From Actinomyces slackii (GTDB lineage Bacteria > Actinomycetota > Actinomycetes > Actinomycetales > Actinomycetaceae), in the NCBI RefSeq assembly GCF_900637295.1, contig NZ_LR134363.1, forward strand, positions 2,790,001-2,854,000: 64,000 nucleotides of DNA, given 5' to 3'. The notes under the pieces were generated by a model. It was not told where the DNA came from and ran no database searches. It saw only the letters and a list, made by a program, of their open reading frames with translations. The translations under genes and the position numbers were made by a program. Positions within the stretch are counted from its first letter, which is position 1. Every line of letters begins with the position of its first letter. Of the stretch, positions 1 through 64,000 are shown piece after piece.

Positions 1-597
1 GTGCGCAAGGCGATCGCCCTGCTGGTGGCCCAGGGCCTGGTCCAGACCATGCAGGGACGGGGCGTCCAGGTGATCCGGCGGCCGCGCCCGGCCTCGACCT
101 TCACCATCGGGGGGATCGAGTCCATGACGGAGGCCGTCTCCCGCCTGGGCATCGCGCTGAGCACCCACATGATCTGCCTGGAGACCGCCACGGTCGATGA
201 CGATCTGGCCGAGCGCAGCGGGCTGGCGGCGGGGGCCCGGGTCACGGTCTTCGAGCGGCTGCGGCTGCTCGACGACGTCCCCCTGATCATGGACCGCAGC
301 TGCTTCCTGACCGAGATGGTCCCGGGGCTCAGCCCCCAGATCGTGGAGTCCTCCGTGTACCGCTACATCGAGGGCGAGTTGGGGCTGCGCGTGGCCACGG
401 CCAGCCGGGAGGTCCGGGTCGAGCCGGCCACCGCCCAGGACCGGCGCCTCCTGCACCTGGCGGGGATGGACTGCGTGGTCGTGGTCTCCTCCACGGTCTT
501 CGACTCCTCGGGGACGCCCTTCGAGTACACCGTCTCGCGCCACTCCCCAGTGGACTTCGCCTTCCAGACCACCGCCCACCGGCTCCCGAGCCCCTGA
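1..597 (+). CDS. treR: GntR-family trehalose operon repressor (5' truncated)
   Basis: Only the C-terminal ~198 residues are in the window; the reading frame is open at base 1 and the true start lies outside. The first ~25 residues are the tail of a winged HTH (RKAIALLVAQGLVQTMQGRG, with the wing glycines). The rest is a UTRA effector domain of the kind that binds a phosphorylated sugar. The gene converges on the trehalose PTS gene and shares a terminator with it. Palindromes 4 kb away match the TreR-type operator. The UTRA/GntR family is clear; the trehalose-6-phosphate ligand is inferred from the neighbours. Confidence 0.85.
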   Translation: MRKAIALLVAQGLVQTMQGRGVQVIRRPRPASTFTIGGIESMTEAVSRLGIALSTHMICLETATVDDDLAERSGLAAGARVTVFERLRLLDDVPLIMDRSCFLTEMVPGLSPQIVESSVYRYIEGELGLRVATASREVRVEPATAQDRRLLHLAGMDCVVVVSSTVFDSSGTPFEYTVSRHSPVDFAFQTTAHRLPSP

Positions 598-615
598 GTG
601 GCCGGGTCGAGCGCC

Positions 616-648
616 GGTGCCCGGCGCCGCCAAGGCGGGCCGGGCACC
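616..648. terminator. Bidirectional intrinsic terminator hairpin between treR and the trehalose PTS gene
   Basis: GGTGCCCGG at 616-624 pairs perfectly with CCGGGCACC at 640-648, and the interior can add a nested CCGCC/GGCGG stem. It lies between two convergent stop codons. No U-tract follows, as is usual in GC-rich actinobacteria. Confidence 0.75.
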
Positions 649-673
649 ATCAGGAGGCGCATGCGCGCCGGGG

Positions 674-2776
674 CTACTTCGCGACGGGCTCGCGGTTGCC
701 CAGGCGGACCTTCTTGACGTCCCGCCCGGCATCGAAGTCGGCCTCCTTGAAGCCGAAGAAGTAGGTGGCGGCGAAGGAGACCACCAGGGCCGCGATCGAG
801 GCGATCCAGAATCCGGTGAAGCCGGCGTCGATGCCCTGGGGGTTGACGAAGGAGGGGAAGCCGACGAAGGCGCCGGTGAAGCCGTACATGTTGACCCCCA
901 GCAGCCCGGTGAGCAGGCCGCCGACGGCGCCCCCGAGGGAGGCGGTGATGAAGATGCGCCCGTACTTGAGGTTGAGGCCGTACATGGCCGGCTCGGTGAC
1001 CCCGCAGAAGGCGGAGATGGTGGCCGTCCCGGCCATGCCGCGGATCTTGGCCTTCTTGATCTTGAGCCACACGGCCAGGGCCCCGCCTCCCTGGGCGATC
1101 ATGGTGGCCGAGACGATGGCGTTGAGCGGTGAGCTCCCCGCCGAGGCCAGCTCGGAGGAGATGAGTGGGATGACGGCCCAGTGCAGGCCGAAGATGACCA
1201 GGCACTGGTAGAAGCCGCCGATGAGCAGCCCTGCCAGCGGGTAGTTGAAGGACAGCACGGCGTTGATGAGGGCGGCGATGCCACCGGAGACGAACATGAC
1301 GATGGGCCCGAAGACCAGCAGGATGAGGGCCGAGACCACGAAGATCTCGATCAGCGGCATGAAGATGGAGCGCACGACGGCGGGGATCATCCGCTTGAGC
1401 GGCGGCTCGATCAGGGAGGCCAGCCAGGCGGCGACGATGATGGGGAAGATCGAGTAGGCGTAGGCGTTGCCCTCGGGGAGGGCCACCGGGATCCCGAAGA
1501 ACTCTGCGTTGAAGACCGTGCGCCCCACCTGGGCCACCACGTGGTAGCCCTCGGCCTCGGGGTCGGCCATCTGCACCACGGAGGGGTAGGCCAGCACGCC
1601 GCCGATGATGGCCACGACGATGGGGTCCGAGCCCAGGCGCCTAGCGGCGGTGAAGCCCACGATGATGGGCAGGAAGTAGAACATGGACGAGCTCATCGCG
1701 TCGATGAACCTGTAGGTGTCGGACTCGGCCGTCACGACCTGGAACTGGGTGAGCAGGGCCAGGACGCCCTTGAGGATGCCGGAGGCGGCAAGCATGCCCA
1801 CCACGGGGATCATGGAGCCGGTGATGACCCCGATGAGGGAGGAGAAGCCGAGCTTGACCCAGCCCCATGGCGTCGAGGGCCGCTCGACCACCTCCACGGC
1901 CTCCTCGGCGCCAGCGGCGCCGATGCCGGGCAGCTGGGCCACGACGGCCTCGTAGACGTCGACGACCTCGGGGCCGATGACCACCTGGTACTGACCGCCG
2001 GACTTGACCACGTCGATGACGCCGTCAAGGTCGGTCACGGCCGCGTCGTCGGCGATGGACTCGTCCTTGAGGTAGAAGCGCACGCGGGTGATGCAGTGGA
2101 TGACGGAGCGGACGTTGTCGGCCCCGCCGATGCCGGCGATGATGTCGGCGGCGGTGGCGTCGAATCCGGTCAGTCCATCGCCGCGCTCACCGCCCTGGTC
2201 GGTCTGTGCGGGTGCAGCGGCGGGTCCGGCGGCCGGGCCCTGGTCATCGTCCTGGTCATCATCCTCGGCCTTGAGGGTGGCGGTGGCGATGGGCGCGCCC
2301 GCCTGGGCCGGGCCGGGCTGGACCGAGAGGGACTCCAGGTGGGTGGGGGTGTTGGTCAGGACCACGATGGCGGTGGTGGCCTTGCCCGCCTCGCGCACGG
2401 CCGTGAGGTCCATGGTGCCCAGGGGCTGGCCCGCCGTGACCGTGTCCCCCGCGCTCACGCTCAGGTCGAAGGGCGCTCCCTCGAGCTCGACGGTGTCCAC
2501 GCCCAGGTGGAGGAGGACCTCCAGTCCGGAGTCGGCCCTCAGGCCGATGGCGTGGCCGGTGGCGGCCACCATGGTGACCGAGGCGTCCACGGGGGCGACG
2601 ATGCGGCCGTCCTCGGGCTCGACGCCGAGGCCATCGCCCACGGCCTTGGATGAGAAGACCGGATCGGGGACCTCATCCAGGGGGATGACGCTGCCCGTGA
2701 CCGGGGAGACGAGGGGGACCAGGCGGCCTGGTCCTGGTGAGTCGGGTGAGTCGGAGGGAGAGTCTGGGGTGGACAT
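674..2776 (-). CDS. treB: Trehalose-type PTS transporter, fused EIIA-EIIB-EIIC
   Basis: A 700-residue membrane permease that should import trehalose and phosphorylate it to trehalose-6-phosphate. The domain order is unusual. An EIIA-Glc-like domain comes first (residues ~18-150, phospho-His at H90 in LLHLGVDTV, second His at H75). An Ala/Asp/Gln-rich linker follows (~165-200). EIIB comes next (~205-285, phospho-Cys C228 in IHCITRVRF), then a long hydrophobic EIIC domain to the C-terminus. The start at 2776 is chosen because AGGAGCC sits just upstream; the open frame runs further but that part is low-complexity. It lies downstream of the hydrolase gene on the same strand. Sugar specificity rests on the hydrolase and TreR context. 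Confidence 0.88.
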   Translation of the reverse strand: MSTPDSPSDSPDSPGPGRLVPLVSPVTGSVIPLDEVPDPVFSSKAVGDGLGVEPEDGRIVAPVDASVTMVAATGHAIGLRADSGLEVLLHLGVDTVELEGAPFDLSVSAGDTVTAGQPLGTMDLTAVREAGKATTAIVVLTNTPTHLESLSVQPGPAQAGAPIATATLKAEDDDQDDDQGPAAGPAAAPAQTDQGGERGDGLTGFDATAADIIAGIGGADNVRSVIHCITRVRFYLKDESIADDAAVTDLDGVIDVVKSGGQYQVVIGPEVVDVYEAVVAQLPGIGAAGAEEAVEVVERPSTPWGWVKLGFSSLIGVITGSMIPVVGMLAASGILKGVLALLTQFQVVTAESDTYRFIDAMSSSMFYFLPIIVGFTAARRLGSDPIVVAIIGGVLAYPSVVQMADPEAEGYHVVAQVGRTVFNAEFFGIPVALPEGNAYAYSIFPIIVAAWLASLIEPPLKRMIPAVVRSIFMPLIEIFVVSALILLVFGPIVMFVSGGIAALINAVLSFNYPLAGLLIGGFYQCLVIFGLHWAVIPLISSELASAGSSPLNAIVSATMIAQGGGALAVWLKIKKAKIRGMAGTATISAFCGVTEPAMYGLNLKYGRIFITASLGGAVGGLLTGLLGVNMYGFTGAFVGFPSFVNPQGIDAGFTGFWIASIAALVVSFAATYFFGFKEADFDAGRDVKKVRLGNREPVAK

Positions 2777-2969
2777 GCTGATGGCTCCTGTGTCGTTGCT
2801 GGTGTCGGCTGGTGGATCGGACGGTGGTCGGCTGGCGGGTCGGCTGGGACCGGCAGGCTCAGGCTGATGCCGGCCGTCGCCCGGTCGCGATGACCGCCTC
2901 GCGTCAAGGGCGCTCGACGGGATGTGGATGTCGGGTGGCGGAATGGCGGATGCTGGGCTGTGGGCCGCC

Positions 2970-4649
2970 TCAGGCCAGGAGGGCCAGGGCCTCGTAGGGG
3001 CGCAGCTCGATGGACTGGCCATGATGGGCTGAGGCCTGCCCCTGCGCCGGGGCCTGGGCGCCCAAGCGATCGGGGTAGTTGCCGATGAGGACGCCAGCAC
3101 CCTCGAAGGAGCCGGGCACCTCCACGCTGGTGGCGCGCCCGCGGAAGTTGCACAGCACGAGCAGGCGCGTCCCGTCGAGCTCGCGGATGTAGCCCAGGAC
3201 CTCGGGATGCTCCGGGGCATGGGGGGCGTAGCTACCGCGGGAGATCACGGCATGCTGCTTGCGCAGGGCGATGAGGCGGCGGTAATAGGGAAGAATCACC
3301 CCCTCGCGCTCCTCGCGGGCCACGTTGATGGTCTTCTGGTTGGTGGGCCGCAGCCAGGGCGTGCCCTCGGTGAAGCCGGCTCCCGGGGAGGCGTCCCACT
3401 GCATGGGGGTGCGGGCATTGTCCCTGGCCTTGGCGCGGACGATGGCGAGGGCCTCGGCCTGGCCAGCGCCCCCGGCCCTGAGCTCGTCGTAGGCATTGCG
3501 GGCCTCGACGTCGACGTAGTCCTCGATAGTGAGGTAGTCGGGGTCGGTCATGCCGATCTCCTCGCCCATGTAGACGTAGGGCGTGCCCCGCAGCAGGTGG
3601 ATCGCGGTGGCCAGCATGGTGGCGGACTCGGCGCGATAGTGCCCGGGGTCGGCGAAGCGGTTGAGGGCCCGGGGCTGGTCGTGGTTGTTCCAGAACAGAG
3701 CGTTCCAGCCGCCCCCCGCCTGCATCCCGGCCGCCCACTGGTCGATGATGCGCTTGAGGGCGGCCAGGTCGTAGGGCATGCGGGTCCACTTGGCGCCGTC
3801 GGCGTAGTCGACCTTGAGGTGGTGGAAGCTGAAGACCATACTCAGCTCGGCGTTGGCGGGGTTGGAGTAGCCCACGCAGGCCTCGACGGTGGTCGAGGAC
3901 ATCTCCCCCACGGTCACGGACTCGGGGTCCTGGCCGAAGCTGGCGGCGGCCAGCTCGCGCAGGTAGTCGTGGACCGCAGGGCCGTCGGTGTACATGGCGC
4001 GATCGTCGGTCCCGGCGGGGGCGTCGCGCAGCACCTCCTCCTTGCCGATGAGGTTGATGACATCGAAGCGGAAGCCGCGCACGCCCCGTGCGCGCCAGAA
4101 GTTGACCACGCGGGCGGCCTCGGCGCGCACGGCCGGGTTGCGCCAGTTGAGGTCGGCCTGGGTGGTGTCGAACAGGTGCAGGTAGTGCAGGCCGGTGTCC
4201 CCGAAGGGCGCCCAGGCCGAGCCGCCGAACTTCGAGACCCAGTTGGTGGGCGGGGAGCCGTCGGCCCGGGCGGGGCGCAGGATGTAGTAGTCCCGGTAGA
4301 CCGGGTCCCCGGCCAGTGCCCGCTGGAACCACTCGTGCTCGGTGGAGGTGTGGTTGAGGACCATGTCGAGCATGACGCCGACCCCGCGCTCGGCCAGGAC
4401 CGCGACCATCTCATCGAAGTCCTCCATGGTGCCCATGGCCGGGTCGATGGCGCAGTAGTCGGCCACGTCATAGCCGTTGTCATTCCCCGGGGAGGGGAAG
4501 AAGGGGTTGAGCCAGACCATGTCCACCCCGAGCGAGGCGATGTAGTCGGCCTTGTCGATGATCCCGCGCAGGTCGCCCACGCCATCGCCCGTGGTGTCAC
4601 GGAAGGACTTGGGATAGATCTGGTAGACGACCTTGTCGTGGAAGGACAT
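2970..4649 (-). CDS. treC: Trehalose-6-phosphate hydrolase (alpha,alpha-phosphotrehalase, GH13)
   Basis: This cytoplasmic 559-residue GH13 enzyme cleaves trehalose-6-phosphate into glucose and glucose-6-phosphate. The family's catalytic residues are visible: nucleophile D196 in GFRFDVINL, acid/base E249 in TVGEM, and third carboxylate D324 in NNHDQPR. The N-terminus VVYQIYPKSF is the classic opening of this family. The start at 4649 is supported by AGGAGATCCCTCCC just upstream; longer starts would overlap the TreR operator. It is first in the operon, 193 bp before the PTS gene, so import follows hydrolysis. An oligo-1,6-glucosidase is the main alternative, but the PTS neighbour favours TreC. 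Confidence 0.9.
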   Translation of the reverse strand: MSFHDKVVYQIYPKSFRDTTGDGVGDLRGIIDKADYIASLGVDMVWLNPFFPSPGNDNGYDVADYCAIDPAMGTMEDFDEMVAVLAERGVGVMLDMVLNHTSTEHEWFQRALAGDPVYRDYYILRPARADGSPPTNWVSKFGGSAWAPFGDTGLHYLHLFDTTQADLNWRNPAVRAEAARVVNFWRARGVRGFRFDVINLIGKEEVLRDAPAGTDDRAMYTDGPAVHDYLRELAAASFGQDPESVTVGEMSSTTVEACVGYSNPANAELSMVFSFHHLKVDYADGAKWTRMPYDLAALKRIIDQWAAGMQAGGGWNALFWNNHDQPRALNRFADPGHYRAESATMLATAIHLLRGTPYVYMGEEIGMTDPDYLTIEDYVDVEARNAYDELRAGGAGQAEALAIVRAKARDNARTPMQWDASPGAGFTEGTPWLRPTNQKTINVAREEREGVILPYYRRLIALRKQHAVISRGSYAPHAPEHPEVLGYIRELDGTRLLVLCNFRGRATSVEVPGSFEGAGVLIGNYPDRLGAQAPAQGQASAHHGQSIELRPYEALALLA

Positions 4650-4704
4650 GGGAGGGATCTCCTGTGGAGCGTGGGGCCTGGGTCCGGAGCGAGCATCCGA
4701 ACGA

Positions 4705-4738
4705 CTTGTGCACACAAGTATGCACTTGTATGCACAAG
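4705..4738. promoter_or_regulatory. Twin palindromic operator, probable TreR binding sites
   Basis: Two 14-bp palindromes: CTTGTGCACACAAG at 4705-4718 and CTTGTATGCACAAG at 4725-4738. They share CTTGT/ACAAG arms and are spaced exactly 20 bp, about two helical turns, on one DNA face. They lie 56-89 bp upstream of treC. The arms match the TTGTATATACAA-type site known for TreR of Bacillus. Assignment to the treR in this window is inference. Confidence 0.75.
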
Positions 4739-4781
4739 CCCACCAGGCCTGGCGCTGTGCCCCTCACCACAGAGCGCACAG

Positions 4782-4819
4782 GCGGGGCCGGCTGCCGGAT
4801 CACTGGCAGCCGGCCCCGC
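4782..4819 (-). terminator. Terminator after folC
   Basis: A perfect 15-bp stem: GCGGGGCCGGCTGCC at 4782-4796 and its complement at 4805-4819, with an 8-base loop. It starts 28 bp after the folC stop and also insulates the tre promoter from read-through. Confidence 0.85.
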
Positions 4820-4846
4820 GACGACGATGAGAGCGGGCCCGCGGGC

Positions 4847-6652
4847 TCAGGACTTGCCGAACAGGGCCCGGGCCTCGGCGGCGAGAATGACCGAGCCGAC
4901 GATGACGACCCCCGAGGCGGTCAGCGGGGCGTCGAAGCCCTCGGACAGGGCCACCGCCCGCTCCACACCCTCGGCCAGGGACTGGGCGGCGTGGGCGCGA
5001 TCCTCCCCATAGACCTCCCGGGCCACCTTCTCCAGGTCCTCGACCTCCATGGCCCGCGGAGAGTCGATGGGCACGCACACCACCGCGTCCGTCACCGGCT
5101 CCAGGCCCGCGAGGATCCCCTCAACATCCTTATCCGCCATGACCCCCACCACGGCCACCAGGTGCCGGAAGCCGAAGACCTCCTCCAGTGCCTGGGCCAG
5201 GGCCTCGATGCCATGGGGGTTGTGGGCGGCGTCGACGACGACGCTGGGCGAGGAGCGCAGCACCTCCAGGCGCCCGGGCGAGGTCACCGAGGCGAATCCG
5301 TTCTCCACCACCCCGGGCGGCAGCGCCCGCCCGCCGAACAGCGCCTCGGCGGCCGCCAGTGCCAGCAGCGCGTTGCGGGCCTGATGCTCCCCGTGCAGGG
5401 GGACGAAGACGTCCTCATAGACCGCCGCCGCCGTGCGCAGGGTGACCAGCTGGCCGCCCACGGCGACCTGCCGCTCCCCCACCGCCAGCTCCCCGGCGCC
5501 CGGCTCCCCCGGATCCTCATCGGGATCGAGCTCGCGGCGCCACACCACGCGATGCTCGACGGCGGCCGCCTCGATCCGCTCACCGGCCTCGGGGACCTGA
5601 TGGGCGCTGATGAGGGTGGCGCCGTCCTTGACGATTCCCGCCTTCTCCGAGGCGATCTCAGCCAGGGAGGAGCCCAGCCAGCGCTCATGATCCCGGCCGA
5701 TGGGCGTGATGACCGCGATATCCCCGGGAACCGCGTTCGTGGCGTCCCAGCGCCCGCCCAGCCCGGTCTCGATCACCGCCACATCCACGGGATGGTCGGC
5801 GAAGACGGCCAGGGCCATGACGGCCAGGACCTCGAAGAAGGACAGGCGCGGGCCGCCGCGGGCCTGGGAGCGCTCGTCGACCATGGCGATGTAGGGGGCC
5901 ACGTCCTCCCAGGCGGCGATGAACCCCTCCTCGCTGATCGGCTCGCCGTCCAGGCTGATGCGCTCGCGGATCGTGGCCAGGTGCGGGGAGGTGAAGCGCC
6001 CGGTGCGCATGCCGGTGGCGGCCGCCAGGCGCTCGACCATGCGGGCCGTCGAGGTCTTGCCGTTGGTGCCGGCGATGTGCACCGTGCGGTAGGCGCGCTC
6101 GGGGTGGCCCAGGATGTCGAGGACCTCCTCAACCCTCTCCAGGGAGGGCTGGACCTTGTGCTCGGGGGCCCGGTCCAGGATCTCGGCCTCGACGGCGCGC
6201 ATGCGCTGAGAGACCTCGACGGATCGGGCCGCCGCCAGCAGCTCGGCGCGGTGGGTCCCCTCCTCATCGACCGGGCGGTCGGGCAGCTGGGGCTCCCAGG
6301 AGTCCCAGTCATCGCTGTCATCGGCGTCGACCTCCGCCAGGAGCTCCTCGAGCCGCTCCACGTCCCCGCCGGGCACGAGGTTGGCGGCCACGAGCTCGCG
6401 CAGGGCCTGGCGGTCCTCGGCATCCTGGGCCTGGGCCGCCAGATCGGCCTCCTCCTGCACGGCGTCGGCCTCGGACAGGGAGAGCCCCTGACCGCCGGCG
6501 GCCTCCAGGTAGGGCAGCAGCTCGGGATCGATGCCCTGGCCGCCGCCCTGGCCGAAGACGGCGTCGACGACCTCCTCGGCGCTGGCCCCCTCGGGGATCC
6601 CGAAGGCCGCGCCGGGATGCTCCTGGCCGCCGGCCGGGCCCGCCCCGCTCAT
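4847..6652 (-). CDS. folC: Bifunctional folylpolyglutamate / dihydrofolate synthase with long acidic N-terminal extension
   Basis: It adds glutamate to dihydropteroate and to folates, in the cytoplasm, using ATP. The P-loop GTNGKTS lies at residues 195-201, followed by the family segment GRFTSPHL. The core begins only near residue 150, so a ~150-residue acidic, Ala/Glu/Asp-rich extension precedes it, making 601 residues against ~430-500 usual. The ATG overlaps the ileS stop codon (ATGA), suggesting translational coupling, which supports the long form. An internal start at M151 would give a normal-length enzyme and cannot be excluded. A strong hairpin terminates the operon. Confidence 0.88.
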
Positions 6653-9600
6653 GACCCCGCCTTGGTCACGCTCACCGAGGGCTGCGCCAGCCCGGGCTCG
6701 GCGATGACCGCGGCCTCGGCGCAGCCCACCTCGGACTTGATGAGGTCCAGGTGGGCGCCGGTCCAGGCGTCCTTGTCCTCAGGGACGCGCAGCTCCATGC
6801 GGATGCGGTCGCCCACGTGCAGACCGGCGGCCTTGCGCTCATCCATGACCAGGCGCACCAGGTCGCGGGCCCAGCCCTCGGCCTCCAGGGCGTCGTCCAG
6901 GGCGGTGTCCAGCACCACGAAGGCCCCCGAGGGCAGCATGGTGGCGGCTAGGGCCTCGTCGTCGACCTCGATGCGGGTGGTCACGGCGAAGGCGCCGTCC
7001 TCGGCGCGCAGGACCACGGGGGCGCCGTCGAGCAGCACCTGCTCGAAGCGCAGGTCCCCCTCCTGGGTCAGCTCCCACTCGCCGGCCTTGACGGCGGCGA
7101 AGAGCCGGGAGGTCAGCTTGCGGACCCGGGGGTCGAAGGACCGGGGGTTGAGGGAGACATCCGTGCTGGCCCGATACCCGGCGGACTCCGCGTCCAGGAC
7201 CCGCACCTCCTTGACATTGACCTCCTCGGCCACGAGTTGGCGGAAGGGCGCCAGGCCCGCCGGGTCCCCCGTGGCGATGGTCAGGGCTCGCAACGGCTGG
7301 CGCACCCGCAGCTTCTCGGCCTTGCGCAGGCTCAGAGCCGCTGAGACCGCGGCGCGGGCCTCATCCATGGCGGTGACCAGGGCGGAGTCCGAGACGTGGG
7401 CGGGCAGCACCGGCCAGTCGCTCAGGTGCACCGAGCGCCCACCGGTCAGTCCCCGCCAGATCTCCTCGGAGACCAGGGGGGTCAAGGGGGCCATGATCTC
7501 GGTGAGCAGGCGCAGCACCGTGTGCAGGGTGTCGAAGGCGCCCGTGTCCCCCTCGGTGAAGCGCTGGCGGGAGGTGCGCAGGTACCAGTTGGTCAGCACA
7601 TCCATGAAGTCACGGATCGAGGCGCAGGCCCCGGTGATGTCATAGGAGTCCATCTGGGCCCCCACCGTCTCGACCAGGTCGCGGGTGCGGGCCAGGATGT
7701 AGCGGTCCATGACATGCAGCCCGCCGTGCTTGGCGAACAGGGAGGCGTCCTGGAGGTCCACACCGCTGGTGACGTAGCCGCCCTGACCCGCCTGGCCGGA
7801 GTAGAGGGCGAAGAAGTACCAGGTGTTCCACAGCGGCAGGAGGACCTGGCGCACGGTGTCGCGGATGGCCTTGTCGGTGACCACGAGGTTGCCCCCGCGC
7901 ACCACCGGCGCGGCCAGCAGGAACCAGCGCATGGCGTCGGCCCCGTCGCGGTCGAAGACCATGGAGACATCCGGGTAGTTGCGCAGCGACTTGCTCATCT
8001 TCGCCCCGTCGTCGCCCAGCAGGATGCCGTGGGAGATGCAGGAGGTGAAGGCGGGCCGGTCGAACAGGGCGGTGGCCAGCACGTGCAGGGTGTAGAACCA
8101 GCCGCGGGTCTGACCGATGTACTCCACGATGAAGTCGCCGGGGTTGTGGGACTCGAACCACTCGACGTTCTCGAAGGGGTAGTGGACCTGGGCGAAGGGC
8201 ATCGCCCCGGACTCGAACCAGCAGTCCAGCACGTCGGGGATGCGGCGCATCGTGGACTGGCCGGTGGGGTCATCGGGGTTGGGGCGAGTCAGGGTGTCGA
8301 TGAAGGGGCGGTGCAGGTCGGTGACCTCCACCCCGAAGTCGGCCTCCAGCTCGGCCAGGGAGCCGTAGACGTCGGTGCGCGGGTAGTCCGGGTTGTCCGA
8401 GACCCACACGGGGATGGGCGCCCCCCAGAAGCGGTTGCGCGAGATCGACCAGTCGCGGGCCCCGGCCAGCCAGTTGCCGAAGATCCCGTCCTTGATGTGG
8501 GCGGGGAACCAGTCGATCTGCTGGTTGAGCTCGACCATCCGGTCGCGGATCGCGGTGACGCGCACGAACCAGGAGGACACCGCCTTGTAGATCAGCGGCT
8601 TGCGGCAGCGCCAGCAGTGCGGGTAGGGGTGGACGTAGGAGGCCTGGCGCACCAGGACGGCGCGGATGGACTCCTCGCGGCGCGCCAGGGGCCCGGTGCC
8701 GTCGCGCAGATCGGCCACGATCGGCTTGTTGGCCTCGAAGACCTGCACCCCGGCGTAGTCGCTGACCTCGCTGGTGAAGCAGCCGCCGTCGTCGACGGGG
8801 ACCACGGTGCCGATGCCGGCTTCCTGGCAGGCGATCATGTCGTCCTCACCGAAGGCGGGGGCGATGTGGACCAGCCCCGTGCCGTCATCGGTGGTCACGT
8901 AGTCGGCGGTGATGACCGTCCAGCCGCGCGGGCCGGGGGCGGCGCCCTCGGCCCGGTGGGCCTCATCGTCGAAGTAGTCGAAGATCGGGTGGTAGCGCAG
9001 CCCCGCCAGCTCGGCGCCCGTGCGCCGGGCCACCACCTGGGGGTCCGCGCCGAGCTCGCGCTCGTAGGCGCCGATGAGGTCGGTGGCGATGACGACGCGC
9101 TCGCCGGCCAGCGGGGAGTCCAGGCCCGGGTCGACGGCCACCGTGGCGTACTCGACCTGCGGGCCGACGGCGATGGCCAGGTTGGAGGGCAGGGTCCAGG
9201 GCGTGGTGGTCCAGATGAGGAGGAGCTCGCCGTCGACCGAGCGCAGGCCCACGGTCACCGTGTTGTCCTGGCGGTCCTGGTAGACGTCGTCATCCATCTT
9301 GAGCTCGTGGTTGCTCAAGGGGGTGCGGTCGTTCCAGCAGTAGGGCAGGACGCGGTAGCCCTGGTAGGCCAGGTCCTTGTCCCACAGCTGCTTGAAGGCC
9401 CAGATGACCGACTCCATGTAGGAGGGGTCCAGGGTCTTGTAGTCGTTGTCGAAGTCCACCCAGCGCGCCTGGCGGGTGACGTAGTCCTCCCACTCGCGGG
9501 TGTAGCGCAGCACCGAGGAGCGGCACTCGGCGTTGAAGGCCTCGATGCCGATGCCGCCCTCGCGGGTGATCTCCGAGACGTCGTCGATGCCCAGGAGCCG

Positions 9601-9954
9601 CTGGGCCTCCAGCTCGGCGGGCAGGCCGTGGGTGTCCCAGCCGAAGCGCCGCTCGACGCGCTTGCCGCGCTGGGTCTGGTAGCGGCCCACCGCGTCCTTG
9701 ACGTAGCCGGTCAGCAGGTGGCCGTAGTGAGGCAGGCCGTTGGCGAAGGGCGGGCCGTCGTAGAAGACGAACTCATCGCAGGGCTCGTCCCGGTTGGCGA
9801 TGGAGGCGGCGAAGGTGCCGTCCTGCCTCCAGTAGGCCAGGACCTCCTCCTCGATGGCGGGGAAGGAGGGCGAGGGGGTGACCTGCTCGCCGGGTCGGTG
9901 CAGGGGGTAGAAGGAGGCGCCGGTGGTGGGGCGCTCGGTGCTCTGCTCAGCCAT
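6649..9954 (-). CDS. ileS: Isoleucyl-tRNA synthetase (type 2-like)
   Basis: This 1101-residue class I synthetase charges tRNA-Ile. The HIGH motif appears as HYGH at 76-79 and the KMSKS loop as KMSKS near residue 650; the CP1 editing domain lies between. Length, the [13 protein letters not shown] opening and the C-terminal extension fit the eukaryote-like type 2 IleRS common in actinobacteria, many of which tolerate mupirocin. The start at 9954 is set by homology ([10 protein letters not shown]) and by GAGG upstream. The frame is open up to 10320 but that stretch is the T-box leader. Expression is probably controlled by that leader. The stop overlaps folC. Confidence 0.96.
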
Positions 9955-10240
9955 CTGGGTGTGCCTCGTTGTGCTCGTGCCTGCCGCCCGGGGCGGACGC
10001 CCAGGGCTCGACGAGGACGACGACGGCGCCGCGGCCGGCCCTGGGCCGACCGGGTGCACCGCACCGCGGTACCACCTCGCTTGCCGTGCCTCCCGTGGGT
10101 GGCGCGGCCGCTTCATTGCCAGCTGTGACGGGCTGTCCCGTCCGGTTCTACTGGGGGCCGCCCGCTGTGGTGCGGCCCGGTTCTTCCGGAGGCTCGCCGG
10201 TGATGGCCGGGTCAATGCCTGTGGACTGGGGAGTGTAGTG
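9955..10240 (-). promoter_or_regulatory. Translational T-box riboswitch of ileS (ultrashort Stem I)
   Basis: Reading the minus strand, the hallmark T-box bulge TGGTACCGCGG lies at 10074-10064. About 130 bases earlier a short Stem I, CCGGCCATCACCGG, presents ATC (Ile codon, 10204-10202) in its loop, followed by GAGCCTCCGGAAGAACCGG. That is the ultrashort Stem I architecture known for actinobacterial ileS leaders. CCTCGT near 10018-10013 can pair with ACGAGG (9969-9964) covering the ileS ribosome site, so control is probably at translation. Uncharged tRNA-Ile should free the ribosome site. Confidence 0.92.
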
Positions 10241-10322
10241 GCCAGGGACCGCCTGGGGCCAGTCGAGGGCGGGCCCTGCGGCGTCGTCATGGCCACACTC
10301 GCCTGCGGCGAGCCCCGCAAGG

Positions 10323-10360
10323 CGCCCCGGGCCTGACGGTGCGGTCCGCGGCCCGGGGCG
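10323..10360 (-). terminator. Terminator hairpin downstream of the 10.4-11.2 kb gene
   Basis: CGCCCCGGGCC at 10323-10333 pairs with GGCCCGGGGCG at 10350-10360, an 11-bp stem with a 16-base loop. It is 35 bp after the stop of the membrane-protein gene and ahead of the ileS leader promoter region. Confidence 0.7.
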
Positions 10361-10395
10361 ATTCGGGGTGCCTGTGACTGCCTCCTGTGACTGCC

Positions 10396-11160
10396 TCAGG
10401 GAGTCGGGGAGGCCTCGGAGGAGGCAGAGGTCTCAGAGGAGGGGGTTTGCGACGCCGACGATTCGGTGGGGTCGGCGCTGGGGTCCTGGCTGGAGTCGGT
10501 GGAGTCATCGCTACCGTCCTGCTGCTGGGGGCCGTGCTCCTCCCAGTCCTCGTCCCGGTCGTCCCAGTCATCGTCGTGATCGTTGCGGTCGCGCCGCTCG
10601 TAGCGGCCATCCCGGTCGTGCCGGTCGTCGCGGTCGTGCCGGTCGTCATCGGAGTAGACGCCGTGGTCGCGGTCATAGCCGTCGCTGAGGGCATGCGCAC
10701 CCCAGCCCAGGCCGAAGGAGCCCACCGCCAGGGCGATGGCGACCAGGCCGAAGACCAGGGTCCGGCGCCGGGGCCGGCGAGCCTTCTTCCTCGCGCTCTT
10801 ATCCGTCGCGACGGCCGCGGCGGCAGCTGGGCGCTGGGCGCCAGGGTTGGTCCAGGCTCCGCGGGGATCGCGGTGATGCTGTGGCGCCGCTGCTGCCTGG
10901 TCCTGTGCCGCACGGCTCCCGGATGAGGGATCGGCAGCGCCGCTGGGTGCGGCGCCATTGGCCGGAGCGGCAGCGCTGTCCTGCGCCGGGGAGGATTGAT
11001 CGGCGGCTTGGGCGGAGTCACCGGGGTTGCCCGCCGTGCCAGCGGGGAGCACCTCGGTGTTCGGGGCGCTGTGAGCGCCGGCGGTCGCGAGATGCTCGGT
11101 GTTGTCTGTGTGCTCAGTGTGCTCGGGGTCGCCGTCGGGGGTGGGCCTGTGGTCGGTCAT
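10396..11160 (-). CDS. Single-pass membrane protein with highly charged C-terminal tail, function unknown
   Basis: I do not recognise this 254-residue protein. It has an Ala/Pro/Gln-rich N-terminal region, a basic stretch (SARKKARRPRRR), then one membrane segment (LVFGLVAIALAVGSFGLGWG). After that comes a repetitive Asp/Arg/His-rich tail (DRDDRHDRDGRYERRDR) and a Ser/Thr/Asp-rich end. The predicted orientation is basic side in, charged tail outside. AAAGGA lies 8 bases before the ATG at 11160. It is monocistronic, with a hairpin downstream. The tail could bind metal or cell-wall polymer, but nothing in the sequence proves that. Confidence 0.65.
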   Translation of the reverse strand: MTDHRPTPDGDPEHTEHTDNTEHLATAGAHSAPNTEVLPAGTAGNPGDSAQAADQSSPAQDSAAAPANGAAPSGAADPSSGSRAAQDQAAAAPQHHRDPRGAWTNPGAQRPAAAAAVATDKSARKKARRPRRRTLVFGLVAIALAVGSFGLGWGAHALSDGYDRDHGVYSDDDRHDRDDRHDRDGRYERRDRNDHDDDWDDRDEDWEEHGPQQQDGSDDSTDSSQDPSADPTESSASQTPSSETSASSEASPTP

Positions 11161-11333
11161 GGACGTCCTTTCGCAGATGCCTCCCGGAACTGCCCGGGGC
11201 GCGGACCAGCCTAGGGACCGGCGCTGTGGCACAGGCAGGGCTGCGCTGTGCCCAACCTGTGAGTTCCTGTGAGCGAGTGCTGCGCGCCGGCGGGCACGGG
11301 CCCGGAGCGCTTGGCAGCACCGACCCGTGGGCC

Positions 11334-12128
11334 TCAGCCCTCGCGGGCGACCAGGGTGTTGGAGGCCTGGGCGCGCGGCCGCACGGTCAGTGAGTCGATG
11401 TTGACGTGGGCGGGCCGCTCCAGGGCCCACACGATGCACTCGGCGACGTCGGCGGCGCTCAGCGGCTCGGCGACACCCGCGTAGACCCGCTGCGCGGCCT
11501 CGGCGTCCCCATGCAGGCGGTTGAGGGAGAACTCCTCGGTGGCGACCATGCCGGGGGCGATCTCGATGACGCGCACCGGCTCGCCCACCAGCTCCAGCCG
11601 CAGGGTGTTGGCGATGATCCGCTCGGCGTGCTTGGCGGCCACGTAGCCACCGCCGCCCGGATAGGTGTCGTGAGCCGCGGTGGAGGTCAGGAAGAGCAGA
11701 TCCCCGCCGCGCTGGCGCATCTGCGGCAGGAAGGCCTGGCTCACGCGCAGGGCGGCCAGGACGTTGCGCTCGTACATGGTCAGCCACTCGCCGGGGTCGC
11801 CCTGGGCGACCGGGTCGACGCCCAGCGCTCCCCCGGCGTTGTTGACCACGGCGTCCACGGGGCCGTCGGCCAGCACCTCGCGGGCCAGTCGGTCGACATC
11901 ATCGGACTCCTGGAGATCGGCGGACACCCAGGTGCAGCCGGTCTCCTGCGCGAGATCGGCCAGACGCTCGGCGCGGCGGGCCGTGGCCACCACCTGCCAG
12001 TCGTGGGAGCGCAGCAGGCGGACAGTCGCAGCACCGATCCCCGTGGATGCGCCGGTGACCAGGGCGCGGCGAGGTGGAGATGACTGCGATGTTGGCGATG
12101 TTTGCGATGACGCTGCAGTGCTGCTCAT
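11334..12128 (-). CDS. Short-chain dehydrogenase/reductase (classical SDR)
   Basis: A 264-residue NAD(P)-dependent oxidoreductase. The cofactor motif TGASTGIG lies at residues 25-32 and NNAGG near 96-100. The catalytic triad is S149, Y162 and K166 (YVAAK). The basic residues after the second strand (ATARRAERL) favour NADPH. It resembles the YdfG/3-hydroxy-acid branch, but the substrate is unknown. No ribosome site precedes the ATG; instead CATCAT, 6 bases upstream, could be a -10 element giving a leaderless mRNA. The first ~18 residues are Ser/Thr-rich and might be skipped by a later start. It stands alone. Confidence 0.85.
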   Translation of the reverse strand: MSSTAASSQTSPTSQSSPPRRALVTGASTGIGAATVRLLRSHDWQVVATARRAERLADLAQETGCTWVSADLQESDDVDRLAREVLADGPVDAVVNNAGGALGVDPVAQGDPGEWLTMYERNVLAALRVSQAFLPQMRQRGGDLLFLTSTAAHDTYPGGGGYVAAKHAERIIANTLRLELVGEPVRVIEIAPGMVATEEFSLNRLHGDAEAAQRVYAGVAEPLSAADVAECIVWALERPAHVNIDSLTVRPRAQASNTLVAREG

Positions 12129-12393
12129 GACCCCATGATGGCACTGCTCCCATGATGCCCCCAGGCCGTGGCCATCGGAGTATGGCTTGCAGCCTCCCCG
12201 CATCCGCCCTACCGTTCGCCCTGCACCCACCGGAGGGGGAGCACCATGGACTCGGGCGGACTCAGGCGCATCGCCGCATCACCCAGGCCCCTTAGCTTGC
12301 GACCACCGGAGCAGGCGCATGCGCGCTCAGGAGCGCTCCGCGGGGTGGTGTGGCCGCTGGTGGTGAGGCTGGGGCGTGGTGAGGTCCGGGGTT

Positions 12394-12483
12394 GCACATT
12401 CATCCTGCATGGCTTCACCAGGGATCGTTGGAATTCCAACGATCTGAGCTCGCGACTGCCCCGGCGAACAGGGATGAATGTGC
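12394..12483. repeat. Palindromic unit 1 with GCACATTCATC arms
   Basis: The left arm GCACATTCATCCTG (12394-12407) is inverted at 12469-12483 as CAGGGATGAATGTGC, differing by one base insertion. Inside lies a perfect 22-bp palindrome at 12423-12444, half-site GATCGTTGGAA. The whole 90-bp unit could fold as a cruciform/RNA hairpin or be a miniature element with terminal inverted repeats. Confidence 0.7.
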
Positions 12484-12497
12484 GTCGGCGACGCTCA

Positions 12498-12601
12498 TGC
12501 ACATTCATCATGGTGCAGCCCTGGAGGCATGGGAGCCGGATCCGCGGAATCATGCGGATTCTCGGACAGATGCTCCGAGGTGGACCATGAATGAATGTGC
12601 A
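12498..12601. repeat. Palindromic unit 2 with GCACATTCATC arms
   Basis: The left arm TGCACATTCATCATGGT (12498-12514) is inverted at 12584-12601 as ACCATGAATGAATGTGCA with one extra base. Inside is a smaller inverted repeat, GAATC (12547-12551) / GATTC (12557-12561). It lies 14 bp after unit 1 and shares the same 11-base arm core, so the GCACATTCAT core occurs four times in alternating orientation. Confidence 0.7.
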
Positions 12602-12942
12602 CGACCAGTCCCCACCTGCTGAGCCGCCCGCCGGCCAGGCGCCCGTGAGGCCCGCGCGCCCAGGACCAGCGCGCCGTGAGGGCGGGGCGGGGAGTCGGTG
12701 GGGGGTGGTCCTGGAGGGCGGCAGGTTGTCTGATGTCGAGTGGTGCGTGGGCACTTTTCCGCAAGGCGTCGTTGAAAGCCGGGTGGTGGAGGCTCAAGAA
12801 GCGCATCGCTGGCGCTGTGGCGCTGACCTGCGAAGATGTGGTAGAACAGTCCTGGTGCCGAGGCGGTTCGACAGGTGCCTGAGAGCCGCTGGCGCTACTC
12901 GCCGCATCGTCCCTGGTCACAGGGGGTGGATCGGGGGGTGGG

Positions 12943-13558
12943 TCAGAAGGCACCACGCGCCATAAGGTGCATTGAGACTGAGCGGCGGCGTTGAGGTAGT
13001 TATCAGTAATGCGTCAGAAGGCACCACGCGCCATAAGGTGCATTGAGACCCTTTCTCACACGGCCATGAACACGCCCGGGTCAGGTCAGAAGGCACCACG
13101 CGCCATAAGGTGCATTGAGACGGCAATGGCCTCAGTAGTGAATCTAGGGTTGTCCATCAGAAGGCACCACGCGCCATAAGGTGCATTGAGACCGACGCCC
13201 TCCAGGGTGTCAAAGGAAGTCACTACATGTCAGAAGGCACCACGCGCCATAAGGTGCATTGAGACCAGACCCATGCCTGTCCTCCTCTCTTGTTGATTTC
13301 CGTCAGAAGGCACCACGCGCCATAAGGTGCATTGAGACCCCTCGGGGAGGGTGTTGACGATGTTCTGCCTGCTGTGTCAGAAGGCACCACGCGCCATAAG
13401 GTGCATTAAGACCACCCCATTTGAGCCACTCCATGACCATGTTCGTCATCAGAAGGCACCACGCGCCATAAGGTGCATTGAGACTCATAGCTGGCGAGAT
13501 CGAACACCATAGGTGTGCCTTGTCAGAAGGCACCGCGCGCCATCAGAGTCTGCGCGGA
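12943..13558 (+). CRISPR. Orphan CRISPR array: eight 36-bp repeats, one degenerate end repeat, eight spacers
   Basis: Repeats start at 12943, 13014, 13086, 13157, 13230, 13303, 13377 and 13449. Each is 36 bp, beginning TCAGAAGGCACCACG and ending GGTGCATTGAGAC, with a GCACC/GGTGC stem potential. Repeat 7 has one change (ATTAAGAC). A ninth copy at 13523 decays after ~22 bases. Spacers are 35-38 bp and all different. The ATTGAGAC 3' end resembles the 5' handle of type I/III crRNAs, and the decayed repeat at the right end marks the leader-distal side; both point to plus-strand transcription with the leader on the left. No cas gene is in the window. Repeat and spacer lengths exclude type I-E. Confidence 0.97.
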
Positions 13559-13660
13559 TAGGTTGACCTCATTGCCAAGCCTCACAGACGTGCCTTTGCG
13601 TCGCGGGCGACCGGATGGTCGCACGACAGCGCGGGGACACGCCCAGGCGCTCCCTCCACG

Positions 13661-13789
13661 GTGAACATCTGTGACGGCCCGGATCGGCCACCCCACCGCC
13701 CCGGCAGCCTCCTGACCTGGGCATCTGCGGACATGCCCCTTGGCGTCGGGCCCGAAAGATGTTCACGACGGGCACCGGGCGCATAGGAT
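13661..13789 (+). promoter_or_regulatory. proC upstream region: distant 10-bp inverted repeat and candidate promoter
   Basis: GTGAACATCT (13661-13670) is repeated in inverse as AGATGTTCAC (13757-13766). The second copy overlaps a candidate -35 (TTCACG, 13762-13767), which is 16 bp from a candidate -10 (TAGGAT, 13784-13789). The geometry would suit a repressor bound at two sites; the regulator is unknown. Confidence 0.4.
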
Positions 13790-13829
13790 CTGCGCCAGAA
13801 GCGCTCACCAGACGAGGCAAGGAGGCGAC

Positions 13830-14651
13830 ATGCGCATCGGATTCATCGGGGCGGGCAATATGGCGGGGGCGATCGTACGCGGGGGCATCGCCTCCGGTCG
13901 ACTGCGAGCCGAGGACATCCTGCTGGTCTCCGGCCCGGACCCCAGCGCCCAAGCACTGGCCGCTGACACCGGCGCCCGCGTGGCCGGATCCAGTGCAGAC
14001 CTGGTGGCCGACAGCGACGTCGTGGTCCTGGCGGTCAAGCCCCAGGTGGTGCCCACCGTGCTCGCCGAGATCCACGGCGCCGTGGCCCAGTGGAACCCGC
14101 TGGTGATCTCCGTGGCGGCCGGGCTGTCCACCTTCCGCCTGGAGTCCCTGCTGCCCGCGGGCACGCGGGTGGTGCGCACCATGCCGAATATCGCCGCCAT
14201 GGTCGGGCAGGCCATGACCGCCCTGGCCCCGGGGGCCAGCGCCACACGGGAGGACCTGGCCACGGCCTCCACCCTCATGGGCTCGGTCGGGGCCACCACC
14301 GAGCTCGACGAGAGCCTTTTCAGCACCTTCACCGCCATCTCCGGCTCCTCCCCCGCCTTCGTTCTCACCTTCATCGAGGCCCTGGCCCGTGCCGGGGTCC
14401 TCGGCGGCATCCCCAAAGCCCAGGCGGTCGAGATCGTCACCCAGGTCGTGGCCGGCTCGGCGGCCATCCTGCAGGCCGAGGCAGCGGCGGACGGCACCCA
14501 CCGCACCCCGGCCGACCTCATCGACACCATCTGCTCCCCCGCCGGCACCACGGTGGCCGGAGTCATGGCCATGGAGCGGGCCGGGTTCTCCGACGCCATC
14601 GTGCGCGGCGCGGAGGCAGCCGCCACCCGCGACCGCGAGCTCGGTGCCTGA
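13830..14651 (+). CDS. proC: Pyrroline-5-carboxylate reductase
   Basis: It catalyses the last step of proline synthesis, NAD(P)H-dependent reduction of 1-pyrroline-5-carboxylate, in the cytoplasm. The protein has 273 residues, the normal length. The Rossmann motif is GFIGAGNMA at residues 4-12. The family region near PAGTTVAGVMAMERAGF and the SGSSPAFV segment are present. The start at 13830 is fixed by AAGGAGG five bases upstream. The gene is monocistronic and ends before a strong hairpin shared with the ECF gene on the other strand. Confidence 0.96.
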   Translation: MRIGFIGAGNMAGAIVRGGIASGRLRAEDILLVSGPDPSAQALAADTGARVAGSSADLVADSDVVVLAVKPQVVPTVLAEIHGAVAQWNPLVISVAAGLSTFRLESLLPAGTRVVRTMPNIAAMVGQAMTALAPGASATREDLATASTLMGSVGATTELDESLFSTFTAISGSSPAFVLTFIEALARAGVLGGIPKAQAVEIVTQVVAGSAAILQAEAAADGTHRTPADLIDTICSPAGTTVAGVMAMERAGFSDAIVRGAEAAATRDRELGA

Positions 14652-14831
14652 GCCCCATTCATGCGCGCGCTCGCGCTCTGCTGACCGGGACCGGTGCCCG
14701 GGCATGCCCAGGTCCGGCATCGATGCTGTCGACATCGCCTTCGGCACGGCGGACAGCGGCACCACTCCCACATCGGGCTCTAGTGGCAGTGACCCGGTCG
14801 ACCCAGGCGACCTCGGCCCTCCCGCGGAGCG

Positions 14832-14867
14832 CCGGGATGCGGCGCCCCGCAGTGCGCCGCATCCCGG
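14832..14867. terminator. Bidirectional terminator between proC and the ECF transporter gene
   Basis: CCGGGATGCGGCG at 14832-14844 pairs perfectly with CGCCGCATCCCGG at 14855-14867 (13 bp, 10-base loop), between two convergent genes. Confidence 0.85.
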
Positions 14868-14897
14868 AGCACGATCGCGCGGGCGTCGCCAACCGCC

Positions 14898-17258
14898 TCA
14901 GCGCAGCGTCACCCACACCCAGGCCGCAACCGCCCAGACGCAGGCCACCACCGCCCAGTCGATCAGCCGCCAGGGCTCGTCGCGCAGCTCGGTGCGCCTC
15001 CTGTGCGCACCGAAGGCCCTCGAGTCCATCGACAGCGCCACACGCTCGGCGTGGCGGATCGCGATGATCATCAGGGGCACGATCGAGCCCGCCCAGCGCA
15101 GCACCGGTGCCGCAGGCCCCCAGCGCCTGCCGATGCCGCGCAGAGCGCGCGCGGTGCGCAGGAGGGTGAAGTCCCCGTGGAAGCGCGTGATGAAGGCTGT
15201 CGCGGCGATCCCGGCCGAGCCCAGCCTGTAGGGAACGCGGAACGTCCCGGTCAGCGTGCGGATGAGGGCCTCGGGATCGGTGGCGATGCCCGAAACCAGC
15301 GCCAGGGACACCAGCGCCCCGATCCCGGTTCCCGCCGCGGCCGCCGTGCCCGGCTCGTACACCCTGGTGGCGGCCTGGAGGGCATCCCCCCTGGAGAAGA
15401 TCCAGACCATGAGCGCCGAGACCACCCACGGGGCCAGCAAGCCGATCACGGTGCGCGTCCTCGAGGCGCGCGCCATCACCATGAGCAGGCTGGCCGCCCC
15501 CAGCACGGCCAGGTTGACCCTGGCATCCCTGAGGGCCAGCACCATGGCCATCACCGGCAGGGCGGCGATGAAGAGCGTCAACGGGTTCAGCGGGCTGAGC
15601 AGTCCGCGCCGGCGCCGGGGCGGGGCGGGGACCTCCTGCCCGTCCGGCTCGGCCGCCTGGGGCGCGGGCAGAGCCACGATATGGGTGCAGAGCTCCTGAG
15701 CGAGCTCCAGGTCGTGGGTGGCCATGATGATGGTGCGCCCCTGGGCGCGCAGCTCCTCGATGAAGCCCATGAGCTCGCGGGTGTTGTCCCAGTCCTGCCC
15801 GTAGGTGGGCTCGTCGAGGACGATGACCTCGCGCTCCTCGCTGATCATGGTGGCCACCGACAGGCGCCGGGCCTGCCCCCCGGAGAGCGTCAGGGGATGG
15901 TGGTCGGCGTGGGCGGTCAGGTGGAACTGCTCCAGCAGGGCCTCGACGCGCTCGGGGGCGGTGCCGCCCACGGCCAGCTCGCGGCGCACGGAGGTGGCGA
16001 CGAACTGGTGCTCGGGGTTCTGGAACACGTACCCCACCGGGTGGCGTCCGGCGCGCACGGCCCTGCCGCGCACGGTGGCGTGCGCGGCGGTGGAGGCCAC
16101 CAGCCCCGCCAGCGCCGACAGGAGTGAGGACTTCCCGGCGCCATTGGGACCGATCAGGGCGATGAGCTCGCCCCCGGCCAGCCTCAGGGAGACTCGCGGC
16201 GAGCGCCCGGGGACCTCAAGCCCGTCGAGGTCGACATGGGGCCGGCCGCCCTCGGGGGCATCGGCGGCCGTGGCGGCCGTATCGATGGCCTCGACCTCCT
16301 CCCATCCCTGTGCGCCGCGCTGGAGGTAGCGCACCTGCTCCGGGTCGCACAGGTCGGAGAGCCGAGGCAGGTCGATCCCCGCCTCCTGGCAGGTCAGGGG
16401 CCCATCTCCCCCGCCCGTATCATCCTTGTCGTCCCTCTCCGGCCCGTCGGCCCCGCGGGCGCGAAGGGCGCGGGGCATCCACACCCCGGCCTCAGCCAGC
16501 TCGCGGGCGTGGGCGGTGAAGACCTCTCGGGCGGTTCCCACGGCGATGGTGCGCCCCGCGGCGTCCAGGGCCAGAACCCTATCGACGATGGGCAGCACCG
16601 GGTCGAGGTCATGGTCGATCACGACCACCCCCGCACCGGCCTCGACGATCTGGGCCACCAACCCGTAGAAGCCGTCCCGGCCGACGGCGTCGATGGTGCT
16701 GGTGGGCTCATCGAGGATGAGGAGCCGGGGGCGCATGGCCAGGGCGACCGCCACCGCCAGGCGCTGGCGCTGCCCTCCTGACAGGCGCCAGGGGCTGTCC
16801 CAGATGCGATCGGCCAGGCCCACCTGTGTGAGCGCCAGGCGCACTCGGGCCTCGATCTCCTCGCGCTCCAGGCACAGGTTCTGCAGGGGGAAGGCGACAT
16901 CGTCGTGCACGCTTCGGGTGACCACGGCGGCATCCGGGCTCTGCCCCACGTAGGCGATGCGCTCGGAGAGGAACTGGACGGAGGCATCGGCGACCTCCCG
17001 GTCCTCCAGGAGCAGGCTCCCGGAGTACTCCGAGGGGATGCAGTGGGGCACCAGGCCGCACAGAGCGCGCACCAGGGTGGTCTTCCCGCACCCCGAGGGC
17101 CCGACGACGGCGGTGACCCCCGCGCCGGGATGGGTCAGCGCCAGGGAGTCCAGCACCCAGTCCTCGCGACCCAGGTAGTGGACGGACAGGTCCTCGGCCC
17201 GGATCAGGGCGCCCTGGGCGGTCTCCCGCTCGGGCGCGGCGACCGCGGCCTCACCCAC
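14898..17258 (-). CDS. ECF transporter energising module: two EcfA ATPases fused to EcfT
   Basis: A 786-residue polypeptide that should energise vitamin- or metal-type uptake. ABC ATPase 1 has Walker A GPSGCGKTT at 53-61, signature LSGGQRQR and Walker B LLILDEPTS. After an Asp/Glu-rich linker, ATPase 2 has Walker A GPNGAGKSS near 370, signature LSGGQARR and Walker B VIVLDEPT. From ~555 on there is an EcfT transmembrane domain with about five membrane segments and the coupling region ALRGIGRRWG. Most ECF systems encode these three parts separately. It overlaps its S-component gene by 8 bp, so it belongs to the iron-box operon. Confidence 0.88.
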   Translation of the reverse strand: MGEAAVAAPERETAQGALIRAEDLSVHYLGREDWVLDSLALTHPGAGVTAVVGPSGCGKTTLVRALCGLVPHCIPSEYSGSLLLEDREVADASVQFLSERIAYVGQSPDAAVVTRSVHDDVAFPLQNLCLEREEIEARVRLALTQVGLADRIWDSPWRLSGGQRQRLAVAVALAMRPRLLILDEPTSTIDAVGRDGFYGLVAQIVEAGAGVVVIDHDLDPVLPIVDRVLALDAAGRTIAVGTAREVFTAHARELAEAGVWMPRALRARGADGPERDDKDDTGGGDGPLTCQEAGIDLPRLSDLCDPEQVRYLQRGAQGWEEVEAIDTAATAADAPEGGRPHVDLDGLEVPGRSPRVSLRLAGGELIALIGPNGAGKSSLLSALAGLVASTAAHATVRGRAVRAGRHPVGYVFQNPEHQFVATSVRRELAVGGTAPERVEALLEQFHLTAHADHHPLTLSGGQARRLSVATMISEEREVIVLDEPTYGQDWDNTRELMGFIEELRAQGRTIIMATHDLELAQELCTHIVALPAPQAAEPDGQEVPAPPRRRRGLLSPLNPLTLFIAALPVMAMVLALRDARVNLAVLGAASLLMVMARASRTRTVIGLLAPWVVSALMVWIFSRGDALQAATRVYEPGTAAAAGTGIGALVSLALVSGIATDPEALIRTLTGTFRVPYRLGSAGIAATAFITRFHGDFTLLRTARALRGIGRRWGPAAPVLRWAGSIVPLMIIAIRHAERVALSMDSRAFGAHRRRTELRDEPWRLIDWAVVACVWAVAAWVWVTLR

Positions 17259-17883
17259 GGTGGTCGATGCCGACGCCGGCGCGGTTGAGCAGTCGGGTCA
17301 GCAGGATGGCCACGCCCCCGCCCACGACGGCGGAGGCGACGCCGATCACGATCATGGCCGAGGAGGCGGGCAGGCCCACCGCCGTCTTGAGCAGCCCGAC
17401 GTACATCGCGCTGTTGAACAGGCCGAAGACCGCGGCCGCCACCAGGTAGGCCCACCACGTCCACTTCCGGTAGAGCATGAGGGCCAGGGGCACCTCGATG
17501 AAGGCCCCGCCCAGGAGGTTGCCCGGCAGGGCGGCAGGGCCCACGGGTGTGGTGAACACGCCGATGACGCCCATGATGAAGGAGGCGACGAGCACGGCCC
17601 CTGGCCGGCGCACCACGGTCGCCGGCAGCAGGAAGGGGATCACCCACAGGAAGAGGATGGAGCAGGCGACGTAGACCGCTCCGGGGGCCGCCCCTGCCGT
17701 GGGGGCCAGATAGTTCAGGGGCAGCAGCACGATCTGGCTGACAACCGCCAGGGCCGCCAGGATCATGAGATTGCGGGTTCCCAGGGCGGAGTCGGCCAGG
17801 CCCTTGCGCGATGAGGATCGCACTGTGCGCTGCTTGGCGCCTGACGAAGGCGTTGTGGGGGATTGCGCGGAGGAGTCCATCAT
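17251..17883 (-). CDS. ECF transporter S component, YkoE-like
   Basis: A 210-residue membrane protein with about six hydrophobic segments. It is the substrate-binding subunit for the fused A-A-T protein encoded immediately downstream. The segment VRRPGAVLVASFIMG, followed by a Gly/Pro-rich loop and the aromatic RKWTWWAYL region, resembles YkoE, the S subunit linked to hydroxymethyl-pyrimidine/thiamine in Bacillus. However, no TPP riboswitch precedes it; a DtxR-type iron box does, 35 bp upstream, which argues for an iron-related substrate (heme, siderophore or metal chelate). ATGs at 17883 and 17880 are both possible; AAAAGGA lies directly before them. Confidence 0.8.
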   Translation of the reverse strand: MMDSSAQSPTTPSSGAKQRTVRSSSRKGLADSALGTRNLMILAALAVVSQIVLLPLNYLAPTAGAAPGAVYVACSILFLWVIPFLLPATVVRRPGAVLVASFIMGVIGVFTTPVGPAALPGNLLGGAFIEVPLALMLYRKWTWWAYLVAAAVFGLFNSAMYVGLLKTAVGLPASSAMIVIGVASAVVGGGVAILLTRLLNRAGVGIDHRG

Positions 17884-17917
17884 TCCTTTTCTTCCGTACC
17901 ACCGGGACTCAAGGGAC

Positions 17918-17936
17918 TTAGGTTAGTCTAACCATG
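17918..17936 (-). promoter_or_regulatory. DtxR/IdeR-type iron box upstream of the YkoE-like ECF operon
   Basis: TTAGGTTAGTCTAACCATG matches the DtxR/IdeR consensus TTAGGTTAGSCTAACCTAA at 15 of 19 positions, including the perfect core GGTTAGnCTAACC. It overlaps a plausible -10 (TAGACT on the minus strand). Iron-loaded DtxR should repress the operon. Confidence 0.88.
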
Positions 17937-18116
17937 CGGTTGCGATGATGCGCAAGACATCCCACAGCGCACAGCGGGGAGCAAGCATGTGCCGAGGCGG
18001 ATCCAACCGCGACCAGGATCACACGAGGCCCTTCGATTTGATCCGGAGGCGGGCCATCGCTGGGATGCGCCGGCGGGGGCGCTCGCGCCGACTGGCACCA
18101 CTAAGGCTCCCCTTAC

Positions 18117-18146
18117 TTGTCACCGGGATGTCACGGCGTCTAGCGT
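18117..18146 (+). promoter_or_regulatory. Promoter of the sulfate assimilation operon (leaderless uORF transcript)
   Basis: -35 TTGTCA (18117-18122), 18-bp spacer, -10 TAGCGT (18141-18146). Transcription would start at or next to the ATG at 18154, seven bases on. Confidence 0.65.
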
Positions 18147-18153
18147 CACGGCC

Positions 18154-18243
18154 ATGACCTTCCGGCACGCAGCCACCTCCCGCGGGCAGTCCCCCGCGAG
18201 CAGCCTGCATGCCCGAGCCTGGGTCATGTGTTGTCGGGCCTGA
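18154..18243 (+). CDS. Cys-rich leader peptide (cysteine-responsive uORF)
   Basis: A 29-residue open frame ending LHARAWVMCCRA, with two consecutive Cys codons (TGT TGT) four codons before the stop, 178 bp ahead of the sulfite reductase gene. The ATG lies seven bases after a -10 element, so the mRNA is probably leaderless. Mycobacteria have leaderless short ORFs with consecutive Cys codons ahead of cysteine operons that act as cysteine-sensing attenuators (Ms4533A-type); this is a clear functional analogue. A shorter start at 18226 would give MCCRA alone. The mechanism here is inferred. Confidence 0.75.
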   Translation: MTFRHAATSRGQSPASSLHARAWVMCCRA

Positions 18244-18421
18244 CAAGCGCCTGACTCCCACCCACGGCATACAGCCACAGCATGAGGAATCCGGCGCGAC
18301 GAAGCGTCCGGTGCACCTCACCTCCCCCGGCACAACAGCCGAGATGGGCCGCTGCGAGCACCGAACCGGATAGCCCGAGGCTGATCACCGGACGCTCCCC
18401 GCCACCGCCACGGAGGAGCAG

Positions 18422-20139
18422 ATGACCGTTCACACCGATGCCCAGCCCCCATCACCGGCCCCGGGGGCCTCTGTGCGCCCGCCGCGCAAGGCCCGCTCCA
18501 ACGGCCAGTGGTCCGTTGACGGCCAGACTCCGCTCAACGCCAATGAGGTCTTCAAGCAGGAGGGCGCTCCCCTGGATGTGCGCGAGCGCATCGAGACCGT
18601 CTACGCCACCGAGGGCTTCGAGTCCATCGACCCCGACGACCTGCGCGGCCGCTTCCGCTGGTGGGGCCTGTACACCCAGCGCAAGCAGGGCATCGACGGG
18701 GGCCGCACGGCCCAGCTCGACGTCGCCGAGCTGGAGGACCACTACTTCCTCCAGCGCATCCGCCTGGACGGGGGGAGCCTGAGCCGCGAGCAGCTGCGCG
18801 TCATCGGCCGGATCTCCAACGACTTCGCCCGGGGCACCGCCGACATCACCGACCGCCAGAACATCCAGTTGCACTGGGTGCGCATCGAGGACGTCCCCGA
18901 GCTGTGGCGCCGCCTGGAGGAGGTGGGCCTGACCACGATCGAGGGCTGCGGGGACACGCCCCGGGGCTTCCTGGTCTCCCCCGTGGCCGGCATCGCCAAG
19001 GACGAGATCATCGACCCCACCCCCCTGGCCCAGGCCATCCGCCAGACCTACCTGGGCGACCCCGAGCTGGCCAACCTGCCCCGCAAGTTCAAGACGGCCA
19101 TCTCCGGCTCGCCGGCCCTGGACGTCCTGCACGAGATCAACGACATCTCCTTCGTGGGGGTTGAGCATCCCGAGCTGGGCGCGGGCTACGACCTGTGGGT
19201 GGGCGGGGCCCTGTCAACGGCCCCGCGCCTGGGCGAGCGCCTGGGCGTGTTCGTCTCACCGCAGGACGCCCTGGAGGTCTGGTACGGCGTCATCCGCATC
19301 TTCCGCGACTACGGCTACCGCCGGCTGCGCAACAAGGCGCGCCTGAAGTTCCTCATGGCCGAGTGGGGGCCGCAGCGCTTCCGCGAGGTCCTCCAGGACG
19401 AGTACCTGGGACGGGCCCTGCCCGATGGCCCTGCCCCGGCCGCCCCCTCAGGGGACTCCGACCACATCGGCGTCCACGAGCAGAAGGACGGCAGGTTCTG
19501 GATCGGCGCCAAGCCCCCCGTGGGCCGCCTGGACGGCGACACCCTGCTGGGCCTGGCCGACCTGGCCGAGTCGGTGGGCTCGGATCGGGTCCGCACCACT
19601 CCCCTGCAGAACCTCCTGCTGCTCGACGTCCCCGCCGAGCGCGTCGAGGAGGCGGTGGCGGGCCTTCGCGAGCTCGGCCTGGAGCCCAACCCGGGCAACT
19701 TCCAGCGCAACACCCTGGCCTGCACCGGACTGGAGTTCTGCAAGCTGGCCATCGTGGAGACCAAGTCCCTGGCCGCCCAGGTTCTGGCCGAGCTCGACGA
19801 GCGCCTGGCGGACACCGACCTGGACCGGCGCGTGACCATGACCATCAACGGCTGCCCCAACTCCTGCGTGCGCATCCAGACCGCGGACATCGGCCTCAAG
19901 GGCCAGATCATCACGGTCGACGGCGAGCAGATGCCCGGCTTCCAGGTCCACCTGGGCGGCGGCCTGGCCACCGACGGACGACCCGAGGCCGGCCTGGGGC
20001 GCACGGTGCGGGGCCTGAAGGTCCCCGCCAAGGGCCTGGTCGACTATGTCGAGCGCCTGGTGCGCCGCTACCTGGATGAGCGTCACGACGAGGAGAGCTT
20101 CGCCCAGTGGGCGCACCGAGCCGATGAGGAGGCCCTGCA

Positions 20140-20143
<4 letters not shown>
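18422..20143 (+). CDS. cysI: Assimilatory sulfite reductase (ferredoxin-type, siroheme/[4Fe-4S])
   Basis: It reduces sulfite to sulfide in the cytoplasm (six electrons, probably from ferredoxin). The protein has 573 residues with the two repeats of the nitrite/sulfite reductase fold. Cluster ligands are C434 and C440 (LACTGLEFCK) and C478 and C482 (NGCPNSCVR). The adjacent cysH-cysD-cysN genes favour sulfite over nitrite. GGAGGAG lies four bases before the ATG. It opens a five-gene operon whose members overlap or nearly abut. Sometimes named sirA. Confidence 0.93.
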
Positions 20144-20882
<739 letters not shown>

Positions 20883-20886
<4 letters not shown>

Positions 20887-21899
20887 ACACCATCCTCACC
20901 GCCCCCACCGACCACCCCCTCACCGGCCCCGACGCCCTCGACCCCACCGGTCCGGACGGCTCCCCGGCCGCCCACGAGCCGCACGCCCCCGTGCTGGCCC
21001 CCGATGGGGGGCTGGACCATCTCGACGCCCTGGAGGCCGAGGCGATCCTGGTCATCCGCGAGATCGCCGCCGAGTGCCGCCGCCCCGTGCTGCTGTTCTC
21101 CGGCGGCAAGGACTCCGTGGTCATGCTGCACCTGGCCCGCAAGGCCTTCTGGCCCGCGCCCATCCCCTTCCCGGTGCTGCATGTGGACACCGGCCACAAC
21201 TTCCCCGAGGTCCTGGACTACCGGGACGCCACGGCCCAGCGCTTCGGGGTGCGCCTGGTGGTGGCCAGCGTCCAGGACTACATCGACGACGGCCGCCTGC
21301 GCGAGCGCAGCGACGGCACCCGCAACCCCCTGCAGACCATCCCCCTGCTCGACGCCATCGAGGAGGGAGGCTTCGACGGCGTCTTCGGCGGCGGTCGCCG
21401 CGACGAGGACAAGGCCCGCGCCAAGGAGCGCATCGTCTCCCTGCGCGACGAGTTCGGCCAGTGGGACCCGCGCAATCAGCGCCCCGAGCTATGGAGCCTG
21501 TTCAACCCCCGCCACCGCCCCGGGGAGCACGTGCGCGCCTTCCCGCTGAGCAACTGGACCGAGCTGGAGGTCTGGCGCTACATCGACCGCGAGGACATCG
21601 AGCTGCCCAGCCTCTACTACGCCCACGAGCGCGAGGTCTTCCAGCGCGACGGCATGTGGCTGGCGGCCTCGGCCGTGACCGCCCCGCGAGCCGGCGAGGA
21701 GGTGGTCACCCGCACTGTGCGCTACCGGACCGTGGGCGATATGTCCTGCACCGGAGCCGTGGAGTCCGCCGCGGCCTCCAATCACGAGATCACCCTGGAG
21801 GTCGCGGCCTCCACACTGACCGAGCGGGGCGCCACCCGCGCCGATGACCGGCTCTCCGAGGCAGCCATGGAGGACCGCAAGAAGGAGGGCTACTTCTGA
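20883..21899 (+). CDS. cysD: Sulfate adenylyltransferase subunit 2
   Basis: Small catalytic subunit of ATP sulfurylase, which forms APS from sulfate and ATP together with CysN. The protein has 338 residues. The PP-loop is FSGGKDSVVMLHLARKAF, and the family blocks VDTGHNFPEV, GGGRRDEDKARAKER and FPLSNWTELEVW are intact. A ~45-residue Pro/His-rich N-terminal lead-in precedes the family core. The ATG at 20883 overlaps the cysH stop; the longer open frame upstream is a shadow of cysH. Confidence 0.96.
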
Positions 21900-23254
21900 T
21901 GACCACCGCTGAGACCATCCAGACTGTCGAGGGCATTGAGACCGCTGAGGCCGCGGAGGCCCTGGCCGCGCCCCAGCCCAGCTCCCTGCTGCGCCTGGCC
22001 ACGGCCGGCAGCGTCGATGACGGCAAGTCCACCCTGGTGGGCCGCCTGCTCTTCGACTCCAAGTCCGTGCTGCGCGACCAGCTGGCCGCCGTCGAGCAGG
22101 TCAGCCTGGACCGGGGCCTGACCAGCGCCGACCTCGCCCTGCTGACCGACGGCCTGAGGGCCGAGCGCGAGCAGGGCATCACCATCGACGTGGCCTACCG
22201 GTACTTCGCCACCGCCCGGCGCTCCTTCATCCTGGCCGACTGCCCCGGGCACGTGCAGTACACCCGCAACACGGTCACCGGCTCCTCAACGGCCGACGTC
22301 GTGGTCCTGCTGGTCGATGCGCGCAACGGCGTGGTCGAGCAGACCCGCCGCCACCTGGCGGTGGCCGCCCTGCTGCGGGTCCCCCACGTGGTGGTGGCCG
22401 TCAACAAGATCGACCTGGTGGACTACTCCGCCCAGGTCTACACCAGCATCGACGCCCAGGTGCGCCAGGTGGCCGCCGAGCTGGGGGTCGAGGAGGTCCA
22501 CACCCTGCCCACCTCGGCGCTCAAGGGCGACAACATCGTTGAGCCCTCCACGCGCACGCCCTTCTACCAGGGCCCCACGCTGCTGGGCCTCCTGGAGGAG
22601 CTTCCGGGGGGCAACGCGGAGGTGGACAGGCCCTTCCGCCTGCGCGTCCAGATGGTCATCCGCCCCCAGGGGGCCGCCCCCTCCCCCGAGCTGCGCGACT
22701 ACCGCGGCTACGCGGGGCCGGTGGCCTCCGGCCGGGTGCGCGTGGGCGACGAGGTCGTGGTCCTGCCCTCGGGCGGGCGCTCGACGGTGGTGGGCATCGA
22801 CCTGGCCGACACCGAGCTCGAGGAGGCCCAGGCGGGCCAGTCGGTGACCATCCGCCTGGCCGATGACCTGGACATCTCCCGGGGCCAGACCCTGGCCGCC
22901 GTCCAGGGCGCCCCCGAGCCCCTGAGCGCGGTAGAGGCCCATGTGTGCTGGCTCAGCGATGAGGCGCTCAGGCCCCGGGCCCGGGTGCTGCTCAAGCACG
23001 GCACCCAGACGGTTCAGGCCATGGTGGTGGGCATCGACGGCCGCCTGGATCTCGACGACCTGACCACGATCCCCGCCCAGCGCCTGGAGCTCAACGACAT
23101 CGGGCGCATCCGCCTGCGCCTGGCCTCCCCGGTCCCGCTGGCCGACTACGCCTCCTCCCGCGCCGATGGGGCCTTCCTGCTCATCGACGCCCAGGAGGGC
23201 ACCACCCTGGCGGCGGGCATGGCCCGCATCCCCGCGGACGCGGGCCCAGCCTGA
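21899..23254 (+). CDS. cysN: Sulfate adenylyltransferase subunit 1 (GTPase)
   Basis: This regulatory GTPase drives APS formation by GTP hydrolysis and binds CysD. The protein has 451 residues. G1 is GSVDDGKST at 37-45, G3 is DCPGHVQYTRN, and G4 is NKID. EF-Tu-like beta-barrel domains follow. Unlike in many actinobacteria there is no fused CysC (APS kinase) domain, which agrees with the APS-type CysH. The ATG shares its A with the cysD stop. Confidence 0.96.
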   Translation: MTTAETIQTVEGIETAEAAEALAAPQPSSLLRLATAGSVDDGKSTLVGRLLFDSKSVLRDQLAAVEQVSLDRGLTSADLALLTDGLRAEREQGITIDVAYRYFATARRSFILADCPGHVQYTRNTVTGSSTADVVVLLVDARNGVVEQTRRHLAVAALLRVPHVVVAVNKIDLVDYSAQVYTSIDAQVRQVAAELGVEEVHTLPTSALKGDNIVEPSTRTPFYQGPTLLGLLEELPGGNAEVDRPFRLRVQMVIRPQGAAPSPELRDYRGYAGPVASGRVRVGDEVVVLPSGGRSTVVGIDLADTELEEAQAGQSVTIRLADDLDISRGQTLAAVQGAPEPLSAVEAHVCWLSDEALRPRARVLLKHGTQTVQAMVVGIDGRLDLDDLTTIPAQRLELNDIGRIRLRLASPVPLADYASSRADGAFLLIDAQEGTTLAAGMARIPADAGPA

Positions 23255-23307
23255 TCCGCACTCCTGACCCCCGCCCGTTCATCACCGATTCCTGAAGGGG
23301 AACACTC

Positions 23308-24357
23308 ATGCGCAAACTCATCCTCCTGGCCCTGGTGGGCCTGGTCGCGCAACTGGTCGACGGCGCCCTGGGCATGGGCTATGGCGTGACCTCCTCCTCG
23401 CTGCTGCTCCTGGCGGGGCTGAGCCCGGCCCTCGCCTCGGCCTCGGTGCACCTGGCGGAGATCGGCACGACCCTGGCCGGCGGCACCTCTCACTGGAGGC
23501 TGGGCAATACGGATATGCGCCTGGTGGCGCGCCTGGGCCTGCCCGGGGCGGTGGGGGCCTTCACGGGGGCCACGCTGCTGTCGCATCTGTCGACCAGCTC
23601 CTCGACACCGATCACGGCCACGCTGCTGGCCCTGCTGGGCGCCTACGTGCTGGTGCGCTTCGCGGTCCGGCCCCCGGCGGGCACGGGCGCGCGGCGCTCG
23701 CCCCACGGCTCCCGACTGCTCGTCCCCCTGGGCCTGGTCGGCGGGCTCGTGGACGCCACGGGCGGGGGCGGCTGGGGCCCGGTGACGACGACGACGCTCA
23801 TGACCCAGGGGCGCACGGCCCCCCGCACCGTCATCGGCTCGGTCAGCGCCTCGGAGTTCATGGTCACCGTCGCCGCCTCAGCAGGATTCCTGCTGGGGCT
23901 GGGGACCTCGGGCCTGTCCCTGGGCGTGGTGGCCGCGCTGCTGGCCGGGGGCCTGGTGGCCGCGCCCATCGCCGCATGGCTGGTCTCGCGCCTGCCCGGG
24001 CCGGTGCTGGGGACCGCTGTGGGCGGGCTGATCGTGGCCACGAACCTGTCCACGCTCCTGTCCTGGGCCAGCGCTCCCACACCCGTCTACTCCGTGGGCT
24101 ACACGCTCCTGGTCGTGGCCTGGGTGGGCTTCCTCCTGCTGGCCGTGCGCCGGGCCCGGGCCGAGGCGGCCAGCATCGCCATGGCCGCCCGCCAGGCCGA
24201 GGCCACCGAGTCCACCGGGATCGCCGGGATCACCGAGGCCGCAGTGTCTTCCGTGGCCTCCGAGGAGGCGGCCAGCGGGCGCGCCGATGAGCAGGCCGCT
24301 CCCCGGTCCCGCGCTCAGCGCCGCCCCGCCCCGGTGCTGGCCTCACAGGGCATCTAA
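23308..24357 (+). CDS. TauE/SafE-family membrane permease, probable sulfate or sulfite transporter
   Basis: A 349-residue protein with about eight membrane segments and the TauE/SafE Gly-rich repeats (VDGALGMGYGVTSSSLLLL and VDATGGGGWGPVTTTTLM). As last gene of the sulfate reduction operon, 53 bp after cysN, it most likely imports sulfate or handles sulfite. The family is usually called sulfite exporters, but direction is not visible. GAAGGGG precedes the ATG. The last ~70 residues are hydrophilic, Ala/Glu/Arg-rich and probably cytoplasmic. Confidence 0.82.
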   Translation: MRKLILLALVGLVAQLVDGALGMGYGVTSSSLLLLAGLSPALASASVHLAEIGTTLAGGTSHWRLGNTDMRLVARLGLPGAVGAFTGATLLSHLSTSSSTPITATLLALLGAYVLVRFAVRPPAGTGARRSPHGSRLLVPLGLVGGLVDATGGGGWGPVTTTTLMTQGRTAPRTVIGSVSASEFMVTVAASAGFLLGLGTSGLSLGVVAALLAGGLVAAPIAAWLVSRLPGPVLGTAVGGLIVATNLSTLLSWASAPTPVYSVGYTLLVVAWVGFLLLAVRRARAEAASIAMAARQAEATESTGIAGITEAAVSSVASEEAASGRADEQAAPRSRAQRRPAPVLASQGI

Positions 24358-24380
24358 CAACCCTGCGCTCCACCACTGTC

Positions 24381-24420
24381 GCTCCGCCAGTGCCCGGTAA
24401 GACCCGGGCACTGGCGGAGC
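24381..24420. terminator. Strong bidirectional terminator after the sulfate operon
   Basis: A perfect 17-bp stem, GCTCCGCCAGTGCCCGG (24381-24397) with its complement at 24404-24420 and a 6-base loop, between the convergent permease and pafA genes. Confidence 0.9.
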
Positions 24421-24513
24421 GCCCATGGCGACGGAGCGGCGCGGGCGGGGCCAGGCGGAGCCGGCGGGGAGGCGCTCCAGCGCGGTGGACGCAGGCGTGC
24501 AGAGCAGCGGCCC

Positions 24514-26022
24514 CTATCCGGGGGCGCCCAGGCCCCCACGGCCCACGAGGTCGATCTGGCGCATCTCCTCACGGCGCAGCCCCTCGACGCGGGCGATGAG
24601 CCGACTGGCCTCCTCGTTGGCCCTGACCAGCGGGTCGGGCAGGTCCACCGGGGTGGTGGGCGGGGAGTCCAGGCGCAGGCTCTCCCAGGTCACCGAGAAG
24701 TCGGCGCCCTTGTCCAGGCAGGCCTGGATGAAGGCCCCGCGCAGGGCCGCACGGGTGGCGGGCGGGCGGGTCATCGCCTCCTCGACCTCCCCTGGGGTGC
24801 ACAGCCTGGCCATCAGCCCCTGGGCCTCCAGGCGCCCGGCGAGCCCCAGGCCCGGGTGCAGGTCGTGGTAGGCCAGGTCCACCCGCGAGCGCAGGGCCGC
24901 CAGCTCGTCTCCCGCCAGCTCGGGGTGGCGCTCGCGGTGGGCGCGCATGAGCCGGCGCTTGATGGCCCAGTCGATCTCGGTGTCGATGCCACTGGCGTCC
25001 TGGCGGCGCAGGGCGGAGATGACGCGCGGGGCCAGGTCGGTCACGAGGTGCTCGGCGCCTGCCAGGAAGGGCCGACCGCCCTGGCGCTCCAGGAATCCGG
25101 CCAGTCGCTCGATGAAGGCCTCCTGGATGTCGATGGCGGTGGACCGCGCGCCGGTGGCGGTGGGCGCCGGGGCCTGCCCCCAGGCGCTGGTGCCCAGCGC
25201 CCCCAGGGTCTCCAGCGGGGAGTCCACGATGAGATCGGTGAAGTCCTCCCCCGCCTCCAGGGCATCGAGCAGCAGGAGGGTCAGGGCGGTGCGCAGGCCC
25301 GTGGTGGGCTCGGCGATGGTGGTATCGGCGCAGGTCACGTGGAGGCGGCGCAGGCGCGCGGCATCGGCATGGGGCTCATCCCGGGTGTTGATGAGGGCCC
25401 GCTGCCCGGTGGTGTCCGCTGAGGTCAGCGAGCCCAGGTGAGGGGCGCGCGGGGACAGGCCCCAGGCGGCGTCCTCCTCATCCCGCCCGGCTCCGGTCCC
25501 CTTCAGCACGGCCCCCGAGCCCACGAGGACGGGGCGGGTGACCAGGAAGGAGGTCAGGACCGGCAGCACCGCCTCCTCATCCAGGCTGCGGGGCACCGAG
25601 TAGCTCTCGTGGCAGCCGTAGGTGTGCCCGGCGGAGTCGGTGTTGTTGGCCAGCAGGTGGAGGCGGGCGGCCGTGCCGCGCGAGGCCAGGTCGGCCTCGG
25701 CGCCGGCCGCCATCTGGGCCAGGAGGCGCTTGCCGGCCTGGTCCTGGGCCACCAGGTCGCGCACCTGCTGGCACTCGGCGGTGGCGTACTCGGGGTGGGA
25801 TCCGATGTCGAGGTAGAGGCGCCCGCCGTTGGGCAGGAAGAGGTTGTTGGAGCGGTAGCCGGCCGGGCGGTGGCGGAACAGGAGGTTGGCGGCGGTCTCG
25901 ACGTCGGGCAGCTCGGAGGCGGCGCGCTCCCCCGCCCCGGGAGCGTGGATGGGGGCGGCCGGGGCGGCGAACACGGCGAACTCGGTCTCCAGCCCGGTGA
26001 CCCGATCCATCGGGGCGCTCAC
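24514..26022 (-). CDS. pafA: Pup-protein ligase
   Basis: It joins the C-terminal glutamate of Pup to lysines of target proteins, using ATP. The protein has 502 residues. It follows PafA, not Dop: GLETEF at the N-terminus, NGGRLYLDIGSHPEYATAEC, NNTDSAGHTYGCHE, INTRDEPHADA and DTEIDWAIKR are all present. The GTG at 26022 overlaps the pup stop (GTGA); ATG at 26010 is an alternative closer to the family start. It is last in arc-pup-pafA. The depupylase/deamidase Dop is not in the window although Pup needs it. Confidence 0.93.
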   Translation of the reverse strand: MSAPMDRVTGLETEFAVFAAPAAPIHAPGAGERAASELPDVETAANLLFRHRPAGYRSNNLFLPNGGRLYLDIGSHPEYATAECQQVRDLVAQDQAGKRLLAQMAAGAEADLASRGTAARLHLLANNTDSAGHTYGCHESYSVPRSLDEEAVLPVLTSFLVTRPVLVGSGAVLKGTGAGRDEEDAAWGLSPRAPHLGSLTSADTTGQRALINTRDEPHADAARLRRLHVTCADTTIAEPTTGLRTALTLLLLDALEAGEDFTDLIVDSPLETLGALGTSAWGQAPAPTATGARSTAIDIQEAFIERLAGFLERQGGRPFLAGAEHLVTDLAPRVISALRRQDASGIDTEIDWAIKRRLMRAHRERHPELAGDELAALRSRVDLAYHDLHPGLGLAGRLEAQGLMARLCTPGEVEEAMTRPPATRAALRGAFIQACLDKGADFSVTWESLRLDSPPTTPVDLPDPLVRANEEASRLIARVEGLRREEMRQIDLVGRGGLGAPG

Positions 26023-26207
26023 TGGCCGCCCTTCTGCACGAATCCGCGCACGAACTCCTGGGCGTCGACGGCCAGGACGTCGTCGATCATGTCCAGGACG
26101 GAGTCCAGTCCCTGGCCACGGGCGGGGCCGGCCGGGCCGGGCTCGGGGGCGTCGTCGGGGGCGGGGTCCTCGTAGCGGCTGCGGGAGGGCTGGGCGAACT
26201 CACTCAT
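26019..26207 (-). CDS. pup: Prokaryotic ubiquitin-like protein
   Basis: A 62-residue, mostly disordered modifier. The N-terminal half is Pro/Asp/Glu-rich, the C-terminal helix region is LDSVLDMIDDVLAVDAQEFV, and it ends GGQ. The terminal Gln must be deamidated to Glu by Dop before PafA can use it. AAGGAG lies 6 bases before the ATG. It lies between arc and pafA. Confidence 0.96.
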   Translation of the reverse strand: MSEFAQPSRSRYEDPAPDDAPEPGPAGPARGQGLDSVLDMIDDVLAVDAQEFVRGFVQKGGQ

Positions 26208-26319
26208 CGCTGTTCTCCTTGTCTGCGTTGTTGGCCTGTGGGTCCTGGGGAGTCTGCCCGGGGCGCCAGGCATCGAGCCTGGTCGCATCGCCCGGCGGGG
26301 TCAAGCCGGCGGGCAGGGC

Positions 26320-27999
26320 TCATGTCTCGCTCTGGGCGCGCTCGCGGTGAAGGACGCGCATGGACACCACGGGGGCGCCACGGCGCCCGGAGACGCGGGC
26401 CCAGTCATCGGGGTGGACGGTGGCCGGCAGACCCTCGTTCTCGGCGATCTCCTCGACGACGGCGCTCTGAAGGTGGTGGGGGGTCAGGCCGCGCCTGCCG
26501 GTGGTGACCAGGTCCTTGACGGCGGCCTTCTTGGCGCGGTCCACGATATTGGCGAGCATCGCCCCGGAGACCAGGTCGGCGACGTGAAGGACCTCGACCT
26601 GCCCGTCGGCGTGGGTGAGCTCGACCATCTCGGTGGCGCGCGAGCGGGTGTAGAGGCGGGTGACGACCTGATCGATGAGGCTGCGCACGGCGGCCTGCGC
26701 CCCACCGGCGGAGTGGAGGAGCTCCTCGTCCAGGGGGAGGTCGGCGGTCAGGTAGGTGGCCAGGATCTCGGCGGCGCCGGCGGCATCGGGGCGGCCGATG
26801 TGGATCTTGACGTCCAGGCGGCCGGGCCTGAGGATCGCCGGGTCGATCATGTCCTCGCGGTTGGTGGCGCCGATGACCACGACGTTGTCCAGCTCGTCGA
26901 CGCCGTCGATCTCCGCGAGCATCTGGGGCACCACGGTGGTCTCGACATCCGAGGAGCGGCCCGAGCCGCGGGTGCGGAACAGGGAGTCCATCTCGTCGAA
27001 GAAGACGACCACGGGCACCCCGGTGGCGGCCTTCTCCCGGGCGCGGGCGAAGATGACGCGGATGCGCCGCTCGGTCTCCCCCACGTACTTGTCCAGCAGC
27101 TGGGGGCCCTTGATGTTGAGGAAGTAGGCCTCGCCGCGGTCCTTGCCGCTCAGGGAGGCGGCCACCGCCTTGGCGATGAGGGTCTTGCCGCATCCGGGGG
27201 GGCCGTAGAGCAGGACGCCGCGCGGGGGCGTCAGGCGGTGCTCGCGGTAGAGGTCGGGGTGGAGGAAGGGCAGCTCGACGGCGTCGCGGATGAGCTCGAT
27301 CTGGCCGCCCAGGCCCCCGATGTCCTCGTAGGCGACGTCGGGGACCTCCTCCAGGACGAGCTCCTCGACCTCGGAGCGCACCACGGGGCGCAGCGCCATG
27401 CGCACGGCCAGGTCGGCCACCAGGGCGTCGCCCACTCGGGGGCGGCGATCGGTCAGGGCCCCGGACAGGGTGAGGACCTGCTCCTCGTCATGGCGGGCCA
27501 GGACCAGGACGGTGCCGTCGTCGTAGGTCTCCTTGACGGTGACCACCTCGCCGAAGCGGTGGGAGTCGATGCGCGTGGTGATGACCAGGTGCTCGTTGAG
27601 GACGACGTCGTCGCCCGGGTGCAGGGCGGAGGCCACCACGGCCGGGCCGATGCCCACCCGGTGGCGCCGCCCGGCGATGGAGACATCCGCGGTGCGCTCG
27701 GTGGCGTCCACCGCCAGCACGGTGGCGTGTGCCAGGGGCGGGGCCTGGAGGGCCTCGATGTCCTCATGGAGGGTGGCCAGCTCGGTGCGCGCCGCGCGCA
27801 GCGCATTGGCCAGGTGGGTGTTCTTGCGGCTGAGCACGCCGACATGCTCGGTCAGCTCGCGCAGGCGCTGATCGGGGCTCTGGGAGGAGGGCGGCGCGGT
27901 CGACTCCGTAGACATGGTCGACGTGGCAGGCACAGTCGCAGCGGGCCCGCCGTCATCAGCGTCCGGCGCTTGGACCGCCCCAGGGTGTTCCTCTGCCAT
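26320..27999 (-). CDS. arc: ARC/Mpa-type AAA ATPase lacking the proteasome-docking C-terminus
   Basis: This hexameric unfoldase recognises pupylated proteins. The protein has 559 residues. A coiled coil lies at ~45-85 and captures Pup. Two OB folds follow (~88-235), then one AAA domain with Walker A GPPGCGKT, Walker B VVFFDEMDS and arginine-finger region. The C-terminus reads HRERAQSET, without the GQYL (HbYX) motif that Mpa uses to open the 20S proteasome. No prcBA genes are present here. GGAGAAG precedes ATG 27999. In proteasome-less Corynebacterium, ARC remodels pupylated ferritin to release iron, a role worth considering next to iron transporters. Confidence 0.92.
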   Translation of the reverse strand: MAEEHPGAVQAPDADDGGPAATVPATSTMSTESTAPPSSQSPDQRLRELTEHVGVLSRKNTHLANALRAARTELATLHEDIEALQAPPLAHATVLAVDATERTADVSIAGRRHRVGIGPAVVASALHPGDDVVLNEHLVITTRIDSHRFGEVVTVKETYDDGTVLVLARHDEEQVLTLSGALTDRRPRVGDALVADLAVRMALRPVVRSEVEELVLEEVPDVAYEDIGGLGGQIELIRDAVELPFLHPDLYREHRLTPPRGVLLYGPPGCGKTLIAKAVAASLSGKDRGEAYFLNIKGPQLLDKYVGETERRIRVIFARAREKAATGVPVVVFFDEMDSLFRTRGSGRSSDVETTVVPQMLAEIDGVDELDNVVVIGATNREDMIDPAILRPGRLDVKIHIGRPDAAGAAEILATYLTADLPLDEELLHSAGGAQAAVRSLIDQVVTRLYTRSRATEMVELTHADGQVEVLHVADLVSGAMLANIVDRAKKAAVKDLVTTGRRGLTPHHLQSAVVEEIAENEGLPATVHPDDWARVSGRRGAPVVSMRVLHRERAQSET

Positions 28000-28245
28000 G
28001 CTTCTCCGTCCCCGGCGGATCGGCATCATCACCGGATCCGCGCTGATCGCTTCTAGGACAAGCGTACCAAAACAGCCCGTCACCAGTGCCACGACCGGGC
28101 ACGGCTGCCATCGCCGAACCCGTCCTGGTCTCCTCCCCGGCTGCGCGCCTGACGGCCGCGCGGCGCCTGCACGCGTGGATGTCTCCGAGATCCTCAAGAA
28201 CTAGGGAGTGAGTCGGCCCGCGCGCTCCGTGATCGTATGAGGCGC

Positions 28246-29991
28246 TCACCGTCCCGCCAGGCGCCAGCGCGCGGAATCCTCGGCAGCGCGCAGGAAATCC
28301 CGGTAGGGGCCGTCCACGCTGCCCAGCTCCTCGGGCCTCCCGCGCTGGGCCACCCGGGCGCCGTCCGGCCCCGGCTGGAGGAAGACCACCTCGTCGGCGC
28401 GTTGGATCGTCGAGATGCGGTGGGCGACCATCAGTACCGTGCGCCCGACCGACAGCTCGCGCACGACCTCGGCGATGGCCGACTCGTTCTCACCGTCCAG
28501 GGCGGAGGTGATCTCATCGAGCAGGAGGATCGGGGCGTCTTTGAGGAAGGCCCGGGCGATCGCGACCCGCTGGCGCTCCCCACCGGACAGGCTCGTGCCC
28601 GCAGGCCCCACACGGGTGTCCCACCCGTCGGGCAGTGACTCGATGACACCGTCCAGGCGGGCGCGCCGCGCGGCGCGGTCCAACTCCTCCTGCGTGGCCT
28701 GAGGCCTGGCTATGCGCAGGTTCTCCCGGATCGTGGTGTCGAAGAGGTAGACCTCCTGGAAGACCATGGAGGTCAGCCCCATGACGGCAGCCGTTCCCAG
28801 ATCTTCGACATCCGCGCCCCCAATGGTCACGCTTCCCGTGCCAGTGTCCCAGAAGCGGGCGACCAGGCGCAGCACCGTGGACTTCCCCGCGCCCGAGGGC
28901 CCCACGAGCGCCGTGACCCGTCCGGCCGGTGCGGTCAGGCTCACGCCGTCGAGCACTGGACGACCCTCGTCGTAGGAGAAGTCCACGTCCCGCAGCTCGA
29001 TGCCGCTGCCATGGGGCGAGGCCTCGCACCCGGGCGCGGGATCGGGCAGCGGCTGCGCGGACAGGATCTCGTTGACGGCCCGCAGGGCGACGATGGCATT
29101 GTCCGCCTCGGTGGAGTACATGGCGGCCTTGGTCAGCGGCAGGAGCATGCGCGAGGTGACGGCCATGACCGCCAGGTAGGCGATGACATCGAGGCGGTGC
29201 CCGCTCACCGCGGCGAGCCCCACCGCCATGATGAGGGCGAAGGAGGCATTGGCCACGAGGTGGAAGGCCTGCGCGGGCCTGCCCTTGACGCGCAGTCCCT
29301 CGGCAGTGGCGTCGGCATCGGCCGCCAGCGCCTCGCGCACCGGCTGCCAACCCGACTCTGCCAGCCCCGAGGCGCGCAGCACCGGCTGGAGGCGGGCGAA
29401 CTCGATGAGCCTGCCCGCGGCGACGGCGGCCGTGGCATCCTCGATCTCATTGGCGCGCGTCGTTGCCGTCCTCATGCGCCGCCAGATGATGTAAAGGGGC
29501 ACGATGGTCAGCGCCATGATGAGGGCTATCTGCCACTCCACGGCGGCGACGACGCCGATCATGACCAGCGGCACGATGAAGGCATTGCACAGGTTGGGGA
29601 TGACCAGCGAGGTCACGTGGGAGAGCGTGTTGATCTCCCTGGAGGTCGCGTTGACCACGGCGGCCTGGCGTGCCGCGGAGAACCAGCCCAGGGGGAGCGC
29701 CAGGACGTGCTCGGCGATGCGGCTGATCATGGTGTCGCAGATCTCGTAGACGCTGACCCGGTAGGAGCGGGTCTGGGCGACCATGTCGACGGCCATCGCG
29801 CACAGGCCCGCCACGACGAGCACCACCATCCACGCGGTGGTTGACTCAGAGCGGGAGTAGAGCGCGCGCAGAAAGGGGATGAGGGCGCCAAGGGCCAGTC
29901 CCTGAAGGACGGCCGAGGCGATGAACCAGGCGGTGATCGCCTTCATCTCGCGCGGGCTGACCAGTCGCAGCAGCAGGCTCCACATGCTCAT
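28246..29991 (-). CDS. ABC half-transporter (exporter fold), probable siderophore import subunit B
   Basis: A 581-residue protein: six membrane segments in the first ~310 residues, then an ABC ATPase with Walker A GPSGAGKST, signature LSGGERQR and Walker B LLLDEITSALD. It overlaps the preceding half-transporter gene (ATGA), so they form a heterodimer. Sequence alone says exporter fold. The pairing of two such subunits with an ECF module behind an iron box recalls YbtP/YbtQ and IrtA/IrtB, exporter-fold proteins that import ferric siderophores. Multidrug export is the alternative. Confidence 0.85.
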   Translation of the reverse strand: MSMWSLLLRLVSPREMKAITAWFIASAVLQGLALGALIPFLRALYSRSESTTAWMVVLVVAGLCAMAVDMVAQTRSYRVSVYEICDTMISRIAEHVLALPLGWFSAARQAAVVNATSREINTLSHVTSLVIPNLCNAFIVPLVMIGVVAAVEWQIALIMALTIVPLYIIWRRMRTATTRANEIEDATAAVAAGRLIEFARLQPVLRASGLAESGWQPVREALAADADATAEGLRVKGRPAQAFHLVANASFALIMAVGLAAVSGHRLDVIAYLAVMAVTSRMLLPLTKAAMYSTEADNAIVALRAVNEILSAQPLPDPAPGCEASPHGSGIELRDVDFSYDEGRPVLDGVSLTAPAGRVTALVGPSGAGKSTVLRLVARFWDTGTGSVTIGGADVEDLGTAAVMGLTSMVFQEVYLFDTTIRENLRIARPQATQEELDRAARRARLDGVIESLPDGWDTRVGPAGTSLSGGERQRVAIARAFLKDAPILLLDEITSALDGENESAIAEVVRELSVGRTVLMVAHRISTIQRADEVVFLQPGPDGARVAQRGRPEELGSVDGPYRDFLRAAEDSARWRLAGR

Positions 29992-31889
29992 TCACCATCC
30001 TTGTCGCCGCGGGCCGGCCAGGGTGCGGACTCGTTGTCCTCATCCTCTCCGCGCCCTTCACTCTGGGTGCGCCACAGGCGCGCGTAGCGCCCGTTGGCCG
30101 CCATCAGCTGCTCGTGCCTGCCGCGCTCGACGATCCGGCCGCGGTCGAGAACGAGGATCTGGTCGACGTCGCGGATGGTGGACAGGCGGTGGGCGATGAT
30201 GAGGACGGTGCGCCCGGCTGCCAAGCGGGACAGGGCCAGGTGGACGTCGCGCTCACAGGCCGGGTCGGCCTGGGCGGTGGCCTCGTCGAGGACGAGAATG
30301 GGGGCGTCGCGCAGATAGGCGCGGGCCAGGGCGATCCGCTGGCGCTCCCCGCCGGACAGGTGCCCGCCCTTGTCGCCGATGACGGTGTCGTAGCCCTGGG
30401 CCAGGCGCATGATGCGGTCGTGGATGCAGGCCGCGCGGGCGGCCTCCTCCACCTCGGCCCGGCTCGCCCCGGGGCGCCCCAGGGCGATGTTGTCGTGGAT
30501 GGAGTCGTGGGTCAGATCAACATCCTGCAGGACGATCGCCACCTGCGATCCCAGCCAGGACAGGCGGGTGTCACGCACGTCGATACCGGAGACGAGGACG
30601 TGCCCGTCGTCGACGTCGTGGAAGCGGGCGACGAGACGGGCCAGGGTGGATTTGCCCCCGCCCGAGGGGCCGACCAGCGCGGTGACGGTCCCGGGCTCGG
30701 CGATGAAGGACACCCCGTGCAGCACAGGGGCGCCCTGGGTGTAGGAGAAGACGGCGTCGCGGACCTCGACACGTCCGGGCTGGGGTCCCTCCCCCTGGGC
30801 ATGCCGGCCCTGCGCCATGGGGTCCTCCTGGAGCAGGGATGCCGTGGACTGCGCGGCTTGGCGGGACTCGTAGAGGTGCTGCATAAGACTCACCAGGGCG
30901 ATCGCTCCCTCGGGCAGGCCGGGCGCCAGGAGGAAGAAGGGGAGCGTCGCGGACAGCGGTGTCCATCCCTGAGAGGTGAACAGCACGCTCAGGGGAGCCA
31001 GGGTCGCCACGACGGTCGCAGGCCGCAGGAGCGCGGTCATGAGGCTCATGGCCCGACCGGATGCCCGGACCCATTCGAAGGAGATCTCGGAGAACTGGTC
31101 CCGGGCGGTGTTGAAGCGGGTGCGGGTGGAGTCCGCCGCTTGAAATCCCTTGATCTCCTTGATGCCCTCGAGCATCTCAACGGTTGCGGCGGCGAGCCCC
31201 GTCTGAGCGGCGCCGAAGCGGTGGGTGATGTCGCTCATGCCCCGCATCCCGAGCATGGCGCACCCCGCCAGGGCGATTCCCCACAGCCCCAGCAGGGCGA
31301 GCGCGAGACGCCAGTCCACCCAGACCAGGTAGACGGCTCCGGCGAGGACGGAGACAACGGCGTTGGTGGCGTCACCGGGCAGGTGAGCCACCATGGTGTG
31401 GATGGCGGAGGTGTCGTCGCAGACCATCTTGCGGACGGCGCCGCGGGGGACGAGTGCCACGCGCCCCAGCGGCATGCCGGACAGGGCGGCGACGATCCTG
31501 ACTCGCAGCCCGTGGCGCAGTCGCACCTCAGCGGCGTGGGTGATGCCCAGGCCCGCGAGGTAGAGGACCTGAGAGGCGGCCAGGCTGGCAACCGCGACGG
31601 CCGCCCATGCCCCGGTGCTCCCGGCCCAGCCGGTGGCGGTGGACTCCCCGAGCCAGATGGTGGCCATGCGGTGCAGGGCGACGAAGGGAATGATGAAGAC
31701 GATCGCCCCGATGGCGGTGAGGATGGCCGAGACGATCATGGCTCCGCGCGCCGGGGAGATGAGGTCGAGGACGGTGATCCCCCCACTGGCGGTGGCGCCG
31801 GCCGAGGCTCCGGGGCCACCGGGCGGACCGGTGCCGGTGCTCCCGGTGGTCGGGGTGGTCGGGGTGGTCGCGATTCGGGCCGATGTCAT
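29988..31889 (-). CDS. ABC half-transporter (exporter fold), probable siderophore import subunit A
   Basis: A 633-residue protein with a low-complexity Thr/Pro/Gly-rich N-terminus (~35 residues). A six-helix membrane domain follows, then an ATPase domain with Walker A GPSGGGKST, signature LSGGERQR, Walker B LVLDEATAQAD and switch His in IIAHRLST. GAAGGACGCAGCAC precedes the ATG. It lies 72 bp after the double EcfA gene and overlaps its partner. There is no FAD-binding siderophore reductase domain as in IrtA, so iron release would need another enzyme. It ends with an acidic tail. Confidence 0.85.
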   Translation of the reverse strand: MTSARIATTPTTPTTGSTGTGPPGGPGASAGATASGGITVLDLISPARGAMIVSAILTAIGAIVFIIPFVALHRMATIWLGESTATGWAGSTGAWAAVAVASLAASQVLYLAGLGITHAAEVRLRHGLRVRIVAALSGMPLGRVALVPRGAVRKMVCDDTSAIHTMVAHLPGDATNAVVSVLAGAVYLVWVDWRLALALLGLWGIALAGCAMLGMRGMSDITHRFGAAQTGLAAATVEMLEGIKEIKGFQAADSTRTRFNTARDQFSEISFEWVRASGRAMSLMTALLRPATVVATLAPLSVLFTSQGWTPLSATLPFFLLAPGLPEGAIALVSLMQHLYESRQAAQSTASLLQEDPMAQGRHAQGEGPQPGRVEVRDAVFSYTQGAPVLHGVSFIAEPGTVTALVGPSGGGKSTLARLVARFHDVDDGHVLVSGIDVRDTRLSWLGSQVAIVLQDVDLTHDSIHDNIALGRPGASRAEVEEAARAACIHDRIMRLAQGYDTVIGDKGGHLSGGERQRIALARAYLRDAPILVLDEATAQADPACERDVHLALSRLAAGRTVLIIAHRLSTIRDVDQILVLDRGRIVERGRHEQLMAANGRYARLWRTQSEGRGEDEDNESAPWPARGDKDGE

Positions 31890-31961
31890 GTGCTGCGTCC
31901 TTCGAGGATTGAGCGTCGGGTGAGCCGATGCGGATGAGCGCGGTGAATGGGCAACTGGGTC

Positions 31962-33365
31962 TCACAGGAGTCGGATGATGCGGTCGGCGCACTCGGCGAG
32001 GAACTCGTCATCGTGGCTGACCACGATGACGACCCGCCCCTGAGCGGCCAGAGCGCGCAGTTCGGTGGCGATCGACAGGAGGTGGCGGTGGTCCACTCCG
32101 GAGGTCGGCTCATCGAGGATGATGACGCGCGCGTCCTGGTCGATGGCGGTGGCGATGACGAGCCGCTGCTTCTGCCCTCCCGACAGGGACAACGGGTGGC
32201 GGTCGGCCAGGGCGGCCAGGCCGAGGCGCTGGAGCCGGTGGGCGCTGGCCTCGTCGGCGACGGACTCGGCGAAGAGCTGGCGGTGGACGTCCTGCATGAC
32301 CAGGAAGGCCTGACCGCGGCCCAGGGGGCGGCCGTCCAGTTCAATGCGGGCCCGGCGCTGACAGCGCTGGAGCCGGCAGATGGCGCGCACCAGGGTGGTC
32401 TTGCCGATGCCGTTGGCGCCGATGATCCCGGTGACCCGGCCCTCTGGGAAGTCCAGATGCTCCAGGTCGAGGATGCGGCGCCCGCCGCGCTCGACCACCA
32501 TGTCGCTGATGACCAGGCCGCGGCGCTCCTTGGGCCCCCGCGCGCGGCTTGCCCCCGCCGCACGAACCGCGGGGACGTCCACGACCTCCAGGGGACTGCC
32601 ACAGCAGGTCCTTCGCGGGAGCTCGGGCCTGGTCAGGGAGCGCAGGCCCAGGCGGCGGCGCTCGGCGTCACCCATGGAGAACAGCTCGGCTCCGCTCATT
32701 CGTCGCACGATCCTGCCGTCGTCCATGACAACGGCCTGGTCGACCAGGCCGCCCAGGAAGTGCACGCGATGCTCGGCGACGATGATGGTGCGCTTGAGCG
32801 CCTTGAGCCGGGCGATGACGGACCGGATGCCCTCGATGCCCTCGGGATCCAGATTGGAGGTGGGCTCGTCGAGGAGGATGACTGGGGCCTGCTGAGTCAG
32901 GGCCTGGGCGCAGGCGACCTTCTGCAGCTGGCCCCCGGACAGGCCTCGCAGGTCGCGGTCCGCCAGATCCTCCAGCCCCAGTTCCTTCAGTGCGCCCAGG
33001 CGCCGCCTGATGATCTCCTCCGGAGGGACCCCGTAGTTCTGGGCGGCGAAGGCGAGCTCGTCGGCGACAGTCGTGGTGAAGAACTGGGTCGCGGGGTTCT
33101 GGAAGACTGTGGCGGTGAAGCGCCCCATCTCGCCGAGGGGGATCCGGGCGACCTCCCGGCCACCGATGAGGACCTCCCCGGTGCGCTCGCCATGGTGGAA
33201 GTGCGGGATGAGGCCGTTGACAAGGCGCACGAGTGTGGTCTTCCCGGAGCCGGAGGCCCCGCACACAAGCGTGAGCCGACCTGCGGGGGGTTTGAGGCTC
33301 ACGCGGTCCAGCACCTGCTGCCCGGTGGGAGCGGTGTAGCTCACGTCCCTGATGCTCACGTCCAT
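31962..33365 (-). CDS. ECF transporter double ATPase (EcfA-EcfA')
   Basis: A 467-residue protein with two ABC ATPase domains. The first has Walker A GASGSGKTT at 36-44, signature LSGGQLQK and Walker B VILLDEPTSNLD. The second has Walker A GANGIGKTT near 317, signature LSGGQKQR and Walker B VIILDEPTSGVD. The linker (~230-290) contains a CC pair. The start at 33365 lies within the last 10 bp of the EcfT gene. Together with EcfT and the S component it forms the energised uptake complex of the iron-box operon. Confidence 0.9.
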   Translation of the reverse strand: MDVSIRDVSYTAPTGQQVLDRVSLKPPAGRLTLVCGASGSGKTTLVRLVNGLIPHFHHGERTGEVLIGGREVARIPLGEMGRFTATVFQNPATQFFTTTVADELAFAAQNYGVPPEEIIRRRLGALKELGLEDLADRDLRGLSGGQLQKVACAQALTQQAPVILLDEPTSNLDPEGIEGIRSVIARLKALKRTIIVAEHRVHFLGGLVDQAVVMDDGRIVRRMSGAELFSMGDAERRRLGLRSLTRPELPRRTCCGSPLEVVDVPAVRAAGASRARGPKERRGLVISDMVVERGGRRILDLEHLDFPEGRVTGIIGANGIGKTTLVRAICRLQRCQRRARIELDGRPLGRGQAFLVMQDVHRQLFAESVADEASAHRLQRLGLAALADRHPLSLSGGQKQRLVIATAIDQDARVIILDEPTSGVDHRHLLSIATELRALAAQGRVVIVVSHDDEFLAECADRIIRLL

Positions 33366-34105
33366 GGAACCGCGTTCTGGGCGAGGAGGGCCCCGGTCAG
33401 GGCAAGGCAGATGGCCGCCACGACGGCGTCGGGCACGCCCCATCGCAGGCGCACGACGCTCGTGGGGCGGTCGCTGACCCCCAGTCCACGGATCAGCGCG
33501 GCGGCGGACAGCTCATCGGCGGTGCGCGCCGAGGCCGCCAGCACCGGGACCACGAGCTTCTCGATGGCGGCCAGGGGGTGGCGGCACCAGTAGGAGCCGG
33601 TGTAGCCGCGCAGGGCCATGGCCTCGGCCACGCCGCCGATCTCCTCGAGTGCCACCGGCAGGAACCGGAAGATGACGGACAGCGGGATGATGAGGACTCT
33701 GGGCAGGCGCGCAGCGTGCATGGCGGCCACGAGCTCGGTGACGCGGGTCGTGGAGACGAACCACGCCCCGGCGCTCAGCGCGATGGTGAAGCGCAGGACC
33801 CAGAAGCCGATGATGCCCAGCGCGACGCTGGGCCCGCCGGGCCACCACCGGATCAGAGCCATGGCCAGGACGCTGGCCCCGAGGACGACGGTGTAGATGG
33901 CGGCGGCGCGCAGCCGCAGGTCATGGACCAGGGCGAGGCCCACGATCGCGGCTGCGACCCACAGGAGCCATCCGCTCGAGCGCCCCATGACGATGATGTT
34001 GATGACGATCATGAGCAGGAGCCGGGAACGGGGATCCGCCCCGCAGCGCACGCTGGCGCGGCGCGGCAGGGCGGGGTGCGCTGCCTGCGGCGCATGCGTG
34101 CTCAC
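33356..34105 (-). CDS. ECF transporter transmembrane subunit EcfT
   Basis: A 249-residue protein with about five hydrophobic segments and the EcfT coupling-helix pattern (ARTADELSAAALIRGLG, and AMALRGYTGSYW earlier). It begins with GTG at 34105, overlapping the S-component stop by 4 bp (GTGA); the long upstream open frame is a shadow of that gene. It couples the S component to the ATPases. Confidence 0.87.
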   Translation of the reverse strand: MSTHAPQAAHPALPRRASVRCGADPRSRLLLMIVINIIVMGRSSGWLLWVAAAIVGLALVHDLRLRAAAIYTVVLGASVLAMALIRWWPGGPSVALGIIGFWVLRFTIALSAGAWFVSTTRVTELVAAMHAARLPRVLIIPLSVIFRFLPVALEEIGGVAEAMALRGYTGSYWCRHPLAAIEKLVVPVLAASARTADELSAAALIRGLGVSDRPTSVVRLRWGVPDAVVAAICLALTGALLAQNAVPWT

Positions 34106-34710
34106 GCCACACCGGCTCGCTCGAAGTGGCGGTGCAGGATTCGCATGCCCACAAGCGCCGAGCCGTAGGCGAGTGCGAGGGTCATCAGGCCCCAGGCCGC
34201 GACGACCGGTGCGGAGAACACCGCGGCGAAGGTGCCTGCGTACTGGGCGCCCATCTGCGCCTCGATATCCGCCAGGTAGGCCTGCGAGTTGAGGAATATC
34301 GGCAGGATGGGAGCGATCCCCCACAGCGAGAACAGCGCATACCCAAGGGCGTTGGCGGTGGCGCGCCTGTACCCTCCAGCGCGGGTGATGAGATCGGCGA
34401 CAACACCGAGAGCGGCCGCGACGAGAACGGTCGCCCAGTAGTGGCCGGTGCCGACCATGAGCAGGCCGACCACGACCCCCATGATCGTGTAGGCCCACAT
34501 GGCCCGGGTCTTGGCGACCATGAGCATGCACACGATGCCGTTGAGAACCACGGTGACGACCCCACCGATCAGCATCATCGCAGGATGGAAGATCCCCAGC
34601 ATGCCGCCGGCGAAGAAGAACACGAAGTACAGGGCGGTGAAGACGCCGACGGTGATGAGGTGGCGAGGCGCCGAGATGCCGCGCGACGCTGCGCTGGCGG
34701 TGGGTTCCAT
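34102..34710 (-). CDS. ECF transporter S component, MptD / Trep_Strep family
   Basis: A 202-residue protein with about six membrane segments (TALYFVFFFAGGMLGIFHPAM; VVVGLLMVGTGHYWATVLVAA; and others). It matches the Trep_Strep/MptD-type S component often encoded beside EcfT, double EcfA and exporter-fold ABC pairs in Gram-positive bacteria. First gene of a five-gene operon, 54 bp downstream of an iron box. The proposed substrate is a ferric siderophore or other iron chelate; that is inference from the box and gene order. GGAAGAGG lies upstream of the ATG. Confidence 0.82.
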   Translation of the reverse strand: MEPTASAASRGISAPRHLITVGVFTALYFVFFFAGGMLGIFHPAMMLIGGVVTVVLNGIVCMLMVAKTRAMWAYTIMGVVVGLLMVGTGHYWATVLVAAALGVVADLITRAGGYRRATANALGYALFSLWGIAPILPIFLNSQAYLADIEAQMGAQYAGTFAAVFSAPVVAAWGLMTLALAYGSALVGMRILHRHFERAGVA

Positions 34711-34763
34711 GATCTGCCTCTTCCAGGCTCCCTGCGGGCGGAGCGCGCCGTCCGCAACATGAC

Positions 34764-34782
34764 TTAGGCATGCCTAATCTAA
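34764..34782 (-). promoter_or_regulatory. DtxR/IdeR-type iron box upstream of the five-gene transporter operon
   Basis: TTAGGCATGCCTAATCTAA has the perfect core TTAGGCATGCCTAA and matches the 19-bp consensus TTAGGTTAGSCTAACCTAA at most positions. It is the second such box in the window. It sits between the divergent valS and the transporter operon, with a -10-like TTAGAT overlapping on the minus strand. Confidence 0.83.
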
Positions 34783-34980
34783 CACTTTCGATGCGGCATT
34801 ACGATAGTGCGGTCCCCTCACTTCCCCGCCCTCACGGGCGCCCGGAGCTGGATCCTGAGGGCCCGGTGACCCAGCGGCCCGGCCAGGCGAGCCCCAGCGC
34901 GCCGCATGGTTGCCCACCTCACAGGCGCATCGGGGGGCCCGCTCTGAGACGGGGCCCGGCCACATGACAGAATCATCAGC

Positions 34981-37743
34981 ATGTCGCAATCCCAGAACTC
35001 CCCTCGCATCCTGCCCTCCGAGCTCCACAGCCCGCGCGTGCCGGCCAAGGTCAGCGCCGACGGCCTGGAGCCGACCTGGGGCCAGCGCTGGGAGGAGGAG
35101 GGCACCTACGCCTTCGACCGCAGCGCCGAGCGCAGCGAGGTCTTCTCCATCGACACCCCGCCGCCCACCGCCTCGGGCTCCCTGCACGTGGGGCATGTCT
35201 TCTCCTACACCCACACCGACACCGCCGCCCGCTTCCAGCGCATGCGCGGCAAGGCGGTCTTCTACCCCATGGGCTGGGATGACAACGGCCTGCCCACCGA
35301 GAGGCGGGTGCAGAACTACTTCGGGGTGCGATGCGACCCCTCCCTGCCCTACGACCCGGACTTCACTCCCCCCCACACCGGTGGGGAGGGCAAGTCCATC
35401 AAGGCCAAGGACCAGGTCCCGGTCTCCCGGCGCAACTTCGTCGAGCTGTGCGAGCGCCTGACCGTGGAGGACGAGAAGCAGTTCGAGGCGCTGTGGCGGC
35501 GCCTGGGGCTGAGCGTGGACTGGTCGCACACCTACCAGACCATCGGGCCGCGCGCCCGCAAGGTGGCCCAGACCGCCTTCCTGCGCAACCTGGCCCGCGG
35601 GGAGGCCTACCAGGCCCAGGCCCCGGGCCTGTGGGATGTGACCTTCCAGACCGCGGTGGCCCAGGCCGAGCTGGAGTCGCGCGAGTACCCCGGCTTCTAC
35701 CACCGCCTGGCCTTCCACGCCCTGGACGCCGAGGCCGCCGCGCGCGCCGCGGCGGCCGGCGCCGAGATCGAGAACGGGGTGGATGTGTGCATCGAGACCA
35801 CCCGCCCCGAGCTGCTGGCCGCCTGCGTGGCCCTGGTGGCCCATCCCGACGACGAGCGCTACCAGCCGCTGTTCGGCACCACGGCCGCCTCCCCGGTCTT
35901 CGGCGTGGAGGTCCCCATCCTGGCCCACCCGGCGGCCGAGCGGGACAAGGGCGCCGGCATCGCCATGTGCTGCACCTTCGGCGACACCACGGATATCGAC
36001 TGGTGGCGCGACCTGGAGCTGCCCCTGCGCGCCATCCTGCGCAAGGACGGACGCATCGAGGTCGAGACCCCGGAGTGGATCACCAGTGACGAGGGCCGCA
36101 GGGCCTATGAGGCCATGGCCGGCAAGACCGCCTTCTCAGCGCGCGAGGCCGTGGTGGGGGCGCTGGCCGCCAGCGGGGAGATGCGCGGCGAGCCGGTCAA
36201 GACCGTGCGTCAGACGAACTTCTTCGAGAAGGGCGACAAGCCCCTGGAGATCGTCACCTCCCGCCAGTGGTACATCCGCAACGGCGGCACCCCCTGGACC
36301 AACCCGGCCTCCGGTGAGGATCTGGCCTCCGAGCTGCTGAAGCGCGGCGAGGAGCTGGCCTTCCAGCCCGACTTCATGCGCGTGCGCTACGAGAACTGGG
36401 TCAAGGGCCTCAACAATGACTGGCTGATCTCCCGCCAGCGCTTCTTCGGCGTGCCCTTCCCCCTGTGGTACCCCGTTGGCCAGGACGGCGAGGTGGACTA
36501 CGACCACCCCATCGTCCCGCCGGAGTCGGAGCTGCCGGTGGACCCCTCCTCCGATGTCCCCCAGGGCTACAGCGAGGACCAGCGCGGCGTGCCCGGCGGG
36601 TTCGTGGGCGAGCTGGACATCATGGACACCTGGGCCACCTCCTCCCTGTCCCCCCAGCTGGTCTCGGGGTGGCTGACCGATGAGGACCTGTTCTCCCGCG
36701 TCTACCCCATGGATCTGCGCCCCCAGGGCCAGGACATCATCCGCACCTGGCTGTTCTCCTCGGTGGTGCGCGCCAACCTGGAGTTCGGGGCGCTGCCGTG
36801 GGCCAATGCCGGGATCTCGGGCTGGATCCTGGACCCGGACCGCAAGAAGATGTCGAAGTCCAAGGGCAATGTGGTCACGCCCATGAGCCTGCTGGAGAGG
36901 TTCGGCGCCGATGCGGTGCGCTACTGGGCCGCCTCGGCCCGCCTGGGCATGGACGCGGCCTTCGAGGAGTCCCAGATCAAGATCGGGCGGCGCCTGGCCA
37001 TCAAGATCCTCAACGCCTCGAAGTTCGCGCTGTCCATGGGGATCCCCTGGGATGCCGATGAGCAGACCCGGGCCGCTGCCCCGGCGCCCAGCCTGGACGC
37101 CGCGGCCGTCAGCGAGCCCATTGACCGCGCGGTGCTGGCCGCCCTGGCAGAGGTGGTCGAGTCGGCCACGACCGCCCTGGAGGAGTTCGGGCACGCCCGG
37201 GCCCTGGAGGTGGCGGAGTCCTTCTTCTGGACCTTCTGCGATGACTACATCGAGCTGGTCAAGGACCGGGCCACTGATGAGGGCGGCACGCATGAGGCCG
37301 GTGCCGTGGCCTCGGCGCGCACCACCCTGGCGATCGCGGTGGACACCTTCCTGCGGCTCTTCGCGCCCTTCCTGCCCTTCGCCACCGAGGAGGTGTGGAG
37401 CTGGTACCGCAGCGGCTCGGTGCACCGGGCGGCGTGGCCGGCCGCCTCCGGCCTGCGCGAGGCCGCCGGCGACGCCGATGCGGCCCTGGTGGAGCAGGCA
37501 GGCGCGGCCCTGGCCGCCCTGCGCAGGGTGAAGTCGGAGGCCAAGGTCAGCCAGAAGACCCCGATCCTCCAGGTGGCCCTGGAGGTGGCGCCCGGATACG
37601 AGACCGCGGTGGAGACGGTGCGCGAGGACCTGCTGCAGGCCGCCAAGGTCACCGGCGGCTTCTCGGTCGAGGTTCTCGCCGAGCCCGAGGCCGCCGTGTC
37701 GGTCAGCGCCGTCGAGCTCGGCCAGGCCCCCGCCAAGAACTGA
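34981..37743 (+). CDS. valS: Valyl-tRNA synthetase
   Basis: This class I synthetase charges tRNA-Val and edits Thr mischarging. The protein has 920 residues. The HIGH motif is HVGH at 69-72 and KMSKS lies at 623-627 (RKKMSKSKGNV). A C-terminal arm follows. No ribosome site precedes the ATG; CAGAAT (34968-34973) lies seven bases upstream and can serve as -10, so the mRNA is probably leaderless. It is divergent from the iron transporter operon and ends at a strong hairpin. Confidence 0.95.
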   Translation: MSQSQNSPRILPSELHSPRVPAKVSADGLEPTWGQRWEEEGTYAFDRSAERSEVFSIDTPPPTASGSLHVGHVFSYTHTDTAARFQRMRGKAVFYPMGWDDNGLPTERRVQNYFGVRCDPSLPYDPDFTPPHTGGEGKSIKAKDQVPVSRRNFVELCERLTVEDEKQFEALWRRLGLSVDWSHTYQTIGPRARKVAQTAFLRNLARGEAYQAQAPGLWDVTFQTAVAQAELESREYPGFYHRLAFHALDAEAAARAAAAGAEIENGVDVCIETTRPELLAACVALVAHPDDERYQPLFGTTAASPVFGVEVPILAHPAAERDKGAGIAMCCTFGDTTDIDWWRDLELPLRAILRKDGRIEVETPEWITSDEGRRAYEAMAGKTAFSAREAVVGALAASGEMRGEPVKTVRQTNFFEKGDKPLEIVTSRQWYIRNGGTPWTNPASGEDLASELLKRGEELAFQPDFMRVRYENWVKGLNNDWLISRQRFFGVPFPLWYPVGQDGEVDYDHPIVPPESELPVDPSSDVPQGYSEDQRGVPGGFVGELDIMDTWATSSLSPQLVSGWLTDEDLFSRVYPMDLRPQGQDIIRTWLFSSVVRANLEFGALPWANAGISGWILDPDRKKMSKSKGNVVTPMSLLERFGADAVRYWAASARLGMDAAFEESQIKIGRRLAIKILNASKFALSMGIPWDADEQTRAAAPAPSLDAAAVSEPIDRAVLAALAEVVESATTALEEFGHARALEVAESFFWTFCDDYIELVKDRATDEGGTHEAGAVASARTTLAIAVDTFLRLFAPFLPFATEEVWSWYRSGSVHRAAWPAASGLREAAGDADAALVEQAGAALAALRRVKSEAKVSQKTPILQVALEVAPGYETAVETVREDLLQAAKVTGGFSVEVLAEPEAAVSVSAVELGQAPAKN

Positions 37744-37799
37744 GCCCTGCCCCGGGTCCGCCAGCCACGCGGCGGGCCCGGGCCGCAGACCCCGCCCGG

Positions 37800-37852
37800 C
37801 GGCCCTCAGCGACCGTGCAGCGATCGTGGCCGCGGCCCGCCGCTGAGGGCCG
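37800..37852. terminator. Bidirectional terminator between valS and the LacI-type gene
   Basis: CGGCCCTCAGCG at 37800-37811 pairs with CGCTGAGGGCCG at 37841-37852 (12 bp perfect, 29-base loop that can fold further), between convergent stops. Confidence 0.8.
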
Positions 37853-37855
37853 GTC

Positions 37856-38875
37856 TTAGGGCCGGGCCGGAGCGTCGTGGCGCCGCGCGGCCGTTGAGCC
37901 GTGATCGGTCAGGCGCACCGGCATGAGGCGCGGCTGTCCGCGGGCCTGGCCGGCGGCGTGGAGGGCCAGCAGCTCGCCGGCCGCGCGCCCCAGGGCCACT
38001 CGGTCAACGCAGCACTCCGTGATCCCCCGCCCGCCCATGGTCTCGCTGGTGCCCAGCGAGACCATGGACAGATCCGCCGGGATGCTCAGGCCGTGGGCAT
38101 GAGCGGCGCTCACCAGCCCGGCCAGGGCGCTCGAGCTGGCGGCGACCACTGCGGTGCAGCCCTCCTCCAGCCCCTCGGCCCCCACCAGGCTCGCCCCCGC
38201 GAGCGGATCATCCGGCACCGTGCGCACCACCAGCGTGATGCTCAGGGCCTCGGCCCACTCTGTGAGGCCGCGGGCCAGGGCATGATCGGCATTGCTGCCC
38301 TGGCTGCCCACATGCCGCAGCACGGCCATGATCCTGCGATGCCCCAGCTCGACCAGGTGCCGCAGTGAGCATGCCGCCATCTCGGAGAAGTCCGCGTCAA
38401 TCCAGGGTGCGCCGTCGATCGCGCCGGAGAAGCCCAGGAGCACCGTGGGGAGCCCACCGGCGACGAGCAGGCGCTCCCTGAAGTCCTGGTGGGCGACGTC
38501 CATGAGGATCGCCCCGTCCACGGCCCGCGAGCCCACCAGGGCGTTGATCTCCTCGCTCAGCGCCCCGGTGGACAGCACCGGCAGGACCACCTGGATGCCA
38601 CGACTCTCCAGCGCCGCCCGCGCCCCATCGACGTAGTCCAGGTCATTGGCATCGATGATCGCGCGCTGGCGGCGGAAGAGCACGCCGACGGTGTGCATGG
38701 AGTGGGAGGCCAGCGAGCGCGCCGCCGCGCTGGGCCGATACCCCAGGGTCTCCACGGCCCGGTGCACCCGGTCACGGGTGGCCGGGGAGGTGGGGCGCTT
38801 GCCGGTGAGCACATAGGTGACGGTCGAGGGCGAGACTCCGGCCAGTGCCGCCACCTCTGCGCGGGTCGCCACCAT
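37856..38875 (-). CDS. LacI-family transcriptional regulator of the adjacent sugar ABC operon
   Basis: A 339-residue DNA-binding repressor. The N-terminal HTH is TRAEVAALAGVSPSTVTYVL with the hinge helix RPSAAARSLAS (~47-57). A periplasmic-binding-protein-like sugar domain follows. GGGAGG precedes ATG 38875. It lies 108 bp after the last permease gene on the same strand, so it may be co-transcribed and autoregulated. A palindrome with a central CG ahead of the binding-protein gene (42348-42365) is a candidate operator. The inducer is unknown. Confidence 0.92.
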   Translation of the reverse strand: MVATRAEVAALAGVSPSTVTYVLTGKRPTSPATRDRVHRAVETLGYRPSAAARSLASHSMHTVGVLFRRQRAIIDANDLDYVDGARAALESRGIQVVLPVLSTGALSEEINALVGSRAVDGAILMDVAHQDFRERLLVAGGLPTVLLGFSGAIDGAPWIDADFSEMAACSLRHLVELGHRRIMAVLRHVGSQGSNADHALARGLTEWAEALSITLVVRTVPDDPLAGASLVGAEGLEEGCTAVVAASSSALAGLVSAAHAHGLSIPADLSMVSLGTSETMGGRGITECCVDRVALGRAAGELLALHAAGQARGQPRLMPVRLTDHGSTAARRHDAPARP

Positions 38876-38983
38876 CGCTGCCTCCCGGGTTCCTGTGCCG
38901 CGCAGGATCGCTGCGCGCTATCGGCGCATGGCCCTGAGCGACCGCTCAGGGGGTCGGCCTCGGGGCCATGCGCCGATGATGAA

Positions 38984-39880
38984 CTACTTGACGCCGCCTG
39001 CCGCCAGTCCGGCGACGATGCGGCGCTGGAAGAGCAGCACCATCGCCACCAGGGGCAGGGTCATGATGACGCCTGCGGCCATCTGGGAGCCGAAGGGCGT
39101 GTTGAACTCCGAGGCGCCGGTGAACTTCGACAGCAGCACCGTGGCCGGCTGCATGGTCGGATCGTTGATCATCGTGACCGCCACGAGGAACTCGTTCCAG
39201 GCCCCGATGAAGATGATGATCGCCGTGGTGAAGATGCCCGGCGCCGCCAGGGGCAGGATGACCTTGCGGAAGGCCTGGCCCGGCGTGCAGCCATCCACCA
39301 TGGCGGCCTGCTCCAGCTCCTGGGGCATCTGCCGGAAGAAGCTGGTCAGGTTCCACACGGCCAACGGCAGGGAGAAGGACAGGTCCGGGATGATCATCGC
39401 CTGGTAGGTGTTGACCCACCCCCACTCGGCGAAGTTCTTCAGCAGGGGCACGATGATGGCCACGAGCGGGAACATCGAGGTGGCGATGATGAGCATGAGC
39501 AGTGGCCCCTTGCCCCTGAAGTCCAGGCGGGCCAGCGCATAGGAGGTGAAGGTCGCCACCGCCAGCGCGACCACCGTGACCACGATGGACACGATGAGGG
39601 AGTTGACCAGTCCCGGCCCGAAGTTGTTCTTCGTGGAGAACACCGCCGCGTAGTTCTCCAGGGACGGGTTGGAGGGCCACCAGGAGTTCTCGAAGATCTC
39701 CCTGTCGGGGCGCAGGGAGGAGACCAGCATCCAGTAGAAGGGCGCCAGGCAGTAGATGACGATGAAGACGATCCCCAGGGTGGAGAAGATGTTCCCCCAG
39801 GTGTGGCGCTTGAACCGGTACTCCTGGGCATCGCCTCCCCCGCGGGTCCCCGGCCTCTTGACGGCTGTTGCGGCGGTCAT
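38984..39880 (-). CDS. Carbohydrate ABC transporter permease (MalG type)
   Basis: A 298-residue inner-membrane subunit with six hydrophobic segments. The EAA loop reads EQAAMVDGCTPGQAFRKVILP and contacts the ATPase. It overlaps the MalF-type gene by 4 bp. No ATPase gene accompanies the operon, so a shared MsiK-like ATPase encoded elsewhere is likely, as in many actinobacteria. Confidence 0.93.
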   Translation of the reverse strand: MTAATAVKRPGTRGGGDAQEYRFKRHTWGNIFSTLGIVFIVIYCLAPFYWMLVSSLRPDREIFENSWWPSNPSLENYAAVFSTKNNFGPGLVNSLIVSIVVTVVALAVATFTSYALARLDFRGKGPLLMLIIATSMFPLVAIIVPLLKNFAEWGWVNTYQAMIIPDLSFSLPLAVWNLTSFFRQMPQELEQAAMVDGCTPGQAFRKVILPLAAPGIFTTAIIIFIGAWNEFLVAVTMINDPTMQPATVLLSKFTGASEFNTPFGSQMAAGVIMTLPLVAMVLLFQRRIVAGLAAGGVK

Positions 39881-40914
39881 GATGCTCCTCCACTCTCCGC
39901 GGCGGCATCCCCCGGGGCGGGACGACGGCGCTTGGGCAGGAATGCGGTCACGGGTAGCTTGTCGCCCTTGCGCGGCCTGCGCTCGGTGGAGGCCCCCAGA
40001 TCCGCCCCGAGGATCCTGACGAAGGCGAAGGCGATGATGAAGACGTACAGGAAGAGGATGAGGGCGTAGGCCGCCGCGCCGCCGTAGCGCAGATTGGAGG
40101 CCTCGTCCTGAACCAGCATGGACAGGGTCTCAACACTGGCCTTGCGCGGCCCGATGAGGATGTAGGGAAGGTCGAACATCCTGAGCGCATCCAGGGTGCG
40201 GAACAGGACCGCGACCACGAGGGCGGGCTTGACCAGCGGCAGCGTGATGGCGGTGAATCGCCTCCACGCATTGGCGCCGTCGATCTTGGCGGCCTCGTAG
40301 ACCTCATCGGGAATGACCTGGAGGCCGGCCAGGGTGAGCAGGCCGATGTAGGGGGCGGTCTTCCACACGTCGGCGATGATGATCGCCCACTTGGCGCTCC
40401 AATTCCCCGAGGCCCACATGATGTGCTGTCCCAGGATCGCGTTGGCCACGCCGTTCTGGTTGAAGATCCAGCCCCACAGGATCGCCGAGACCGCGGTGGG
40501 AATGGCCCAGGGAACGAGGATGGAGGCGCGCACGATGCCGCGCCCCCTCATCGCCCGGTGCATGATGAGGGCCATGGCGACGCCCAGGATGGTCTCGAGG
40601 ACCACGGTGACCACGCCGAACAGCGTGGTGTTGGCCAGGGCGGTCCAGAAGCGGGCGCCGGAGTCGGTGAAGATGGAGGTGTAGTTGTCCAGCCCCACGA
40701 AGGGCTCGGTGTCCGAGACGAAGCCGGTGTCGGGGTCCAGACCCGCCTTGCCGTAGAAGGACTGCTGCAGGGACTGGAGGATCGGCAGGATGATGACGAC
40801 CGTCAGGACCAGGATGGTGGGGGCGATGAGCAGCAGCGCGAGTCGCGACTGCGCCTTGGCGTTCTTGGAGCGGTGATGCCTGGGGGCATCGACCGCGGGA
40901 GGTTTCGCTGTCAT
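39877..40914 (-). CDS. Carbohydrate ABC transporter permease (MalF type)
   Basis: A 345-residue permease with six main hydrophobic segments. The EAA loop reads YEAAKIDGANAWRRFTAITL. A ~25-residue basic N-terminal tail and a cytoplasmic C-terminal tail (RRPRKGD...) flank the core. It pairs with the MalG-type protein. It is separated from the binding-protein gene by 86 bp containing a strong hairpin, which probably lowers permease expression relative to the binding protein. Confidence 0.93.
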   Translation of the reverse strand: MTAKPPAVDAPRHHRSKNAKAQSRLALLLIAPTILVLTVVIILPILQSLQQSFYGKAGLDPDTGFVSDTEPFVGLDNYTSIFTDSGARFWTALANTTLFGVVTVVLETILGVAMALIMHRAMRGRGIVRASILVPWAIPTAVSAILWGWIFNQNGVANAILGQHIMWASGNWSAKWAIIIADVWKTAPYIGLLTLAGLQVIPDEVYEAAKIDGANAWRRFTAITLPLVKPALVVAVLFRTLDALRMFDLPYILIGPRKASVETLSMLVQDEASNLRYGGAAAYALILFLYVFIIAFAFVRILGADLGASTERRPRKGDKLPVTAFLPKRRRPAPGDAAAESGGAS

Positions 40915-40946
40915 GGTCGGCTCCTCAGTGATTCTCAGCAGGCTCG

Positions 40947-40985
40947 CCGGGCGGGCTCCGCGACGGCGTCACGGAGCCCGCCCGG
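40947..40985 (-). terminator. Intercistronic hairpin between binding-protein and permease genes
   Basis: CCGGGCGGGCTCCG at 40947-40960 pairs perfectly with CGGAGCCCGCCCGG at 40972-40985 (14 bp, 11-base loop). Such hairpins after sugar-binding-protein genes act as partial terminators or block 3' exonucleases, giving excess binding protein. Confidence 0.8.
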
Positions 40986-41000
40986 GATTGGGGTGCTGAG

Positions 41001-42287
41001 TCAGGACTCCAGCTCGTTGAGCTTGGTCTCCAGGCCGGCGATCGCGTCCTTGGCGGTTCCCGTCCCCTGGAGCACCGGGTGGAAGGCGTCCTGGATGGCC
41101 GCGGTGACATCGCCGTAGGCCACGGCCGAGGGCCTGCCCTTGGCGTTGTCCAGGGACTCGCGCAGGATCGTCAGGTAGGGGAACTTCTTGAGCATCGCCT
41201 CGTCCTTGTAGAGGGAGGCCAGGATGGGGGCCAGGGTCTGGGTCTCCAGGGCGTAGCGCTCGGACTCCTCACTGGTCCACCACTTGACGAACTTCAGCGC
41301 GGTCGCCTTGTTCTTGCAGTTGGTGGTGATGGCGCAGTTGTGACCGCCCAGGGTGGGGACGAAGGCCTTGCCGCCGATGCTGGGCAGGGCGGCCACCCCG
41401 AACTTCTCCTCCCCCAGGGCCTCCAGGTTGTTGGCGTACTGGTAGGGCCACTGGCGGTAGAAGAGGAGCTTGTCGGCCTCGAAGGCGTTGCGGCCGTCCT
41501 CCTCCTTCCACTCCAGGGCCTCCTTGGGGATGATGCCGTCCTTGAAGCCGTCGGCGGCGGTCTGCGCGCCGGCGATCGCCTCGGAGGAGTTGATGGCCAC
41601 CTTGTCGTTGTCGTCGTAGAAGGCGCCCCCGGCGGTGTGGATGAACTCCGAGATGTTGCAGGTCAGGCCCTCGTACTTGGCCCACTGCCCGCCGAACCCG
41701 CCGATGCTCTCGTAGCCCGGCAGCTTGCGCACCGCCTCGACAGCGGTCTTGACCTCCTCCCAGGTGGTGGGCACCTCGACCCCGGCCTGGGCCAGGAGGT
41801 CCTTGCGGTAGTACATGATGGGGGCGTCGGTGGCGAAGGGCATGGCGTAGAGCTTGTCCCGATACATGCCGGTCTCCCAGACGGCCGGGATGATGTCGTC
41901 GTTCTTCAACTCTTCGGCCGGCAGCTCGACGATCCACTGGTGGGCGGCGAACTCGGCCACCCACACCAGGTCCACGGAGATGACGTCATGGGAGGCGGAC
42001 TTGGTCTGCGCCGCATTGATCATGTCCGCGCGCTGCTGATCGGCCTCGGCGGACAGCTCGATGAGGGTGACCTTCTCATCGGGGTAGAGCTTGTTCCACT
42101 CCTCGATGCGGGCCTTGACCTTGCCGCCCGAGTTGTCCTTGCCCTGCACCCAGTTGATGGGGCCGGTGCCCTCGAAGGCCCCCTCTCCCCCGGATCCGGA
42201 GTCCGACTTGCCGCAGGCCGCGGCACCCGCCAGGGCCAGCGCCAGCGCCGAGCCCTGCATGAAACGACGACGGGGAAGGATGGGCAT
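41001..42287 (-). CDS. Sugar-binding lipoprotein of an ABC importer
   Basis: A 428-residue extracellular solute-binding protein (family 1). The signal peptide carries RRRF and a lipobox LAGAAAC, placing the lipid anchor on C25, so it is tethered outside the membrane. The mature part has family signatures such as YAMPFATDAPIMYYRKDLL. It resembles trehalose/maltose- or oligosaccharide-binding proteins; the sugar is not determined. It is first gene of the LacI-linked operon, with GGAGG before the ATG. A 9-bp-loop hairpin (GGCCAGCG/CGCTGGCC, 42316-42340) lies in its leader. Confidence 0.92.
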   Translation of the reverse strand: MPILPRRRFMQGSALALALAGAAACGKSDSGSGGEGAFEGTGPINWVQGKDNSGGKVKARIEEWNKLYPDEKVTLIELSAEADQQRADMINAAQTKSASHDVISVDLVWVAEFAAHQWIVELPAEELKNDDIIPAVWETGMYRDKLYAMPFATDAPIMYYRKDLLAQAGVEVPTTWEEVKTAVEAVRKLPGYESIGGFGGQWAKYEGLTCNISEFIHTAGGAFYDDNDKVAINSSEAIAGAQTAADGFKDGIIPKEALEWKEEDGRNAFEADKLLFYRQWPYQYANNLEALGEEKFGVAALPSIGGKAFVPTLGGHNCAITTNCKNKATALKFVKWWTSEESERYALETQTLAPILASLYKDEAMLKKFPYLTILRESLDNAKGRPSAVAYGDVTAAIQDAFHPVLQGTGTAKDAIAGLETKLNELES

Positions 42288-42347
42288 GGGTTTCCTCCTT
42301 GAAACAACCGGATGGGGCCAGCGGCTCCGATGCGCTGGCCGAGGCGA

Positions 42348-42365
42348 GGTCGACGCGCGTCGACC
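42348..42365 (-). promoter_or_regulatory. Candidate LacI-family operator
   Basis: GGTCGACGCGCGTCGACC is a perfect 18-bp palindrome with a central CG, the geometry of LacI-family operators. It lies 61 bp upstream of the sugar-binding-protein ATG. Assignment to the LacI-type protein at 37856-38875 is inference. Confidence 0.6.
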
Positions 42366-42539
42366 AGGTGGTGGCCATCACAGTACAGGCCGTGATCTTC
42401 GTGGTCAAACAGCAATCCTGGGCCCCGCGTCCCCGATCCCCGCTCGCGCCTTGGCGGCTGTGAATACCTCCACAGTCACGGCGGGCATCTGTGCCCGCAT
42501 CCACCACCGGCCCTGCAAGCCGCCTGACACAATGACCGG

Positions 42540-44429
42540 GTGAGCACCCGTCCCGCATCATCCGCCGATGCCGCCCGCCGCGGCTACCCCGCCCGCGTCG
42601 CCGATGGCACGTCGTCCACCGCCATCCCCTTCGAGCCCGAGGAGCACTGGTCGGTGCCGTGGATGCTGGCCGACCGCATCGCGCGCAGCGGGGACAAGCC
42701 GCTGGTGGCCCGCAAGGCGCCCCTGGCCGGCACCTGGCAGGAGGTCTCGGCACGGGTCTTCGGTGAGGAGGTCGCCCGCGTGGCCGCCGGACTCATCGGC
42801 ATGGGCCTCCAGGCCGGCCAGAGGGTGGGCATCATGGCCCACACCTCCTACGACTGGTTCCTGCTGGATATGGCCATCGCCCGTGCCGGTCTGGTCTCGG
42901 TGCCCATCTACGAGACCTCCTCGGCCGAGCAGGTCGAGTGGATCGCCTCCGATGCCGAGGTCCGCCTCATCGTCACCGAGTCCGGCGCCCTGGCCGAGCT
43001 GGTGCGCGGGGCCACCGCCGAGGTCGGCCATGAGGTGGCGGTCCTGGCCCTGGACCACGACGCCATCACCACGATCATCGAGGCCGGCAGAGGGGTGGGC
43101 CTGAGCCAGGTCGACGCGCGCTCCGAGGCGATCCGGGTCGAGGACACCTACTCCATCATCTACACCTCAGGCACCACCGGGCGGCCCAAGGGCGTGGTCC
43201 TCACCCACCGCAACGCCGTGGGCATCCCCTACCACGGTGTGCGCTACCTGGAGGGGGTGCTGCGCGGCGAGCAGGTCCGACTCCTGCTCTTCCTGCCCCT
43301 GGCCCACGTCTACGCCCGCTGCCTCCAGCTGCTCTCCCTGGCCGGTGAGGGGGTGCTGGGGCACACCCCCGACGTCACCTCCCTTTTGCCTGACCTGCAG
43401 ACCTTCGGGCCCTCCTATGTCCTGGCGGTCCCGCGGGTCCTGGAGAAGATCTACAACGCGGCCGATGCCAAGGCCGGCTCGGGGGCACGACTCAAGCTCT
43501 TCCGCTGGGCCGCCAAGGTGGCCATCGAGTACTCCCGCGCCCTGGACACCCCCGAGGGCCCCTCCCGGGCCCTGCGCGCCTCCCATCGTCTCGCCGATCG
43601 CCTGGTCTTCCGCAAGATCCGCGGACTGCTGGGCCCCAATGCGCGCTTCATCATCTCCGGGGGCGGGCCGCTGGGCATGCGCCTGGGCCACTTCTACCGC
43701 GGCCTCGGCCTGCTCATCATGGAGGGCTACGGCCTGACCGAGACCATCGGCCCGGTCAGCGTCAACACCGACTGGCTCAACAAGATCGGCACCGTCGGCC
43801 CACCCGTGTGCGGCAATGACATGCGGATCAGCCCCGACGGGGAGATCGAGGTCCGCGGCCTGGGGGTCTTCTCCACCTACCTCAACAACCCCGAGGCCAC
43901 CGCCGAGGCCTTCACGGCCGACGGCTGGTTCCGCACCGGGGATATCGGCAGCCTGGATGAGGACGGCTACGTGCGCATCACGGGCCGCAAGAAGGACCTC
44001 ATCGTCACCGCGGGCGGCAAGAACGTCGCTCCCAGCATCCTGGAGGACCGCCTGCGCGGCCACCCCCTGGTCAGCCAGGTCCTGGTAGTGGGCGACGGCG
44101 AGCCCTTCATCGCGGCCCTCATCACCCTGGATGCCGAGATGCTGCCCCAGTGGCTGCGCAATCATGGCCTGGAGCCCATGGGCGTCGTCGAGGCCGCCTC
44201 CCATCCCCAGGTCCTGGCGGCCCTGGACCGGGCGGTGGCCCGCACCAACCGCGCGGTCTCCCGGGCCGAGTCCATCCGCAGCTTCCGGGTGCTGACCACG
44301 GACTTCACCCAGGCCAACGGCCTGCTCACCCCCTCCCTGAAGGTCAAGCGCGCCCAGGCCATGGAGACCCACGCCACCACTATCGCCGAGATCTACGCCG
44401 GCACCAGCAAGGGCCCCAGGGAGGACTGA
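42540..44429 (+). CDS. Long-chain acyl-CoA synthetase (AMP-forming), copy 1
   Basis: It activates fatty acids to acyl-CoA through an acyl-adenylate. The protein has 629 residues. The AMP-binding P-loop is YTSGTTGRPKG (~205-215), followed by GYGLTE, WFRTGDIG and the hinge RKKDLIVTAGGKNVAP. It shares most family blocks with the next gene, so they are tandem duplicates. The start is GTG 42540 with no ribosome site; CACAAT six bases upstream suggests a leaderless mRNA. It is divergent from the sugar operon. Confidence 0.92.
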   Translation: MSTRPASSADAARRGYPARVADGTSSTAIPFEPEEHWSVPWMLADRIARSGDKPLVARKAPLAGTWQEVSARVFGEEVARVAAGLIGMGLQAGQRVGIMAHTSYDWFLLDMAIARAGLVSVPIYETSSAEQVEWIASDAEVRLIVTESGALAELVRGATAEVGHEVAVLALDHDAITTIIEAGRGVGLSQVDARSEAIRVEDTYSIIYTSGTTGRPKGVVLTHRNAVGIPYHGVRYLEGVLRGEQVRLLLFLPLAHVYARCLQLLSLAGEGVLGHTPDVTSLLPDLQTFGPSYVLAVPRVLEKIYNAADAKAGSGARLKLFRWAAKVAIEYSRALDTPEGPSRALRASHRLADRLVFRKIRGLLGPNARFIISGGGPLGMRLGHFYRGLGLLIMEGYGLTETIGPVSVNTDWLNKIGTVGPPVCGNDMRISPDGEIEVRGLGVFSTYLNNPEATAEAFTADGWFRTGDIGSLDEDGYVRITGRKKDLIVTAGGKNVAPSILEDRLRGHPLVSQVLVVGDGEPFIAALITLDAEMLPQWLRNHGLEPMGVVEAASHPQVLAALDRAVARTNRAVSRAESIRSFRVLTTDFTQANGLLTPSLKVKRAQAMETHATTIAEIYAGTSKGPRED

Positions 44430-44541
44430 GATCCCGCGCGGCCTGGGGAGCTCCGCCGGCTCCGGGCCCCCTGGCGCGCCTGAGCCGCGGGTCCACACGG
44501 CCCTGCTCCCACGGGGCGGGGCAGCGGGCATACTTGCCGCC

Positions 44542-46401
44542 ATGACACCCCCTATCCCCGCCCAGCCCGGCGCCGCGCCGTCGGCCACCCAGGCCAGGGA
44601 GTACTCCACGCGCCTGCTCACCCCCGTCCACGCCGGAATGACCACGCCCTGGGCGCTGGCCGAGCGCGTGCGCCGCAACCCCGAGGGCACCCTCGTGGCC
44701 CGCAAGGCCTCATTGGGTCGATCCTGGCACGATGTCAGCGCCAGGGCCTTCCGCGCCCAGGTGCGCGAGGTCGCCGCCGGACTGGTGGCCAAGGGCCTGG
44801 AGCCGGGCGACGCCGTGGGCATCATGTCCCACACCTCCTATGAGTGGACCCTCATGGACTTCGCCGCCTGGGAGGCCGGGCTCGTCGTCGTCCCCATCTA
44901 TGAGACCTCCTCCGCCGAGCAGGCCCGCTGGATCCTCACCGATGCCTCCGTGCGCCTGATCCTGGTGGAGAACGAGGCCATGGACACCCTGGTGACCTCG
45001 CTGGCTCACAGCGTGCCCGAGCTGGCGGATCTGGAGGTGCTGTGCGTCGAGCGCGAGGGCATCCTGGAGCTGACCAAGGCCGGCAAGGCCGTGGACGCCG
45101 CCGAGCTCGATCGGCGCACGGCGGAGCTGACCTCCCAGAGCCTGGCCACCATCGTCTACACCTCGGGCACCACGGGCCGCCCCAAGGGGGCCGAGCTGAC
45201 CCACGGCAACCTGGTCCAGCTGTGCGTCAATGTGTGCGCGCATGTCCCCGAGGTCCTGGCAGGGCCCCATGTGCGCCTCCTGCTCTTCCTGCCCCTGGCG
45301 CATGTGCTGGGCCGATTCATCGAGATCGCCCTGGTGTGCTCACACTCCGGGGTGCTGGGGCATGTGCCCGATGTGCGCAACCTGGTCACCGACCTGGGCT
45401 CCTTCCGCCCCACCGCGGTCCTGGCCGTTCCCAGGGTCTTCGAGAAGATCTACAACGCGGCCGACGCTCGGGCCACCGGCACCAAGCAGAAGATCTTCCG
45501 CGCCGCCGCCAAGACCGCCATCGCCTACTCCCGCGCCCTGGACACCCCCGAGGGCCCCTCCCGGGCCCTGCGCGCCCGGCGCGCCGGATTCGACCGGCTG
45601 GTCTTCGCCAAGCTGCGCGCCATCCTGGGAGGCCAGGTCACCCACGTCATCTCCGGGGGCGGGCCGCTGGGCGAGCGCCTGGGGCACTTCTACCGCGGCG
45701 CCGGGGTCACCGTCTTAGAGGGCTACGGCCTGACTGAGACGATGGGGCCGTGCGCCGTCAACCTGCCGCGCGCCACCCGGATCGGCACGGTGGGGCTCCC
45801 GCTGCCCGGCTGCTCCATCCGCCTGGCCGACGACGGCGAGGTGCTGGTCAGGGGCATCGGCACCTTCCGCGGCTATCACAACAGCCCTGAGGCCACTGCC
45901 GAGGCCTTCACCGCCGATGGCTGGCTGCGCACCGGGGATGTGGCCTCCTTCGAGGGCCAGGGCTTCCTGCGGATCACGGGGCGCAAGAAGGAGATCATCG
46001 TGACCGCAGGGGGCAAGAACGTGGCTCCCGCCCAACTCGAGGACCGCCTGCGCGGTCATCCCCTGGTCAGCCAGGTGCTCGTGGTCGGGGACAACCGGCC
46101 CTGCATAGGCGCCCTCATCACCCTGGACGCCGAGATGCTGCCGCTGTGGCTGAGCGCCCACGGCCTGGAGGAGATGGATGTGGTCGATGCGGCGGCCGAT
46201 CCCAGGGTGCGCGCGGCCCTGGAGCGGGCGGTGGCCCGCACCAACGAGTCGGTCTCACGGGCGGAGTCCATCCGCGCCTTCACCGTCCTGACCACTGACT
46301 TCACGGTGGCCAATGGTCTGCTGACCCCGTCCATGAAGGTCAAGCGGGCCGAGGTCATGGAGCGCTTCGCCACCGAGATCGACGAGCTCTACACCCGCTG
46401 A
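44542..46401 (+). CDS. Long-chain acyl-CoA synthetase (AMP-forming), copy 2
   Basis: A 619-residue paralogue of the gene upstream: P-loop YTSGTTGRPKG, GYGLTE, GWLRTGDVA and RKKEIIVTAGGKNVAP. The N-terminal halves share HTSYEW/HTSYDW and VPIYETSSAEQ. A 112-bp gap separates the two. CATACT (44529-44534) lies seven bases before the ATG, again suggesting its own leaderless promoter, so the two may be regulated independently. Chain-length preference cannot be read. Confidence 0.92.
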   Translation: MTPPIPAQPGAAPSATQAREYSTRLLTPVHAGMTTPWALAERVRRNPEGTLVARKASLGRSWHDVSARAFRAQVREVAAGLVAKGLEPGDAVGIMSHTSYEWTLMDFAAWEAGLVVVPIYETSSAEQARWILTDASVRLILVENEAMDTLVTSLAHSVPELADLEVLCVEREGILELTKAGKAVDAAELDRRTAELTSQSLATIVYTSGTTGRPKGAELTHGNLVQLCVNVCAHVPEVLAGPHVRLLLFLPLAHVLGRFIEIALVCSHSGVLGHVPDVRNLVTDLGSFRPTAVLAVPRVFEKIYNAADARATGTKQKIFRAAAKTAIAYSRALDTPEGPSRALRARRAGFDRLVFAKLRAILGGQVTHVISGGGPLGERLGHFYRGAGVTVLEGYGLTETMGPCAVNLPRATRIGTVGLPLPGCSIRLADDGEVLVRGIGTFRGYHNSPEATAEAFTADGWLRTGDVASFEGQGFLRITGRKKEIIVTAGGKNVAPAQLEDRLRGHPLVSQVLVVGDNRPCIGALITLDAEMLPLWLSAHGLEEMDVVDAAADPRVRAALERAVARTNESVSRAESIRAFTVLTTDFTVANGLLTPSMKVKRAEVMERFATEIDELYTR

Positions 46402-46420
46402 CCCGCCTCTTATCACCGAT

Positions 46421-46453
46421 GCCGGGGCCCAGGTCGCCGACCTCGGTCCCGGC
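46421..46453. terminator. Bidirectional terminator between the acyl-CoA synthetase and chorismate mutase genes
   Basis: GCCGGGGCCCAGGTC at 46421-46435 pairs with GACCTCGGTCCCGGC at 46439-46453, one mismatch and one G-U, with a 3-base loop, between convergent stops. Confidence 0.75.
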
Positions 46454-46530
46454 GCGGTGCCGGCCTCGACGTTCAGGGCGCGGGATGCGTGGGATGCGCA
46501 GTAGGCGCGGGGAGGCGCCCGGAACAGGGG

Positions 46531-46905
46531 TCAGGCGGCGGAGCCGGACTCGGCGCGGATCTGCTCGTGGTGGTGGATGACCTCGGCGACGATGAAGGAG
46601 AAGAACTTCTCCGCGAACACCGGGTCCAGTCCCGAGTCGTGGGCCAGGGCGCGCAGGCGCGCCACCTGGATCGCCTCCCGGGTGGGGTCGGCCGGCGGCA
46701 TGTCGAGCTCGGCCTTGAGGTGCCCCACGCGCTGGGTGCAGCGGAAGCGCTCGGCAAGCAGATGCACTAAGGCGGCGTCGAGGTTGTCGATGGTGGCCCG
46801 GTACTCCGCCAACTGCGGGGGCACCTCCTGCCTGGAGGCCGTCTCCCCGCCCACTGCGGGCAGCTCATTCCATCCGTGGGCCATCTCAGAGGGCGCCTGA
46901 GTCAT
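46531..46905 (-). CDS. Chorismate mutase, AroQ class
   Basis: It converts chorismate to prephenate for Phe/Tyr synthesis. The 124-residue helical protein shows the AroQ pattern: Arg and Asp in [21 protein letters not shown], then [19 protein letters not shown] and a C-terminal helix [17 protein letters not shown]. About 28 unstructured residues come first. The start overlaps the clpX stop by 4 bp (ATGA), an unusual pairing of an aromatic-pathway gene with a protease ATPase. Confidence 0.88.
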
Positions 46906-48200
46906 GCGCTGCGAGTCCTCTCTCCTGCTTTGTATGCGGCACTCAGTGTTCCCGATCCGGCCTCATAGCGGGGCTTGCCAATGCCCCGGACCGCATCGGC
47001 CTCGACGACCACGCGGCCGACCTCGGGAAGGGAGGGCACCTCGAACATGGCCTGGCCCAGGACCTCCTCCACGATGGAGGTCAGCCCGCGCGCACCGGTC
47101 TGGCGCTCCAGGGCCAGGGCGGCCACCGCCTCGATCGCCTCGCGGCTGAGCTCCAGCTCAACCCCGTCAAGGCTGAAGAGGTACTGGTACTGGGAGACCA
47201 GGGCGTTCTTGGGCTCGGTCATCACGCGCACCAGCTCGGGGACGCCGAGGTTCTGCACGGTGGCGATGACGGGAAGGCGGCCGATGAACTCGGGGATGAG
47301 GCCGAACTTGTGCAGATCCTCGGGGCGCACGGGAGAGGTGAACACGTCCTCGCCGCGCGCGGCGGACAGATCCGCGCCGAATCCCACGACCTGGGCGCCG
47401 GTCTCCTTGCGCTGGCGCGCCCTGACGATGTCCTCGATCCCAGCGAAGGCCCCCGCCGCGATGAACAGGACGTTGGTGGTGTCGATCTCCAGGAACTCCT
47501 GGTGGGGGTGCTTCCGCCCTCCCCCGGGCGGGACCGAGGCGGTGGTTCCCTCGATGATCTTCAGCAGTGCCTGCTGAACCCCCTCACCGGAGACATCCCG
47601 CGTGATCGAGGGGTTCTCCGCCTTGCGCCCGATCTTGTCGATCTCGTCGATGTAGATGATGCCCTTCTCAGCGCGCTTGACATCGCCATCAGCGGCCTGG
47701 ATGAGCTTGAGCAGGATGTTCTCCACGTCCTCGCCCACATATCCGGCCTCGGTCAGGGCCGTGGCATCCACGATGGCGAAGGGGACATCCAGCATGCGCG
47801 CCAGGGTGCGCGCCAGGTGGGTCTTGCCGGTGCCCGTGGGGCCCAGCAGGAGGATATTGGACTTGCCCAGCTCCAGGCCGTCGCCCTCCGCCACGGACCG
47901 CTCCCGGACCTGGACGCGCTTGTAATGGTTGTAAACGGCCACGCTCATGGCCCGCTTGGCGGCCTCCTGGCCGATGACGTACTCGTTGAGGAAGTCGAAG
48001 ATCTCCTGCGGCTTGGGCAGCTCCAGGGGCACGCCGGCGCCGGAGTCCCCCAATTCCTCATCGACGATCTCGTTGCACAGCTCGATGCACTCATCGCAGA
48101 TGTACACGCCCGGTCCGGCGATGAGCTTCTTGACCTGCTTCTGGCTCTTTCCGCAGAAGGAGCATTTGAGCAGGTCGACGCTCTCAGCGCTTCGCGCCAT
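46902..48200 (-). CDS. clpX: ATP-dependent Clp protease ATP-binding subunit ClpX
   Basis: This AAA+ unfoldase feeds ssrA-tagged and other proteins to ClpP. The protein has 432 residues. The N-terminal zinc-binding domain has four Cys (CSFCGK and CDECIELC). Walker A is GPTGTGKT and Walker B is [13 protein letters not shown] 48200 is placed by AGGAGG nine bases upstream, in preference to TTG 48206. It is transcribed separately from clpP1P2, which end at a strong terminator 149 bp upstream. Confidence 0.97.
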
Positions 48201-48348
48201 GATCAATCTCCTCCTAGGTCATGTGATTTCCCGTTTCCAGTGCCCCAGCCTACGGGGGCGCCGTGCGGGGCGCGGCTGCGACACCGCGCTGTGTTCGCAT
48301 CGCAATATGCCACGTTCCTCACGTTGTGACTACCCCACAAGCGCCAAG

Positions 48349-48386
48349 GTGCCCGACGACGCAGACGGCGCTGCGTCGTCGGGCAC
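48349..48386 (-). terminator. Terminator after clpP1-clpP2
   Basis: A perfect 16-bp stem, GTGCCCGACGACGCAG (48349-48364) with its complement at 48371-48386 and a 6-base loop, 19 bp after the clpP2 stop. Confidence 0.9.
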
Positions 48387-48405
48387 GTCATGGCGGCCGG
48401 TCCGC

Positions 48406-49113
48406 TCAGGAGGCATGCGGTGAGGCGGGCGTCTTGCGGGAGGACAGGACCTGGTCGACGATCCCGTAGTCCAGTGCCGCCTGGGCGGTGAGGATCTTGT
48501 CCCGCTCCAGATCCCTGTGGATGAGGTCGCGGTCCCTGCCCGTGTGGGCCGCCAGGGTGTCCTCCAGCCAGGCGCGCATGCGGTCGATCTCGTCGGCGAC
48601 GATCTCGATGTCGCTGGCCTGGCCGTGCATGCCCTCCATGGCGGGCTGGTGGATGAGAACCCGGGCGTTGGGCAGGGCCAGGCGCTTGCCCGGCGCCCCG
48701 GCCGCCAGCAGCACGGCGGCCGCCGAGGCCGCCTGGCCCAGGCAGACGGTCTGAACCTGGGGCTTGATGTACTGCATGGTGTCGTAGATGGCGGTCAGGG
48801 CCGTGAAGGAGCCACCGGGGCTGTTGATGTACATGGTGATCAGCCCGTCGGGGTCCTGGGACTCCAGGACCAGGAGCTGGGCCATGATGTCATCGGCGGA
48901 GGCGTCGTCGACCTGGACCCCCATGAAGACGATGCGGTCCTCGAAGAGCTTGGCGTAGGGGTCCTGGCGCTTGAAGCCGTAGGCGGTGCGCTCCTCGAAC
49001 TGGGGCAGCACGTAGCGCGACTGGGGCAGCACCGGGGCGTGCCCAGTTGTGCCGGCCATGCCGGCCCGGGCCGTCTGGCGCGCGGCGGCCTCGAAGTAGG
49101 GGCGGGTGCTCAT
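48406..49113 (-). CDS. clpP2: ATP-dependent Clp protease proteolytic subunit ClpP2
   Basis: A 235-residue serine peptidase. Catalytic Ser is S130 (GQAASAAAVL) and His H155 (IHQPAMEG). It has a ~45-residue N-terminal propeptide-like extension before the folded core (QDPYAKLFEDRI). The start lies 3 bp after the clpP1 stop. Actinobacteria usually assemble ClpP1 and ClpP2 into one mixed tetradecamer. Confidence 0.95.
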   Translation of the reverse strand: MSTRPYFEAAARQTARAGMAGTTGHAPVLPQSRYVLPQFEERTAYGFKRQDPYAKLFEDRIVFMGVQVDDASADDIMAQLLVLESQDPDGLITMYINSPGGSFTALTAIYDTMQYIKPQVQTVCLGQAASAAAVLLAAGAPGKRLALPNARVLIHQPAMEGMHGQASDIEIVADEIDRMRAWLEDTLAAHTGRDRDLIHRDLERDKILTAQAALDYGIVDQVLSSRKTPASPHAS

Positions 49114-49116
49114 GGG

Positions 49117-49752
49117 TCAGTTCCCCCCGTTCTGCTGGCCGATCTCCCGGCTGGAGCGCACGATGTGGTCGACGAATCCGTACTCGAGGGCCTCCTGGGC
49201 GGAGAACCAGTGGTCGCGGTCGGAGTCGGCGATGATCTCCTCGACGGTGTGGCCGGTGTTGGCAGCCGTGATCTCGGCCAGCTCCTGCTTCATCTTGATG
49301 ATGAGGTCGGCGTTGATGCGGATATCCGTGGCCGACCCGCCCGCTCCGCCCGAGGGCTGATGCATGAGCACCCGGGCATGGGGGGTCAGGTAGCGCTTGC
49401 CCTTGGCGCCGGCGGTCAGCAGGTGCTGGCCCATGGAGGCGGCCAGGCCCGTGGCCACAGTGGCCACATCGGGCTGGACGTACTGCATGGTGTCGTAGAT
49501 GGCCATGCCGGCCGTCACCGACCCGCCCGGGCTGTTGATGTAGAGGTAGATGTCCCGCTCGGGGTCCTCGGCGGCCAGCAGGAGCATCTGGGCGCAGATG
49601 GCATTGGCATTGTCATCGCGCACCTCCGATCCCAGCCAGATGATGCGCTCCTTGAGGAGCCGGTTGTAGATGGAGTCGGTCAGGCCCAGGCCCGCGCCGC
49701 TGGTGTCAGCCGCCATGGGGCCGGCGCCCGGCGGAATGTGGAGCTCGCTCAC
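49117..49752 (-). CDS. clpP1: ATP-dependent Clp protease proteolytic subunit ClpP1
   Basis: A 211-residue serine peptidase. S106 (GLAASMGQH) and H131 (MHQPSGG) are catalytic, with the acid in the DRDHW segment. It is first gene of the clpP1-clpP2 operon. AAGGAC lies upstream of the GTG start. It partners with ClpX and, with the tmRNA system encoded 4 kb away, degrades tagged proteins. Confidence 0.95.
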
Positions 49753-50063
49753 GTCAGTCCTTCCGTATGGATGATGCCAACGCTAACCCGGGGGCGGGGA
49801 GGACCATGCCCGCGCTGCCGGTCTTTTCGCCCACGGCGCAGGTCACCGCGGCCCGTTCTTCCGGTGCCGCCGGCAGGGCCTGCCGGGATCCGGTCGGCCC
49901 GCATGACATGCTCGGAGCACTACCCGCCACGGCGTCGTGACCGGGCCTGTCCTGGCCGGTAACGTCTGCTGTGGCACCCGCCGTGGGGCCGGCCGCGCCC
50001 GGCCCCGCCGATCCGGCCGCAGCGCGGCCCTCATCCCGAGCCCGCACCCGCCAAGGAGTCCTC

Positions 50064-50405
50064 ATGCCCACCACCCCCGTCTCCGAATCGCTGTTCTGCC
50101 TGGACCTGGCCCAGAATCTGCCGGTCAGCCAGGAGGCCACCACCTCCCGGGTCGTGATCAACAACGACCTGCTGCGCACTGTCATCTTCACCTTCGACGC
50201 CGGCCAGCTCCTGACCAAGCACTCCTCGCCCAGGGCGGTGGTGGTCACGGTGCTGGAGGGCGAGATGGACTTCAGCATCGGCGATGAGCAGGAGCGCACC
50301 GAGCGCATGCGCGCAGGCGACGTGCTCTACCTGGCCCCGCACGAGCCCCACGCCCTGACGGCGGCGACCGCCTGTCGGATGCAGCTGGTCATGGTCGACG
50401 TCTAG
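50064..50405 (+). CDS. Cupin-domain protein
   Basis: A 113-residue small beta-barrel protein. The two cupin motifs are recognisable: LLTKHSSPRAVVVTVLEGEMDF with a His, and GDVLYLAPHEPHALTA with two His. The putative metal ligands lie in these His and Glu residues. AAGGAG lies 5 bases before the ATG. It stands alone, divergent from clpP1, at the edge of the decayed region. The substrate is unknown. Confidence 0.85.
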   Translation: MPTTPVSESLFCLDLAQNLPVSQEATTSRVVINNDLLRTVIFTFDAGQLLTKHSSPRAVVVTVLEGEMDFSIGDEQERTERMRAGDVLYLAPHEPHALTAATACRMQLVMVDV

Positions 50406-50435
50406 CCGTACTGACCGGAGGCGTTGATCGGGTGG

Positions 50436-50640
50436 TCAGCTGCGGTCGATGCCGACGCTGGTGGCAGTGATCTTCCCGACCGCGGCAGCGGCGAGATCCG
50501 AGTAGGGCGCATCGGGGGCTGCGGCAACGGCGGCCAGGAGCGAGAGAGCCTGAGCATCCGTGAGGGTCACCGGCGGCAGCGCTCCCCTGCGAAGAAGCCC
50601 GTACCCACCGCCGGGGCCCGGCCTCGACCCTCAGGACCCC
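50436..50640 (-). pseudogene. Fragment of a WYL/DeoR-type transcriptional regulator
   Basis: A minus-strand frame ending at 50436 encodes RPGPGGGYGLLRRGALPPV followed by TLTDAQALSLLAAVAAAPDAPYSD and ends shortly after. The Gly-Gly-Gly-Tyr and LPP-x-x-LT pattern is what follows the HTH in YafY/WYL regulators (GPGGGYRL...LPPLMLT). Both the HTH and the WYL domain are missing, and an in-frame stop closes the frame just upstream. A relic, not a working gene. Confidence 0.45.
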
Positions 50641-50769
50641 CAACGCACGGCACGAACGCTCGACGACCAGGCTGACGCCATCGCCGACGTGCTTGATGAG
50701 CTGGGTGGCGATGCCGTCCTGGTGGCGCACAGTGGCGCGAACGGGCCCGTGAGCCTGGGGGCGTGTTGA
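50630..50769 (+). pseudogene. Fragment of an alpha/beta-hydrolase gene
   Basis: The plus-strand frame reads TLDDQADAIADVLDELGG then DAVLVAHSGANGPVSL, the helix plus nucleophile-elbow region of alpha/beta hydrolases (GHSxG-like AHSGAN), then stops at 50769. The N-terminal strands and C-terminal half are absent. It may overlap the WYL relic; the boundary near 50630-50640 is a likely rearrangement junction. Confidence 0.4.
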
Positions 50770-50815
50770 CTGTTCTGTGTAAGCCTTCTTGGAAGGACTG
50801 ACACACTGATTGAGG

Positions 50816-51091
50816 GTGACTGATGAGACGACTCCCGCTCCTGCTTCGGGCGCGGAGGTGGCTCGAGCGCTTCGGGACTCCGGGGCCCTGGATGAGCTGT
50901 TCGAGCGGATCGAGGACGGCTCTGTGCCGCTGACGGGCTCTGATGGCCTCCTGCCCGCCTTGCTCAAGGACTCCTTGGAGGCCGGGCTGCGCGCCGAGCT
51001 TGATGACCACCTGGGCTATGCCAAGGGCGAGCCCACGACTGCGGCTCGCGGAAACGCTCGCAATGGCACCACTGCCAAGACCGTGGACTGA
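50816..51091 (+). pseudogene. IS256-family transposase, N-terminal remnant
   Basis: About 91 residues match the start of IS256-type (Mutator) transposases: LLPALLKDSLEAGLRAELDD, HLGYAKGEP and NARNGTTAKTV. The family protein is ~400 residues, so the DDE catalytic domain is missing. GTGTTGACTGTTCTGTGTAAG at 50762-50782 may be part of the left terminal repeat. Truncation occurs at 51091, next to the IS1380 remnant. Confidence 0.8.
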
Positions 51092-51209
51092 CAGGTGGGC
51101 TCTTTTGAGACCGGTGGTCCCCCGGGATCGGGCCGGGACGTTCACCCCGCGCCTGATGCGCAACGGTGCAGCGGCGCATGGACGGGCTGGATGCGATGAT
51201 CATCGGGCC

Positions 51210-52142
51210 TTACCCCCGCATGCCGGCTGGCCAGCCCGACAGGTCCAGCAGATCGGTGATCTCCGCGATATCCGCGCCATCCCTGGGCTGGCCATCAGCG
51301 TTGTAGACCGGGGCCCAAGCCTGGGAAGGGGTGGCGGCGTAGATCTGGGGCGTGTGGTGGGGCAGGGCAAAGCCCACGCTGTAGGCCACGCGCCGCCGGG
51401 TCAGGGCCCCGATCGTGGCCTTGGTGCCCCCAGCCCCACCTGATCCAAAGCCTGGCCGATGATCTGCTGATGATCAGCCGCGGTGTTGGCCCCGGCGTTA
51501 CCCGCACGCAGCATGATCGCCGCGCACTGACCACCACCGGCTCGGCCGTGGTCGATCCACGCCGTCAGCGGGTGGAACCCATAACCCCGCTTGAAGGTCG
51601 GGGCCGCGCCCTCCTTCTCAGAGTGCACATTGACCAAGGTGGCATCAATATCGATCACCAGGGGCCGGGCCGCCGAGGCGCCCGCCCCCCGGGGCGTGCT
51701 CGCCGGCCAACTTCCACACCCGGGCCCGGGCCCGGGCGCGCGCCCGGGCCACGGCCCGCTCCACCGCAGCGACATCCTTGGCCAAATCCCCGACCAGCCG
51801 CGAGACCGTCGGGACCGAGGCCACCGGGCCGAAGACCTCCGCCTGGCCGCGAAGCAGGGCCAGGTCCGACACGCAATCCCCGCCCAGGGCCAGCGACAGG
51901 GCCAGATCACAGACGATCTTGCCCGGATCATGCACCGCCCCATCACGCCGCCACGGCTCCAGCGCCCGGGACAGCCCCAGCCCCAGGCCCGCAGCACGGA
52001 TCGTCTCAGCCACCAGCCCCGCCCCGGCCAGCCCCACCGCATTGACCTCACCAGCCTGGACCCCCACCCGCGGGTACAACCCGGTACCATTCACCACGAA
52101 GGTGTCCTTTCCCTGGAATGATCGGATCTCGACAACCCGCAT
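51210..52142 (-). pseudogene. IS1380-family transposase, frameshifted and truncated
   Basis: Three consecutive frames together give an IS1380 transposase N-terminal to middle part: GLYPRVGVQAGEVNAVGLAG in frame one; VIDIDATLVNVHSEKEGAAP (the first catalytic Asp region) in frame two; then GAGGTKATIGALTRRRVAYS and DLLDLSGWPAGMRG in frame three. The first shift lies in a G/C run near 51690. The second, near 51440, looks like a small deletion. The frame stops at 51210, far short of the usual ~450 residues. Non-functional. Confidence 0.85.
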
Positions 52143-52295
52143 TATCCCAGGCGAAACGGCACCTTCACCACATCCCCACACCCCAACAACGAAAACCCGA
52201 GGCTAGAAGAACGAGCAATGCACAGCGAGACGCAGCGGCATTCATCAAAGTGATCCGTAGACCTGCCGCCGTCAACGGAATGATAAAATGCAGGC

Positions 52296-53000
52296 GTGAC
52301 TGGTATACCCTCCCCTGTGGACGTACTGTTCAACACGCTGCTATTACTAGGCGTTCCCTTCATGATACTGCTCCCGCTCAACGTCGCCCTTCAGATCGCC
52401 GATTGGTGGAAGATGGGACAACGGCTGGGAGCCGGCATGCGGAACGTGAGAGAGACTGCTGCGGTGCTCGCACGTCGACGCCCCGTGCGTCTTGTCGTGT
52501 TCGCTCTGCTGCAGTCGCTGCTGGCGGCACTCGTCTACTCAGCTTTCACGTTAGCGCACGCCATGGACGTGTCGGACACAGCCGGAAGGAGTATCTCTGA
52601 CGGGAGCTCATTCACATGGACTCAACTGTGGATGACCATCACAACATACTCGACGACCGCCGAGCTTCCACACCGGGCCTTCCTTGGGGCGATGGGGTGG
52701 CTGATCGCCCTGAATATCGCGCATCTAGCACGTTCACGGCTAGTGGTTCGCATCCTGACGATGCCAGTAGACCTCATCGCCGCCCTGGCGTGGGGCTCCG
52801 GACTCGCAATCGGTGTCGTAGGACTGATGGTCCTCAGTCTTGCAACCTGGATGCACAGCCCCGGATACAACGTGGGAATGGTATCGTTGTACGCAGCATG
52901 GGTGATCATCCTCTGGGGAATTGCCGTCGTCCTCCCCGAATGCGTGATTCAAGCCGATCAGTTATACAGCCAGGATGCTCAGCCTCAGGTACCTCAATAG
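52296..53000 (+). CDS. Multi-pass membrane protein of unknown function, lower GC
   Basis: I do not recognise this 234-residue protein. About five hydrophobic segments are visible: VDVLFNTLLLLGVPFMILLP, LVVFALLQSLLAALVYSAF, AFLGAMGWLIALNIAHL, VDLIAALAWGSGLAIGVVGL and VSLYAAWVIILWGIAVVL. Base composition is visibly lower in GC than the neighbours, with AT-ending codons. GTG 52296 is six bases after TAAAAT (52284-52289), a good -10, so a leaderless mRNA is likely. It lies between transposase relics and the ssrA 3' end, so horizontal origin is plausible. Confidence 0.6.
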   Translation: MTGIPSPVDVLFNTLLLLGVPFMILLPLNVALQIADWWKMGQRLGAGMRNVRETAAVLARRRPVRLVVFALLQSLLAALVYSAFTLAHAMDVSDTAGRSISDGSSFTWTQLWMTITTYSTTAELPHRAFLGAMGWLIALNIAHLARSRLVVRILTMPVDLIAALAWGSGLAIGVVGLMVLSLATWMHSPGYNVGMVSLYAAWVIILWGIAVVLPECVIQADQLYSQDAQPQVPQ

Positions 53001-53102
53001 TCACTGTGGCGTGCGTCAACACGATGATCGCCGATGCCAACCCCATCCGCTCCACCTGGGCGCGCAAGCTCGAACAGCGCGACTGACGGCGGGCGCGAGA
53101 AC

Positions 53103-53132
53103 GCCCCTGCAGTCCGAGAGGACCACAGGGGC
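53103..53132 (-). terminator. Terminator of ssrA
   Basis: GCCCCTG (53103-53109) and CAGGGGC (53126-53132) enclose a further GTCC/GGAC pairing. The hairpin begins seven bases beyond the tmRNA 3' end. Confidence 0.75.
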
Positions 53133-53138
53133 GTCACA

Positions 53139-53508
53139 GGTGGAGATGGGGGGAATCGAACCCCCGTCCGACGGGCATGCAACAGGACTTCTCCGGGTGC
53201 AGCTCGCTGGTGATTTTCTCAGCCCCGGCGTCTCACGCGAGCAAGGACGCCGACGGGCTCAGTCGATGAGGAGTCCCGAGAAACCTACCGACACGGTTCC
53301 TCAGCAGTGGCTCCCTAGATGACGCCAGGAACCGGGGCGGAAGCGCTCCCCGGGCTGACGGACTTCGAGGCTCGCTCAGGCGGCGAGGGCGAAGTCGGTG
53401 CGAGTGTTATCGGCACCTATTGGTTCGCACAGAGCGTTGACGAGATGACTGTGCATCCTCGACCCGCTTCCCCTGAACCCATGACCGTCGTCGAAACCGA
53501 TCATCCCC
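53139..53508 (-). ncRNA. ssrA: Transfer-messenger RNA (tmRNA)
   Basis: A one-piece tmRNA. The 5' end GGGGATGATCGGTTTCGACG pairs with the 3' acceptor CATCTCC (one G-U), and the T-arm reads GGGGGTTCGATTCCCCC. The tag frame starts at GCC (53414) and reads ADNTRTDFALAA, ending TGA at 53376; the LAA end is the ClpXP degron. The encoded 3' end is CC-T rather than CCA, so CCA completion by nucleotidyltransferase is likely. It rescues stalled ribosomes with SmpB, encoded 1.9 kb upstream on the same strand. Its 3' end borders a decayed accessory patch. Confidence 0.97.
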
Positions 53509-53528
53509 TATGGAGTTGTCACCGCCCC

Positions 53529-55346
53529 CTATGCGGGGCGATGGCGAGGACGCAGTCTATCAGCCCAGGAGGATCGGGGTCCAGCAAGGCCGACCAGGGC
53601 CTCCAGGGCCTCGACGCTCGCCGACTCCCCCACCAGCCAGGCCGGCAGCCCCTGGGACTGCGCCTCGCCCCCGGAGCGACGGTAGGCATCCAGGAGCCGG
53701 TCGGCACAGCCCATGGCCGCCGCCCACACCAGATGCTCCTCCAGGCGCCACCGCCCCCGGGGCTCCGGGTCCTGGTCGCCGAGGGACTCCAGGTAGCGCC
53801 GGTAGGCGATCGCCTGGTGCCGCAGACGCTCGCCGTCGGCGGAGCGCACCGGCAGGAGGAATCCGGCGCTGACCGCCACCGCCCCCAGGGCCAGAGGGGG
53901 CAGGGCCCACAGGATGGACATGCCCGCCGCGATCAGCCCGGCCACGGCCGCGGCGCTCAACACGATGAGGCCGGTTCCCACCAGCGCCCAGCTCAGGCGC
54001 TGTCTGCTGGGGGGCACGGTCAGCAGACCGCGGTGGATGGCAGCGGCCTCCAGGTCGATGCGCGTCACCGTCAAGGCTCGCCTCCACCGCTCCTGATCGC
54101 GGGGAAGCACCACCTCCTCGCCATCCTCGAACAGCGCCTCCAGAAGAGCGGCCTCATAGTCCTGAGCCCGCTGCCCGGTGGCTCCCCCGAGGCGGCTCAG
54201 GCGCCAGCCGCACCGGTCCTGTTGGGCCACAGGCCCGCGTGCCTCAACAGTGAGCCCGCCGCGATCGGCCAGGTCCAGGATCGTGGCCATGGCCCCGCTG
54301 TCCCCGCCGACTCCCAGCAGCGCCGAGACCACCCCGGGCGCGACTCCTGAGGGGGGCTTGGCGGTGACCTCCTGGCCGTCGTCGGCCGTGCGCAGGCCGG
54401 GCACGGTCCCGATGGCCCGCGCCGCCGCGGATCGGCGCCTGAGGATCCAGGCGGCCAGTCCCCCGGCGAGCAGCAGGCTCAGGCCCACCGAGCCACCGAT
54501 GGTCAGCATGGAGGGCTGGACAAGCGACACGAGGTCGCGCCGCGAGACGAGTCGGGGCTCGGCTGTGGCCTCCAGGGTCCCGGTGGGCCACACCACACTC
54601 ACTGTCAGGCCCTCCTCGGCTCCCAGTCTCTTTTCAGTGATCTCCACCTCGGACTCGTGGATCGCCAGGCCCGGGCAGTCCCCATGCCCATCGCGCTGGC
54701 AGGTGGCGGACAGGATCGCCGCGGGCCCTGTCATGCGGATGCTCGCCGAGTCGATCCGGGAGGACAGTGCGCCGTCGATCAGGGCATCCCAGGCGAGCTC
54801 ATCACCGCGGGCCGTACCGGGGTCGGTCAGTCCCGACACCGTCCAGCTGATCGTGTACTGGTGCTCACCGGTCACCGGCGAGTCGGGCCGGCCCACGCGC
54901 AGGGTCAGGCGGCCATCGCGGCTCTCGGCGGCAATATCAGTGGGAGCCCCGGTGCGCGAGGAGGCGCTCAGCTCGGCGTAGCTCAGCACCGCCTCGTGGT
55001 GGGGGTCGGCGGCCAGGGTGCGCCGCTCGGGCAGGGTGATGACCGGGCCGACGCCGCCATCCGACCCCAGGTCGAGCCGGATGTCCCAGGTCACTCGGGC
55101 GATGCCGTCGGATTCGACGAGGGCATCGACCTCCAGCGAGGTCACGGTCCACTCCCCCGGGTCGGCGGCGGTTGAGGCTCCAGGCAGGGCGAGCAGGCCC
55201 ACCACCGTGGTCAGCATGCTGACCAGGAGCACCGGAACAACCGCCCTGCGGCGGGCGGCGGCATGCTGCCAAGCCCTCACCTCAGGGCGGGGTGACGGGC
55301 CAGACTTCAGCGCAGGAACGTCGGGATGGCCGGTGACGGAGTCCAT
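53529..55346 (-). CDS. DUF2207-type predicted membrane protein
   Basis: A 605-residue protein. A leader/first membrane segment ([19 protein letters not shown]) is followed by an extracellular beta-rich domain typical of DUF2207 (~65-275). A second membrane segment is [20 protein letters not shown], then a cytoplasmic region ([12 protein letters not shown], the DUF2207 C-terminal helix-strand block). Two close membrane segments follow near 470-510. The function of the family is unknown. It lies between smpB and ssrA, all on the same strand, and stops 20 bp before the tmRNA 5' end, so it may carry the ssrA promoter in its 3' end. Confidence 0.8.
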
Positions 55347-55409
55347 GCCCCGACCCTACGGCCCGCTCCGTGAGAATCCGGGATGCCCGGCGGGCGTGGC
55401 AGGCCGGGC

Positions 55410-55958
55410 TCAGCCCCGACGGCGATTGGCCGCGGCCATGGCGCGCGCCGCCTCGCGCTTGTCCTGGGCCTCGCGCAGGGCCTGGCGCTTGTCCCAGTCC
55501 TGCTTGCCTCGGGCCAGGGCGATCTCGATCTTGGCCCGCCCGCCGACGAAGTAGAGCTCCAGGGGAACCACGGTGTAGCCCTTGGCCTGGACGCGCATGG
55601 CCAGGCGCTCCAGCTCACCGCGGTGGAGCAGCAGCTTTCGCTTGCGCCGCGGGGTGTGGTTGTTCCAGGTCCCCTGGAGGTACTCGGGAATGTGCGCGCC
55701 CTGGAGCCAGGCCTCGCCGTGGCGGTCGATCTCGATCCAGGCCTCCGTCAGGGAGGCCCGACCCATGCGCAGCGCCTTGACCTCGGTGCCGGTCAGCACC
55801 AGGCCCGCCTCATAGCGGTCCTCAATGAAGTAGTCGTGCGTGGCCTTCTTGTTGCGGGCGATGGTCTTGTGGGCATCGGAGGCGGCCTTGGCCCGCTGAC
55901 CCGGGGTGGGCTTCCTGGGCGCCCCGGCCTGCGTGGACCGAGAGGTCTTGGGGGGCAT
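55410..55958 (-). CDS. smpB: SsrA-binding protein SmpB
   Basis: It binds tmRNA and delivers it to stalled ribosomes. The protein has 182 residues. Family blocks include [38 protein letters not shown], the [12 protein letters not shown] region and the C-terminal [18 protein letters not shown] tail, which enters the empty mRNA channel. A ~30-residue basic N-terminal extension is present. GGAAGGACAGGCCC precedes the ATG. Confidence 0.97.
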
Positions 55959-56136
55959 GGGCCTGTCCTTCCGCTGGTATACGACTCACGCGCTGGGCGA
56001 GAGCCAGAGTCTACGCCGACGGCGCCCCCGGCCAAACCGGTCGCGCGCCTGGATGGTCGACTGGATGGTCGACGGCGCACCGCGGTCCTGCGCCGCGTCC
56101 TGCCGGGCCGACATCATCGCCGGGCGGGCGGGGAGG

Positions 56137-57420
56137 TCAGAATCCGGGCAGGGTCATCGGGTCGATCTCCGAGCCGTTGATGATGACCTCGAAGTGGACA
56201 TGCGGGCCGGTGGCACCGCCCGTTGCGCCGGTCAGGCCGATGGTGTCCCCCTTGGCGACGCTGGCACCATCGGGCACCGAGTGCTGGGAGAGGTGGCAGT
56301 AGGCCAGGATGACGGACTGCCCGTCGATCATCCCCCCGTTGACGAACACCCCGTTGCCGCATGAGGAGTTGGAGAAGTTGGTGACCGTTCCGGCGACTCC
56401 CGCGTACTGGGGGACCCCGGTGGAGGCCACCAGGTCCACTCCCGCGTGCAGGCGACTCTCCCCGGTGATGGGGTGGATGCGGTAGCCGAAGGGTGAGGCC
56501 ACGACCATGGAGCCGGCGATGGGCCGCCCGATCGAGCCACTGCCCAGATCCGCGGCGGCCGCGGGGGCGGGCTCGGAGGTGCCGCGGTTGGCCTCATCGA
56601 TCCTGGCGACGGTGGCCGCGGCCGCGGCCTCATCGGCAGCCGCCTGGGCCTGCTGCTCCTCCAGGCTCGCCTTCTGCGCCTCCAGGGTGTCGGTGGCGGT
56701 CTTGGCCGCCGCAGCGGCCGTGGAGACCTCATCGCGCTTGGTCTTGGCATCGCTGGCCGCCTTGGACGCGGCCTGCTGGGCGGCGTCGGCCTCCGTCTTG
56801 AGCGTGGCCACGCGGTTGGTGGCCGCGTTCTGGCGCGCCTGACGGTTGGCGTTGCGGGCGCGCTCGGCCTCCGCGGCGGCCAGCACCGCCTCCTGAACGC
56901 CCGAGCCGATCTCCATCGCCGAGGCGCGCCGGTTGAGCTCGGCGGCGTCCTGGGACTCCAGCACGTAGGTCCAGGAGGTCACCGAGTTGTCGCCCTGGTA
57001 GGTGGCCACGACGATCTCGGCCACCGAGTCGGAGTTGGTGCTCGCCGTGGCCTCAGAGTCCTCGGCCTCCTTCTTGATGGTGGCCAGGCTCTCGGTCGCG
57101 GTGTCCAGACGATCCGAGGCGATCTCCTGCTCGCGCTCCTTCTCCGCCAGGGTGGTCTGCGCCGCGGTCAGCGCGGCCTCGGCCGTGGCCAGCTCCGTCT
57201 GGGCGTTCTGCAGGTCGATGTAGGCCTGGCCGAGCTCGGCGCTGACGCCCTCCAGGGAGGCGACGAGCTCCTGCTGGCGGCGCTGGGCCTCCTCCTGGTC
57301 CGCCACGGCATCGGAGCGCTCATCGGCCACCGCGGGCAGCGGCACGAGCGCGAGACTGACGACGGTCACAGCGCCCAGGAGAGCGCGGGCCAGCGTGCGG
57401 CGGGGTGAGGAGGAGCGCAT
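56137..57420 (-). CDS. Secreted coiled-coil M23 peptidoglycan endopeptidase, FtsEX partner
   Basis: A 427-residue protein: signal peptide (ALLGAVTVVSLALVPLPAVA, cleavage near ADE), two long Ala/Glu/Gln-rich coiled coils (~35-130 and ~190-280), then an M23/LytM domain. The Zn ligands are all present: H325 and D329 (HAGVD) and H409 (HVH, 407-409), with H376 catalytic, so the enzyme should be active, unlike EnvC. It begins 6 bp after ftsX. By analogy with EnvC, PcsB and RipC, FtsEX probably switches on its wall-cutting activity at division. Confidence 0.88.
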   Translation of the reverse strand: MRSSSPRRTLARALLGAVTVVSLALVPLPAVADERSDAVADQEEAQRRQQELVASLEGVSAELGQAYIDLQNAQTELATAEAALTAAQTTLAEKEREQEIASDRLDTATESLATIKKEAEDSEATASTNSDSVAEIVVATYQGDNSVTSWTYVLESQDAAELNRRASAMEIGSGVQEAVLAAAEAERARNANRQARQNAATNRVATLKTEADAAQQAASKAASDAKTKRDEVSTAAAAAKTATDTLEAQKASLEEQQAQAAADEAAAAATVARIDEANRGTSEPAPAAAADLGSGSIGRPIAGSMVVASPFGYRIHPITGESRLHAGVDLVASTGVPQYAGVAGTVTNFSNSSCGNGVFVNGGMIDGQSVILAYCHLSQHSVPDGASVAKGDTIGLTGATGGATGPHVHFEVIINGSEIDPMTLPGF

Positions 57421-57426
57421 GATGGA

Positions 57427-58341
57427 TCAGACCTTGGTGTACTTCGACAGCGAGAAGGCGGAGGAGGCCGCGGCCAGGACAATGGCCGCGAGGATGAGCC
57501 AGGGCGCCAGGCTGAGGACGGCCCCGGTGTCGATGAAGGCACTGGTGAAGGACAGGGAGCCGGCCAGCCAGTCCTCAACCACGTAGTGGACCCCGGCCCA
57601 CAGGGCGCCCACGGCCAGCAGCGCCCCGATCAGGGCGGCGATGACCCCCTCCAGGATGAAGGGCAGCTGGATGAACAGATTGGAGGCGCCGACCAGGCGC
57701 ATGATCCCGGTCTCCCGGGAGCGGGACATGGCTGACAGGCGGATGGTGGTGAAGATGAGCAGCACCGCGGCCACTCCCATGATCACGGCCAGTCCGCCGG
57801 TGATCCACGAGGCGCGGTTCATCACCGTGAACAGGGGCTCGAGGGTCGAGCCCTGGTCCACGACGCGCTCGACGCCGGCGTGGCCGGAGAACTGCTCGGC
57901 GACCACGGCGTAGTTCTCCGGGTCGACGAGCTTGATCCTGAAGGAGACCGGCATCATGTCCTCGGTGGCATTGCGGCCCACGGCCGTGTTGCCGAAGGAC
58001 TTCATGAAGTTGGCGTAGGCCTGCTCCTTGGACTCGATCTGGTAGCTCTCCACGAAGGAGTCCAGGGCGCCGGTGATCGTGGACTCCACGGCATCGATCT
58101 GCTCCTGGGTGGCCTCGCCCTCAGCGCAGGTGGGATAGGCCGATGCCTGGGGGCACATGTAGACCGAGACCTCGACCTCGTCATACCACTCGCCCTTCAT
58201 GGCGGCGATCTGGGCCTGCAGCAGGCCCGAGGCTCCCACGAAGAGCAGGGAGACGAAGGCCACCAGGATGACGGAGACAGTCATGGCCAGGTTGCGGCTC
58301 ATGCCCTTGGCGGTCTCGGAGAGGATGAAACGTAGACGCAT
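57427..58341 (-). CDS. ftsX: Cell division protein FtsX
   Basis: The membrane partner of FtsE, 304 residues: one N-terminal membrane segment, a ~130-residue extracellular domain (with CPQASAYPTC, a likely disulfide), then three C-terminal segments. Extracellular loops usually contact the hydrolase that FtsEX activates, here the M23 protein encoded next. It is 13 bp downstream of ftsE. ATG 58341 lies 8 bases after AAGGAG. Confidence 0.95.
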   Translation of the reverse strand: MRLRFILSETAKGMSRNLAMTVSVILVAFVSLLFVGASGLLQAQIAAMKGEWYDEVEVSVYMCPQASAYPTCAEGEATQEQIDAVESTITGALDSFVESYQIESKEQAYANFMKSFGNTAVGRNATEDMMPVSFRIKLVDPENYAVVAEQFSGHAGVERVVDQGSTLEPLFTVMNRASWITGGLAVIMGVAAVLLIFTTIRLSAMSRSRETGIMRLVGASNLFIQLPFILEGVIAALIGALLAVGALWAGVHYVVEDWLAGSLSFTSAFIDTGAVLSLAPWLILAAIVLAAASSAFSLSKYTKV

Positions 58342-58354
58342 GTGCTTAACTCCT

Positions 58355-59044
58355 TCAGCGGTCCGAGCCGTAGACACCACGGGCCTGGTCGCGCACGACC
58401 TGACCGCCCTTGAGCTCGATGACGCGCTTGCGCATCTGATCGACGATCTCGTCGTCGTGGGTGGCCATGACCACCGTGGTCCCCTGCCGGTTGATGCGGT
58501 CCAGGAGGCGCATGATCCCCACGGAGGTGGAGGGGTCGAGGTTGCCGGTGGGCTCATCGGCCAGGAGGAGCTTGGGGCGGTTGACCATGGCGCGGGCGAT
58601 GGCCACGCGCTGCTGCTCGCCGCCGGAGAGCTCATGGGGAAGGCGCTTCTCCTTGCCCTCCAGGCCCACCAGCTCCAGCGCCTCGGGAACGGCCGAGAGG
58701 ATGTAGTGGCGGGGCTTGCCGATGACCTGTGAGGCCAGGGCCACGTTCTCCAGCACGGTCTTGCTCTCCAGGAGGCGGAAGTCCTGGAAGACGAAGCCCA
58801 TCTCCCGGCGCAGCTGGGGGACCTTCCACGAGGAGATCTGGGACAGGTTGCGCCCCAGGACGTGAACCTTCCCGGAGGTGGGGCGCTCCTCGCGCAGCAC
58901 CAGGCGCAGGAAGGTTGACTTCCCGGAGCCCGAGGCCCCCACGAGGAAGACGAACTCATCGCGCTCGACCTCGATATCGACCTCATCGAGGGCTGGACGC
59001 GCTCCTCGCTTGTAGACCTTGGAGACGTGGTCAAATCGGATCAT
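58355..59044 (-). CDS. ftsE: Cell division ATP-binding protein FtsE
   Basis: A 229-residue ABC ATPase: Walker [10 protein letters not shown], signature LSGGEQQR, Walker [13 protein letters not shown] and the FtsE-specific [14 protein letters not shown] start. It powers FtsX-mediated activation of wall hydrolysis. ATG 59044 has GGGAG upstream; the longer frame adds an unlikely leader. First gene of ftsE-ftsX-M23. Confidence 0.95.
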
Positions 59045-59249
59045 CGGCTGGCTGCTCCCCTGGCTGCGGCCCGAGCACGGCACTCAGACTCCCGTCCACC
59101 GTAGGCGCCGCGGTCGGCTTTTCCGGATATGACACGCCCTAATGCGGTGTGTGCTACGCCGTTGAGGGGACACTGTGACCGTTCCGTTGCCCCGCCCCGG
59201 TCCCCAGCGCTCACCTCAGGCGCCCGGCCCGGAGCGCTAACCTGCGGCC

Positions 59250-59774
59250 ATGAGCGAGTCACCCGCCGGTCCTGCGCCTGACGAGCCCCTGGTCGACCAG
59301 GGGTCCTGGGCGCGCTTCACCCCCTCCCTGGAGCGGCTCCTCGACGGCCAGGGGCAGTCATCTGGCTCAGGCGCCCAGGAGGTGGTCCTCATCGCCCCCC
59401 TCCCGGTGATCGATGCTCAGGACCTGCCCCGAGCCCGCGGCCTGGGCGATCTGCTGCGCCGCCGAGCGGCCCTGCCCTCCCCCGAGGCGCCCCGAGTCGT
59501 CCTGGCGGTGCGGGCCATAGGCGTGGAGGTGCGCCTGCCGGGCCATGACGACCAGGGCAGGGCCCTTCTGGGGCGGGCGCAGCGCAGCGCGCTGCAGGCC
59601 CTGGGGTGGCAGGGAGCCGAGAGCCTGACGCGCACCGATCCCGATCCCCTCCATGCCGCTGAGGCGGTCACCCGGGTCCTCATCGAGGTCCTCAGGGTCG
59701 CCCACCCCGCGGACCTGGAGTGCCGCGCCGTCCCGATGGCCCACGGCGCCCAGGCGGCGCGGCCCTCCGCCTGA
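59250..59774 (+). CDS. Conserved-looking hypothetical protein
   Basis: A 174-residue soluble protein of no recognised family. After ~25 acidic/Pro-rich residues the pattern of strands and helices is regular (EVVLIAPLPVIDAQ; RVVLAVRAIGVEVRLPG; AAEAVTRVLIEVLRVAHP), suggesting a single alpha/beta domain. No ribosome site; TAACCT (59238-59243) is six bases before the ATG, so a leaderless promoter is likely. It is divergent from ftsE. Confidence 0.6.
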   Translation: MSESPAGPAPDEPLVDQGSWARFTPSLERLLDGQGQSSGSGAQEVVLIAPLPVIDAQDLPRARGLGDLLRRRAALPSPEAPRVVLAVRAIGVEVRLPGHDDQGRALLGRAQRSALQALGWQGAESLTRTDPDPLHAAEAVTRVLIEVLRVAHPADLECRAVPMAHGAQAARPSA

Positions 59775-59795
59775 GCCCGAGACAGCCCCGGAGCC

Positions 59796-59812
59796 GACCC
59801 GTGGCACGGGTC
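59796..59812. terminator. Short bidirectional hairpin between the hypothetical gene and ssb
   Basis: GACCCGT (59796-59802) pairs with ACGGGTC (59806-59812), 3-base loop, between convergent stops. Short but GC-rich. Confidence 0.5.
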
Positions 59813-59842
59813 CCTGGGCACAGCCCCTGGCCGCGCGGGCGC

Positions 59843-60478
59843 TCAGAACTCGGCTTCGTCGTCGGCCACCTCATAGGACGCCAGCTCCATCGGCTCGGGC
59901 GGGTGGGGAGGCTCGGGCAGCCCGGGATCGGGCAGTGGGCTCGGGGACCCCGGCGCCACCGGCGCGCCCAGTCCCTCAGGCGAGACCGTGGGAGGCGGGA
60001 TCACCGGCAGGGGACCCGGTCCAGCGGGCGACGAGGCGCTGGCAGGCGCCGATGGCGACGGGACCGCAGGCTCTGAGGAGGTCTCCTGCGGGGCCTGGCC
60101 CGTCTCGGGGCGCGGCTCCGACCTGACGCGCAGGAAGCGGGTCTCCCCGCGGGTCAGGTCATGGCCCGCGGACTGCAGGGTGATGACATTGGTGCTGTGG
60201 GTGCCGTTCTGGGAGGTCCAGGACTCCTGGGCGAGCCTGCCCGCCAGCAGCACAGGATCGCCCTTGTGCAGGGAGGCGGTGATGTTCTCGGCGAGCCTGC
60301 CCCAGGCCTTGGCGGTGAACCACTGGGTCTCCCCATCCTGCCAGCCCTTGTCGGTGCGGTAGGTGGGGGTGACCGCCACCCGGAAGCGGCAGTAGGGGCG
60401 GGGCTGGTCTCCCACGCGGGAGAGCACGGGGTGGGTTCCGACGACACCCTGGAGGGTGAGGTCGAGCTGGCGGGTCAT
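59843..60478 (-). CDS. ssb: Single-stranded DNA-binding protein
   Basis: A 211-residue protein: an OB-fold over residues 1-110 (LQGVVGTHPVLSRVGDQPRP; YCRFRVAVTPTYRT; ETQWFTAKAWGRLAENI), then a long Pro/Ala/Ser-rich linker and an acidic tip ending DDEAEF, close to the DDDIPF-type tip that recruits repair proteins. No rpsF or rpsR neighbours, so this may be the accessory, SsbB-like copy. ATG 60478 has GGAG upstream. Confidence 0.87.
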   Translation of the reverse strand: MTRQLDLTLQGVVGTHPVLSRVGDQPRPYCRFRVAVTPTYRTDKGWQDGETQWFTAKAWGRLAENITASLHKGDPVLLAGRLAQESWTSQNGTHSTNVITLQSAGHDLTRGETRFLRVRSEPRPETGQAPQETSSEPAVPSPSAPASASSPAGPGPLPVIPPPTVSPEGLGAPVAPGSPSPLPDPGLPEPPHPPEPMELASYEVADDEAEF

Positions 60479-60638
60479 GGCGGTGCTCCTTCCGATCGCC
60501 GGGCCGGCGCCATGCCGGACCGATGGCACCACCGTGCACACCGCCTGACCCGCCGCGCAGGAGCGGGCTGCGCCGCCTGTGGACAGGCGCGGAACCGGGC
60601 AGCCTGTGGTGCCCGGCCCACCGCGGAGTAATGCGCGC

Positions 60639-62120
60639 TCAGACCCCCAGAGCGGCCTGAAGGCTGCGGTGATGGCTCAGCACCTTGGAGGCCGGTGAGC
60701 TCAGGCCCCGATCGACCACGGCGCCCACCCGCTGGCCCACCTGCTCCCGGTAGCGGGTGGCCTCCCGCTTGGCGTGCATGCGGCGGCGCATCATCGCCAC
60801 GCCTGCGGCGATGAGACCGGCGCCTCCCAGGACCGCGGCGATCACGAGCCCCGAGCCTCCCCGCACGAGGATCGTGCCGGCCCAGGCCAGGGCCGCGACC
60901 AGGAGCGTCAGGCCTCCCCACCACAGGAGGTCGATCAGCGGCTCGCGGTGCCCGGGCAGTGGCACCGAGCTGACCGCCTCGGCAGTCTGCCCGGCCAGGC
61001 GCTCCGGGGTCATCACCGTGTTCTCCAGGCTCTGCTCCCATGCCGGAGGCAGGCCATCGGCGGTGTGGCGCACCCACGCCGAGTGGGCGGCCTTGACCGC
61101 GCTGGAGGCCGGGGGCTCGGGCCGGGCCAGGGCCCGGGGGATCATCCGGGACAGGCTGGCGCGCAAGGAGTCCTCCACCGCCCTGGCCCCCGAGGCGCGC
61201 AGCAGGGCAGCGGTGGCCACCTGGGCCGCCGCGGGGTCGAGCTCGATGCGGCGCTGGGCCACCGTGGGCCTCAGTCGCGCGGTGATGGCGTCGAGCTCGG
61301 CAGAGGCGGTGCGCGCCGCATTGGACTCCCGGGCCACGCGCTGGCGCAGCAGGTCGCGCACCTCGTCGAGGTTGTCCCCCCGCACAGCCGAGACCGGCAG
61401 GACCTGGACACGGGTCAGGCCGTCCTGGACCAAGAGGGCGTGAACGTCGTCGAGCAGGGTCTGCCTGCCCGACTCCGGGAGGGTGTCGATCTGGTTGACC
61501 AGGACGAGCATGTCCTCCTGGCGGGCCCCAAGACCCCGCAGATAGCCCTCGTGCAGGGCGGCATCCGCGTACTTCTGGGGATCGACCACCCACACCAGGA
61601 TGTCGGCCAGGGGCACGAGCCGATCGACCTGCAAGGAGTGCTCGGTGGTCACCGAGTCGTAGTCGGGCACGTCCAGGAGCACCAGGCCCTCCATCCCGTG
61701 CTGGCTGGCGGCCTCCAGCACGGTCTCGTGCTGGATGCGCCGCTGCGGGGAGACCCCCAGGAAGTCCAGGAGGGCCGTGGCGGCGTCGCCCCAGGTGCAG
61801 GCCGCCGCCCGCGAGGTGGTGGGGCGCCGCGCGCCCACGTCGGCGAAGTCCAGTCCTGTCAGGGCGTTGAACAGGGATGACTTGCCGGAGCCGGTTCCTC
61901 CGAAGAGCGCCACAACGGTGTGGTCCACCCCCAGGGCGAGCCGATCGGCGACGGCGTTGAGAGACTCCTGAGCAGGAAGGGACAGGGATGCGGGGACCTC
62001 GGTGGGACAGGAGGCCAGTGCCTGGCGAATGCCGGCCAGGCGCGCCTCCAGGTGCGCGGCGTCGAGCACGGCGGGCTCGTGGGAGGTCAGGAGGCTGGAT
62101 TCGGAATCGGCTTGGGTCAT
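60639..62120 (-). CDS. Membrane-associated dynamin-like GTPase, second of a pair
   Basis: A 493-residue protein: G1 GGTGSGKSS (~74-82), G3 DVPDYDS, G4 NQID, then a helical region and two membrane segments near residues 405-450 (LLWWGGLTLLVAALAWAGTI and GLVIAAVLGGAGLIAAGVAM), with a basic helical C-terminus. Paired bacterial GTPases of this kind are usually membrane-remodelling or division/antiphage proteins; the role here is unknown. The start overlaps the preceding GTPase stop by 4 bp (ATGA), so they are probably made in equal amounts and act together. Confidence 0.8.
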   Translation of the reverse strand: MTQADSESSLLTSHEPAVLDAAHLEARLAGIRQALASCPTEVPASLSLPAQESLNAVADRLALGVDHTVVALFGGTGSGKSSLFNALTGLDFADVGARRPTTSRAAACTWGDAATALLDFLGVSPQRRIQHETVLEAASQHGMEGLVLLDVPDYDSVTTEHSLQVDRLVPLADILVWVVDPQKYADAALHEGYLRGLGARQEDMLVLVNQIDTLPESGRQTLLDDVHALLVQDGLTRVQVLPVSAVRGDNLDEVRDLLRQRVARESNAARTASAELDAITARLRPTVAQRRIELDPAAAQVATAALLRASGARAVEDSLRASLSRMIPRALARPEPPASSAVKAAHSAWVRHTADGLPPAWEQSLENTVMTPERLAGQTAEAVSSVPLPGHREPLIDLLWWGGLTLLVAALAWAGTILVRGGSGLVIAAVLGGAGLIAAGVAMMRRRMHAKREATRYREQVGQRVGAVVDRGLSSPASKVLSHHRSLQAALGV

Positions 62121-63712
62121 GCTGCTGCTCCGGGACGGGTGAAGGGCTTGAGCTCGCCTGCGCGCAGTCGCAGTGCAGCGGCGAACCCGGGGGCGGGCGC
62201 GAGGGAGGCGGCCGCCCCAGGAGGAACAGTAGCGGTCAGCGCCTCCTCCACGGCCTCCATGAGCAGGGATCGGGCCTCCTCCCACTGGCTCTCGATGCCC
62301 AGGCGGCGCACCGCCCCCACCGCGCCCTCGACCCCGCTGGCCGCGGCCACGAGCAGGTCGACGGCGCCGGCCTGGGTCAGGCCCTTGGGGGCGGCCTGCG
62401 CGTGGGCCCCCAGGTATCCGGCCCAGGACTCGACAGTGGTGCCGGCAGGATCGCCCTGACCCAGGAGCCTGCCGCTGTAACCGCCGGCCCCCGCCTCCTG
62501 CCAGGCCTGCTCGACCCTTTGCAGCAGACCGAGGGTGGCGGCCTGGAGCTGGGCGGCCAGGGCCTCTCGGGCCTCCTCGGCCAGGACGGCCAGCCCCTGG
62601 GCGCGAGCCTTCTCCGCGCGCCCCAGGAATCCGCGGCGCAGCCGGCCGCCCTGGGCCAGGGAGGCCAGTGGCCCGCCGGCGGAGGCCAGGGTGAGCCAGC
62701 GGGTGGCTGTGGCCCCCTCCCCGGCCGATCCCCTCCGCAGATCCATGCGCAGGCGCTCAACCGCGACCCGTCGCAGGGAGGCGCTGGCCTCCTCCAGCTC
62801 CTGGGCGGCGGCGCGCTGGGCATCCACAGCATCGGCCAGGGTGGCCAGGTCTGCCCGCAGCGCCGTCCACACGCCCTTGCCGGTGCGCCGCACCAGGCCG
62901 GCAGCGCGATGGCGGCCCGCCAGCAGCTGGATCCAGTCGCGCAGCTGAGCCATGGAGGCGGTCGGGAGCAGGCCCTCGTGGGGGCCGGCGTCGGGCACGA
63001 CGAAGAAGGGGGACTCCGACAGGCCCAGCCCCTGCAGCCGGGTGGTCAGGTCGCGGCGCACCTCGGACAGGATGGTGGAGGGGACGCGGTTGAGCACCAC
63101 GGCGATGGGGGTCTCGCGCCGGGCCGCCTCCTCCAGGGTCACCCAGGGGGTCTGGTCGCCGTAGCGGGCGGCGGTGGTGACGAAGAGCCACAGATCCGCG
63201 GCATCCAGGAGCCTGCCCGCCAGCGCCCGGTTGGCCTCATGGACGGAGTCCAGATCAGAGGCATCGATCAGGGCCAGGCCCGCCGGGATCGCCTCGGAGA
63301 CGACCTGCTCGCAGACCTCCCGCAGGGGGTGCTCCGCCAGGGACTCCTGATCCTCGGGGTTGACCACCAGGACGGGGGTGCGTGTCGTGGGCCGCAGGAC
63401 CCCGGCGTCGGAGACCTCCTGCCCCAGGACGGAGTTGACCAGGGTTGACTTGCCGGCTCCGGTGGAGCCGCCGACCACGACGATGGAGGGGATGTCGGCG
63501 TCCTGGAGGCGGGGGATCACCTGGTCGCGGACCTGGCCGATCAGGGTGGTGCGCAGGCTGCGGGCGTCCTGGACTCCCTCGGCGCGCAGGGACAGGTCAA
63601 GGTGCTCCAGGTCGCCCACCAGGTCGGTCAGGACGTCGAGGAGCTGGGCACGGGACAGGGCCGAGACAGGGACGTCTTCCTCGGCGCGGGTCGGGGAAGC
63701 AGGTACGGGCAT
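62117..63712 (-). CDS. Dynamin-like GTPase, first of a pair
   Basis: A 531-residue protein. G1 is GGSTGAGKST (~82-91); a DxxG-like element is DASDLDS; VLNRVPS stands where NKxD is expected, so the G4 motif is degenerate. A long helical region follows, with no obvious membrane segment. The partner overlaps its 3' end and does carry membrane segments. Such two-component GTPases resemble bacterial dynamin pairs. No neighbouring gene gives a function. Confidence 0.78.
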   Translation of the reverse strand: MPVPASPTRAEEDVPVSALSRAQLLDVLTDLVGDLEHLDLSLRAEGVQDARSLRTTLIGQVRDQVIPRLQDADIPSIVVVGGSTGAGKSTLVNSVLGQEVSDAGVLRPTTRTPVLVVNPEDQESLAEHPLREVCEQVVSEAIPAGLALIDASDLDSVHEANRALAGRLLDAADLWLFVTTAARYGDQTPWVTLEEAARRETPIAVVLNRVPSTILSEVRRDLTTRLQGLGLSESPFFVVPDAGPHEGLLPTASMAQLRDWIQLLAGRHRAAGLVRRTGKGVWTALRADLATLADAVDAQRAAAQELEEASASLRRVAVERLRMDLRRGSAGEGATATRWLTLASAGGPLASLAQGGRLRRGFLGRAEKARAQGLAVLAEEAREALAAQLQAATLGLLQRVEQAWQEAGAGGYSGRLLGQGDPAGTTVESWAGYLGAHAQAAPKGLTQAGAVDLLVAAASGVEGAVGAVRRLGIESQWEEARSLLMEAVEEALTATVPPGAAASLAPAPGFAAALRLRAGELKPFTRPGAAA

Positions 63713-64000
63713 GCCCCAACCCTAGAAGCACTTGCCCAGGATGTGGAGTTTGAACGATGAACTCCCGCGCGCCGCGGCGCGATCGGCAAGTCGCGTAGAG
63801 CGATGCCGCCATGCCCCGGGCCGCTCAGGGGTCGACGAGGCGGCCATCAGAGCACGTGCGGAGTGCTAGGAGCGAGACCTCGACGACAGGCCCCAGATCA
63901 CCCCGCGGATGACCCTCGGCATCACCGAGTTGGACGACGCAGCACTCGGTCTCAGTGGCCGCCTGACTTCAGCCACCAAGAGCACGAAAGGAGGCCCTTC
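63713..64000. other. Intergenic end of window
   Basis: I see no gene. AAAGGAGG at 63987-63994 looks like a ribosome binding site for a plus-strand gene starting beyond the window. Confidence 0.5.

Follow-up and report, generated by a model that had tools for sequence, protein, structure and literature searches.

The window analysed here, a stretch of 64,000 nucleotides from Actinomyces slackii, contains an operon in which an ECF module and a pair of exporter-fold ABC half-transporters stand behind a putative iron box. This raises the question of what the operon takes up, and whether its two modules form one importer or two. On balance, we think it fairly probable that it is an iron-starvation operon for the uptake of foreign ferric siderophores, probably of the aryl-thiazoline type, by two parallel, co-regulated importers. 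No published description of the operon in Actinomyces was found in the open-licence PMC literature.

Genes of the operon

The five genes, S, T, A, P and Q, all lie on the minus strand behind the box, as proposed in the initial annotation (Table 1). That annotation placed four of the five in overlapping pairs, but according to the ORF coordinates all five overlap (4 bp each for S/T and P/Q, 10 bp for T/A), and a gap of 72 bp separates A from P.

Table 1 Features of the operon (positions within the window)
Feature	Position	Strand	Basis
S, MptD-family ECF substrate-capture component, 202 aa	34102..34710	-	PF09605, TIGR02185
T, EcfT transmembrane coupling protein (249 aa; begins with GTG, which overlaps the stop of S)	33356..34105	-	PF02361 CbiQ, 2.3e-15
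A, fused double EcfA ATPase, 467 aa	31962..33365	-	two ABC_tran stretches
P, IrtA/YbtP-type half-transporter without SID, 633 aa	29988..31889	-	ABC_membrane and ABC_tran
Q, IrtB/YbtQ-type half-transporter, 581 aa	28246..29991	-	ABC_membrane and ABC_tran
Putative DtxR/IdeR-type iron box, TTAGGCATGCCTAATCTAA	34764..34782	-	15/19 to DtxR consensus

The MptD-type ECF module was borne out by both profile searches: S matched PF09605 at 1.1e-51 (176 bits, cut-off 28.7) and the NCBIfam family TIGR02185, 'MptD family putative ECF transporter S component', at 104.6 bits (cut-off 76.45). For A, the best NCBIfam families were the ECF ATPases TIGR04520 and TIGR04521, both below cut-off, and TIGR01166 (cbiO) scored above its own. 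As the genes for its S component, EcfT and EcfA lie together, this is an ECF transporter with a dedicated module, and these family assignments can be regarded as established from sequence. S had no match in the PDB by sequence alignment, nor did its structure model in a plain Foldseek search at E<=0.001. In 7 loci searched with Rfam, neither a riboswitch nor any other RNA was detected. A simple scan for promoters revealed nothing promoter-like at the box, and no terminator either.

The half-transporter pair and a separate reductase

P and Q are adjacent half-transporters, each consisting of a membrane domain and an ATPase with Walker A, signature and Walker B motifs. Searched against the PDB, the membrane domain of P matched IrtA or YbtP only (10 of 10 matches) and that of Q matched IrtB, YbtQ, YbtP and IrtA in 16 of 18 cases, the other two being CydD. 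Entries 6tej and 6p6i chain A we take to be IrtA and YbtP, respectively, their titles being partly generic. These searches establish the kinship with IrtAB and YbtPQ that was first suggested for the pair. What counts against our best reading is that full-length P and Q reached higher total scores against P-glycoprotein-type exporters, which contain two copies of each domain.

In the tree, calculated without row L175_P (a 14-residue frame), the P rows and a SID-fused IrtA-like row formed one group (SH-aLRT 95), the Q rows split into two groups of 14 and 10 rows, and the E. coli exporters fell outside on long branches. Adjacency, coverage of the membrane domain and tree position served to assign the Bacillota half-transporters, which are 25-36% identical. 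A three-histidine metal site of IrtA is described in PMC10246721; its residues His356, His402 and His407 align with His118, His164 and His169 of P. Positions 1 and 3 were histidine in all 24 P-type rows and position 2 was histidine in 16 and glutamate in 8, whereas the triad occurred in 0/24 Q-type rows and 0/5 E. coli exporters. The IrtA histidine metal site is thereby found well outside mycobacteria.

P and Q could also be an ordinary drug or heme exporter merely sharing the operon. Their general exporter fold would allow this, as would the fact that no NCBIfam family exceeded its cut-off among the best 25 of 182 for P and the best 25 of 188 for Q. Nevertheless, the membrane-domain specificity for IrtAB/YbtPQ, the histidine triad of P and the iron box directly before P in four congeners (see below) make this very improbable indeed.

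The pair thus resembles IrtAB, the mycobacterial importer of ferric mycobactin, in being an exporter-fold heterodimer whose subunits match IrtA (P) and IrtB (Q) best among single half-transporters, and in the three metal-site histidines of P. It differs in that the IrtA-type reductase domain (SID), fused to the N-terminus of IrtA, is absent from P, where about 40 residues precede the membrane domain; further differences are the ECF module of the operon and the lack of detected siderophore synthesis in the genome. YbtPQ, the yersiniabactin importer, was the second-best match and likewise comprises two half-transporters without SID, but according to PMC10246721, YbtP has aspartate at the position of IrtA His407, where P has histidine.

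A SID-type gene is present elsewhere in the genome, at about 770.5-771.2 kb, behind a conserved box of its own. Its product is more closely related to IrtA (120.5 bits) than to stand-alone SIPs, none of which exceeded 44.8 bits. A core box lay no more than 100 bp upstream in 13 of 15 orthologues (background 3/510 windows); the 19-mer score was at background level in most orthologues, which counts against our best reading. Raw counts among 36 congeners, ignoring kinship, were 12 with SID and P, 4 with P only, 2 with SID only and 18 with neither. As the SID is unfused and encoded separately, the system departs from the canonical IrtAB and is a split form of it. The initial annotation had overlooked that the domain fused to IrtA is encoded elsewhere in this genome.

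Conservation of the iron box

The box ends 53 bp upstream of the S start codon. In the single-contig genome of 3.22 Mb, it is the only place matching TTAGGNNNNSCTAANCTWA without mismatch. With two mismatches allowed, this pattern gave 7 matches (6 places, box included) against 7 for the reversed-pattern control, and the looser TWAGGNNNNCCTWA gave 7 places against 3. Such motif counts within this genome alone are weak evidence; strong evidence for the predicted box is its conservation across related operons. Using a 19-mer DtxR consensus string, 29 of 36 chosen related operons scored at least 14/19, compared with 3 of 249 control gene starts, and 100 permuted consensus strings reached this in at most 2 of the 36 (mean 0.2). 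The iron-box control suggested earlier is supported by this conservation, and DtxR would be expected to bind at the predicted box.

The 36 operons were picked after a wider scan, in which 36 of 75 rows scored at least 14/19. Left out were i) the Bifidobacterium loci, ii) more divergent MptD loci (L037-L051, L163 and L178), iii) P loci at contig ends (L243 and L245) and iv) same-genome duplicates across two sets. In overlapping sets, the threshold was reached by 10/25 relatives' operons starting with S, 4/8 starting with P, 5/5 starting with a second ECF module and 17/37 named loci. As for i), 0/12 loci reached it, which we count against our best reading.

A DtxR-type regulator is encoded at about 1,061.6 kb (NF053665, 265 bits, below the curated cut-off of 290). 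Besides this box, the genome contains 11 box-like places, seven of which were examined for their neighbours: three adjoin iron genes (a FecCD/binding-protein operon, FTR1 and SIP), and the remaining four adjoin genes for a pullulanase, a methyltransferase, a sulfite/nitrite reductase and a protein without family.

Siderophore genes in the genome and beside relatives

The claim that siderophore biosynthesis genes are missing holds genome-wide for two enzyme families: neither a condensation domain (NRPS) nor an IucA/IucC domain (NIS) was detected, and the positive controls worked. In Actinomyces sp. ZJ308, whose S is 58% identical, the orthologous S-T-A adjoins a thiazoline-type NRPS cluster. 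There, S-T-A is followed on the same strand by a thiazolinyl imide reductase (TIGR01761, 239.8 bits, cut-off 188.8), a methyltransferase-bearing NRPS, an aryl-AMP ligase and a second NRPS. In Anaerococcus tetradius and Butyrivibrio hungatei, too, S-T-A has an Irp3-like reductase and NRPS next to it. Kin of P-Q lie beside salicylate synthase and NRPS genes on a Streptomyces plasmid; in Azospirillum, their neighbours are siderophore uptake genes. With the same genes located beside siderophore-making genes in relatives, the operon looks like an uptake kit for a foreign carrier, and as no NRPS or NIS siderophore synthetase was detected in the genome, the likeliest substrates would be the neighbours' aryl-thiazoline siderophores of the yersiniabactin/equibactin kind.

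Two counts speak against this. Of 116 loci searched, just 8 had NRPS genes nearby, and among the 16 congeners with P, 10 have a genome without them. Across congeners, P and the presence of NRPS were not significantly associated (Fisher p 0.10). The xenosiderophore uptake postulated earlier is favoured by the neighbourhoods of the same modules in relatives, though these were seen in few loci.

Another conceivable substrate is heme or another porphyrin, in which case S-T-A would be a counterpart of the LhaSTA transporter from Staphylococcus lugdunensis. LhaSTA, compared here by its description in PMC7299338, is likewise an iron-regulated S-T-A set for iron acquisition, so that an iron-regulated heme ECF transporter is known, and two histidines of S conserved in the alignment (His90 in 40/61 rows, His195 in 49/61) could bind metal. 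However, the siderophore NRPS genes adjoining relatives' operons and the IrtAB-type pair within the operon render a heme importer improbable. LhaSTA also differs in its Fur box, as opposed to the DtxR box here, and the account of it in PMC7299338 reports no half-transporter pair.

Separate modules and the direction of transport

The initial annotation regarded the operon as one hybrid importer. Among relatives, however, we found box-P-Q alone, S-T-A alone, or both. Four congeners have box-P-Q without S-T-A, with the iron box directly before P. Of the named loci that contain S, T and A (67 in all), 37, from Actinomycetota and Bacillota, have a P-Q pair beside S-T-A on the same strand (both pair genes within 4 kb in 30, only the first in 7), and 30 have no such pair nearby. 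The two modules are thus demonstrably separable, and because each occurs without the other and with its own iron box, two co-regulated transporters fit better. PF09819-type proteins go by the name YkoE.

If the ECF module and P-Q worked on one molecule in turn, as a hybrid machine or an obligate relay, this would agree with the 37 joint loci in two phyla and with the occurrence of S-T-A and the pair on a small Corynebacterium plasmid (241 plasmid records contained P kin; four were opened, one of them unannotated). An independent joining of P-Q to S-T-A in the window, relative to other Actinomycetota cassettes, was not supported (AU p 0.72 for the common grouping), and the shared descent of these cassettes, also in line with a hybrid, was not rejected. 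Still, the 30 loci without a nearby pair and the P-Q genes standing alone behind their own box make a hybrid distinctly improbable.

The equibactin locus eqbA-N of Streptococcus equi, compared by its description in PMC3672683, shows DtxR-type control and a three-gene importer, eqbHIJ, followed by the pair eqbKL, related to YbtPQ/IrtAB. NRPS genes stand beside its transporters, whereas the window has none. As reported in the eqb deletion experiments of PMC3672683, loss of eqbHIJ abolished equibactin-dependent iron import and loss of eqbKL did not, and EqbKL was suggested to export. Since the half-transporters were not needed for import in S. equi, this counts against P-Q as an importer. The initial annotation had missed both the dispensability of EqbKL and its suggested export.

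From this, an import-recycling loop can be conceived: S-T-A would import the ferric chelate, the SID-type reductase would free the iron, and P-Q would expel the empty siderophore for reuse. The exporter fold of P-Q and the EqbKL genetics, with EqbHIJ sufficient for import, are in agreement with it, and a non-synthesizing organism would gain by reusing a scarce foreign carrier. On the other hand, IrtAB and YbtPQ, to which P-Q is closest among solved structures, are importers according to their descriptions in PMC10246721 and PMC10967856, and in the four congeners with box-P-Q alone, nothing in the operon would import the carrier. We therefore hold such a loop to be rather unlikely. Its fuller version, siderophore piracy with recycling but without synthesis, in which the ECF transporter imports a foreign aryl-thiazoline chelate, the detached reductase strips the iron and P-Q returns the carrier, is in our opinion unlikely. 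If true, a few stolen siderophore molecules would serve many rounds, and the histidine-metal site would be a family trait with the direction of transport varying among members.

Proposed function

Uptake by two parallel importers, the reading we favour, retains the iron box, the ECF module, the IrtAB-type pair and the missing biosynthesis of the initial interpretation, but not its single hybrid importer. We infer the direction of transport and the substrate as follows. When iron is plentiful, DtxR would sit on the box and stop transcription; under iron starvation, S-T-A-P-Q would be made. As in ECF and ABC transport in general, S would capture the iron chelate from outside, topple and hand it over as T and A hydrolyse ATP. 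P-Q, as an IrtAB-like exporter-fold heterodimer, would import this chelate or one like it, and the separate IrtA-type SID would reduce the iron, leading to its release.

The MptD ECF family would thereby be tied to iron uptake and, in several relatives, also to thiazoline siderophore genes. If the proposal is right, several Actinomyces use siderophores made by others, a point of relevance to the competition for iron in mixed communities. Natural strains with a single module allow asking in which direction exporter-fold siderophore transporters run. Finally, Bifidobacterium sifABCDE (Lanigan 2017), considered as a further relative, was set aside, as SifB/C are FtsX-like permeases by the description of these proteins in PMC5449479.

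Operon and surroundings

The complete, single-contig genome measures 3.22 Mb, of which the window is positions 2,790,001-2,854,000. The operon encodes an MptD-family ECF substrate-capture component (S), EcfT (T), a fused double EcfA ATPase (A) and two exporter-fold ABC half-transporters, P (IrtA/YbtP-type) and Q (IrtB/YbtQ-type). The closest named relative of S is that of A. timonensis (68%). The divergent 920-residue ORF looks like a valyl-tRNA synthetase gene. The putative pupylation genes adjoining the operon comprise a putative proteasomal ATPase gene (by domains) and a Pup-ligase-like ORF; the same gene kinds (Pup_ligase twice and a proteasomal ATPase) lie upstream of S at locus L031.

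Positions of features in the window and in other sequences
Feature	Sequence	Position	Orientation	Basis or remark
S-T-A-P-Q, five genes	window	34710 down to 28246	minus strand	ORFs and family searches
Iron box	window	34764-34782		upstream of S-T-A-P-Q
920-residue ORF	window	34981-37743	divergent from operon	
Pupylation genes	window	24514-28197		judged from ORFs
SID-type gene	genome	~770.5-771.2 kb		252-residue product
Second ECF module	L027	9912-13140		
P fragments	L248 (G024)	6682-7025		
Fused SID-IrtA-like and IrtB-like genes	L246 (G011)	3134-7440		
Plasmid-borne set	L256	6047-12391		
NRPS cluster	ZJ308, contig 78 (L258, L051)	~7-26 kb		

Iron box

Evidence for the DtxR/IdeR-type box is modest from this genome alone and strong across relatives. 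The operon's box is the sole perfect match to TTAGGNNNNSCTAANCTWA in the genome. With two mismatches allowed, the whole genome held seven matches to the box pattern, no excess over the seven to the reversed pattern; a looser palindrome occurred at seven places versus three for the control. Three of the seven other box-like places examined adjoin iron genes, namely a binding-protein/FecCD operon, an FTR1 permease gene and a SIP gene. One DtxR-like protein is encoded (NF053665, 265 bits, slightly below cut-off), and a second regulator is closer to MntR.

Among relatives, a score of at least 14/19 against the DtxR consensus was reached by 36 of 75 upstream regions and by 29 of 36 operons in a set selected after that scan. 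With 100 permuted consensus strings, at most two of the same 36 operons did so (mean 0.2); of 249 further gene starts taken from these loci, three did. The failures are informative: none of the 12 Bifidobacterium loci had a box.

Kinship and metal-site histidines of the half-transporters

In whole-length searches, the highest total scores of P and Q belonged to full exporters of the P-glycoprotein type, in which both domains are present twice; when single half-transporters only were considered, IrtA and YbtP came first for P, and IrtB and YbtQ for Q. The membrane domain of P alone matched IrtA and YbtP exclusively (10/10 matches), and that of Q matched IrtB, YbtQ, YbtP and IrtA in 16 of 18 matches, the remainder being CydD. 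A quick tree, built without bootstrap and having long branches, united P-type rows with a SID-fused IrtA-like congener protein (L246, 862 aa; SH-aLRT 95), split Q-type rows into two groups and left E. coli MsbA, MdlAB and CydCD outside the P/Q groups.

According to the IrtA study (PMC10246721), the metal ligands of IrtA are His356, His402 and His407, the last being Asp in YbtP. These align with His118, His164 and His169 of P in the membrane domain; at the third position P differs from YbtP. All 24 P-type rows have His at the first and third positions; at the second, 16 rows have His and eight have Glu. The triad occurs in none of 24 Q-type rows and none of five E. coli exporters. Before position 383 of a 26-row P alignment, only His118, Gly150 and His169 are invariant.

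A separate SID-type gene

The N-terminal FAD domain of IrtA reduces siderophore iron (PMC10246721). Unlike IrtA, P lacks this siderophore-interacting (SID) domain, whose kin is encoded elsewhere in the genome: a 252-residue protein scores 120.5 bits to it and at most 44.8 bits to stand-alone siderophore-interacting proteins (SIPs). Next to the FecCD operon of this genome there is a second SIP gene. A palindromic iron-like core lies within 100 bp upstream of this gene, as it does for 13 of 15 SID-type orthologues (background 3/510 windows); when scored over the longer 19-mer, the majority of these upstream sites did not exceed background. Among 36 congeners, 12 had P and the SID-type gene, four P alone, two the SID-type gene alone and 18 neither (kinship ignored). 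P fragments remain in one of the two genomes with the SID-type gene alone. In congener G024, P fragments only were found behind an intact Y-Z pair (see below), with the SID-type gene present. Congener G011 possesses split P-Q and SID genes as well as the fused SID-IrtA-like gene (862 codons) and an IrtB-like gene.

Modular layout and direction of transport

Relatives suggest that S-T-A and P-Q are separable modules rather than a single machine. Operon order differs among congeners: box-S-T-A-P-Q (window and A. timonensis L111), box-S-T-A-Y-Z-P-Q (for example A. oris, A. naeslundii, A. johnsonii and A. oricola), box-Y-Z-P-Q (L235, L237, L239, L241) and box-P-Q (L236, L238, L242, L244), where Y stands for an S-type protein of family PF09819 and Z for a protein that combines a double ATPase with an EcfT-type domain in one chain. 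The box was not found at three P-Q loci, two of them near contig ends. S, T and A were present at 67 of 72 named loci; a same-strand half-transporter pair adjoins them at 37 of these (both genes within 4 kb at 30, the first only at seven) and at 30, Bifidobacterium included, no such pair does. A single origin of the window set and the other Actinomycetota sets was not rejected (AU p 0.72 for a common group). A complete box-S-T-A-P-Q set is carried by a 20.7-kb mobilizable Corynebacterium plasmid, and three Corynebacterium records have this same length.

Most likely, iron starvation would lift DtxR repression of the operon, ferric chelates would enter by two parallel routes, through the ECF module and through P-Q, and their iron would be reduced by the SID-type protein. 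P-Q might instead return the empty carrier to the outside, because in Streptococcus equi equibactin-dependent iron uptake needs the three-gene importer eqbHIJ and not the half-transporter pair eqbKL, for which efflux was suggested (PMC3672683). These published genetics are the main evidence against import by P-Q; box-P-Q without S-T-A in four congeners and kinship of P-Q with two proven importers speak for it.

Second ECF module and NRPS neighbours

The Y-Z pair forms a second ECF module within iron-box operons of several Actinomyces (L027, L235, L237, L239, L241), which we take to be YkoE/YkoDC-like. An Rfam search found no riboswitch at these loci, and the substrate may not be thiamine-related. 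In three congeners (L049, L050, L051), divergent MptD-type S genes directly adjoin an NRPS of ~2,580 residues. In Actinomyces sp. ZJ308, a thiazoline-type, siderophore-like NRPS cluster has an MptD-type S-T-A set on either side, the two sets being different and lying on the same strand.
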